From positions 1 to 34,387 of the forward strand of contig VGZH01000060.1 in the NCBI GenBank assembly GCA_016872645.1: a stretch of 34,387 bases of DNA, written 5' to 3'. Under the pieces are notes generated by a model. The model was not told where the DNA came from. It made no database searches and worked only from the letters and a program-made list of their open reading frames with translations. Shown here one piece after another: positions 1 to 34,387 of this stretch (positions within the stretch are counted from its first letter, which is position 1; every line of letters starts with the position of its first letter). This DNA is from Planctomycetota bacterium. Lineage in GTDB: Bacteria > Planctomycetota > Planctomycetia > Planctomycetales > Planctomycetaceae. Position numbers and translations under genes: made by a program.

Positions 1-126
1 GGAGGTGCTGGCGTGCCCGGAGGTGCTGGCGTGCCCGGAGGTGCTGGCGTGCCCGGAGGTGCTGGCGTGCCCGGAGGTGCTGGCATACCCGGAGGTGCTG
101 GCATACCCGGAGGTGCTGGCGGCGGT
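1..126 (+). repeat. 18-bp tandem repeat inside the coding region
   Basis: The unit GGAGGTGCTGGCGTGCCC occurs four times without a mismatch (1-72). Two further copies carry the same two-base change, with CATACCC in place of CGTGCCC (73-108), and a partial copy follows. Each unit encodes GGAGVP or GGAGIP. The array continues to the left edge, so its full copy number is unknown. Confidence 0.95.
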
Positions 127-510
127 ATTGGGGGTGGAGCGACGGGTTTTGGCGGCGTTCCACAAAGTCCGCAGTCTCAGGCAGGTACAGCCGAATTCTC
201 TGCTGAGTCTATTGTGATTCAAATTCTTAAGGGGGAGGCCAGCGGCTTGGCGGATTTCATCAGCCCAAAATGCAAGGGAGTGCTAGCAGATATTCGTGAC
301 GGCAAAGCAACTGAGAAACAGATCGACGATCTCAGGAAACAGTTTACTGGCGTTAAAGGAGTCGGCGCGAAAACCGAAAACGGTGTGAGAGTGCTAACGT
401 TGCGCAATGCCGAAAATTTGACGATCACCTTCCGTGTGAAAAAGGAAGGCGAAGACTTCAAGGTCATTGAAATGACCGTCAAGGCTGGCGCCGCCAAGAA
501 GGGGCGCTGA
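1..510 (+). CDS. Gly-rich repeat protein, 3' part (5' end outside window)
   Basis: The reading frame is open from the first base, so the start lies upstream of the window. Six and a half copies of the hexapeptide GGAGVP/GGAGIP are followed by a Gly-rich linker and a compact domain of about 110 residues (from about residue 55 of the visible part). That domain has alternating helix and strand character, contains ISPKCKGVL and a strand-like LTITFRVKKEG, and ends in a basic KKGR tail. I do not recognise the domain. The layout, a flexible Gly/Pro repeat leading into a globular C-terminal domain, suggests a secreted or surface protein with a spacer, but no signal peptide is visible because the N-terminus is missing. 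In-frame GTG codons inside the repeats are not credible starts. A DUF1501 gene follows 35 bases downstream on the same strand. Confidence 0.8.
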   Translation, partial: GGAGVPGGAGVPGGAGVPGGAGVPGGAGIPGGAGIPGGAGGGIGGGATGFGGVPQSPQSQAGTAEFSAESIVIQILKGEASGLADFISPKCKGVLADIRDGKATEKQIDDLRKQFTGVKGVGAKTENGVRVLTLRNAENLTITFRVKKEGEDFKVIEMTVKAGAAKKGR

Positions 511-545
511 CCCGCGAAGTCGAAAATGGAATTCGGAAGTTGGAC

Positions 546-1991
546 ATGCGCGGTCCGTGCTCTTCACGACGGCATTTTCTCGCGGCTCAGTCGTTGGGTC
601 TCGGTTCGGTTGCGCTGACGTGGCTCTTGCGGCAACGGGGTTTGTTCGCCGAAACGGTGCGGCCGGAACTCGAGAAGAAGACTTACGACCTCTTGCCGAA
701 GCCGTCCCCGAGTGAACCCAAAGCACGAGCGATGATCTCGCTCTTCATGCAGGGTGGCCCGAGCCACATTGACCTGTGCGATCCGAAACCCGTGCTCAAT
801 CAGCTCGACGGCCAGAAGTTTCCCGGCGACATCAAATACGACAACGCGGCCGAGGCGAGTTCGCGAGTGCTTGGCTGTCCATGGCGATTTCGCAAGCACG
901 GTGACTGCGGCATGGACTTTTCGGAGCTGCTGCCGCACTTCGGCGAGATCGCCGACGACATCACGCTGATCCGCTCGATGACCACTGGTGTGAACAATCA
1001 CGGCGAGTCGTTGTACGCACTCAGTACCGGCCGCACGCAAGCGGGCCGGCCTTCACTGGGAAGCTGGTTGACCTACGGACTCGGCACTGAAAGCCAAGAT
1101 TTGCCGGCGTATGTCGTGCTGACCGACCCGGGCGGCTTGCCGGTGCTGGGAACTCACAACTGGTCGAACGGTTGGCTGCCGGCGCTGCACCAAGGGACCG
1201 TCGTTCGCTCTCGCGAGCCGCGAATTCTCAATCTCGATCCGCCACCGCAGTTCAAGGGGCTGCCGCAAGAACGCTACCTCGAATTCGTGTCGAAGCTGAA
1301 TCGCGAGCACCTCGCACGACATCCGGGGGAGACCGACCTCGAAGCTCGCATCGCATCGTACGAGCTGGCCGCGCGAATGCAGACGTCGGCGAAAGAGGCG
1401 CTCGACCTGTCGCAGGAAACCGAGGCGACTCAAAAGCTGTACGGTCTCGACAACGAGAAGACACGCGACTTCGGTACCCGTTGCCTGCTCGCGAGGCGGT
1501 TGATCGAACGCGGTGTGCGATTCGTCTCGGTCTACTCGTATGCGCAAATGTGGGATCATCACGGAGCCTTACGCAGTGCATTGCCTCAAGCCTGTCTGCG
1601 CATCGATCAGCCGTGCGCCGCGCTGGTCAAAGACCTTAAGCAGCGCGGACTACTCGACTCGACCGTCGTACATTGGGGAGGCGAAATGGGGCGGTTGCCG
1701 GTCATCCAAAATGACACTGGTCCGGATCGCGTCGGCCGAGATCACAACACCTTCGGCTTCTCCTCCTGGTTCGCCGGTGGCGGTTTCAAAGCCGGTCACA
1801 CTCATGGAGCGACCGACGAGTTCGGTCATCGCGCCGTCGAGGGGACGGTCACGCATCACGACTACCATGCGACGTTGCTGCATTTGTTCGGACTCGATCC
1901 GAAGAAGTTGACGTTCATTCGCAACGCCGCGCCGCAATCGCTGATCGATGCCAATGCCACGGCGCGAGTCGTCAACGAAGTGCTGGCGTGA
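546..1991 (+). CDS. DUF1501 domain protein with Tat-type leader
   Basis: A 481-residue protein of the DUF1501 family, a sulfatase/alkaline-phosphatase-fold group greatly expanded in planctomycetes. Its enzymatic activity is not established. Residues 8-9 are Arg-Arg in SSRRHFLAAQSLGLGSVAL, a twin-arginine export signal with a hydrophobic stretch. Family hallmarks are FMQGGPSHIDLCDPKP near residue 65, MTTGVNNHGESLYALSTG near 145, an internal WDHHG, GGEMGRLP, RDHNTFGFSSWFAGGG and a C-terminal HLFGLD. ATG at 546 is preferred over the in-frame TTG at 540, with CGGAAG upstream. Such genes usually sit beside a DUF1549/DUF1553 cytochrome-like partner. None is visible here, although a partner could lie left of the window. 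The call is firm; the function is not. Confidence 0.93.
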   Translation: MRGPCSSRRHFLAAQSLGLGSVALTWLLRQRGLFAETVRPELEKKTYDLLPKPSPSEPKARAMISLFMQGGPSHIDLCDPKPVLNQLDGQKFPGDIKYDNAAEASSRVLGCPWRFRKHGDCGMDFSELLPHFGEIADDITLIRSMTTGVNNHGESLYALSTGRTQAGRPSLGSWLTYGLGTESQDLPAYVVLTDPGGLPVLGTHNWSNGWLPALHQGTVVRSREPRILNLDPPPQFKGLPQERYLEFVSKLNREHLARHPGETDLEARIASYELAARMQTSAKEALDLSQETEATQKLYGLDNEKTRDFGTRCLLARRLIERGVRFVSVYSYAQMWDHHGALRSALPQACLRIDQPCAALVKDLKQRGLLDSTVVHWGGEMGRLPVIQNDTGPDRVGRDHNTFGFSSWFAGGGFKAGHTHGATDEFGHRAVEGTVTHHDYHATLLHLFGLDPKKLTFIRNAAPQSLIDANATARVVNEVLA

Positions 1992-2002
1992 GGTCTCGGT
2001 CC

Positions 2003-2377
2003 ATGTCCAGCAAGACATTCAGAACGGATCGTCGCTTGTTGGGAACGTGGCGTTCGGATCGTCGCAAAACAATGGCCGAGTGGGTGTGGCCACGGACCAT
2101 GAAGCTCGACCGACGCAAATGGTTCGCCGGCCTGTTTGGACATTTGCGAGTGACGTACACGCCGCGACTGTGTGCCTGGACTCTGAAGGAATACAAGGAG
2201 CGAGGCCGTTACGAAGTGCTGGGAAGCGACGTGGATTCCGTGGCGATCGTCTTTGCCGGTCAAATTCGACAGATTCACTTCGAAGGGGACCACTACTGGA
2301 TTTCGCTGGGTCGTAATCGTGAGTGGTTCAAGCGAGTCAAGACGCCAGAACGTCAGGCCGCAGCGCGGCGCTCTTGA
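2003..2377 (+). CDS. small basic conserved hypothetical protein
   Basis: A 124-residue protein, strongly basic and aromatic in its first half (repeated RRLLGTWRSDRR-type segments, then WVWP, KLDRRKW) and ending in a beta-rich part (YEVLGSDVDSVAIVFAGQI, IHFEGDHYWISLGR). I do not recognise a named domain. ATG at 2003 is chosen because GTGAGG, which overlaps the stop of the DUF1501 gene, sits about 9 bases upstream as a ribosome binding site. An alternative GTG at 1988 overlaps that stop codon (GTGA). Either way translation is probably coupled to the upstream gene. The last 25 bases overlap the 3' end of the convergent P450 gene. Confidence 0.7.
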   Translation: MSSKTFRTDRRLLGTWRSDRRKTMAEWVWPRTMKLDRRKWFAGLFGHLRVTYTPRLCAWTLKEYKERGRYEVLGSDVDSVAIVFAGQIRQIHFEGDHYWISLGRNREWFKRVKTPERQAAARRS

Positions 2378-3786
2378 GCGGCCTCCGGCAGATCCACCAG
2401 CGAGTGAATGTTGCCGCTCACCGGCGATGCCGCGAATCGACCATCTTGCTTGCAGATCTCGACGGGCAATCCGCCGATCGGGTTGAGCATCGTCGAGACA
2501 ACTCGACCGGTGATCTCGGCGCCGTCAGTGACGCTCAACCGATACCGCCGCAGAATGCGCGGCAGGATGGTCTTCATGGTCATCAGAGCCAAAGGCGCGC
2601 CGAGGCACAGTCGCGGGCCGGCTCCAAACGGCAAGTACTCGTAGGGAGACGGGGCAATCGTCAGCCAGCGATCCGGATCGAACGTCTCCGGATTTGGAAA
2701 CAGGTCCGGTCGATGTTGTGTCATGAATTGGCTGAAGATGATCACCGTGTTTCGCGGCAATGACAGCGGCCCCAGTTCCATCGGGACGGCATTGCTGCGC
2801 TGCGAGTAACTCGAAGCTGGCAGCACACGCATGCTTTCGCGAAGCACTCGGTCCAGCAGCAAACCCTTGCCGCCATCGAATGCCGCCAGCGGTTCGTCGT
2901 ATACGCCGGCGAGCAGTTCGCGAAAGAGTGAACTCATCACCTCGGGATGCTGAGCCAACAAGAACAGAGTCCAACCCAGCGTCAGCGCCGAAGTCATGTG
3001 GGCCGCTCCAAACAGCACCGCGACGTGCCCGACGAGTTGTTCGTTCGAGACTCCGCCGGTTTGATCGTGACCTCGGATGAGTTGCGACAACAAGTCTGAG
3101 CCAAGTCTGCCCGCCTCGCGCCGGAAGCGAATCAGATCGAGAATCCGTGACTCCAACCGTTCTGCCAGAGCCAGCAATTCCTCGTAGCGCGGCATGAAAT
3201 CTTCCGTCGGTAGAAATGCGCCGAGACTGAGGTGATGGTTTACCTCGACCCACGGGTCGAGCATTTCGCCAATCTCCAACGCGATCTCCATTTGATCCGC
3301 ACCGAATAAGATTGAGCTGGTGATCCTCCGCATGAGTACAGTCATCTCTTGGGACAGATCCAGCGTTGCGCCGGGCTGCCAAGCATCAAGCATTTCGTCC
3401 GTCATCGAGGAAATCGTGTCGTGGTAAACACCGATCGTCCGCTTCTCGAACGGAGCGGCGACCATTCGCCGTTGTTGCTTGTGTTCGTCGCCGTTCATCG
3501 TCAGCAATCCGCTTGTCAGTCGACGCAGCGCCGACTTTTTCGGACCGCGAAGCGCGAAGAACCGCGAATGGAACAACTTCGAGTCGCTGAGAACTTGATG
3601 GTTCAGCTCTGGGCTGAAGATGAACACAAGCTGTTGCTCGGATTCGCGCAGAGCGGCGAGATCACCGTGTTCTCGATGCAGCTTTCGCATGCACCCAATC
3701 GGGTCGGCGACAAAATCATGCAGCCGTCCGTCCGTAATTGGAGGATTCCCCGTCCAGAGGTTGATGTCGGAAGTCGGTCGATTCAT
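2353..3786 (-). CDS. cytochrome P450
   Basis: A soluble-type P450 of about 477 residues with no membrane anchor. The heme ligand is Cys394 in FGAGPRLCLG, matching the FxxGxxxCxG signature. The K-helix ExxR is E317-x-x-R320 in LRESMR, and the PERF-like region is present as FDPDRW. The I-helix reads LFGAAHMTSA, so the usual A-G-x-D/E-T proton-relay motif is altered (His before Met-Thr). Length and overall pattern are those of bacterial class I or CYP110/CYP120-like enzymes, and the substrate cannot be read from sequence. ATG at 3786 follows GAGAAAG at a usable spacing; in-frame alternatives are ATG 3804 and TTG 3825. No ferredoxin or reductase gene lies in the window, so electron partners must be encoded elsewhere. 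Confidence 0.93.
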   Translation of the reverse strand: MNRPTSDINLWTGNPPITDGRLHDFVADPIGCMRKLHREHGDLAALRESEQQLVFIFSPELNHQVLSDSKLFHSRFFALRGPKKSALRRLTSGLLTMNGDEHKQQRRMVAAPFEKRTIGVYHDTISSMTDEMLDAWQPGATLDLSQEMTVLMRRITSSILFGADQMEIALEIGEMLDPWVEVNHHLSLGAFLPTEDFMPRYEELLALAERLESRILDLIRFRREAGRLGSDLLSQLIRGHDQTGGVSNEQLVGHVAVLFGAAHMTSALTLGWTLFLLAQHPEVMSSLFRELLAGVYDEPLAAFDGGKGLLLDRVLRESMRVLPASSYSQRSNAVPMELGPLSLPRNTVIIFSQFMTQHRPDLFPNPETFDPDRWLTIAPSPYEYLPFGAGPRLCLGAPLALMTMKTILPRILRRYRLSVTDGAEITGRVVSTMLNPIGGLPVEICKQDGRFAASPVSGNIHSLVDLPEAAQERRAAA

Positions 3787-3855
3787 GAGGTCGGTCTTTC
3801 TCATCCCTGAACTACAGAACTGCAATCTGTATCTCGTTATAGGACTTTACCGCTA

Positions 3856-3880
3856 GACGAATTCGGCAGAATTCTTCGTC
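3856..3880. promoter_or_regulatory. imperfect inverted repeat between divergent P450 and lipoprotein genes
   Basis: GACGAATTC (3856-3864) and GAATTC-TT-CGTC (3869-3880) form inverted arms around GGCA, with a two-base bulge on the right arm. It lies in the 200-base divergent spacer and could bind a regulator serving both genes, or be chance. No clear -35/-10 pair was identified. Confidence 0.25.
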
Positions 3881-3988
3881 TTGCCTCGGCAAAACCGATT
3901 GGCCTAAAACCCGCAGCGGCTGGGGGTTCGTTTTTGGAAACTCCATGGCGGATCAATCCTCGAAACTTTTCCACGGATGGACGTTGTC

Positions 3989-5320
3989 ATGATGAAAATC
4001 AGCTGGCGGCTTGGAAGCTGGATGCTGGTGGCCACGATACTTTCGGGGTGTGGAGGCGATTCAGGTTCTAAGCCACACGCCGAAAAAAAACTTGATACGA
4101 CAACTCGTCAGGCATCACCGGCGTTGGCGATGAACGATGACGAGACGCCTGAAACGGGCGGAGTTGTACCCACCTCCGCAATTGGTGAGCCAAGCCAGAA
4201 ATCGGATGTGGACGAAGATGAAACCAGGATCGCCGCGCCGGAAAAAAACTCTCCAGAATGGTTCATCCTGCAAATCACGCGACTCAAGTTGCGGCCGCTT
4301 GGAGATGAAGTCGACGCCTTCTCGCAATCACCTGACAAACAGGCTGAGTTGCGACGTGAACGGAATGAGCAGTTGGTCAACCTCGCCACCGAGGCAATTG
4401 CTCGAACTCACAAAAACAAGACAGAAGCTGGCCAGCGAGTTTTCGACTTGGCAGTCCATCATCTCTTGGAAGCCGAATTGCAGTTGGCTCTCACGGGGGA
4501 CAAAGAACACATCGATGCAATTTACGAACATGCGAGTTCGTTGTACGAACGCGATCCCAAATCGAAAGCCGCCATCGAAGCGGGGCAAGTTCTGATTTCG
4601 TTCGCGCGGTTAAACGCTCAGCGGTTTGGTCAACAAGAACCAAAATGGCTCGAGGAGTACGGCCGGCTGGCGAGACAATTTGCCAAGAGCTTTCCACAAG
4701 AAGAACGGCAGGCAATCCCGATTCTGCTCGCTGCCGGCCAGAGCTGTGAATTCCACGGTCTGACAACGGATGCCATCCAGTCTTATGCGACTATTCAGGA
4801 ACAGTTTCCGGAAAATCCGGCAGTAGATCGTGTCACCGCCATCTTGCGACGACTCAACCTGAAGGGTCGCCCCATCGAGCTCGCCGGTCCCACGCTTGGC
4901 GGCGGCTACGTCAATGCCGCCGAGATGACTGGCAAACCGATGCTAGTTGTGTTCTGGACAACACAAGCTCAGCCATTCGTGAGGCAGTTGCCGCACCTGC
5001 GGGAATTGCTCGGCCAGATTAACTCAGAACGATTGAATGTTGTGAGTGTGAATCTGGATGACGATGACAACGAATCCGCCGTTCAGACCTTTCTGGAAAC
5101 CAATGGCTTGAATTGGCAAACGATCTTTCAAACGGACGCTGAAAAGCGAGGCTGGAATAATCCTGTGGCGACGTACTACGGGATCCAATCAGTGCCGCTG
5201 TTTTGGGTAGTTTCTGCCAAGGGGACCGTTGTCGATGCTTCCAACAACGTCCAACAGATTGAGCCACTACTCCGGAAGCTCATGATTTCCAGGCAGACTC
5301 CCCAGAGCGAGCAGAAGTGA
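3989..5320 (+). CDS. lipoprotein with cysteine-less thioredoxin-like domain
   Basis: A 443-residue protein with a lipoprotein signal ending in the lipobox LSGC (acylated Cys21). A low-complexity linker (about 25-80) is followed by a helical tetratricopeptide-like region (about 90-280) and a C-terminal TlpA/AhpC-like thioredoxin fold (about 290-435). In the fold, the place normally occupied by FWATWCGPC reads FWTTQAQPF (residues 322-330), so both redox cysteines are absent, while the cis-proline region (SVPLFW) is kept. It is therefore probably a binding or structural domain rather than a disulfide oxidoreductase. ATG 3989 is preferred because GGATGG lies 8 bases upstream; ATG 3977 and 3992 are also in frame. 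It diverges from the P450 gene. Confidence 0.85.
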   Translation: MMKISWRLGSWMLVATILSGCGGDSGSKPHAEKKLDTTTRQASPALAMNDDETPETGGVVPTSAIGEPSQKSDVDEDETRIAAPEKNSPEWFILQITRLKLRPLGDEVDAFSQSPDKQAELRRERNEQLVNLATEAIARTHKNKTEAGQRVFDLAVHHLLEAELQLALTGDKEHIDAIYEHASSLYERDPKSKAAIEAGQVLISFARLNAQRFGQQEPKWLEEYGRLARQFAKSFPQEERQAIPILLAAGQSCEFHGLTTDAIQSYATIQEQFPENPAVDRVTAILRRLNLKGRPIELAGPTLGGGYVNAAEMTGKPMLVVFWTTQAQPFVRQLPHLRELLGQINSERLNVVSVNLDDDDNESAVQTFLETNGLNWQTIFQTDAEKRGWNNPVATYYGIQSVPLFWVVSAKGTVVDASNNVQQIEPLLRKLMISRQTPQSEQK

Positions 5321-5424
5321 CCAATCCGGCACAGCACACAACCGCACCAACGGGTCTGTCAGTGTGGGTAATGTTTTATTGTGGATCGAGTTTCGTGCGA
5401 GCGGTTGGCTGGCGTGCATCGAAC

Positions 5425-6039
5425 CTAGATCCTCCGGATCACGCCGATCACCATGCCGAGGATGTTAATGTTGTTTGTGCAGGTGGATTTCTTAGGCGTA
5501 CTGATTGATTCCAATCGAACGCGGTTTCCATCCTGGAAGAATTTTTTGTAGTGCGTTTCCTTGTTGTCGATGACCGCGATCACACGATCGCCATCTCGGT
5601 AGAATTGTTGCATCCGACAGAGCAAAAAGTCGCCCTTGACGATGTGTTCATCGACCATCGAATCATCTGCCGCACGGTAGAGAAAATGGTCACCCGAACC
5701 CAACAAATCCATGAAGTCAATCTGCTCGTTGTCCTTGTTCTCTCTCAGCCGAGTTCCTTGGCCAAACTGGCCTCGGAGATCAACCGCAGTCTTTCGTTGT
5801 GGTTTGTCCGACAACTGGATTGCGCGCGAGAGATTTGGTTCTCGGGTAATCAGCCCTTTTTTTTCAAGTGCCCTCAGATGGCACATCACGCCGTTCGGTG
5901 ATTTGATGCCAAATTCTTCACCGATTTCACGCACCGTCGGACCATAGCCGCGGTTCATGATGTTGTCTTTCACGAACTCGTAGATCTCTCGTTGGCGTGG
6001 AGTGAGATGTGAAGTCTTCACCATCAATACGTTAGCCAT
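5425..6039 (-). CDS. lexA: LexA-type SOS repressor / S24 peptidase
   Basis: A 204-residue protein with the LexA layout. A winged helix-turn-helix begins at LTPRQREIYEFV and continues through GPTVREIGEEFGIKSPNGV. A linker follows, then an S24 peptidase domain with nucleophile Ser127 (DDSMVDEHI) and general base Lys165 (HYKKFF). RecA filament-stimulated self-cleavage is the family mechanism. The cleavage site, normally Ala-Gly, aligns here to Gln94-Gly95 in GQFGQGTRL, which is unusual. ATG 6039 is chosen because AAGGA lies 8 bases upstream; the longer open frame starts with GTG inside a candidate operator and is unlikely. No other SOS gene (recA, imuB, dnaE2) is adjacent. Confidence 0.92.
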   Translation of the reverse strand: MANVLMVKTSHLTPRQREIYEFVKDNIMNRGYGPTVREIGEEFGIKSPNGVMCHLRALEKKGLITREPNLSRAIQLSDKPQRKTAVDLRGQFGQGTRLRENKDNEQIDFMDLLGSGDHFLYRAADDSMVDEHIVKGDFLLCRMQQFYRDGDRVIAVIDNKETHYKKFFQDGNRVRLESISTPKKSTCTNNINILGMVIGVIRRI

Positions 6040-6057
6040 GCACAGCTTCCTTGGTTT

Positions 6058-6113
6058 GTAGTGTTTCACATAATGGTGAAAAACGGTGAGGCACTACTGT
6101 CTTTGAACACTAC
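6058..6113. repeat. 8-bp inverted repeat flanking the lexA operator candidate
   Basis: GTAGTGTT (6058-6065) and its exact complement AACACTAC (6106-6113) face each other across 40 bases. The left copy overlaps the candidate operator. It may be a second operator half or part of a stem in the lexA leader. Confidence 0.35.
6061..6084. promoter_or_regulatory. candidate LexA operator upstream of lexA
   Basis: A near-palindrome with arms TTTCAC (6064-6069) and GTGAAA (6076-6081), extended by outer matches GT/AC with one mismatch in each arm. It lies 22 bases upstream of the chosen lexA ATG, where an autoregulatory SOS box is expected. The spacing and arms differ from the classical E. coli CTGT-N8-ACAG and Gram-positive boxes. 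The assignment is inferred from position and symmetry only. Confidence 0.45.
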
Positions 6114-6399
6114 GCACAGACCGGTAGAAAAATACCTGGACAGAACGATTGATATACGGCTATTACCATCCTGACTCTTCGTTACGAAGTTTTCCAGCCT
6201 CTCCCAAATACGGTTTACCGTGGGTGGTCCGCGTGAGGTGGAGTTCGTCAGCCCGCTCGGCGAGTCGCGTAAGTCCCAGTGGGGCGGCTTCACCGGCGAA
6301 TGAACCGGCAATTGTCGTTGTGCGGAAGCTCATGCGGTCGATCGCTCATTCCAATTGAATTTGGAGGAGCGAGGCGGGGTCAAACATTTCGATGGAGTA
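6114..6399. other. non-coding stretch between lexA and the NtrC-type gene
   Basis: About 290 bases with no convincing gene. Short open frames exist on both strands but have no domain, no good start signal and low-complexity Ser/Arg composition. It should hold the lexA promoter and the end of the regulator transcript. I did not find a clear stem followed by a T run. Confidence 0.5.
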
Positions 6400-7896
6400 C
6401 TATCCCGCGCGTGCAGCAGCGTCTGCCTGATATTGATTCAGCTTGTTGTACAGCGTCTTAAGCGCGATCCCCAGCTCGGAGGCGGCCTTTGGTTTGTCTC
6501 CGTTGTGTCGCGCGAGCGCGGAGAAAATCAATTCCTTTTCCATGGCCTGGATCGTTGTGGGCTTCGCTGTGGCAAGCGTTGTTCCGAAGCCCATTTCGAG
6601 TTCGTCACGTTGGAATTCCAGTGGACGTCGTCGATTGAGGCTTCCGGGAAGATCATCAGGAGAGAGAACGCTGCCGTTGGACAGGATGACGGCATGCTCC
6701 AGAGAATTGGCCAATTCGCGGATGTTGCCTGGCCATTCGTGCCTCGACAAGACCTCCAAAACTTCGTGCGACAGAAAGCCCTCTGGAACTCGGCGTCCCT
6801 TGAGATGCCGAACCAAAAGTGCATGAGCGAGTGCAGGGAGATCTTCCTTTCGATCACGCAATGCCGGCAGAGAAACCTCAAAAGTGTTGATGCGAAAGTA
6901 GAGGTCTTCACGGAATGTCCCTGCAGCGATCATGTCCGTGAGTGGTCGATTTGTTGCGCAGACGATGCGCACATCGACATGAAACGCCTCGTTCTCGCCC
7001 ACTCGGCGGACTTCGCCGGACTCCAGAAACCGCAGCAGCTTGACCTGCATCGCCTTGTCCAGTTCGCCAAGTTCGTCGAGAAACAATGTACCGCCATCGG
7101 CGACTTCGAGCAGTCCTTTGCGGGCGGTGTCGGCCCCGGTGAACGCTCCTTTGCGATGTCCGAAGAACTCACTTTCGACAAGTTGTTCTGATAATGCTCC
7201 GCAGTTGACCGCAACGAACGGCATTGAGGATCTTGGACTGAGATCGTGAATGCGCCGAGCAACCAATTCCTTGCCGGTTCCGGTTTCTCCCAGAATTAGC
7301 ACGCTGGAGTCGGTCGGAGCGATCTTGTCGGTGAGCCGTTTGACGCGTTGCATTGCGAGGGAATCGCCGACCAATTCCGAACCGCCTTGCACGGCTCGAA
7401 GCGTCTTTTCCAAGGCGATGGTCTTGTTCATCAAATTGCGGTGGTCGGCAACGCGCAGCAACAAGCCGTCGAGGTCGAACAGGCTGCAAGGCTTGGGGAG
7501 GAAATCAAAGACCCGCATTCGCAGACCCTGGATCGCGGCGTCCATGCTGCCGTGAGCGGTATGGATGATCGCTAGCGTGTCTGGCGCGAGTTCTTGCATC
7601 CGAGCCACCACGTCCCAACCGGTCAGTCCAGGCATTTGCAGATCGATGATCGCACAATCGAACGACTTCTCGGACAATGTTTTCAGTGCCGAGGCTCCAT
7701 CCTCGCAAACAATGACATCGTGTCCGCGAGCCGGCAGTTCGACCGCCATGATTTGGCGGATGAGCGGTTCGTCGTCCACGAACAACACACGCAATTTGCA
7801 GCACGAGGCAGCGCTCAAGGCTCGACTCCCGACTCCATTCGGTGAGGCTTCCCGCAAAGTGCTGCGGGACAGCGTGGTTTCAGTCCGTTTCGACAT
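6400..7896 (-). CDS. NtrC-family sigma-54-dependent response regulator
   Basis: A 498-residue three-domain activator. The receiver domain spans about 35-150, with acidic pair Asp41-Asp42, phospho-acceptor Asp85 (IIDLQMPG) and Lys135 (FLPKP). The AAA+ domain spans about 175-400, with Walker A GETGTGKE (203-210), the sigma-54 contact loop GAFTGA (250-255), Walker B TLFLDE (270-275) and the arginine-containing region FREDLYFRIN. A Fis-type helix-turn-helix (AASELGIALKTLYNKL) closes the protein. Phosphorylated, it should hexamerise and drive open-complex formation by RNA polymerase-sigma54. The kinase gene ends 71 bases upstream on the same strand, so the two form an operon. About 30 extra residues precede the receiver. 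Target genes are not evident in the window. Confidence 0.95.
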   Translation of the reverse strand: MSKRTETTLSRSTLREASPNGVGSRALSAASCCKLRVLFVDDEPLIRQIMAVELPARGHDVIVCEDGASALKTLSEKSFDCAIIDLQMPGLTGWDVVARMQELAPDTLAIIHTAHGSMDAAIQGLRMRVFDFLPKPCSLFDLDGLLLRVADHRNLMNKTIALEKTLRAVQGGSELVGDSLAMQRVKRLTDKIAPTDSSVLILGETGTGKELVARRIHDLSPRSSMPFVAVNCGALSEQLVESEFFGHRKGAFTGADTARKGLLEVADGGTLFLDELGELDKAMQVKLLRFLESGEVRRVGENEAFHVDVRIVCATNRPLTDMIAAGTFREDLYFRINTFEVSLPALRDRKEDLPALAHALLVRHLKGRRVPEGFLSHEVLEVLSRHEWPGNIRELANSLEHAVILSNGSVLSPDDLPGSLNRRRPLEFQRDELEMGFGTTLATAKPTTIQAMEKELIFSALARHNGDKPKAASELGIALKTLYNKLNQYQADAAARAG

Positions 7897-7910
7897 TCCG
7901 TGTCACGGAA
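7896..7910. promoter_or_regulatory. perfect 15-bp palindrome at the start of the NtrC-type gene
   Basis: TTCCGTG-T-CACGGAA is a perfect palindrome around one central base. In the transcript it can fold as a 6-bp stem with a 3-base loop that includes the ACGGA ribosome-binding region and the A of the start codon. It may be a translational hairpin limiting regulator synthesis relative to the kinase, or a DNA operator. Confidence 0.4.
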
Positions 7911-7967
7911 GGTGGGGGTTGATAGCAGATTCACACAAGGCAGGCAACGGGGGTTGACGAGGTGAAC

Positions 7968-9596
7968 TCAGGCCACTTTTTGCTGAGAATTTGCGACGCG
8001 TGGCAGGCTTAGACGAAACGTACTGCCGCAGCCAGAACCGGCGCTGGCTGCCGCGAGACGGCCGCCGTGTTCGGTGACAATGCGATGGCAGATCGGCAAG
8101 CCCAATCCTGTCCCTTGCCCCGTCGGTTTCGTAGTGAAAAACGGGTCAAAGATTCTGCGAAGGACATCTGCTGACATGCCGCACCCGGTGTCTTGAAATT
8201 CCAATTCGACATGGTCGGTGAATTCGTTTAAACGGATTTCCAAGCGTCCAGCAACCGTGGATGAGGATTCCGAATTCGACAGGCTTGCCAGACTGGATCC
8301 CGAGAGACGCGGACGGCGATTGACTTGTCGAGTGGCATCTTCGATCGCGTCCAGGCCGTTTGCGACAAGGTTCAGTACAACTTGCTTGATTTCATTGCCG
8401 TTGACTTCCAGCACGCAAGGTTCGGAGCGGTCGAATACGATTTCACACTCGCGGTACTTGCTCATCGCGCGGACGAGGTGCATCACCTCGTGGATGATCT
8501 GCGTGAGATCCTGATTGGCTCGCAGGCCATCGCCGCCCCGTGCAAAGTCGAGAAGCTTAGCTGTGATTTGCTGACAGCGAGACGATTCGCATTGGATCAT
8601 CTTCAAGTAGTTTTCGACAAACGCGGCGTTCTGCGGCGAGACATTGCCGAACAAGGTGGCGAATCGAGTCAGCAGCGACTCACTCGTCCAGCGGATCGCA
8701 GTCAGTGGGTTGTTGAGTTCGTGAGCAATTCCGGCCGAGAGAAAGCCCAATCCGGCGAGTCGCTCTTGTCGAGTCAGTTGCTCGGCCAGTTCCCGGGCAT
8801 CTCGCTCCAGCTTGTCGCGAGTCTCGACGAAGCGGTCAGTCATGCGATTGAACGAATCCGCCAGTTCGGCAAATTCATCGCGAGTGTCCAGCCGCACTCG
8901 GTAATCGAATTTTCCTTGAGCGACTCGATGAGTTCCTTCAAGCAGCTTTTTCCACGGCCGCGAAATCCAACGTCTTCCGGCGAACAAGCCGACAACCAAC
9001 AACATCACCACCAACCCCGTCGAAATTGAGACCCACCACAGGCTGGCTCGATAAGTCTGACGTGACGTCACGAGCAATTGCGGCAGGCTGGTGCCGAAAT
9101 CAGGAATTCCAGCCGCGATGTCCTGCAAAGCATTGACCTGATTTCGGAGCGAAGTCCTGGCCTTGTTGGTTTGTTTTGGATCGAGGAGCAGGCGTTGTTC
9201 GCGACGCATTTCTCCCAAACGATGATCAATTTCCCAAAGTCGCTCCTGAGCCAGATCGCGAGCAGCGGCGAATCCAGGCTGCGACGGTAACCTCGCTAGT
9301 TTTGTCGTGGCTTCGCCGGTGCGCACTTCCGCGTTGGCCAATCGGTCTTGGAAGAGCCATTGTCGCGCCGCACATCCGTCGGTGTCATCTGGCAGTCTGG
9401 CCTGCAGAGGTTCCAGCATCGCGGCAAACGCTTCGATCAACTCGCGCCGCTGCGGAATGCTGTTCAAATGGCGATCCAGATCACTGACGACATCGCGATA
9501 TGAGAGGATGGCCCAGAGACTGCTGATGGTCAAAGTGCCGACGATCGTCAGCACCAACCCCACACCGATCAGCATTTTGCCTTTGAGGGTAAACAT
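7968..9596 (-). CDS. membrane sensor histidine kinase
   Basis: A 542-residue kinase. TM1 lies at about 8-32 and TM2 at about 186-206, enclosing a 150-residue extracytoplasmic, mostly helical sensor region with no recognised ligand fold. A HAMP linker (about 207-260) and short coiled coil follow. The HisKA domain carries phospho-His292 in SAGIAHELNNPLTAI. The HATPase domain has N-box VVLNLVANGLDAI, G1 DTGCGM, F-box FDPFFTTK and G2 GQGTGLGL. It is the evident partner of the downstream NtrC-type regulator. The N-box, DxGxGM and GxGxGLGL motifs are all present, so it should be active. ATG 9596 has only a weak upstream Shine-Dalgarno match (AGGGAT). Confidence 0.95.
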   Translation of the reverse strand: MFTLKGKMLIGVGLVLTIVGTLTISSLWAILSYRDVVSDLDRHLNSIPQRRELIEAFAAMLEPLQARLPDDTDGCAARQWLFQDRLANAEVRTGEATTKLARLPSQPGFAAARDLAQERLWEIDHRLGEMRREQRLLLDPKQTNKARTSLRNQVNALQDIAAGIPDFGTSLPQLLVTSRQTYRASLWWVSISTGLVVMLLVVGLFAGRRWISRPWKKLLEGTHRVAQGKFDYRVRLDTRDEFAELADSFNRMTDRFVETRDKLERDARELAEQLTRQERLAGLGFLSAGIAHELNNPLTAIRWTSESLLTRFATLFGNVSPQNAAFVENYLKMIQCESSRCQQITAKLLDFARGGDGLRANQDLTQIIHEVMHLVRAMSKYRECEIVFDRSEPCVLEVNGNEIKQVVLNLVANGLDAIEDATRQVNRRPRLSGSSLASLSNSESSSTVAGRLEIRLNEFTDHVELEFQDTGCGMSADVLRRIFDPFFTTKPTGQGTGLGLPICHRIVTEHGGRLAAASAGSGCGSTFRLSLPRVANSQQKVA

Positions 9597-9763
9597 CGCG
9601 GTCGTCGATCCCTGACGATCTGGCTCCGGTCACAGGCGGAAATTGTAGCGGATGCTTCCGTGGTGTTCGACAGCAATTCACAAAAATGGCCCTCTGAGAT
9701 GGAGTCAACGAGTCCGATCACAACTGGTTGTTGACTTCAGGCGATGCGGACGTGGAGCGTTGA

Positions 9764-10366
9764 AAGCGCTACAGCGCGAATGACACGCCGGACCTGTGGA
9801 AGACCGGCGAGCAGCCTGTCGGTTCGATGAAGGACGCGGTTGGATTGTTGACTGATTATCTCATCGAGATGGAAGCCGAAGACGAGGTCGGATTGTCGAT
9901 CTACACGCATACGAACTCCACGGGAGCGATTCTGGAGTATGGCGTGAGCAAGAATCGTGGCCAGATCCAATCGACGACTCAGCAACGTCGAGCGGAGCAC
10001 TACAAGTCGGAAAGGAACATCTCGGCCGGCATGAAAATCGGACGAGATGAATTGGTCGCGCATGCTTGCCCACGAACTGTACGCTTGATCGTGCTGATAA
10101 CTGACGGCGTTCCCAATGAACCCACAAGCTCCTCCGCCGCAAATGATGCCGACATCTCGGAAGCCAACGCCGCCAAGTTCAAGATTCTCGCGATCAGCCC
10201 AGGATCTGACAGGGACACTTCGCTGATGCAACAAGTCGCCGACATCACAGGGAGCGAGCACTTCGACATCCCCGGAGGCTCCACCGTCGTGGCAGTTCGG
10301 GATCAGTTGAAAATCGTGTTCCGCAAGATCGCCAATAGCCGCGCGCTGAAGCTGATCGCCGATTGA
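9764..10366 (+). pseudogene. 5'-truncated von Willebrand A (TadG-like) remnant
   Basis: The frame encodes the C-terminal two thirds of a vWA domain: DTPDLWKTGEQPVGSMKDAV, then EDEVGLSIYTH, ISAGMKIGRDELVAHA, VRLIVLITDGVPN, and the TadG-like end TSLMQQVADITGSEHF plus IPGGSTVVAVRDQL. The N-terminal membrane anchor and the MIDAS DxSxS strand are missing. An in-frame stop lies at 9761-9763, and no vWA-like sequence appears in any frame back to the kinase gene. Homology-like sequence starts before the first ATG (9827), which argues for a decayed gene rather than a small intact one. Neighbouring sites look unrelated, so it is probably a leftover of a duplication or rearrangement. Confidence 0.7.
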
Positions 10367-10409
10367 TAGTGCGAAGCCGCGCTTTGAAGTGAACATTTCC
10401 GTTTGAGAA

Positions 10410-11615
10410 TCACTTCCCTTGGCGGCCGATCCACTTCTTCCAATCCCGTTCAAGCGTATCAATTTCGCCAAACGTGGATTGAAATTCGCGCAGACGGTCG
10501 TCTGGAGAGTCGGCGATCAGGCGCGGTTTCCGTTGGATCGACTTCAAATAGCCCACGGCATCGTCGCGGCGTGTCTTGAGCAGGAAAAAGGTCAGGGCCC
10601 AGGACTCGGAGTACGCGGCCCGTGCCTGATTGGCATTCAGGAAACTCATGTCCGATTGAATCAGGTCTGTCAGCGGCAGAAACTCGCGCGGTCCCCGAAC
10701 AGTTTCGCGGAAGTCTTTCAGTCGCGGAGCGTTCACACGGCCGATCGTTTTCCAGCCAGTGCGGCTATCGAGGTCGGGCACTTCGAAGAACATCGCCATC
10801 CCTTCCGTCAGCCAGCGCGGGTTGTCGGTGTATCGAGTATGCAATCCGCAGTTGAAGGCCAGTTGATGCGTCGCCTCGTGGACCATCGTCGCGACGTTGA
10901 ACGATGAGGCTTCGAGCTTCCGTCGAACGTCTCCCGCCGTCTTGACCGGAGTCGAGTTTGGACCGGCGGTCAAATCAAACAGGATGATCCGATTGGTGGG
11001 TTCGGAAAAATATCCCGGAGCCTGCGCCGCATCAGCGCGGTCATGCTTCGTCGCAAATTCGGCGTATTCCGTGCGATCTTTGAGCACTACTGCCCCCAAC
11101 GGAAACTCCGGCTCGCGCAGTTCGAGGCCGGCATCTTTCCAGTAGCTTTGGAAAGCATCGTGCAGGCGTTCGAAGAGCGATCCGCACCACTCGGCGTAAA
11201 CGCGACCGGCAGTCGAGCAGACGACGAAGTGTCTCGTGACGACGACTTGTGTCGGCGTCTTGATGCCGAACTCGGCCACCTCGCGCACAAGCTGTTCGCC
11301 GAACTGTTCCGCGCTCACGGGCTGGAAGGGATCTTCGGTCGCCTCGCGCTTCTGAAGCTGCTTGGGAGTCACGTTCCACAACCGGCCATCGCGCCCTTCC
11401 AGCAGCAGTCCGCCATCCTGCGCTTCCAACAGCACGCGCGACTCGATCGTGCGTGAGACGGACTTCACGTCGGTGAAGGTGACGAGCTGCATTCGTGGTG
11501 CCGGAGGGTCATCGCCGTCGGCAAGATTCACCGTGAACGTGGCGATCACGCAGAATGCCGAAATCAGGAGCCGCAAGGCTCTCCGAGGGATGGCTTTTGG
11601 ATTGTGCCGCGACAT
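10410..11615 (-). CDS. DUF1570 domain zinc-metallopeptidase-like secreted protein
   Basis: A 401-residue protein with an N-terminal signal or anchor ([17 protein letters not shown], about 13-29), a beta-rich region (about 40-135) and a gluzincin-like C-terminal domain. The zinc motif H246-E247-x-x-H250 ([11 protein letters not shown]) is followed by [13 protein letters not shown], where Glu271 is the likely third zinc ligand. This is the DUF1570 pattern common in planctomycetes; the substrate is unknown. ATG 11615 is chosen over the open frame reaching 11879 because AGAGG precedes it by 7 bases and the signal peptide starts there. It diverges from the DUF255 gene across 223 bases that should hold both promoters. 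Confidence 0.88.
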
Positions 11616-11838
11616 GATCGAGCCTCTGTTGATCACGGCACTCTCGCGGAGCACCGTCAGCACTGCAAGGCGGCTTTCTGTCATACGAACCCATAGCGTC
11701 AGCGAAGGCGCAGGCTTCACAGGCGACCGATCATGGAAGTCACGGTTGGCGAGCACTCGCCCCTGCTGGCGCTTCGGGGTAGTGTCCGTCTTCCAGGATT
11801 TGCGATTGTCCGTTCCGAACGCACCACGAAAGCTGCCC

Positions 11839-13959
11839 ATGAAGTCCTCTCCGTCCGACGATACGAAACATGCTGCCAAGCGAACTCAGCCGAATGCGCT
11901 GGGTTTGGAAACCAGTCCCTATCTGCTGCAACATGCCCTCAATCCGGTCGACTGGTTCCCGTGGGGAGACGAAGCGTTGTCGCGGGCGAAGCAACGCAAT
12001 AAGCCGATCTTCCTGTCGATCGGCTACAGCGCGTGTCACTGGTGCCATGTAATGGAGCATGAGAGCTTCGAGAACTCCGAGATTGCGGCGCTGATGAACG
12101 ACCTCTTCGTCTGCATTAAAGTCGATCGGGAAGAGCGGCCGGATCTCGACCAGATTTACATGTCCGCCGTGCAGATGCTGACAGGCCGAGGGGGCTGGCC
12201 GATGTCGGTGTTTCTGACATCCGACCAGCGGCCGTTCTACGGCGGAACGTACTGGCCGCCGACATCGCGAATGGGGATGCCGGGCTTTCGAGACATCCTG
12301 ATTGGCGTGTCCGAGGCTTGGCAGAATCGTCGCGAGGATGTCCTTCGCAGTGCGGATGAACTGACTGGCGAAGTTGTGCGAGCCGCGCGCGAATCATTGC
12401 CGCGCTCCGGTCTGAGCCTCGCCACGCTGCGCGGCGCGATGGGGCAATTCCTGCAACGAGTCGATTGGCAGCAGGGGGGGTTCGGCGGTGCTCCGAAGTT
12501 TCCACACCCAATGGATCTGCGCGTGCTGCTACGCTGCTGGCAGCGGTTCGGCGAGCAAGAGGCTCTGGATGCCGTGCGATTGACGCTCGACAAGATGGCG
12601 AACGGCGGGATCTACGATCAGCTCGGTGGCGGCTTTCATCGATACTCGACCGACGCGCAATGGCTTGCGCCGCATTTCGAAAAGATGCTCTACGACAACG
12701 CGCTGCTCGTCCAAGTTTACCTCGAGGCGTTTCAAGCAACCGGTAACGCAAATGACGCGAGGGTCGTGCGTAACACGCTTGATTATGTGCTCCGCGAAAT
12801 GACGCAGCCGCAAGGAGGATTCTATTCGACGCAGGACGCCGACAGCGAAGGCGAGGAAGGCAAGTTCTTCGTCTGGACGGAGGACGAGGTACTCGCGTTG
12901 CTCGGCCCGGAAGACGGCCGAGTGTTTTGCGACGCCTACGACGTGACTCCGGACGGCAACTGGGAAGGGCACAACATCCTTAATCGCCCGAAGCTTCACG
13001 AGCAGGCCGCGAAGGTGTTGCAAGTCTCGCCAGAGGAACTTGAAACCGTGCTCGCTCGCTGCCGAACGAAATTGTTCGACGCGCGATCGCGACGAATCGC
13101 TCCTGGCCGCGACGACAAAGTGCTCGTCAGTTGGAACGGGCTGATGATCGCCGCGATGTCGCAAGCGGCGGCGATACTCGGCGAGCCACGCTACGCGGTT
13201 GCTGCCGCCGCTGCTGCCGACTTCATTTTGAACAACATGCGTGACGCAAACGGGTGGTTGCTGCACTCGTTCAAGGACGGCCAAGCTCGATTCAACGCCT
13301 ACCTCGACGACTATGCCTGCCTGATCGACGGCTTGATCGATCTGTATCAAGCGACGTTCGAGCCACGCTGGTTGGATGCTGCTCTCGAATTCGCGGAGCA
13401 GATGCTTTCGCGATTCGAGGATGCGCGATCCGGCGGGTTCTTTTACACGTCGATCGACCATGAGCAACTCGTCGCGCGTGTGAAGGACACGCAGGATAAC
13501 GCCACGCCATCGGGCAACGGCATGGCGGCGTTCGCACTCGCTCGGCTCGGAACTCTGACTGGACGGGCGAAGTTGCTCGGCCGAGGTTATGCAACGCTGG
13601 AAGCGATGTCCGGTCAGCTCGACAAGTTCGCGATGGCCAGCGGGCAATCGCTCCTCGCGTTGGACTTCGTGTTGGGGCCGACTCAGGAGATCGTCGTGGT
13701 CGAATCCGGCGAACCGACTGCGGACGCAGTGTTATCCGAACTGCATCAGCGCTTTTGGCCCAACAAAGTTGTGGCCCGGCGGCTAAGCCAATTGGCCGAC
13801 ATCGATTTGCCCGGTTCGTTACGCGATTTATTGTCTGGCAAACAGTCTTCCACCAGTGAATTGACGACGTTTGTTTGCGAGCGAGGCAGTTGCCAAGCTC
13901 CGCTCATCGGACTGGAAGCCTGGCGTGAGTTTCTGGCGGCGCGAGACGTTGTTCGATGA
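11839..13959 (+). CDS. thioredoxin domain-containing DUF255 protein (YyaL/SPATA20 family)
   Basis: A 706-residue protein of normal family length (about 650-750). The N-terminal thioredoxin-like DUF255 domain (about 18-180) contains [18 protein letters not shown] at 66-69 ([13 protein letters not shown]), [11 protein letters not shown] and [11 protein letters not shown] six-hairpin-glycosidase-like alpha/alpha barrel follows, with [50 protein letters not shown] and a C-terminal acyl-CoA-dehydrogenase-like end. Family members are proposed to act in redox or carbohydrate modification, but the activity is unproven. The true N-terminus is ATG 11839. The open frame extends upstream, but that part is antisense to the DUF1570 gene. 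Confidence 0.93.
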
Positions 13960-14014
13960 AGCATGGGAGGCTCAGCTTCAAGCAAGCAGTGCCACCCATG
14001 CAGCAACGTAGGCG

Positions 14015-14030
14015 AGTCGCGGTAGCGACT
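14015..14030. terminator. short hairpin between convergent genes
   Basis: AGTCGC (14015-14020) and GCGACT (14025-14030) pair around GGTA in the 74-base gap between two convergent genes. There is no T run on either side, so a terminator role is plausible from position but weak from sequence. Confidence 0.3.
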
Positions 14031-14033
14031 GAG

Positions 14034-15428
14034 CTAAGCGAATACACCCCACGCCGGTTTGCCGTTCGCGGCCGGCAGCGGGCGGTTCAGTTTGTCGCGG
14101 AGTTCCGTGTCGGGGTCGATGCCCATCGCTGCGAACATCGTCGCGGCGAGATCACCCAGTGGCACTGGGTCACGATCGGGATACGCTCCGTGCTTGTCGG
14201 ATTGGCCGTGGACGTGGCCGCGTTTCACGCCGCCGCCCGCCAGCAATACGGTGTAGCAACTCGGCCAGTGATCGCGGCTGATGTTCGCGTTGATCTTCGG
14301 GGTGCGGCCGAATTCCCCCATCCAGACCACGAGCGTCGTGTCGAGCAGCCCACGCTGTTCGAGATCGGTCAGCAACACTGGCAGCGTGTGTTCGGTCATC
14401 GGCAAGTGCCGAGCTTTTAAAATCGGATATGCTCGTGTGTCGTTGAAGCCGTGCGTGTCCCAGCCGCCGCTGGTGGTGCTCTGCCCGCCGATGCTCTCGT
14501 CGAAGTAGACGTTGACGAACTTGACGCCCGCCTCGACCAACCGCGTCGCGAGCAAGCAGCTCTGACCGTAGGTCGTCCGGCCGTAGCTGTCACGAGTCTT
14601 CGCCGGTTCGTGCGAAAGATCGAATGCATCGCGGACGCGCGACGACGACAACATCGCCAGCGCGCGGTCGTAGTATTCGTCGATGCCGCGAGCGGTCGCC
14701 GAATGTTCCAGCAGCCGAGTCTGCTGGCTGATGATCCGCTGCATCTCGCGCCGGCTTTGCAGGCGATCGGCGGAGAGGTTCGACGGCAAGCTCAATTCTG
14801 GCAACTTGAATCCGGAGTCATTCGGGTCCGCCGTGATCAGTAACGGGTCATGCCGCTTGCCGAGAAAGCTGGCGTGTTGACCCGGCGTGACCGAGCCGTC
14901 GCGAATGATGTGCGGCAGCGAGACGAAGGTCGGCATCGTCTCGGCATTCGGAGCGATACGATCCACGACTGAGCCATAGGCGGGAAACAGTTCGATCGAA
15001 TCCTTCAGCCGGATGTCGTCCACGGGCGGAGCGTGCCCAGTCAGCGCGTGGTACGCCGCCGAGTTGTGATTCTTCATCGAGTGAAACACGGTACGCACGA
15101 GCGTGACTTTGTCGAGTATCTTCGCCGTCTGAGGCAGATGCTCGCAGATGCGAACACCCGGAATGGCCGAATCGATCTGCCCGAACAAACTGCGGATGCC
15201 TTCGGGAGCATTCGGCTTCATGTCGAACGTATCGACATGGCTCGGCCCGCCGAACTGGTAGAGGAAGATGATGGACTTCGCTCGTCCGGCCCGCTTGCGA
15301 ATTGCCGGGTTGACCGGCTGCGCCTCCTCGGCCGCGAACAGCTTCGACAGCGACAGGCCGAGCAAGCCGGTCGCTCCCGCCGTGATCGCGGTGCGGCGAG
15401 GCATCAGTGATGAAGATCGGTCGAACAT
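14034..15428 (-). CDS. DUF1501 domain protein with Tat-type leader
   Basis: A 464-residue second DUF1501 protein of the longer subgroup. The Tat-like leader has Arg11-Arg12 in MPRRTAITAGATGLLGLSL. Hallmarks are IFLYQFGGPSHVDTFDMKP, a mid-protein GGWDTHGFND, VVWMGEFGRTPKIN, SRDHWPSCYTVLLAGGGVKRG and HGAYPDRDPVPLGDLAATMF. These residues fit a sulfatase-like metal site, although no activity is established. It is distinct from the DUF1501 protein at the left end, which has WDHHG and lacks the GEFGRTP form. ATG 15428 is preferred because GGGG lies just upstream; ATG 15404 is an alternative. The usual DUF1549/DUF1553 partner is absent on both sides. Confidence 0.93.
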   Translation of the reverse strand: MFDRSSSLMPRRTAITAGATGLLGLSLSKLFAAEEAQPVNPAIRKRAGRAKSIIFLYQFGGPSHVDTFDMKPNAPEGIRSLFGQIDSAIPGVRICEHLPQTAKILDKVTLVRTVFHSMKNHNSAAYHALTGHAPPVDDIRLKDSIELFPAYGSVVDRIAPNAETMPTFVSLPHIIRDGSVTPGQHASFLGKRHDPLLITADPNDSGFKLPELSLPSNLSADRLQSRREMQRIISQQTRLLEHSATARGIDEYYDRALAMLSSSRVRDAFDLSHEPAKTRDSYGRTTYGQSCLLATRLVEAGVKFVNVYFDESIGGQSTTSGGWDTHGFNDTRAYPILKARHLPMTEHTLPVLLTDLEQRGLLDTTLVVWMGEFGRTPKINANISRDHWPSCYTVLLAGGGVKRGHVHGQSDKHGAYPDRDPVPLGDLAATMFAAMGIDPDTELRDKLNRPLPAANGKPAWGVFA

Positions 15429-15531
15429 CAAAGACCCCGTAGCATGGGCACTTCCGCCCGTCCGGATCAGGCAAGTGTGCCCAACCATTGAACGAGATGA
15501 GTTTGCGGCTCGACCAAAGCAGGTTCAAGGG

Positions 15532-15909
15532 TCAAGGCTGTACGGAAGGAGAAAATCGCACCGACCACAACGGTTGCGATGGCTCGTGAGTGAGGACCAG
15601 CTCTCCGTCCAACCGCAGACCACTCAACCGCAGTCGAATCGAAGTTTCGGATTCCATCAGCCATTCCGTCTGACCGTGATCCCAACGGACGACTCGGCCT
15701 CGCTCACGGCTGACCGGGCCTTCGTAGTCGAGGTACAGCAGCCGATGATCACCAATTGCTTCTGCCGAGAGGTCAATCGCTTCAGCTGCAGATCGCCAAC
15801 GATTGGGACTCTCCAGTAAACGCCATGACTTCAGGACGTCGCCGCGCTGCACCAGCAAATCCCAATGGACGAATGGGTGATCGTGAGTGAGCAAGGCGAA
15901 GCGTGGCAT
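15532..15909 (-). CDS. stand-alone LigD 3'-phosphoesterase-like protein
   Basis: A 125-residue protein resembling the phosphoesterase (PE, LigD_N) domain of bacterial DNA ligase D. It opens with FALLTHDHPFVHWDLLVQRGDVLKSWRLLESP, where the spaced His/Asp pattern (THDHP, HWDLL) parallels the H-D-x-x-H-x-x-x-D-x-R region of PE domains. It continues with GDHRLLYLDYEGPVS and VVRWDHGQTEWL, matching the family's later conserved strands. In LigD this domain trims 3' ribonucleotides and phosphates during end joining. Here ligase and polymerase domains are missing and no Ku gene is nearby, so a repair role is only inferred. The Arg usual after the last Asp is not obvious. Confidence 0.75.
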   Translation of the reverse strand: MPRFALLTHDHPFVHWDLLVQRGDVLKSWRLLESPNRWRSAAEAIDLSAEAIGDHRLLYLDYEGPVSRERGRVVRWDHGQTEWLMESETSIRLRLSGLRLDGELVLTHEPSQPLWSVRFSPSVQP

Positions 15910-15914
15910 AGTCG

Positions 15915-15998
15915 TGGAGGGTCTAGCGTCTCGGGGCTAGGGGTTGGGAATCTGCAGGGCTTTTCTAGCCCTCGGTCCCTAGTCGCTAATCCCTGTTC
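15915..15998. repeat. intergenic imperfect inverted repeat
   Basis: Two arms of nearly 30 bases (about 15922-15949 and 15964-15992) are imperfect reverse complements; both contain TAGCG-x-CT, a G run and (C)TAGGG or its variants. The element fills the gap between the ABC ATPase stop and the LigD-PE-like start. It may be a REP-type element or a transcript-end hairpin. Confidence 0.45.
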
Positions 15999-17078
15999 TC
16001 ACTGCATCACGCCTTTCGTGATGCTCATGAAGGCGTCTTCGAGCGTTTCGGTTTTGCCTTGGAATTCAATGACTGGGAAACCCTTCTGAATCAGGCCGCA
16101 GAGCAGTTGACGCTGCGCGTCCGGGTCGCCGTCGAATTCAAAGCTGACATCGAGGCCGGCGACTTGCACCGCGCTGACGTACGGTTGCTCGAACAGCCAG
16201 CGTTCCAAAGCGGCGGGGCTGTGCTTCGGGTCTTCGTCGGCCAGCAGCTTGACGGCAAGCGATTTCCGGCCGGTTTGACCATCCTCGCGCCGTTGTCGCT
16301 TCGAGAGCTCTTCGATTGTGCCAAAGGCGAGCACACTCCCGGCTTCGATGATCGCGGCGGAATCGCAGATCTCGCCCAGTTCAGTGAGGATGTGCGAGCT
16401 GATCAAAATGGTCTTGTTCATCTGCGTAGCCATCAGTCGAATCAGCTCGCGCAGTTCGATGCGGGCGCGCGGGTCAAGTCCGGCGGCCGGCTCGTCGAGG
16501 ATCAGCACTTGCGGATCGTGAATCAGACATCGGCCCAGGGCGAGTCGTTGCGATTGTCCCTTCGAGAGCGTGGCGATCGGTTTCTCGGCGAGCTTGCGCA
16601 GTTCGGTGAAGACCAGCACGTTCTCCAGCGAGTTGCGCCGCTTGGCTCCGCGTAGACCGTAGGCTCGCGCGAAGAAGTCGAGGTACTCGATAACATTCAT
16701 GTTCTGGTACTTGCCGAAGTGATCGGGCATGAAGCCGAGCACTCGACGAACTTTGTCCGGGTCATCGATGACCGAGTGGCCGCAGACGAACGCATCGCCG
16801 GCCGTCGGCGTATCGAGCGTCGCGATGATCCGCATCGAAGTCGTCTTGCCAGCGCCGTTGGGACCGATGTAGCCCAGCACCTGCCCCGGATATGCCTTGA
16901 ATGAGACATCATTGACCGCCTTGAGTTTGCCGAAGAAGCGATGCAGGTGCCGCAATTCCAGCACGGGTTCTCCCGACCAGGACTTTGGCCGTGTGGAAGC
17001 TGCTGACTCGGACAAGTCCAGCATCGGCGACTCTTCGGCGTCGTTGGACACACTGCCGTTCGTGGGTTGATCGCTCAT
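15999..17078 (-). CDS. ABC transporter ATP-binding protein
   Basis: A 359-residue ATPase with an acidic, Ser-rich extension of about 35 residues, then a full nucleotide-binding domain: Walker A GPNGAGKTT (72-80), Q-loop near GFMPDHFGKY, signature LSKGQSQR (171-178), Walker B VLILDEP (191-197), D-loop AGLDP and switch His in SSHIL. A further 100 residues resemble the regulatory tail of ABC-2 type exporters (NatA/CcmA-like). ABC-2 ATPases normally pair with a membrane permease, but neither neighbour is one, so its partner must lie elsewhere or the set has been split. ATG 17078 follows AGGA. Substrate unknown. Confidence 0.92.
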   Translation of the reverse strand: MSDQPTNGSVSNDAEESPMLDLSESAASTRPKSWSGEPVLELRHLHRFFGKLKAVNDVSFKAYPGQVLGYIGPNGAGKTTSMRIIATLDTPTAGDAFVCGHSVIDDPDKVRRVLGFMPDHFGKYQNMNVIEYLDFFARAYGLRGAKRRNSLENVLVFTELRKLAEKPIATLSKGQSQRLALGRCLIHDPQVLILDEPAAGLDPRARIELRELIRLMATQMNKTILISSHILTELGEICDSAAIIEAGSVLAFGTIEELSKRQRREDGQTGRKSLAVKLLADEDPKHSPAALERWLFEQPYVSAVQVAGLDVSFEFDGDPDAQRQLLCGLIQKGFPVIEFQGKTETLEDAFMSITKGVMQ

Positions 17079-17327
17079 GGGGGACGAATCCTCGTGTCGC
17101 GAACGGAATTCTTGGACGACGGCATTTCAGCATCCATTCACCCGAACAGCAACGCGCCGATGGCTTACTCAGCACTCGCTACGATCGGCACATCTGGCAT
17201 CAACCACTTTGACCTTGAGCGAATTGATGCTGTTCGACCGTCGCTTCTGGACACACTTGCTGGCGGCTCGCAATTCTGTGGTGTTGCTCGGCTCACCAAT
17301 CACTCATTTATTCGCGAGGAACTTGCC
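17079..17327. promoter_or_regulatory. divergent intergenic region, ABC ATPase / secreted protein
   Basis: 249 bases containing the start regions of two divergent genes. An open frame crosses it but has no signal peptide or domain. Nothing else was recognised. Confidence 0.35.
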
Positions 17328-17798
17328 ATGCGTTTCCGTCTGCTCCGTCCGTTGGTTTCGTGTGTTGCGTTGTTGCTGTCGGTCGTTGCGTTTGCTGAAG
17401 ACAAGCCGGCCACTGAGCCAAAACCGGCCCCAGCTCCCGCCGCGAAAGCCCCGACGAATTTGTCCGGTCATTGGAGCGGCACCTGGCTGAGCCACTCCAA
17501 CGGTCACGACGGCCCGATCACTGGCGACTTCCGCAAGATCGACGATGACCACTACTGCGTCCATTTCGATGGCCGGTTTTGGGGACTGTTCCCGTTCGAG
17601 TACGACGTCGTGCTGACGGTCACCGAACGCAAAGACGACAAACTGACGATGTCGGGTTCGTCGGACCTCGGTTTTCTGTTCGGCACATTCGGGTACACGG
17701 CGACCGTGACCGACACAAGCTTCGTGGCGTCGTACTGCTCGAAGCGCGACCGGGGCGTCTTCAACATGACCCGCTGCACCCGTTGCTGCTGTCAGTAG
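17328..17798 (+). CDS. secreted protein with Cys-rich C-terminus
   Basis: A 156-residue protein with a classical signal peptide (cleavage predicted after AFA, residue 23), a Pro/Ala linker (about 26-42) and a beta-rich domain of about 100 residues (SGHWSGTWLS, GDFRKIDDDHYCVHFDGRF, KLTMSGSSDLGFLFGTFGY). It ends in a tail with four cysteines in six positions (150, 153, 154, 155), in addition to Cys77 and Cys137. The beta part resembles small lipocalin-like or META-like barrels found in planctomycete exported proteins, but I cannot name it. ATG 17328 follows GAGGA. The cysteine cluster could bind metal or form disulfides. Confidence 0.8.
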   Translation: MRFRLLRPLVSCVALLLSVVAFAEDKPATEPKPAPAPAAKAPTNLSGHWSGTWLSHSNGHDGPITGDFRKIDDDHYCVHFDGRFWGLFPFEYDVVLTVTERKDDKLTMSGSSDLGFLFGTFGYTATVTDTSFVASYCSKRDRGVFNMTRCTRCCCQ

Positions 17799-17861
17799 CG
17801 GTCGCAAGGTACGACTCCGGTGCCCATATTCGCCAGAACTTGGGCTCGCACGATAATGGCG

Positions 17862-17879
17862 CACACTCTGGCGAGTGTG
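17862..17879 (+). terminator. hairpin after the Cys-rich secreted protein gene
   Basis: CACACTC (17862-17868) and GAGTGTG (17873-17879) form a 7-bp stem around TGGC, followed by a weak T-containing stretch. An alternative pairing uses CGCCAGA (17831-17837) with TCTGGCG (17867-17873), so two exclusive folds are possible in the 174-base gap before the DUF1080 gene. Confidence 0.35.
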
Positions 17880-17972
17880 GCTAGGGTTCTTCCGCGCTTG
17901 TGGCTGCGCTTGCCTCGCCGCACAATACTGCTCCGTTGTTTGATCCCCAAGTCCTCACACGGAGCCTGTCTC

Positions 17973-18995
17973 ATGCGATTGTTCTCTCGTTCTGCCATTT
18001 TGTTGGGTTTGAGCCTCTGTGCCTCGTCCGCGTTGTTCGTCGCGAACCGTTTGTCGGTGGCGACCGCTGCTGATTCGAAGGGGATCGTGGCGATCACCAT
18101 CGAAGAGGCGAAGAAAGATCCCGACTTCGCCATTCAAGGTGAGTACGAAGGGGATCTCGGTGGCCAAGACGAGAAACAAAAGTGGGGCCTGCAAATCATC
18201 GCGCAAGGGGACGGCAAGTTCCGGGCGGTCGCGTACCCCGGCGGATTGCCGGGGGCCGGTTGGGACAAAGAAAAGAAGATCCAAGTGGACGGCACCGCGA
18301 AGGACGGCGTCGCGACGTTCAACGGCGAGCAAGGTTCGGCCACGATCAAGGACGGAGTGGCGAAGATCACCTCTCCGGATGGCAACCCGCTGGGCGAGAT
18401 GAAGAAGGTCGAACGCAAGAGTCCGACGATCGGCAAGAAGGCGCCTGATGGTGCGGTGGTCCTGTTCGACGGCAAGAACGGCGACGCCTTCACCGACCCG
18501 AAAAAATTTGCCGACGGGCTGATGTCGCAAGGAATCACCAGCAAGCAGAAGTTCGGCGACTTCTCGCTGCACATGGAATTCCTGCTGTCGTACATGCCGG
18601 CCGCTCGCGGTCAGGGCCGGGCCAACTCCGGCTGCTACATGCAAGGTCGCTACGAGGTGCAGATCCTCGACAGCTTCGGACTCTCCGGCGAGAACAACGA
18701 GTGCGGCGGCATCTACACAATTGCCAAGCCGAGCGTGAACATGTGCCTGCCGCCGCTCGCGTGGCAGACCTACGACGTCGACTACACCGCTGCGAAGTAC
18801 GACGGCGACAAGAAGACCGCCAATGCCAAGATGACCGTGCGGCACAACGGCATCGTCATCCACGAAAACGTCGAGCTCCCGAAAGCCACGACGGCCGCCC
18901 CCGTGGCCGAAGGTCCGGAGACCGGGCCGATCTACATCCAAGATCACGGCAACCCGATCCGCTTCCGCAACATTTGGCTGGTCGAGAAGAAGTAA
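17973..18995 (+). CDS. DUF1080 (3-keto-disaccharide hydrolase type) secreted protein
   Basis: A 340-residue protein with a signal peptide (about 1-32, hydrophobic ILLGLSLCASSALFVA). A small beta domain (about 40-150) rich in charged turns is followed by a DUF1080 concanavalin-like jelly roll (about 160-340): VVLFDGKNGDAF, FGDFSLHMEF, ANSGCYMQGRYEVQILDSFG, and the terminal IYIQDHGNPIRFRNIWL. DUF1080 proteins are extracytoplasmic and some cleave 3-keto-glycosides. The extra N-terminal domain is typical of a planctomycete subgroup. ATG 17973 has GGAG about 9 bases upstream; the open frame before it has no signal peptide. The WD40 protein follows 59 bases downstream on the same strand and may be co-transcribed. 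Confidence 0.92.
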   Translation: MRLFSRSAILLGLSLCASSALFVANRLSVATAADSKGIVAITIEEAKKDPDFAIQGEYEGDLGGQDEKQKWGLQIIAQGDGKFRAVAYPGGLPGAGWDKEKKIQVDGTAKDGVATFNGEQGSATIKDGVAKITSPDGNPLGEMKKVERKSPTIGKKAPDGAVVLFDGKNGDAFTDPKKFADGLMSQGITSKQKFGDFSLHMEFLLSYMPAARGQGRANSGCYMQGRYEVQILDSFGLSGENNECGGIYTIAKPSVNMCLPPLAWQTYDVDYTAAKYDGDKKTANAKMTVRHNGIVIHENVELPKATTAAPVAEGPETGPIYIQDHGNPIRFRNIWLVEKK

Positions 18996-19054
18996 CAGTG
19001 TGAACCAATTCGCTGAGTTGACGCCAGAAGCCTCTTGAAGAAGGGTGCCCGACG

Positions 19055-21205
19055 ATGATCGCTCGCGGTTCTCGAAGTGTGTGGACGCTGATCGCTCTCG
19101 CGACGAGTCTACTAAGCAACCTTGGCTCGTCGGCGCAGGACTCCGATTCGAAACCGAAGACTCGGTCTGTTACACCCGTCGAGATCAAGCCGGAACGGCG
19201 AACGCTTAGCCCCGGAACTCCGCTGAGCGTGCGGACGTTGGTGCTGCGTCCGCCTCAGATTCCGAGCGTTCTCAGTTGGACGATCGAATCGAAGCGGCAT
19301 CGCGGATATCTGGTTGCGACGGCGCTCAGTCCTGATGCCAAGCAGCTCGCGACAGGCGGACTCGACGGCATCATTCGGATTTGGGACGCGGAGACCGGCG
19401 AGTTTCAAAAGGCATTCGTTGGACATGACAGTTACATCTATGACCTCGCGTGGTCGCCGGACGGTCGCACCTTGGCGTCGGGTGGTTCGTGGGACGCGAC
19501 AGCACGGCTGTGGGATGTCCGCTCGGGATTGAATCTGCGGAGCCTCAAGCATCCGGGATACGTTGGGAAGGTCGCGTGGTCTCCGGATGGCCGGATGCTA
19601 GTGGTCTGTGGTGGCGAGAGCGGCATTTGTCTGTTTTGGGACGTGACTATCGGTGCCGAACGAGGCAAGGTCGAGCACGGCCGTCACGTTCTGAGCTGCG
19701 CGTGGTCACCAGACGGAGCGTCGGTCGTCTTCACCTGCTCTGGGCAGGCGACGCAGGTGTTCGACACGGAGGAGTTCAAGACTCGCAAATCGCTCGGAGA
19801 TGCGGCTCTGACCGAGACGAATTACTCGGCTGCGTGGTCGCTGGACAACAAACTGCTTGCGGTGGCGACGAATGTTGGCACGAAAATCTTTGACGCGAAG
19901 TCAGGCGACTTGAAACAGACGCTCGCCGGCCCGATGACGACTGTCGCGTGGTCTCCCGACGGCAAGGTGCTGGCGACGGCGTACTCCGGCAATCCGGTGC
20001 AGACTTGGAACACCGCCGATTGGAAGCTCATCAAAGCTTTGCCGATCGGTGCATCCGCACTTGCGTATTCCAACGACGGATCACGGCTCAGCTTGATGAC
20101 TTCTTCGACGGTCACGCTCTGGGATGTCGCGGCTGACAAGGCTTTGCCGACAATCGACGCCAGCGGTCCCGCATCGCGAGCGATGTGGACGACCGGCAAG
20201 TTCATGGCATCGGGAATCGGCACAAACGTTGTGTCAGTGTGGGACATCGCAACCGGCAAGCTGGCGAAGAAACTCGAAGGGCATACCGCTCCGATCACCG
20301 CGATTGCTTGGGCTCCGAACAACAAGACGCTGGCGTCCGCTTCAGCCGACAAGACGGTGCAAGTTTGGGACGCTCAAAAAGGTGAGCTGCTGAAGAAACT
20401 GGAAGGGCACACGGCAGGAGTCGCAGTCTTGTCGTGGGCGCCCAACGGCAAGCAACTTGCGAGCGGCAGCCACGACAAGTCAGTGCGGCTGTGGGATACC
20501 GTCACCGGCAAGTCGACGAAGACGCTCGACGATCATCCTGCCGCCGTCACGCTCATGGATTGGAACGGCAAGATGCTGGTTGCCGGAGGTCCGTCGAATA
20601 CGATCTTCGTCTGGAACACGACGACCGGTCAGACCGTTCGCAAACTGGAAGTCTCCGGACAAGCGCAGTCGCTGTCGTGGTCTCCTGATGGAAAGGTGAT
20701 CGCGACTGGCGGCGTCGATGACGCCATCCGCATTATGAATCCTGCGAACGGATCAACCCACGCCAAGCTCAGCCTGCCAGGCGAGCCTCCGTCCGTGACC
20801 GCTTTGGCCTGGAGCGCGAAGGGAGAAACGATCGCCTCCGGCCGAGCCAATCACACCGCTCAAATCTGGGATCCGCAAACCGGCAAGGTGGCGCACAACG
20901 TCGCGACGATGGCTCCGGTGCAGGAGGTGATGTGGTCGGACACGCTGCGCACTCTGGCCGTTGGCACCACGGACCGCTGCGTCCGATTCTTCGACACCAA
21001 AAGTGGCAAGCTCCGAGCGACCTTGATCACCGACCACGACCAAGTCCCCGCCATCACCGCCGACGGCCACTACCGCGCCGACTCCGAACCGAAACTGGTC
21101 TACGTCGTCCAAACTGAGTCGTCACAGGACACGTTGTCTCCTGCCGACTTCGCCAAGAAGTACCGCTGGAAGAACTCTCCTAAAGACGTGAAGCTCGCGG
21201 ACTGA
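19055..21205 (+). CDS. secreted WD40 repeat protein (14 repeats)
   Basis: A 716-residue protein with a signal peptide (about 1-28). After a short linker there are fourteen WD40-type repeats, recognised by their closing strands: IRIWD, ARLWD, CLFWD, TQVFD, TKIFD, VQTWN, VTLWD, VSVWD, VQVWD, VRLWD, IFVWN, IRIMN, AQIWD, VRFFD. This fits two seven-bladed propellers. The inner repeats begin with AWSPDG or close variants. The C-terminal tail (DGHYRADSEPKLVYVV, then LSPADFAKKYRWKN) is a motif often seen ending planctomycete WD40 proteins. It is presumably a protein-binding scaffold outside the cytoplasm. Its DUF1080 neighbour is on the same strand. No catalytic domain is fused to it. Confidence 0.93.
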   Translation: MIARGSRSVWTLIALATSLLSNLGSSAQDSDSKPKTRSVTPVEIKPERRTLSPGTPLSVRTLVLRPPQIPSVLSWTIESKRHRGYLVATALSPDAKQLATGGLDGIIRIWDAETGEFQKAFVGHDSYIYDLAWSPDGRTLASGGSWDATARLWDVRSGLNLRSLKHPGYVGKVAWSPDGRMLVVCGGESGICLFWDVTIGAERGKVEHGRHVLSCAWSPDGASVVFTCSGQATQVFDTEEFKTRKSLGDAALTETNYSAAWSLDNKLLAVATNVGTKIFDAKSGDLKQTLAGPMTTVAWSPDGKVLATAYSGNPVQTWNTADWKLIKALPIGASALAYSNDGSRLSLMTSSTVTLWDVAADKALPTIDASGPASRAMWTTGKFMASGIGTNVVSVWDIATGKLAKKLEGHTAPITAIAWAPNNKTLASASADKTVQVWDAQKGELLKKLEGHTAGVAVLSWAPNGKQLASGSHDKSVRLWDTVTGKSTKTLDDHPAAVTLMDWNGKMLVAGGPSNTIFVWNTTTGQTVRKLEVSGQAQSLSWSPDGKVIATGGVDDAIRIMNPANGSTHAKLSLPGEPPSVTALAWSAKGETIASGRANHTAQIWDPQTGKVAHNVATMAPVQEVMWSDTLRTLAVGTTDRCVRFFDTKSGKLRATLITDHDQVPAITADGHYRADSEPKLVYVVQTESSQDTLSPADFAKKYRWKNSPKDVKLAD

Positions 21206-21294
21206 ATTATGGAGTGCGATTTGCCGGCATCGCTTTTCTCTGCGTGCGTTGCTCTCCTGCGTGAAACTCTGCCTTTCAAGAACGTGGAATCGTC

Positions 21295-22359
21295 ATGACT
21301 AAATCGTTTCGTATCGCCGTCATCGCGGGTGACGGCATTGGCCCCGAAGTCATTCGCGAAGCGATTCGAGTCGCCGATGTGGCGGTTCCGAAGTCGGACG
21401 CTCGATGCGAGTGGACTCACTTTCCGTGGGGGACCGACTACTACTTTCAGCACGGGCGCATGGCTCCGGCCGATTACCTCGACACGCTGGCCGGGTTCGA
21501 TGCGATCTTGCTGGGAGCGGTCGGGCATCCGAGCGTGCAGGATCATGTGACGCTCAACGGATTGCTGTTGCCGATTCGGCGGCGGTTCGATCAGTGCGTT
21601 TGCTTGCGGCCGGCGTACCTGTATCCCGGCGTCGATAGCCCGCTGCGGAACAAGCCGGGAGGCAGCATCGATATGCTCGTCTTCCGCGAGAACACCGAAG
21701 GGGAATACGCCAATATCGGCGGCTTCCTGTATCGCGGGATGCCCGAAGAGTCGGCGATTCAAACGAGCGTGTTCACCCGCAAAGGCTGCGAACGCATCAT
21801 CCGCGCGGCGTTCGAGAAAGCGGTGACTCGGCCGAAGCAGCGTGTCGCGTCGATCACCAAGAGCAACGCTCAAGGCTACGGCATGGTGCTGTGGGACGAA
21901 TGCTTCGCTCGGGTGGCCGCCGAGTTCCCTAGCATCGCCACCGAATCACTGCTGATCGACCGAGCCGTGATGGAATTCGTGCGCCGTCCCGAATCGTTCG
22001 ACGTGGTTGTGGCCAGCAACCTCTTCGGCGACATCCTGACCGACCTCTCGGCCATCATCGTCGGCAGCATGGGCCTCGCCGCCAGCGGCAACATCGACCC
22101 GACTCGCAAGCACCCCAGCATGTTCGAACCAGTCCACGGCTCCGCCCCCGACATCACGGGCCAAGGCATCGCAAATCCGCTGGCCGCGATCCTGTCCGTC
22201 GCGATGATGTTTGAACACTTGGAACTCGACACGGCGGCCAAGTCGATTCATTCAGCCGTCGCGACGGTCTTGGCCACCAAAGGGCCAAAGACGCCAGACC
22301 TCGGCGGCTCAGCGACGACAGCACAGGTGAGCCAAGCGATTCTTGAAAGAATCGCTTAA
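21295..22359 (+). CDS. tartrate/isopropylmalate-type dehydrogenase
   Basis: A 354-residue beta-decarboxylating dehydrogenase. It has GDGIGPEV near the start; the substrate arginines Arg96/Arg97, Arg105 (CLRPAYLYPG) and Arg131; Lys189 (ITKSNAQGYG); and the metal aspartates Asp222, Asp246 and Asp250 (SNLFGDILTDLSA). The nucleotide loop is HGSAPDITGQGIANP. The segment VFRENTEGEYANIGGFLYRG and the short length place it nearer tartrate/D-malate dehydrogenase (TtuC/DmlA) than LeuB or Icd. That would give NAD-dependent oxidation of tartrate or D-malate, and exact specificity is uncertain. It ends 13 bases from the convergent Mo-hydroxylase gene. Confidence 0.88.
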   Translation: MTKSFRIAVIAGDGIGPEVIREAIRVADVAVPKSDARCEWTHFPWGTDYYFQHGRMAPADYLDTLAGFDAILLGAVGHPSVQDHVTLNGLLLPIRRRFDQCVCLRPAYLYPGVDSPLRNKPGGSIDMLVFRENTEGEYANIGGFLYRGMPEESAIQTSVFTRKGCERIIRAAFEKAVTRPKQRVASITKSNAQGYGMVLWDECFARVAAEFPSIATESLLIDRAVMEFVRRPESFDVVVASNLFGDILTDLSAIIVGSMGLAASGNIDPTRKHPSMFEPVHGSAPDITGQGIANPLAAILSVAMMFEHLELDTAAKSIHSAVATVLATKGPKTPDLGGSATTAQVSQAILERIA

Positions 22360-22372
22360 CCCGCCATCAGGG

Positions 22373-24646
22373 TTACTTTCCCGCGAGTATTTCCTTCAGC
22401 AAATTCGGTGGCGACATCGGCAATTTCTCCATGCGGACGCCAACAGCATTGGCGATCGCGTTGGCGACTGCGGCAGGTGGCGGGACGATGGGGACTTCGC
22501 CAACGCCGCGGACGCCGAAGGGGTGTTCGGGGTCGGGGACTTCGACGAGGATCGTGTCGATCATGGGGACGTCGTAGATCGTCGGGATACGGTAGTCGAG
22601 GTAGCTGGCGTTGCGCATCACGCCCTTGTCGTCGTACCAGTATTCTTCGTTGAGCGCCCAGCCGATCCCTTGGACGACTCCGCCTTGGAGTTGGCCTTCG
22701 ACGTAGCTGGGATGAACTGCTGTGCCGACGTCTTGGCTGATCGTGTAGCGGAGGATTTGTGTTTTGCCAGTGTCGGGATCGACTTCCACATCGACGCAGT
22801 GCGTGCCGAAGGAACCGCCTTGATTGGCTTCGGACGAAAAACCTCGACCAATGACCGGGCCTCCGCAGTGGTTGACTTGTTCGGCGAGGGCTTTGAACGT
22901 GATGTTCTTGCCGGGACCGATGAGGCTCGCGGTGGCGACGTCGTAGCTGACTTGGCTGGGATCGACATCCCACAGAACGGCGGCGCGTTGGACCATTTGG
23001 CGTTTGATGTCTTCGCCCGCTTCGTAGGCGGCGATGCCGGTGGCGAAGGTGACTCGGCTGCCGCCCGTCACGTCGTTGTAACCGACGGCGTCGGTGTCCA
23101 CGACGTTCGGATTGATGTCGGTCGCGGTCAGGCCAAGCGTTTCGGCAAGCTGCATCGCGATGCTGGCTCGTGAGCCGCCGATGTCGGTCGTACCCAGCGA
23201 CAGCGATACGCTGCCGTCGGTGTTGACGGTCGCAAACGCGGCGCTCTTCAAACCGCAGTTGAACCAGAAGCCGGATGCGACGCCTCGACCCACCTTGCCA
23301 CCAAACTTTGGTTTCGGCAGCGGCGTCGAGTAGTGTTCGCTCTTCTTGAGATAATCGACCGTTTCCCACATGCCGATGCGCGGGAAGACCGGGCCATCGA
23401 CTCGGCGAGTCCCTTCCTTCGCGGCGTTTTTCGCACGGAACTCCAGCGGGTCGAGCTTGAGCTTCTCGCAGATCTCGTCGATGACGCTTTCGACGGCGAA
23501 GGCTCCGTTGGTCGCGCCGGGTGCTCGATAGGCATTCGTCCGCGGCTTGTTCACGCAGACGTCGTAGCCATCGACGCTGCCGTTCGGGACGTCGTAGCAG
23601 GCGAAGGCACACATCGCCGCCATGCCGATCGGCGAACCGGGGAACGCACCGGCGTCGAACGCCATGTACGCGGTCCCGGCGGTGATCTTGCCGTCGCCGT
23701 CCACGCCGATCTTGACCTTCATGTACGACGCGGGTGTCGGGCCGGTCGCTTCGAGCACGGCCGCTCGGTCCATCACCAGCTTGACCGGCTTGCCGCTCTT
23801 CTTGGAGAGCGCCGCCGCAACCGGTTCGAGGTACACGGAAATCTTCCCGCCGAAGCCGCCGCCGATCTCCGTCGGCACGACCTTGATGTGGCCCAGCGGC
23901 ACGCCGAGCAACTCGGAGCATTGCTGCCGCACCGTGAACGAACCCTGCGTGCAGCACCAAATCGTGACGCGGCCGTCCGGATTCCAAGTCGCGGTCGCGG
24001 CGTGCGGTTCGATGTAGCCTTGATGCACCGTGCCGGTCACGAACTCACGCTCGACGACGACCTTCGCCTTCGCGAACCCGTCGGCGACGTTCCCCTTCTC
24101 GAAATGGAAATGCTTCGCGACGTTTGTCGGGGTCGAGCCGGTTGTGCCCGCTCCGACCTCTTCGCACCGCACGTCATCGTTGAGCACAATCGCCGACGGC
24201 TTCATCGCCTCGCGCACATCGAGCAGCACCGGCAGCGGCTCGTATTCGATCTCGATCAGCTTCACCGCCTCCTCCGCGATATGAATGTTGTCCGCGGCGA
24301 CCGCCGCGATCGCGTGCCCCTTGTAAAGCACCTTCTCGCGAGCCAACACATTCCGCGTGAGATGAGCCATGCAGACCGCCCCCTCGCCGAGCTGAGCGAT
24401 TCGCGTCCCTGGATCAGGCAAGTCCTTCGCCGTCACGACCGCTCGGACGCCCGGCAGTTTCTCCGCCTTCGACGTATCCAACCGCTTGATCTTTGCATGA
24501 GCATGCGGGCTCCGAAGCATCGCTGAGTACAGCATCCCCTGAATCTTTGTGTCGGCCCCGTACCGAGCCCGCCCCGTGACCTTATCGACCCCGTCGTGGC
24601 GAACAGGACGAGTGCCGATGACTTTGTATTTGTTGGCTGTGGCCAT
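22373..24646 (-). CDS. molybdenum hydroxylase large subunit (XdhA/CoxL type)
   Basis: A 757-residue Mo-cofactor subunit of the xanthine dehydrogenase family. It has an N-terminal a/b hammerhead (KVIGTRPVRHDGVDKVTGRARYGAD split across 8-32), the cofactor motif GGGFGGK (262-268), the active-site loop AYRAPGA (372-378) and base Glu717 in GVGEVP. The loop lacks the AYRCSFR of form I CO dehydrogenase, so CO is unlikely. The loop is closer to hydroxylases of purines, nicotinate or aromatic acyl-CoA esters. It is the last gene of a three-gene operon (FAD, 2Fe-2S, Mo), and a REP-like hairpin pair separates it from the 2Fe-2S gene. Cofactor maturation genes are not in the window. Confidence 0.95.
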   Translation of the reverse strand: MATANKYKVIGTRPVRHDGVDKVTGRARYGADTKIQGMLYSAMLRSPHAHAKIKRLDTSKAEKLPGVRAVVTAKDLPDPGTRIAQLGEGAVCMAHLTRNVLAREKVLYKGHAIAAVAADNIHIAEEAVKLIEIEYEPLPVLLDVREAMKPSAIVLNDDVRCEEVGAGTTGSTPTNVAKHFHFEKGNVADGFAKAKVVVEREFVTGTVHQGYIEPHAATATWNPDGRVTIWCCTQGSFTVRQQCSELLGVPLGHIKVVPTEIGGGFGGKISVYLEPVAAALSKKSGKPVKLVMDRAAVLEATGPTPASYMKVKIGVDGDGKITAGTAYMAFDAGAFPGSPIGMAAMCAFACYDVPNGSVDGYDVCVNKPRTNAYRAPGATNGAFAVESVIDEICEKLKLDPLEFRAKNAAKEGTRRVDGPVFPRIGMWETVDYLKKSEHYSTPLPKPKFGGKVGRGVASGFWFNCGLKSAAFATVNTDGSVSLSLGTTDIGGSRASIAMQLAETLGLTATDINPNVVDTDAVGYNDVTGGSRVTFATGIAAYEAGEDIKRQMVQRAAVLWDVDPSQVSYDVATASLIGPGKNITFKALAEQVNHCGGPVIGRGFSSEANQGGSFGTHCVDVEVDPDTGKTQILRYTISQDVGTAVHPSYVEGQLQGGVVQGIGWALNEEYWYDDKGVMRNASYLDYRIPTIYDVPMIDTILVEVPDPEHPFGVRGVGEVPIVPPPAAVANAIANAVGVRMEKLPMSPPNLLKEILAGK

Positions 24647-24660
24647 GTGAGTTTCCTTCC

Positions 24661-24766
24661 TTTGGGGTGCGGTATGTCAGTACCGCTTTGGATTCTTCAG
24701 CCTCGAGCGGATCGAACATCCCGATCAAAAATTATCCAAAGCGGGGCTGACACCCCGCACTCCAAA
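24661..24766. repeat. REP-like paired hairpins, copy 1
   Basis: Two inverted 32-base arms (24661-24692 and 24735-24766) match at all but five positions. Each arm is itself a hairpin with loop TGTCAG: stem GCGGTA/TACCGC in the left arm and GCGGGG/CCCCGC in the complemented right arm. The sequence changes are compensated within each stem. It lies in the gap between the 2Fe-2S and Mo subunit genes. A related element is at 32353-32462. Confidence 0.85.
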
Positions 24767-24767
24767 A

Positions 24768-25280
24768 TTAGTGGCAGCCCTTTTCGTGGCAGTTCTTCAT
24801 GTAGTGGTCTTGCCAAGTGGTGGCCGCGTCTTGGACGGATCGGACGATTTTGTCGTAGCCGGTGCAGCGGCAGAGATTACCCGCGAGGTTGAAGCGGATT
24901 TCGTCTTCGGTCGGTTTCGGGTTCTGCGAGAGGAACCATTCGCTCTGCATGATGAAGCCCGGCGTGCAGATACCGCACTGCAACGCGGCTCCTTCGAGAA
25001 ACGCTTTTTGGATCGGGTCCAACCCGGCCGCCGTGGCGACGCCTTCGATCGTGCGGAGCGTGGCCCCTTCGGCCTCGACCGCCAGCACGAGGCAGCTGTC
25101 AACTGGCCGCCCGTTGAGGATTACGGTGCAAGCCCCGCAGTTGCCGTTCGAGCAACCTTCCTTGGTGCCGGTCAGGTCGAGATTGTCTCGCAGCACCTCG
25201 AGCAAGGTCTGACGCGGCTCGCAGAGGAATTCGGTTTGATTGCCGTTGAGGGTTGTCGTGACGACTCGTTTTTTTGCCAT
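24768..25280 (-). CDS. molybdenum hydroxylase 2Fe-2S subunit
   Basis: A 170-residue CoxS/XdhC-type electron-transfer subunit. The plant-type ferredoxin cluster uses Cys43, Cys48, Cys51 and Cys63 (EGCSNGNCGAC). The second, helical cluster uses Cys102, Cys105, Cys137 and Cys139 (CGICTPGF, NLCRCTGY). All eight ligands are present, so it should pass electrons from the Mo site to FAD. ATG 25280 follows AAGGA; the open frame continuing to 25325 is an upstream artefact. The C-terminus is extended by an unusual Cys/His-rich end, MKNCHEKGCH. It sits between the FAD and Mo subunit genes. Confidence 0.95.
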   Translation of the reverse strand: MAKKRVVTTTLNGNQTEFLCEPRQTLLEVLRDNLDLTGTKEGCSNGNCGACTVILNGRPVDSCLVLAVEAEGATLRTIEGVATAAGLDPIQKAFLEGAALQCGICTPGFIMQSEWFLSQNPKPTEDEIRFNLAGNLCRCTGYDKIVRSVQDAATTWQDHYMKNCHEKGCH

Positions 25281-25309
25281 CTCATGATCCTTTTTCAAAG
25301 CAATTCGTT

Positions 25310-25398
25310 GCCGCGGATGAAACACAGATCGAGCACGGAGAATGCAGTCAGGCGATTCGATTTCAAATCCGTGTTTGATCGATGTTTTCTCCGTGGCT
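25310..25398. repeat. imperfect inverted repeat between FAD and 2Fe-2S genes
   Basis: Arms 25310-25342 and 25365-25398 align as reverse complements with roughly 70 percent identity, sharing TCCGTG, GATC, TGTTT and TCCG(T/C)GG blocks. It fills the 129-base gap within the operon. It differs in sequence from the TGTCAG hairpins and is probably a second class of dispersed intergenic element. Confidence 0.6.
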
Positions 25399-25409
25399 GA
25401 AAATGATGG

Positions 25410-26306
25410 TTAGTGACCGACCTTGCAATCGACATGTTCACCCTTGGCTCGCGCGACGGCAGCTTTAAGAGCTCGTTCCACAAGCACGCCGGTGATGTGC
25501 ATACGGAACTCGGCCGTGCCGCGCATGTCGGTGATCGGTTTGGCGATCACTTTCGCGGCGGCGGCGGCTTTCGCGATGGAGTCATCGTTGACTGGTTGGC
25601 CTGCGAGTCCGTCGCCGGCGGCTTTCGCGAACAGCGGTGTTGGGGCGACAGCTCCCAGCGAAATTCGAGCGGAGACGAATTTGTCTTTCGCATCGTTCAA
25701 GACAACCGACGCTCCGACACCGACGACGGCGATATCCATTTCGTTGCGGGGGATGAAGCGGCGGTAGTGTGAGCCGCTGTTGGCCACTCGCGCGGGGAAT
25801 TTCAGTTCGACGAGCAGCTCGCCCGCCGCTAGCACGTTCTTGCCGGGGCCGGTACAAAAATCTTCGACGGCGACTTCGCGGCGACCTTTCGGTCCGGCGA
25901 TGAGGGCAACAGCTTCGAGTGCGATCAGCGATGGGATCGAATCCGCCGCCGGGCCGGAGTTGCAGAGGTTGCCGCCAACAGAGGCTCGGCTTTGAATCTG
26001 GACGCCGCCGATGATGCGGCAACTGTCGGCGAGCGCGGCGTAATCCGACACGATGCCGCAGTGACCATAAACCTGATAACAGGGCACGGCCGCTCCAAGC
26101 CGCAGGCCGAAAGAGGAATGCTCAAGCACATTGAGTTCGGCGATCTTCTTGACGTCGATCAGCATGTCGGGGGCGAGCCGACCCACTCGCACCTGGTCGA
26201 TGAGATCGGTCCCGCCGGCCAGCATGCGAGCCGAACTGTTGTGCTTGCCCGCCAGTTCAATCGCGGCGGCGAGGGTTATCGGGGCTTCGTATTCAAAGTC
26301 GCGCAT
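25410..26306 (-). CDS. molybdenum hydroxylase FAD subunit
   Basis: A 298-residue CoxM-type flavoprotein and first gene of the operon. FAD-binding segments are MLAGGTDLIDQVR near residue 30 and SRASVGGNLCNSGPAADS near 110, followed by the CO dehydrogenase flavoprotein C-terminal domain (ISLGAVAPTPLFA). The extra 4Fe-4S insert of 4-hydroxybenzoyl-CoA reductase is absent, which argues against that enzyme. ATG 26306 follows GGAAAGG at good spacing; the open frame further upstream is not supported. It would pass electrons from the iron-sulfur subunit to NAD or another acceptor. Confidence 0.93.
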   Translation of the reverse strand: MRDFEYEAPITLAAAIELAGKHNSSARMLAGGTDLIDQVRVGRLAPDMLIDVKKIAELNVLEHSSFGLRLGAAVPCYQVYGHCGIVSDYAALADSCRIIGGVQIQSRASVGGNLCNSGPAADSIPSLIALEAVALIAGPKGRREVAVEDFCTGPGKNVLAAGELLVELKFPARVANSGSHYRRFIPRNEMDIAVVGVGASVVLNDAKDKFVSARISLGAVAPTPLFAKAAGDGLAGQPVNDDSIAKAAAAAKVIAKPITDMRGTAEFRMHITGVLVERALKAAVARAKGEHVDCKVGH

Positions 26307-26423
26307 CGAGGTTGCCTTTCCAAATTGACTGACGGCAAAGCGAACGGAGCTTAGAGTATCGCCCAACGCGTGGACGGCAAAGCAAGCCGCCACAACCTTT
26401 CGACAAAACTTGGAGCCGATGAC

Positions 26424-27569
26424 ATGTGCGCTTCAACCCTCCCTGAGAATAACTGGAGTGCTCTGTCACGAAGTCGTTCAGCCTTTGTCTGTCTTTTGCT
26501 GGTTGGGTTGTCCTCTAAGAGCGAACTCTTCGCGCAGTCGAGCGACGTGCCGTGGCTGGTCGAAGTGACCAAAGCTCCCGCGAATCCGCCGCGTGAAAAA
26601 CTCGGCCGATTAGATCCGCTGTTGGTCGATGCGAGCGGTCAGGCGATTACGACTCGCGAAGGGTGGGAGCGGCAGCGCACGAAAATCCGCGAAGAGTGGC
26701 GGAAGTTTCTTGGCCCAATGCCGGAGCCTCGGCCGGGGGTGAAGTTGGAGCTGCTCAAGACGGAATCGCTCGACAGCGTTGATCGGCAGCTCGTGCGTTA
26801 CGAAGGGGAACCAGGACTGTTCGTCGAAGGTTATTTGTTGCGGCCGACGTCCGCGAAAAAGAGTGGTAAGCAGCGAGCTGGGATCGTCGCGCTGCATCAG
26901 ACGACGAATGCCAGCATTGACGAAGTGGCGGGGGTGAGCGGACCGGACTCGATGCAGATTGGATTAAAGCTGGCGAAGCGGGGCTTGGTCGTGTTCTGTC
27001 CACGCTGCTTCTTGTGGCAGGACGTGAAGAGTCTCAACGAGGCGGTCACCAAGCATCGCGAGCGGCATCCCAGCACGCTGGGCATGGCGAAGATGTTGTA
27101 CGACGCGGTGCGCGGCGTCGATGTGTTGGAATCATTGCCCGACGTGGACAAGCAACGAATCGGAACGGTCGGGCATTCGCTCGGGGCAAAGGAGGCTCTG
27201 TATCTTGCGGCGTTCGATGATCGGGTCAAAGCCTCCGTAGCCAGCGAGGGTGGGACCGGTTTCCGTTCGACGAACTGGGACGCGCCGTGGTATCTCGGCC
27301 CGGCGATCCGTGATGAAAACTTTTCGTTGAATCATCATCAGTTGCTGGCGTTCATCGCGCCGCGTCCATTCTTGATCCTCGGCGGCGAGTCGGGCAGCGG
27401 CGCGGCAGACGGCGAACGAAGCTGGCCGCTCATCGAAGCCGCATTGCCTGTGTGGCGACTCTATGGCGAGCCGGCTCGTGTCGGGCTGCTCAATCATCGG
27501 CAAGGGCATTCGGTCTCGCCGGAGTCGTTCGAGAAAATCGCACAATGGCTGGAGGCCTATTTGCGGTGA
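26424..27569 (+). CDS. secreted alpha/beta hydrolase
   Basis: A 381-residue protein with an N-terminal hydrophobic signal (FVCLLLVGLSS, about 21-31). An N-terminal cap region follows (REEWRKFLGPMPEPRPGVKL, VEGYLLRPTS) and then the hydrolase core. Ser252 is the nucleophile in GHSLG, His362 in RQGHSVS is the likely catalytic His, and RPFLILGGES precedes the probable acid residue. The layout is that of dienelactone-hydrolase/acetyl-xylan-esterase-like proteins seen in planctomycetes; the substrate is unknown. ATG 26424 follows GGAG; the longer frame from 26370 has no signal. It diverges from the Mo-hydroxylase operon and converges on the permease gene. Confidence 0.88.
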   Translation: MCASTLPENNWSALSRSRSAFVCLLLVGLSSKSELFAQSSDVPWLVEVTKAPANPPREKLGRLDPLLVDASGQAITTREGWERQRTKIREEWRKFLGPMPEPRPGVKLELLKTESLDSVDRQLVRYEGEPGLFVEGYLLRPTSAKKSGKQRAGIVALHQTTNASIDEVAGVSGPDSMQIGLKLAKRGLVVFCPRCFLWQDVKSLNEAVTKHRERHPSTLGMAKMLYDAVRGVDVLESLPDVDKQRIGTVGHSLGAKEALYLAAFDDRVKASVASEGGTGFRSTNWDAPWYLGPAIRDENFSLNHHQLLAFIAPRPFLILGGESGSGAADGERSWPLIEAALPVWRLYGEPARVGLLNHRQGHSVSPESFEKIAQWLEAYLR

Positions 27570-27591
27570 CGACGGCGAATCGAGCCGAGGG

Positions 27592-29073
27592 TCATTCGGG
27601 CGTTTCGCCGATCGATGCCGTCCGGACGGCCAACTCCTCCGGTGCGTGCTTCGACAATCGACTGCGAGCGTAACCGAAGAAATACGCGAGACCGATGCCA
27701 TACATTCCGAGCGTCAGCCAGAGCACAATCGGAGCCTGTAACCAGCCGTATACAAACGCTGCGAACAGGCTCATCACGATCACGAGCGCCGGCAGCAGCG
27801 GATACAGCGGCACCTTGTACGGCCGGGGCATGTGCGGCTCTTTGGCTCGCAAGATAAAAAGACAAATCATCGCCAGGACGTACCAGATCAATGCGGTCAG
27901 ATTGCACGTCAGCACGGCGACGAGTACGGCCGCTTCGTTGAAGTAGCCCCAGATCACGAAACCTGCGATGACGAGGCTCCAGATGCCGATCGATACATCG
28001 GGTGTGCGACGCACCGGATGCAGATGACCCAGAATCGACGGCAAGTAACCGGCTCGGCCCATCGCGAACGATTGGCGGCTGACGGCGAAGATCATCCCGT
28101 TGTAGCTCGCGACCATGCCGCAGATCGCCAGGATCGAGAAGGCGATCAAATGCGGCGAATGCGACTTCCCCGGCCACACTTCGCTGTAAACGTGCGGCAG
28201 CGGAAACAACAGATTCGCATCGCCCGTCTTCTTGTAGTCGCTTCCTGCTGCCGCCGCGAAGAACCACGTCAGCACGACGAGCACGATCAACGTGATCTGC
28301 GCGTACGTCAGCCCACGCGGGATCGAGTGATGCGGTTCATGAGCTTCCTCCGCCGCCAGCGCGACCGACTCGATGATCACCAGCCACCAGATCGCGAACG
28401 GGATCGCCTTGATGACTCCTTCCCAACCGTGATTCAGCAACGGCTCGGTCAGGATGCGTTCGACTTTCACACCAGGGATGCACGCAATCCAAAACCAAAC
28501 GAGCGCAATGATCGCTCCGTAGGTCATCCACTCCATGATCTTGGCCTGCTCTTTCGCACCGATCCATTGCAGCACGGCGAATAGCGCCACCGTGACCAGC
28601 GCTGCAGCGGTCGTGACCTTGCCAGCTGGTAGTCCGTCGATCAGCAGGTTCAAAATAAAGTAGACATAGCCGCCCGTCGCGATCGCTGTCCCGATCGTCG
28701 CAAACAGGCTTTCGAGAAACATCGACCAGCCCATCACGAATCCCAACCACGGTCCAACGGCTCGTCGTCCGTAGGCCAACGGCCCACCCGCAAACGGCAT
28801 GGCGACGGAGAGCTCGCTCAACGCCAGCACCCAGGCCATATACAGCGCACACACAAACAGAGACGCGATCAACATGCCGGTCGGGCCAGCGACTCCCAGA
28901 CCGCCGTTCCAACCGAAGTATTCTCCGGTGATGACCGCCCCGACGCCAAGCGCCCATATCTGAACTGTCCCCATCGGCTTGTTCAGCGAATGCTCGTCGA
29001 CATGTTTTCGCTCGTCCGGCCGCAGCACCGCCCCGTCGATTGGCTCATCGGATTTCGGAGAAAGTTCGCTCAT
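27592..29073 (-). CDS. APC-family permease, ethanolamine/amine type
   Basis: A 493-residue membrane protein with about twelve hydrophobic segments starting after residue 35. The first is IWALGVGAVITGEYFGWNGG, a form typical of the Eat ethanolamine permeases. ALSELSVAMPFAGGPLAYGRRAVGPW corresponds to the conserved TM3 segment, split here around residues 82-108. The acidic N-terminus and polar C-terminus are cytoplasmic. It diverges from the amidotransferase gene across 237 bases, so both may share a regulatory region. Given the gene cluster next to it, uptake of methylamine, ethanolamine or a similar small amine is a reasonable inference. Substrate is not determined from sequence. Confidence 0.9.
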   Translation of the reverse strand: MSELSPKSDEPIDGAVLRPDERKHVDEHSLNKPMGTVQIWALGVGAVITGEYFGWNGGLGVAGPTGMLIASLFVCALYMAWVLALSELSVAMPFAGGPLAYGRRAVGPWLGFVMGWSMFLESLFATIGTAIATGGYVYFILNLLIDGLPAGKVTTAAALVTVALFAVLQWIGAKEQAKIMEWMTYGAIIALVWFWIACIPGVKVERILTEPLLNHGWEGVIKAIPFAIWWLVIIESVALAAEEAHEPHHSIPRGLTYAQITLIVLVVLTWFFAAAAGSDYKKTGDANLLFPLPHVYSEVWPGKSHSPHLIAFSILAICGMVASYNGMIFAVSRQSFAMGRAGYLPSILGHLHPVRRTPDVSIGIWSLVIAGFVIWGYFNEAAVLVAVLTCNLTALIWYVLAMICLFILRAKEPHMPRPYKVPLYPLLPALVIVMSLFAAFVYGWLQAPIVLWLTLGMYGIGLAYFFGYARSRLSKHAPEELAVRTASIGETPE

Positions 29074-29310
29074 CAGTCACCTCGAATCTTGCGGAGTCGC
29101 CCTCATCAAATCCGCAGTGCCTCGGACTTGCAAGCGGCTCCGTACCGTCCTCCGGCTTTCTACTCCCTGTTCAGATTCTTCCGTCATCTACTTCTGGCAG
29201 AGGAATCCGGGCAGAGCAATGAGCCGCAGAGAACAGCATTGATTGGAAAGCAAATCGGCATCGACTTAGACTGCCTCCCCTCAATCACGGTCGCGTCGCG
29301 GGAGTCATTC
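29074..29310. promoter_or_regulatory. divergent intergenic region, permease / amine cluster
   Basis: 237 bases between start codons of the divergent permease and amidotransferase genes. It must hold both promoters. I saw no clear sigma-70 or sigma-54 element; TGGCAGAGG near 29190 is not followed by GC at the sigma-54 spacing. No riboswitch-like fold was recognised. Confidence 0.4.
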
Positions 29311-30222
29311 ATGTGCGGCATCGTCGGATACCTGGCCAAGAAGCCGGAGCTGTGTCGGTCGCTCGGCGAGCAGGTCGTGCCGATGCTGACTTGCATGGGG
29401 GATCGCGGGCCGGACTCAGCAGGGCTGGCAGTCTTCGGCGATCCGGTCGAGGGGTCGCTGCGACGGTTCAGCATTTATGCTCCCAGTCGCCTGTTCGACT
29501 GGAGTGCGTTCGAGCAACAACTGACGGCGCGTGTCGGCGGCGAAGTCGAACTGAGTGGCTTGGAGAATCACGCGACGGTGATCGCGTCGGCGAATCCGGT
29601 CCGTTTCAAGACGTGGCTGACCGAGTCGTATCCCGATCTGCATCTGCTGTCGATTGGCCGAGCGATCGACCTCTACAAAGACGAAGGACATCCGCGCGAG
29701 ATTGCTCAGCGATATCACTTCACGCAACTCGCCGGAACTCACAGTGTCGGGCATACGCGGATGGCAACGGAATCGGCCGTGTCGCCAGCTCACGCTCACC
29801 CCTTCACAGCGGGCGAGGATTTTTGCCTCGTCCACAACGGTTCGCTGTCAAACCCGTATTCGGTCCGTCGCAAGTTGGAGAAGAAGGGGATTCGCTTCGA
29901 GACCGACAACGACACCGAAGCCGCTTGTCGATTCCTCGAATGGCGGATGAGCGAAGGGGACACGCTTGAAGCGGCGATCGCGAAGGGGTTCGATGAACTC
30001 GACGGTTTCTTCACGCTGCTGATGGCGACGGCCGACAAGCTGATCCTCGTTCGAGATGCGTTCGCCTGCAAACCGGCTGTCGTCGCCGAGACCGATGAGT
30101 ACGTCGCGATCTCGTCGGAATATCGTGCCCTCGCGCATCTTCCCGGCGTGAAAGACGCCCGTATCTTTGAGCCCGCTCCGGAGCAGATTTATTCATGGAC
30201 CGTGTCAGCACATTCGACCTGA
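29311..30222 (+). CDS. mgsA: class II glutamine amidotransferase (MgsA/GlxB type)
   Basis: A 303-residue Ntn amidotransferase. The start MCGIVGY gives N-terminal Cys after Met removal. RGPDSAG, GHTRMATES, HPFTAGEDFCLVHNGSLSN and TDNDTEAACRFL are the conserved glutaminase segments. It is a single-domain subunit, unlike PurF or GlmS, and its neighbours encode the other parts of a split glutamate synthase. This fits MgsA of N-methylglutamate synthase, or the rhizobial GlxB homolog. ATG 29311 follows GGGAG; the open frame reaching 28990 is upstream read-through. Its 3' end overlaps the next gene by 28 bases, implying translational coupling. The symbol is an inference from the cluster. Confidence 0.9.
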   Translation: MCGIVGYLAKKPELCRSLGEQVVPMLTCMGDRGPDSAGLAVFGDPVEGSLRRFSIYAPSRLFDWSAFEQQLTARVGGEVELSGLENHATVIASANPVRFKTWLTESYPDLHLLSIGRAIDLYKDEGHPREIAQRYHFTQLAGTHSVGHTRMATESAVSPAHAHPFTAGEDFCLVHNGSLSNPYSVRRKLEKKGIRFETDNDTEAACRFLEWRMSEGDTLEAAIAKGFDELDGFFTLLMATADKLILVRDAFACKPAVVAETDEYVAISSEYRALAHLPGVKDARIFEPAPEQIYSWTVSAHST

Positions 30223-30887
30223 GCCGCCAGTCGGTGCGCGAGTTGAATCAATACTTGCATCACGACCTGCCGAACAACGGCGCGGTGCGGCTGGAGATTT
30301 TGAATCCCAATGGCCAGCACAGCCTCGCGGTCGGCCTCGATGCGCCGGCTGAAGTCGACATTCTCGGCCACGCCGGCTATTTCATCGCTGGGATGAACAA
30401 GCGAGCCAAGGTCACTGTTCACGGCAACGTCGGCTGGAGCGTCGCGGAGAACATCATGTCCGGCACCGTCCGCGTGAAAGGCTGTGCGTCCGAATGCGCT
30501 GGAGCGTCGGGCCACGGTGGCCTCGTGGTCATCGAAGAGGACGCTTCGTCACGCTGCGGTATCTCGATGAAAGGCTGCGACATTGTCGTCGGCGGCAGCG
30601 TCGGACACCTCTCCGCGTTCATGGCTCAAGCCGGAACGCTTGTCGTCTGCGGCGACGCGGGAGCCAGCCTCGGCGACTCGCTCTACGAAGCCACGATCTA
30701 CGTCGGCGGAAAAATTCACAGCCTCGGAGCCGACGCTCAAGAAGAACCAATGACCGCCGCCGATGTCGCTCGTGTCAACGATCTGTTGTTAAAAGCTGGC
30801 ATCACCCGCGATCCCAAATCCTTCAAACGAGTCGCCTCCAAACGATCCCTCTACCACTGGCACGCCGACGCCGGACAACAGTATTGA
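30195..30887 (+). CDS. mgsB: GXGXG-domain glutamate synthase-like subunit (MgsB/GlxC type)
   Basis: A 230-residue protein homologous to the C-terminal GXGXG beta-helix of the glutamate synthase large subunit. Repeats of G-x-x-G-x-x-x-G character are visible: DILGHAGYFIAGMN, VHGNVGWSVAENIMSG, VKGCASECAGASGHGGLVV, GGSVGHLSAFMAQAGTLVVCGDAG and YVGGKIHSLG. In glutamate synthase this domain is structural, shaping the ammonia tunnel. The gene starts inside the 3' end of the amidotransferase gene. The next gene lies 127 bases on, across a stretch with repeated GTGCAAA units and no gene. The symbol rests on the cluster. Confidence 0.9.
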   Translation: MDRVSTFDLSRQSVRELNQYLHHDLPNNGAVRLEILNPNGQHSLAVGLDAPAEVDILGHAGYFIAGMNKRAKVTVHGNVGWSVAENIMSGTVRVKGCASECAGASGHGGLVVIEEDASSRCGISMKGCDIVVGGSVGHLSAFMAQAGTLVVCGDAGASLGDSLYEATIYVGGKIHSLGADAQEEPMTAADVARVNDLLLKAGITRDPKSFKRVASKRSLYHWHADAGQQY

Positions 30888-31014
30888 GACAGTGAAATGA
30901 ATCAACAAACACAGTGCAAAGTGCAAAGTGTCGGAACGACAGGCATGTCTTCTCCTTTTTCGCTTTTCACTCTGCGCTCGTCACTTGTCACTGCTCTTTG
31001 AGGTCAGCATCCAG

Positions 31015-32352
31015 ATGTCCGCACACATCCATCTCGAAGAAAGCTATTCCTTCAACAGCCACGTTCTGGACTACATCCAGCACGCCGCCGAGCACGGGTT
31101 GTATGACATTCGTGGTCTCGGAGCCAAACGGAAGCTGCCGACGTTCGATGACCTGACATTTCTCACGGCGAGCGCGTCGCGGTATCCGCTCGAAGGCTAT
31201 CGTGAGAAGTGTGTCTCGAAGACGACGCTCGGAACGCGGTTCGCCAAGAAGCCGATTGAACTCGAAACGCCGGTCACAATCGCCGGCATGAGCTTCGGGG
31301 CGCTTTCGGCCAACGTGAAAGAGGCGCTTGGCCGAGCCGCAACGGAGATCGGCACGTCCACAACGACCGGCGACGGCGGAATGACGCCCGAAGAGCGGAA
31401 GTCTTCAAAAACACTCGTCTATCAATGCCTGCCGTCGCGATACGGATTCAATCCGGACGACCTTCGCAAGGCGGACGCGATTGAACTGGTCATCGGCCAA
31501 GGGGCCAAGCCAGGTGGCGGCGGCATGTTGCTCGGGCAGAAGGTCAGCGCGCGAGTTGCCGGGATGCGCACGCTACCAGCGGGGATCGATCAGCGTTCCG
31601 CGTGCCGACATCCCGATTGGGTGGGTCCCGACGATTTGACGATCAAGATTGAAGAACTGCGCGAGATCACCGACTGGCAAGTCCCGATCTACGTCAAGAT
31701 GGGGGCGACTCGCGTGCGCGAGGATGTGAAGCTGGCGGTCAAGGCCGGAGCCGACGTCGTTGTCATCGACGGCATGCAGGGCGGGACGGCGGCGACTCAG
31801 CAATGTTTCATCGAGCACACTGGCATCCCAACGCTCGCCGCGCTGCCTCTCGCCGTGCAAGCCCTCGAAGAAATGGATGTCTTCGGCACCGTGCAGCTCA
31901 TCATCTCCGGCGGCATTCGTTCCGGAGCCGACGTGGCGAAAGCCCTCGCTCTCGGAGCAGACGCCGTCGCAATCGGCCAAGCGGTGTTGATGGCGCTCGG
32001 CTGCAACAGCTCAACCTACACGCACGATGGCCAACGGATCGACGCGACCGACGACTACGCAAAACTCGGCACGGCTCCCGGCTATTGCCATCACTGCCAC
32101 ACCGGCCGCTGCCCCGTTGGCATCACCACGCAAGCGCCCGAACTCGAATCCCGCATGACTCCTGAATGGGGAGCCAAGCGGCTGAAGAATTACCTGCAAG
32201 TGCTGACGATGGAGCTGACCACGCTGGCGCGAGCCTGCGGCAAGTCCAACGTCCATCACCTCGAGCGCGAAGACCTCGTCGCCCTGACAGTCGAAGCCGC
32301 CGCGATGGCAAAGGTACCGCTCGCCGGGACCAATTGGATTCCGGGGCAATAA
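31015..32352 (+). CDS. mgsC: glutamate synthase-like FMN/3Fe-4S subunit (MgsC/GlxD type)
   Basis: A 445-residue FMN-binding TIM-barrel protein. It has GMSFGALSANVKEALG, TGDGGMTPEERK, the loop GQGAKPGGGGML, VKMGATRVREDVKLAVKAGAD, IDGMQGGTAA and SGGIRSGADVAKALALGADAV. Cys358, Cys361 and Cys366 (CHHCHTGRCPVG) match the 3Fe-4S ligands of glutamate synthase. Together with the two preceding genes it rebuilds a split glutamate synthase, which in the N-methylglutamate pathway makes N-methylglutamate from gamma-glutamylmethylamide or methylamine and 2-oxoglutarate. ATG 31015 follows GAGG; an earlier in-frame start at 30928 would add a non-conserved Cys/Leu-rich segment. The REP-like element follows the stop directly. 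Confidence 0.92.
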   Translation: MSAHIHLEESYSFNSHVLDYIQHAAEHGLYDIRGLGAKRKLPTFDDLTFLTASASRYPLEGYREKCVSKTTLGTRFAKKPIELETPVTIAGMSFGALSANVKEALGRAATEIGTSTTTGDGGMTPEERKSSKTLVYQCLPSRYGFNPDDLRKADAIELVIGQGAKPGGGGMLLGQKVSARVAGMRTLPAGIDQRSACRHPDWVGPDDLTIKIEELREITDWQVPIYVKMGATRVREDVKLAVKAGADVVVIDGMQGGTAATQQCFIEHTGIPTLAALPLAVQALEEMDVFGTVQLIISGGIRSGADVAKALALGADAVAIGQAVLMALGCNSSTYTHDGQRIDATDDYAKLGTAPGYCHHCHTGRCPVGITTQAPELESRMTPEWGAKRLKNYLQVLTMELTTLARACGKSNVHHLEREDLVALTVEAAAMAKVPLAGTNWIPGQ

Positions 32353-32462
32353 TTTGGAGTGCGGGGTGTCAGCCCCGCTTTGGTTTGCGGCGGAGCCGCT
32401 TTCGTCTTTCAATGTCGGCAATTCATAGATCCACCGCGGGGCTGACAACCCGCACTGTAAAG
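32353..32462. repeat. REP-like paired hairpins, copy 2
   Basis: The left arm (32353-32383) carries GCGGGG-TGTCAG-CCCCGC. The right arm (32434-32462), inverted, carries GCGGGT-TGTCAG-CCCCGC. The left arm is nearly identical to the complemented right arm of the copy at 24661-24766. The element starts at the stop codon of the FMN subunit gene and ends about 9 bases before the glutamine synthetase homolog, just ahead of its AGAGG. Confidence 0.85.
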
Positions 32463-32471
32463 AGGCCCACC

Positions 32472-33830
32472 ATGTCTGACCGCAATGCATTGCGAAAGCG
32501 TCTGGAACAGGACGGCATCCAATTCATTCTCGTCCAATTTGTGGACGTTCACGGAGCGGCGAAAGGCAAGATGGTTCCCGCATCGTGTCTCGATGACGCG
32601 CTGGATGTCGGTGCCGGGTTCGCCGGGGCCGCGATGTGGGGGATCGGGCAGGGGCCGCACGGGCATGATGTGATGGCTCGGATTGATCCGAGTACCTGCA
32701 CGCCACTGGCTTGGATGCCGAATACGGCTCGGTTCGCGAGCAACTTGTTCGTGGACAATCAGCCGCATCCGTTTTGCTCGCGGACGAATTTGCAGCGAGT
32801 GCTCGCCGAGGCCAAGGCGAAAGGTTTTGTGTTCAACGTCGGTATGGAGCCGGAGCATTTCCTTGTCACGCGAAATTGCGACGGCTCGATCCGGCCGTGG
32901 GATCCGGCGGGAGTCGATACGCTGATCAAGCCCTGTTACGACGTGCGGTCGATGTCGGCGGCGATGGGCTATCTGCAAGAGGTGACTGCCGCGCTCAATC
33001 AGCTTGGCTGGGGGGCGTATCAGGTCGATCACGAGGACGCGAACGGGCAGTACGAGGTCAACTTCAACTACGCCGACGCTCTGACGACGGCCGACCGAGT
33101 CACCTTCTTCCGCATGTTGTCTACCGAGATCGCGAAGAAGCACGGAGCGATCGTCACGCACATGCCCAAGCCGTTCTCCGACCGCACCGGCAGCGGCTTG
33201 CACGTCCATTTCCATCTGGCCGATGCGGAGTCCGGCAAAAATGTGTGCCTCGATCACGCCGACCCGCGCGGTCTCGGCCTGTCGAAGTTGGCTTATCACT
33301 TCCTCGGCGGAGTCCTCGAACACGCGCGAGCCATCTGTGCCGTCACCAGTCCGACGGTCAATTGCTACAAGCGGCTGCAAGTCGGAGCCGGCCTGACTTC
33401 CAGCCGCTCCGGCTTCAACTGGACACCGGCATTCGCCAGCTACGGGGACAATAACCGCACGCAAATGATCCGAGTCGCCGGCCCCGGCCACTGCGAAGAC
33501 CGCACCGTCTCCTCCGGCTGCAACCCGTACCTCGCGTTGGCCGCGTTCCTCGCCGCCGGCCTCGACGGCATCGAACGCAAGCTCGAACCGGGCGACCCCA
33601 ACCTCGGCAACCTCTACGAGCGTACTCTCACCGACATCCGCGACTCCGGCATCAAGCTCCTGCCACAATCCCTCCACGAAGCGGTCGAAGAACTGCGGAC
33701 CGACACCGTCGTGAAGTCCGCCCTGGGAGCCGTCGCCGACGACTTCATCGACCTGAAAACCCGCGAATGGCAAACGTACCACAAGCAAGTGTCGGCCTGG
33801 GAATTGGAGACGTATTTGACGTCGCTGTGA
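32472..33830 (+). CDS. gmaS: GlnT/GmaS-type glutamine synthetase homolog
   Basis: A 452-residue glutamine-synthetase-fold ligase. The metal and substrate residues are in VGMEPEHFL (Glu126, Glu128), HEDANGQYEVN (Glu188, Glu195) and GSGLHVHFHL (from 240). ATP-side motifs are YGDNNRTQMIRV (Asn327-Arg329) and CEDRTVSSGCNPYLALAAFLAAGLDGI, split around 341-367. The first domain lacks the length of GlnA and the adenylylation-site loop of type I enzymes. With mgs-like genes upstream and a sarcosine oxidase delta subunit downstream, gamma-glutamylmethylamide synthetase is the best reading. Ordinary GlnT activity on ammonia is the alternative. RBS AGAGG, ATG 32472. Confidence 0.9.
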   Translation: MSDRNALRKRLEQDGIQFILVQFVDVHGAAKGKMVPASCLDDALDVGAGFAGAAMWGIGQGPHGHDVMARIDPSTCTPLAWMPNTARFASNLFVDNQPHPFCSRTNLQRVLAEAKAKGFVFNVGMEPEHFLVTRNCDGSIRPWDPAGVDTLIKPCYDVRSMSAAMGYLQEVTAALNQLGWGAYQVDHEDANGQYEVNFNYADALTTADRVTFFRMLSTEIAKKHGAIVTHMPKPFSDRTGSGLHVHFHLADAESGKNVCLDHADPRGLGLSKLAYHFLGGVLEHARAICAVTSPTVNCYKRLQVGAGLTSSRSGFNWTPAFASYGDNNRTQMIRVAGPGHCEDRTVSSGCNPYLALAAFLAAGLDGIERKLEPGDPNLGNLYERTLTDIRDSGIKLLPQSLHEAVEELRTDTVVKSALGAVADDFIDLKTREWQTYHKQVSAWELETYLTSL

Positions 33831-33903
33831 ATCGATTGCGAGAGTGAAAATACAATTGCGAACTTAACACATCTGATTCACAAGCGAAATCACGAGGCAA
33901 CCA

Positions 33904-34192
33904 ATGCCAAGATTCAGATTTTCGACTGCGTCATCACGTTTGATTCTCTATGGCGTGATCGCCACCGTCGCGGGGATCGGGATGTTGCCATCCAAGAATA
34001 TGGCCACTTTCGCCTGGCTTCAGATAATTCTGGGTCCTCTCGCAACTGCGGTCGGCGTCCTCTATCTCTTTTATAATCGTTCTGAGCCCCCCCCCATCAG
34101 TTGAGGCGCAATTCTTCGAATACGCCAAGCATGTTTTTGACGACCGTTCTGAGACTCCCTCGTCAGATTCTGATTCAAATGGTGATGCCTAG
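33904..34192 (+). pseudogene. small two-helix membrane protein, frame apparently broken at a C9 run
   Basis: As written the frame ends at 34104 with 66 residues: two hydrophobic helices (about 12-28 and 36-57), then YNRSEPPPIS. The stop follows a run of nine C (34087-34095). Reading with one C fewer, the protein continues through SVEAQFFEYAKHVFDDRSE and an acidic DSDSNGDA tail to TAG at 34190-34192. The continuation has normal protein-like composition and ends just before the next gene, so the longer form (95 residues) is probably original. The break could be a sequencing error, a true mutation or a switchable tract. The gene lies inside the amine cluster, between gmaS and the sarcosine oxidase delta subunit. 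I do not recognise the family. Confidence 0.7.
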
Positions 34193-34213
34193 TTGAAAGC
34201 CGAGTACTCGCCA

Positions 34214-34387
34214 ATGTCTTTTCAAATCGATTGTCCTAACTGCGGCTGCCGCCCGGTGTGGGAGTTTCACTACGGCGGACCATCGCGTCAGCGGCCGGAG
34301 GGTTCCGTGACCGAGCGGCAATGGGCCGAGTTTCTTTACAATCGGCCGAACATCGCCGGCGAGCAGACCGAGTGGTGGTATCACCGC
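34214..34387 (+). CDS. sarcosine oxidase delta-subunit-like protein, 5' part (runs off window)
   Basis: 58 codons are open to the right edge. The start FQIDCPNCGCRPVWEFHYGG has the Cys-x-x-Cys-x-x-Arg zinc pattern and YGG of heterotetrameric sarcosine oxidase delta subunits. QRPEGSVTERQWAEFLYNRPNIAGEQTEWW, here split over residues 27-56, matches the family's later segment (the W-x-x-x-L-x-x-R-x-N-x-x-G-x-x-x-E-x-W pattern). The zinc-binding delta subunit joins alpha, beta and gamma subunits that oxidise N-methyl amino acids; in the N-methylglutamate pathway the same arrangement forms N-methylglutamate dehydrogenase (mgd). ATG 34214 is supported by where the conserved motif starts. The beta (SoxB-like) subunit is not immediately upstream, so it must follow or lie elsewhere. 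Confidence 0.85.
   Translation, partial: MSFQIDCPNCGCRPVWEFHYGGPSRQRPEGSVTERQWAEFLYNRPNIAGEQTEWWYHR

What the first reader, a model, noticed from the sequence alone, without database searches (positions are those of the whole stretch)
27592..34387. Likely N-methylglutamate (methylamine) pathway in a planctomycete-like genome
A class II amidotransferase, a GXGXG subunit, a glutamate-synthase FMN subunit, a GlnT/GmaS homolog and the beginning of a sarcosine oxidase delta subunit lie in order, with a divergent amine-type permease. This is the mgsABC-gmaS-mgd set known from methylotrophic proteobacteria. Gene content of the window otherwise points to a planctomycete, where I do not recall such a pathway being described. 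The order is also odd: a small membrane protein precedes the delta subunit and no SoxB-like gene lies between.
Basis: partly seen in the sequence, partly recalled or inferred. Interest (0 to 1): 0.8.

Follow-up and report, generated by a model that had tools for sequence, protein, structure and literature searches.

The report
Iron-sulfur methylamine pathway in a planctomycete
A planctomycete genome carries a complete gene set for using methylamine by way of N-methylglutamate, a pathway best known from other bacteria, and its last enzyme appears to be a version, not found in the papers searched, fitted with two iron-sulfur clusters.

Summary
The window is the whole of contig C60 and stops inside soxD. 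Contig C140 of the same genome starts with an allele of that gene (105 bases identical) and continues soxA-soxG-soxB. Nine of 76 named-contig loci hold mgsA-B-C-gmaS-soxD-A-G-B on one contig; one (L037) also has the window's left flank and C140's right flank. The synthetase reads as a GmaS: 21 of 23 RhGmaS functional residues match, including the whole methylamine pocket and both substitutions that set GmaS apart from glutamine synthetase, and its best PDB match is a glutamate-methylamine ligase. New here: the alpha subunit of this D-A-G-B module keeps the ligands of two 2Fe-2S clusters. These are absent from 32 of 32 B-D-A alphas, 9 of 9 other plasmid references and the one solved sarcosine oxidase aligned. 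The iron-sulfur module stands with mgsABC and gmaS in three planctomycete families, in two gene orders. I read it as an N-methylglutamate dehydrogenase wired for electron transfer; H4MPT genes (Fae, Mch) are present to oxidise the C1 unit. In some relatives with mgsABC-gmaS no dehydrogenase alpha was found. Function is inferred throughout. Verdict: new variant of a known kind.

The parts
27592..29073 (-). amino-acid/amine permease (APC family), divergent from the operon; best NCBIfam model is ethanolamine permease, below its cut-off
   Evidence: Pfam AA_permease_2 E 3.3e-31; TIGR00908 299.9 bits against cut-off 381.75; found at the same place in the closest relatives only
29311..30222 (+). mgsA-like class II glutamine amidotransferase with N-terminal Cys (MCGIV)
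   Evidence: Pfam GATase_6 E 1.3e-17; start; next to mgsB-mgsC-gmaS in relatives
30195..30887 (+). mgsB-like GXGXG protein
   Evidence: PF01493 36.5 bits over cut-off 32.5
31015..32352 (+). mgsC-like FMN subunit of glutamate-synthase type
   Evidence: PF01645 E 1.3e-96; separate from the GltB elsewhere in the genome
32472..33830 (+). gmaS: gamma-glutamylmethylamide synthetase
   Evidence: TIGR03105 over cut-off; best PDB match 9qur glutamate-methylamine ligase, 428.8 bits; 21 of 23 RhGmaS functional residues identical
33904..34104 (+). 66-aa small membrane ORF; probably not part of the system
   Evidence: no match at E<=1e-4 in 20 relatives' loci
34214..34387 (+). soxD-like delta subunit, cut by the contig end; the operon continues on contig C140 of the same genome (locus L003: soxD 4-279, soxA 422-3274, soxG about 3354-3947, soxB 4042-5244)
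   Evidence: PF04267 57.8 bits over cut-off 27; 105-base exact overlap with C140; C140 genes

Best explanation
The operon encodes a complete N-methylglutamate pathway for methylamine. GmaS joins methylamine to glutamate with ATP, making gamma-glutamylmethylamide. MgsABC moves the methylamine nitrogen onto 2-oxoglutarate, making N-methylglutamate. The D-A-G-B complex, related to heterotetrameric sarcosine oxidase, oxidises N-methylglutamate to glutamate and passes the methyl group as a methylene unit to a folate-type carrier through the GcvT-like part of its alpha subunit. In this version the alpha subunit carries two predicted 2Fe-2S clusters, one in its N-terminal ferredoxin-like domain and one in a BFD-like domain, so electrons most likely leave the flavins through iron-sulfur centres to a carrier instead of to O2. 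The C1 unit can then be oxidised by the H4MPT route, for which the genome has Fae and Mch. Shown by computation: the gene set, its contiguity in relatives, the GmaS residues, the cluster ligands, the presence of Fae and Mch. Inferred: all substrates, the filling of the iron-sulfur sites, and the electron acceptor.
For: Gene content and order. Contiguity: 9 of 76 genome-contig loci hold mgsA-B-C-gmaS-D-A-G-B on one contig (in one, L065, mgsC is split in two frames), and L037 has the same outer flanks as C60+C140. GmaS: PDB best match 9qur at 428.8 bits, then RhGmaS 322.1, best glutamine synthetase 237.1; 21 of 23 residues, with GS Asp50 replaced by Ala and GS Glu304 by Trp as in RhGmaS. The genome has its own GlnA (609 bits against cut-off 429.15) and GltB (1428.8 against 1047), so ammonia assimilation is covered elsewhere. 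Iron-sulfur ligands: both motifs in 13 of 14 D-A-G-B alphas (the 14th is a fragment ending before the second motif) and in 2 of 2 distant ones, in 0 of 32 B-D-A alphas and 0 of 9 other plasmid references (one reference, L123, lacks the N-terminal part); a third distant alpha has both too. Pfam Fer2_BFD matches the two D-A-G-B alphas scanned and none of four alphas without the cysteines. The module stands in the other order mgsABC-D-A-G-B-gmaS in two further families. The motif RHDAV at the FMN-anchoring His is kept in 10 of 10 type-1, 37 of 37 type-2 and 8 of 10 reference beta rows (that this His binds FMN is recalled). Mch E 2.2e-117 and two Fae genes are in the genome.
Against: No expression, growth or enzyme data. 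The gamma subunit is weak (PF04268 19.7 bits, below its cut-off of 21; 0 hits in the whole-genome search, in which no control rang either). Alpha, beta, gamma and delta all fall below the NCBIfam sarcosine-oxidase cut-offs. Two of 23 GmaS residues differ (Trp189 to Phe, Ser239 to His). The permease resembles ethanolamine permeases, which could point to another amine. In six of ten genomes with a close GmaS no full-length alpha was found, so mgsABC-gmaS may exist without this dehydrogenase. G274 has mgsABC-D-A-G with no soxB or gmaS near by. The C60-C140 join rests on overlap and synteny, not on reads, and the two soxD copies differ at 9 of 174 bases. The AlphaFold model of a relative's alpha was poor (mean pLDDT 50.5) and gives no support.
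Confidence: 0.75

Rival explanations
1. The operon handles another primary amine, such as ethanolamine or ethylamine: the synthetase makes a gamma-glutamyl-alkylamide, MgsABC an N-alkylglutamate, and the D-A-G-B complex releases the aldehyde.
For: The divergent permease is closest to ethanolamine permease models; a bacterial GmaS is reported to make theanine from glutamate and ethylamine (PMC7677707, start of abstract in the listing only).
Against: All seven residues of the RhGmaS methylamine pocket are identical. The alpha subunit keeps the GCV_T folate-binding domain (E 4.3e-79), which suits a one-carbon leaving group. The permease was found only in the closest relatives while the operon is far wider.
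Confidence: 0.12
2. The D-A-G-B complex is a sarcosine or dimethylglycine oxidase for betaine breakdown, and mgsABC-gmaS merely recycles nitrogen beside it.
For: Best PDB matches of alpha and beta are sarcosine oxidase subunits, 452.2 and 329.3 bits.
Against: Among the genes annotated here next to it there is no glyA or folate gene such as adjoins the Azoarcus sarcosine oxidase. The module stands with mgsABC and gmaS in three planctomycete families in two gene orders. In the alpha tree type 1 is apart from the two sarcosine-oxidase references, with a long-branch warning.
Confidence: 0.08
3. Ordinary ammonia assimilation by a GlnT glutamine synthetase with a split glutamate synthase.
For: NCBIfam names the synthetase family type III glutamate-ammonia ligase.
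Against: The ammonia-binding Asp and the Glu-flap glutamate of glutamine synthetase are Ala and Trp, as in GmaS. The genome has a separate GlnA and GltB, both over their NCBIfam cut-offs. It would not explain the D-A-G-B genes.
Confidence: 0.03
4. The cluster is a misbinned or chimaeric contig and does not belong to a planctomycete.
For: The genome is a draft of 213 contigs, and the soxD copies at the contig ends differ.
Against: The same operon with the same flanks lies in other planctomycete MAGs, and a B-D-A version lies in a one-contig 7.8 Mb genome of the same family (G097).
Confidence: 0.02

Closest known systems
N-methylglutamate pathway gmaS-mgsABC-mgdABCD of methylotrophic Proteobacteria (Methyloversatilis in PMC5023235, passages read; Aminobacter niigataensis DMFA1 plasmid locus L126 as the sequence reference)
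   Same: Same set: GmaS, three Mgs subunits, and a four-subunit sarcosine-oxidase-like complex
   Different: Gene order D-A-G-B instead of B-D-A-G; alpha has two intact 2Fe-2S ligand sets absent from the reference; planctomycete host; alpha and beta below the NCBIfam cut-offs that the reference passes
mgsABC-gmaS-B-D-A clusters (type 2 here) of planctomycetes, Latescibacterota and Gemmatimonadota; also the Acidithiobacillus caldus plasmid cluster L117
   Same: GmaS 66-72% identical to the window's in the former, 47% in A. caldus; same mgsABC-gmaS core
   Different: Oxidising module of the B-D-A kind, alpha about 41-44% identical and without iron-sulfur ligands; its alpha and beta, where scanned (L030), also fall below the NCBIfam cut-offs
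Heterotetrameric sarcosine oxidase (PDB 1vrq, 2gag, 3ada)
   Same: Families and domain order of alpha and beta; delta subunit family; His at the FMN-anchoring position
   Different: In the 1vrq alpha, the one aligned, none of the seven aligned ligand positions of eight is cysteine; no GmaS/Mgs partners beside the two references seen

Membership tests
GmaS (gamma-glutamylmethylamide synthetase) | Score above NCBIfam TIGR03105 cut-off | tested here: met
   552.5 against 469.6 bits; this model is named for ammonia ligase
GmaS (gamma-glutamylmethylamide synthetase) | Methylamine pocket and catalytic residues of RhGmaS | tested here: met
   K30', Y147, Q175, D177, E179, E186, N188, R312 all identical; 21 of 23 named residues overall (residue list from passages of PMC7948447)
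GmaS (gamma-glutamylmethylamide synthetase) | Loss of the glutamine-synthetase Asp50 and Glu304 | tested here: met
   Ala and Trp at these places, as in RhGmaS
GmaS (gamma-glutamylmethylamide synthetase) | Falls inside a clade of GmaS of known activity | tested here: inconclusive
   Tree of 90 rows has one GlnA on a very long branch and no row of known activity
GmaS (gamma-glutamylmethylamide synthetase) | Methylamine-dependent activity | not testable with these tools
   needs an enzyme assay
N-methylglutamate pathway | mgsABC, gmaS and a four-subunit dehydrogenase together | tested here: met
   window plus C140; on one contig in 9 of 76 genome-contig loci
N-methylglutamate pathway | Growth on methylamine lost when mgs or mgd genes are removed (shown for mgsC and mgdD of Methyloversatilis, PMC5023235, passages read) | not testable with these tools
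   no genetic data for these planctomycetes
Classical MgdABCD / heterotetrameric sarcosine oxidase subfamily (NCBIfam) | alpha above TIGR01372 and beta above TIGR01373 cut-offs | tested here: not met
   808.8 against 1164 and 451.8 against 529.45 bits; the Aminobacter and Azoarcus references pass, the type-2 reference L030 does not
Iron-sulfur (type 1) N-methylglutamate dehydrogenase, proposed here | C-x4-C-x2-C-x12-C in the N-terminal domain and C-x-C...C-x4-C in the A3/BFD domain of alpha | tested here: met
   present in the C140 alpha at residues 59/64/67/80 and within 492-532; both in 13 of 14 type-1 rows, 0 of 32 type-2, 0 of 9 references
Iron-sulfur (type 1) N-methylglutamate dehydrogenase, proposed here | Clusters actually bound and used | not testable with these tools
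   AlphaFold model too poor to judge (pLDDT 50.5); needs EPR

The most novel reading that the evidence does not exclude
Planctomycetes evolved or retained a separate class of N-methylglutamate dehydrogenase in which two 2Fe-2S clusters carry the electrons of methylamine oxidation to a dedicated acceptor, which would let the pathway run without direct O2 reduction and feed the planctomycete H4MPT route, a C1 module whose natural substrate has been unclear (recalled). Relatives that keep mgsABC-gmaS without any such alpha subunit would then use a different, unknown N-methylglutamate-consuming enzyme.
Probability: 0.35. Interest if true: 0.75.

Novelty: new variant of a known kind. Interest (0 to 1): 0.6.

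Why it matters
Methylamine turnover is usually credited to Proteobacteria, and gmaS serves as a marker for it (PMC7948447, abstract). A divergent gmaS clade in planctomycetes, Latescibacterota, Gemmatimonadota and others could be missed by markers designed on proteobacterial sequences (not tested here). The iron-sulfur alpha subunit gives a testable difference in how electrons leave the enzyme. The pathway also offers a concrete C1 source for the tetrahydromethanopterin genes of planctomycetes, whose role has long been debated (recalled).

Tried and rejected
Ammonia assimilation was set aside on GmaS residues and on the separate GlnA and GltB. The small membrane ORF was dropped as a pathway part (no match in 20 loci). 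A whole-genome SoxG search found nothing in the own genome, but no control genome rang either, so it shows no absence; hmmscan of the gamma protein gave TIGR01375 50.5 bits (cut-off 143.95) and GCV_T E 1.9e-19. I first thought that the plasmid alphas annotated '2Fe-2S iron-sulfur cluster-binding protein' (A. caldus, Pseudosulfitobacter) carried clusters; they lack the cysteines, and the A. caldus one keeps the Fer2_4 domain. AlphaFold2 on a relative's alpha (L037, 11-row alignment) gave mean pLDDT 50.5 and pTM 0.38; I drew nothing from it and ran no fold search. The GmaS tree has a very long root branch and 24 open forks, so only the shallow placing of the window protein (7-row group, SH-aLRT 100) is used. 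In the beta tree type 1 is one side of a branch with only 66% support. The alpha tree warns that long branches meet, and two plasmid references (L120, L123) lie beside type 2. An MgsC set was gathered but no tree was built. G274 has mgsABC-D-A-G but no soxB or gmaS in the stretch read; unexplained. A kin search outside the phylum failed, so the iron-sulfur alpha may exist in other phyla. The phylum searches scored only the best 2 or 4 candidates a genome, and one search scored 32 of 36 to 49 candidates in G119, G146, G131, G097 and G072, so these absences are not proofs. Rows dropped before counts: 14 loci (L017-L025 and L031-L035) were left out of the trees and as copies of genome-contig loci, judged by equal contig lengths; alphas with under 350 aligned residues or under 30% identity were left out, those under 800 aligned residues out of the alpha tree, betas under 370 and GmaS under 400 out of theirs.
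Full report
Observation. Every gene named in the finding is present at the stated coordinates. The amidotransferase begins MCGIV at 29311. The synthetase passes the NCBIfam TIGR03105 cut-off (552.5 against 469.6 bits). The delta subunit is cut by the end of the sequence: the window is contig C60 in full.

What lies beyond. A SoxD search of the own genome found a second place at the very start of contig C140. C140 (9377 bases) holds a complete soxD, then an alpha, a gamma and a beta subunit gene on the same strand, then prpC and prpB on the other strand and prpD. The last 105 bases of the window are identical to C140; over the 174 bases of soxD shared, 9 differ, all within the first 72, and one changes an amino acid. 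I take this as two alleles at an assembly break rather than two operons: only one GmaS and one full-length alpha were found in the genome. The support for contiguity comes from relatives. In one of them (L035/L065) mgsC is split in two frames. L037 also has the window's left-hand hydrolase and permease and C140's prpC and prpB.

Organism. Its closest named relatives by GmaS (89-94%) are MAGs deposited as Planctomyces sp., Planctomycetales bacterium or Schlesneria, plus two labelled Candidatus Kuenenia, probably a submitter's label. I take the family to be a planctomycete one and name no species.

GmaS. The best PDB match is 9qur, glutamate-methylamine ligase, at 428.8 bits; RhGmaS (7cql) follows at 322.1, and the best glutamine synthetase is at 237.1. 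From passages of the RhGmaS structure paper (PMC7948447) I took 23 functional residues; 21 are identical, including the seven pocket residues and the catalytic Arg312, Asp177 and Glu186. The two marks that separate GmaS from glutamine synthetase, Ala for Asp50 and Trp for Glu304, are both present. The two differences are Phe for Trp189 and His for Ser239, both named in the paper as ATP contacts. The 21 are in the invariant list of 9 planctomycete sequences. The genome's GlnA and GltB are separate genes, both over their NCBIfam cut-offs.

The oxidising module comes in two types. In the window's relatives it is D-A-G-B (type 1). In many other planctomycetes, Latescibacterota, Gemmatimonadota, one Verrucomicrobia and one Spirochaetaceae MAG it is B-D-A (type 2), with beta first as in the proteobacterial references. 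Of the 76 genome-contig loci, 14 are type 1, 36 type 2, 13 show mgs genes without a module (some at contig ends) and 13 gmaS alone. In the alpha tree type 1 (12 rows) and type 2 (32 rows, including A. caldus) are each one side of a branch with SH-aLRT 100 and 99; seven references are apart from both and two lie beside type 2; the program warns of long branches.

Iron-sulfur sites. Type-1 alphas have C-x4-C-x2-C-x12-C in the Fer2_4 domain and C-x-C...C-x4-C in the A3/BFD domain; the C140 alpha has the first at residues 59, 64, 67, 80 and the second within 492-532. Both motifs are in 13 of 14 type-1 rows (the 14th is a fragment ending before the second), 0 of 32 type-2 rows, 0 of 9 other plasmid references (one of which, L123, lacks the N-terminal part) and 2 of 2 distant planctomycete alphas; a third distant one has both too. 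In the one PDB sarcosine oxidase alpha whose alignment I printed (1vrq), seven of the eight ligand positions are aligned and none is cysteine. Pfam Fer2_BFD matches the C140 alpha (36.2 bits) and L138 (27.4) over its cut-off of 26, and none of four alphas without the cysteines; Fer2_4 matches all of these.

Independent coupling. Two planctomycete genomes of other families, G329 (f80) and G208 (f53), carry mgsA-mgsB-mgsC-D-A-G-B-gmaS in this different order, with the iron-sulfur alpha; G329's GmaS is only 48% identical to the window's. A third, G274 (f53), has mgsABC-D-A-G without soxB or gmaS near by. A module that keeps the same partners through rearrangement and divergence most likely works with them.

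Cofactors and C1 fate. The beta subunit keeps the RHDAV motif at the FMN-anchoring His of sarcosine oxidase in 10 of 10 type-1, 37 of 37 type-2 and 8 of 10 reference rows (the role of this His is recalled). The alpha keeps the folate-binding GCV_T domain (E 4.3e-79). The genome has Mch (E 2.2e-117) and two Fae genes (E 1.4e-73 and 1.3e-58), so parts of a tetrahydromethanopterin route for the C1 unit exist; I searched for no other step. For Methyloversatilis, H4F and H4MPT were both discussed as possible acceptors of this dehydrogenase (PMC5023235, passages).

Distribution. In 150 genomes of the family, 60 match the GmaS query at E<=1e-80: 36 at 68% identity or more and 24 at 40-52%, by my count from the table; one of the latter (G112, 52%) lies beside mgsABC. 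In 392 genomes spread over the phylum, 7 have a close MgsC at E<=1e-150 and 5 a close alpha at E<=1e-120, of which G097 and G037 are type 2; only the best candidates of each genome were scored there. Of 10 genomes with a close GmaS examined for a full-length alpha, 4 have one and in 6 none was found, among them a one-contig genome, G119; the two further genomes examined, with only a 41-42% relative of GmaS, showed none. In four of those six (G119, G146, G131, G072... see below) not every candidate was scored. These are G119 (32 of 47), G146 (32 of 48), G131 (32 of 49) and G072 (32 of 36); G075 and G057 were scored in full. The cores without a dehydrogenase are unexplained.

Literature. Searches of the open-access library: N-methylglutamate with methylamine and Planctomycetes, 1 paper, passages read, in which the three terms stand apart and no planctomycete is credited with the pathway; gmaS with Planctomycet, 8 papers, listing seen, of which the Binatota paper's passages were read and concern Binatota; three of planctomycetes, methylamine, methylotroph, tetrahydromethanopterin, 249 papers, 15 listed, listing only; gmaS, mgsABC or mgdABCD since 2019, 276 papers, 30 listed, listing only; Planctomycet with methylated amines, 16 papers, 15 listed, listing only; N-methylglutamate dehydrogenase with iron-sulfur, 1 paper, where iron-sulfur refers to a Rieske protein; heterotetrameric sarcosine oxidase with 2Fe-2S, 0 papers. 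In what I saw there is no report of this pathway in planctomycetes or of an iron-sulfur version. Subscription papers and nearly all preprints are outside these searches, and most listed papers were not opened.

Verdict. A real, complete N-methylglutamate gene set in a planctomycete, with a dehydrogenase of a type not described in the papers I saw. The pathway is known; the host and the iron-sulfur alpha subunit are what is new. Function is inferred throughout.

Noticed in passing
window 34214-34387 and L003 4-279: The two soxD copies at the contig ends differ at 9 of 174 bases, all in the first 72, then are identical: an abrupt boundary that suggests strain variants in the assembly.
   Followed up: partly
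L029 6417-10811 (G119), L027, L028: mgsABC-gmaS in planctomycete genomes, one of them on a single contig, in which no full-length dehydrogenase alpha was found (32 of 47 to 49 candidates scored).
   Followed up: partly
window 22373-26303: A three-gene molybdenum hydroxylase set (large, 2Fe-2S and FAD subunits) on the minus strand near the operon.
   Followed up: no
L139 11334-13166 (G274): A type-1 mgsABC-D-A-G operon is followed not by soxB and gmaS but by a long ORF that looks unrelated by eye.
   Followed up: no
L099, L100, L101, L106 (Thiomicrorhabdus, Hydrogenovibrio): GmaS-like synthetases at 43% identity with no mgs match in the stretch read, about 4 to 10 kb on each side.
   Followed up: no
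L003 5377-9001: Methylcitrate-cycle genes prpC, prpB, prpD directly downstream of soxB; prpC and prpB are found there also in relatives L037 and L039.
   Followed up: partly
L114 2762-8035 and 15716-18225 (Cupriavidus plasmid): A gmaS-mgs-type cluster flanked by an FAD oxidoreductase with electron-transfer flavoprotein genes and by dimethylamine monooxygenase genes, without a sarcosine-oxidase-like complex in the stretch: a possible other way to oxidise N-methylglutamate.
   Followed up: no
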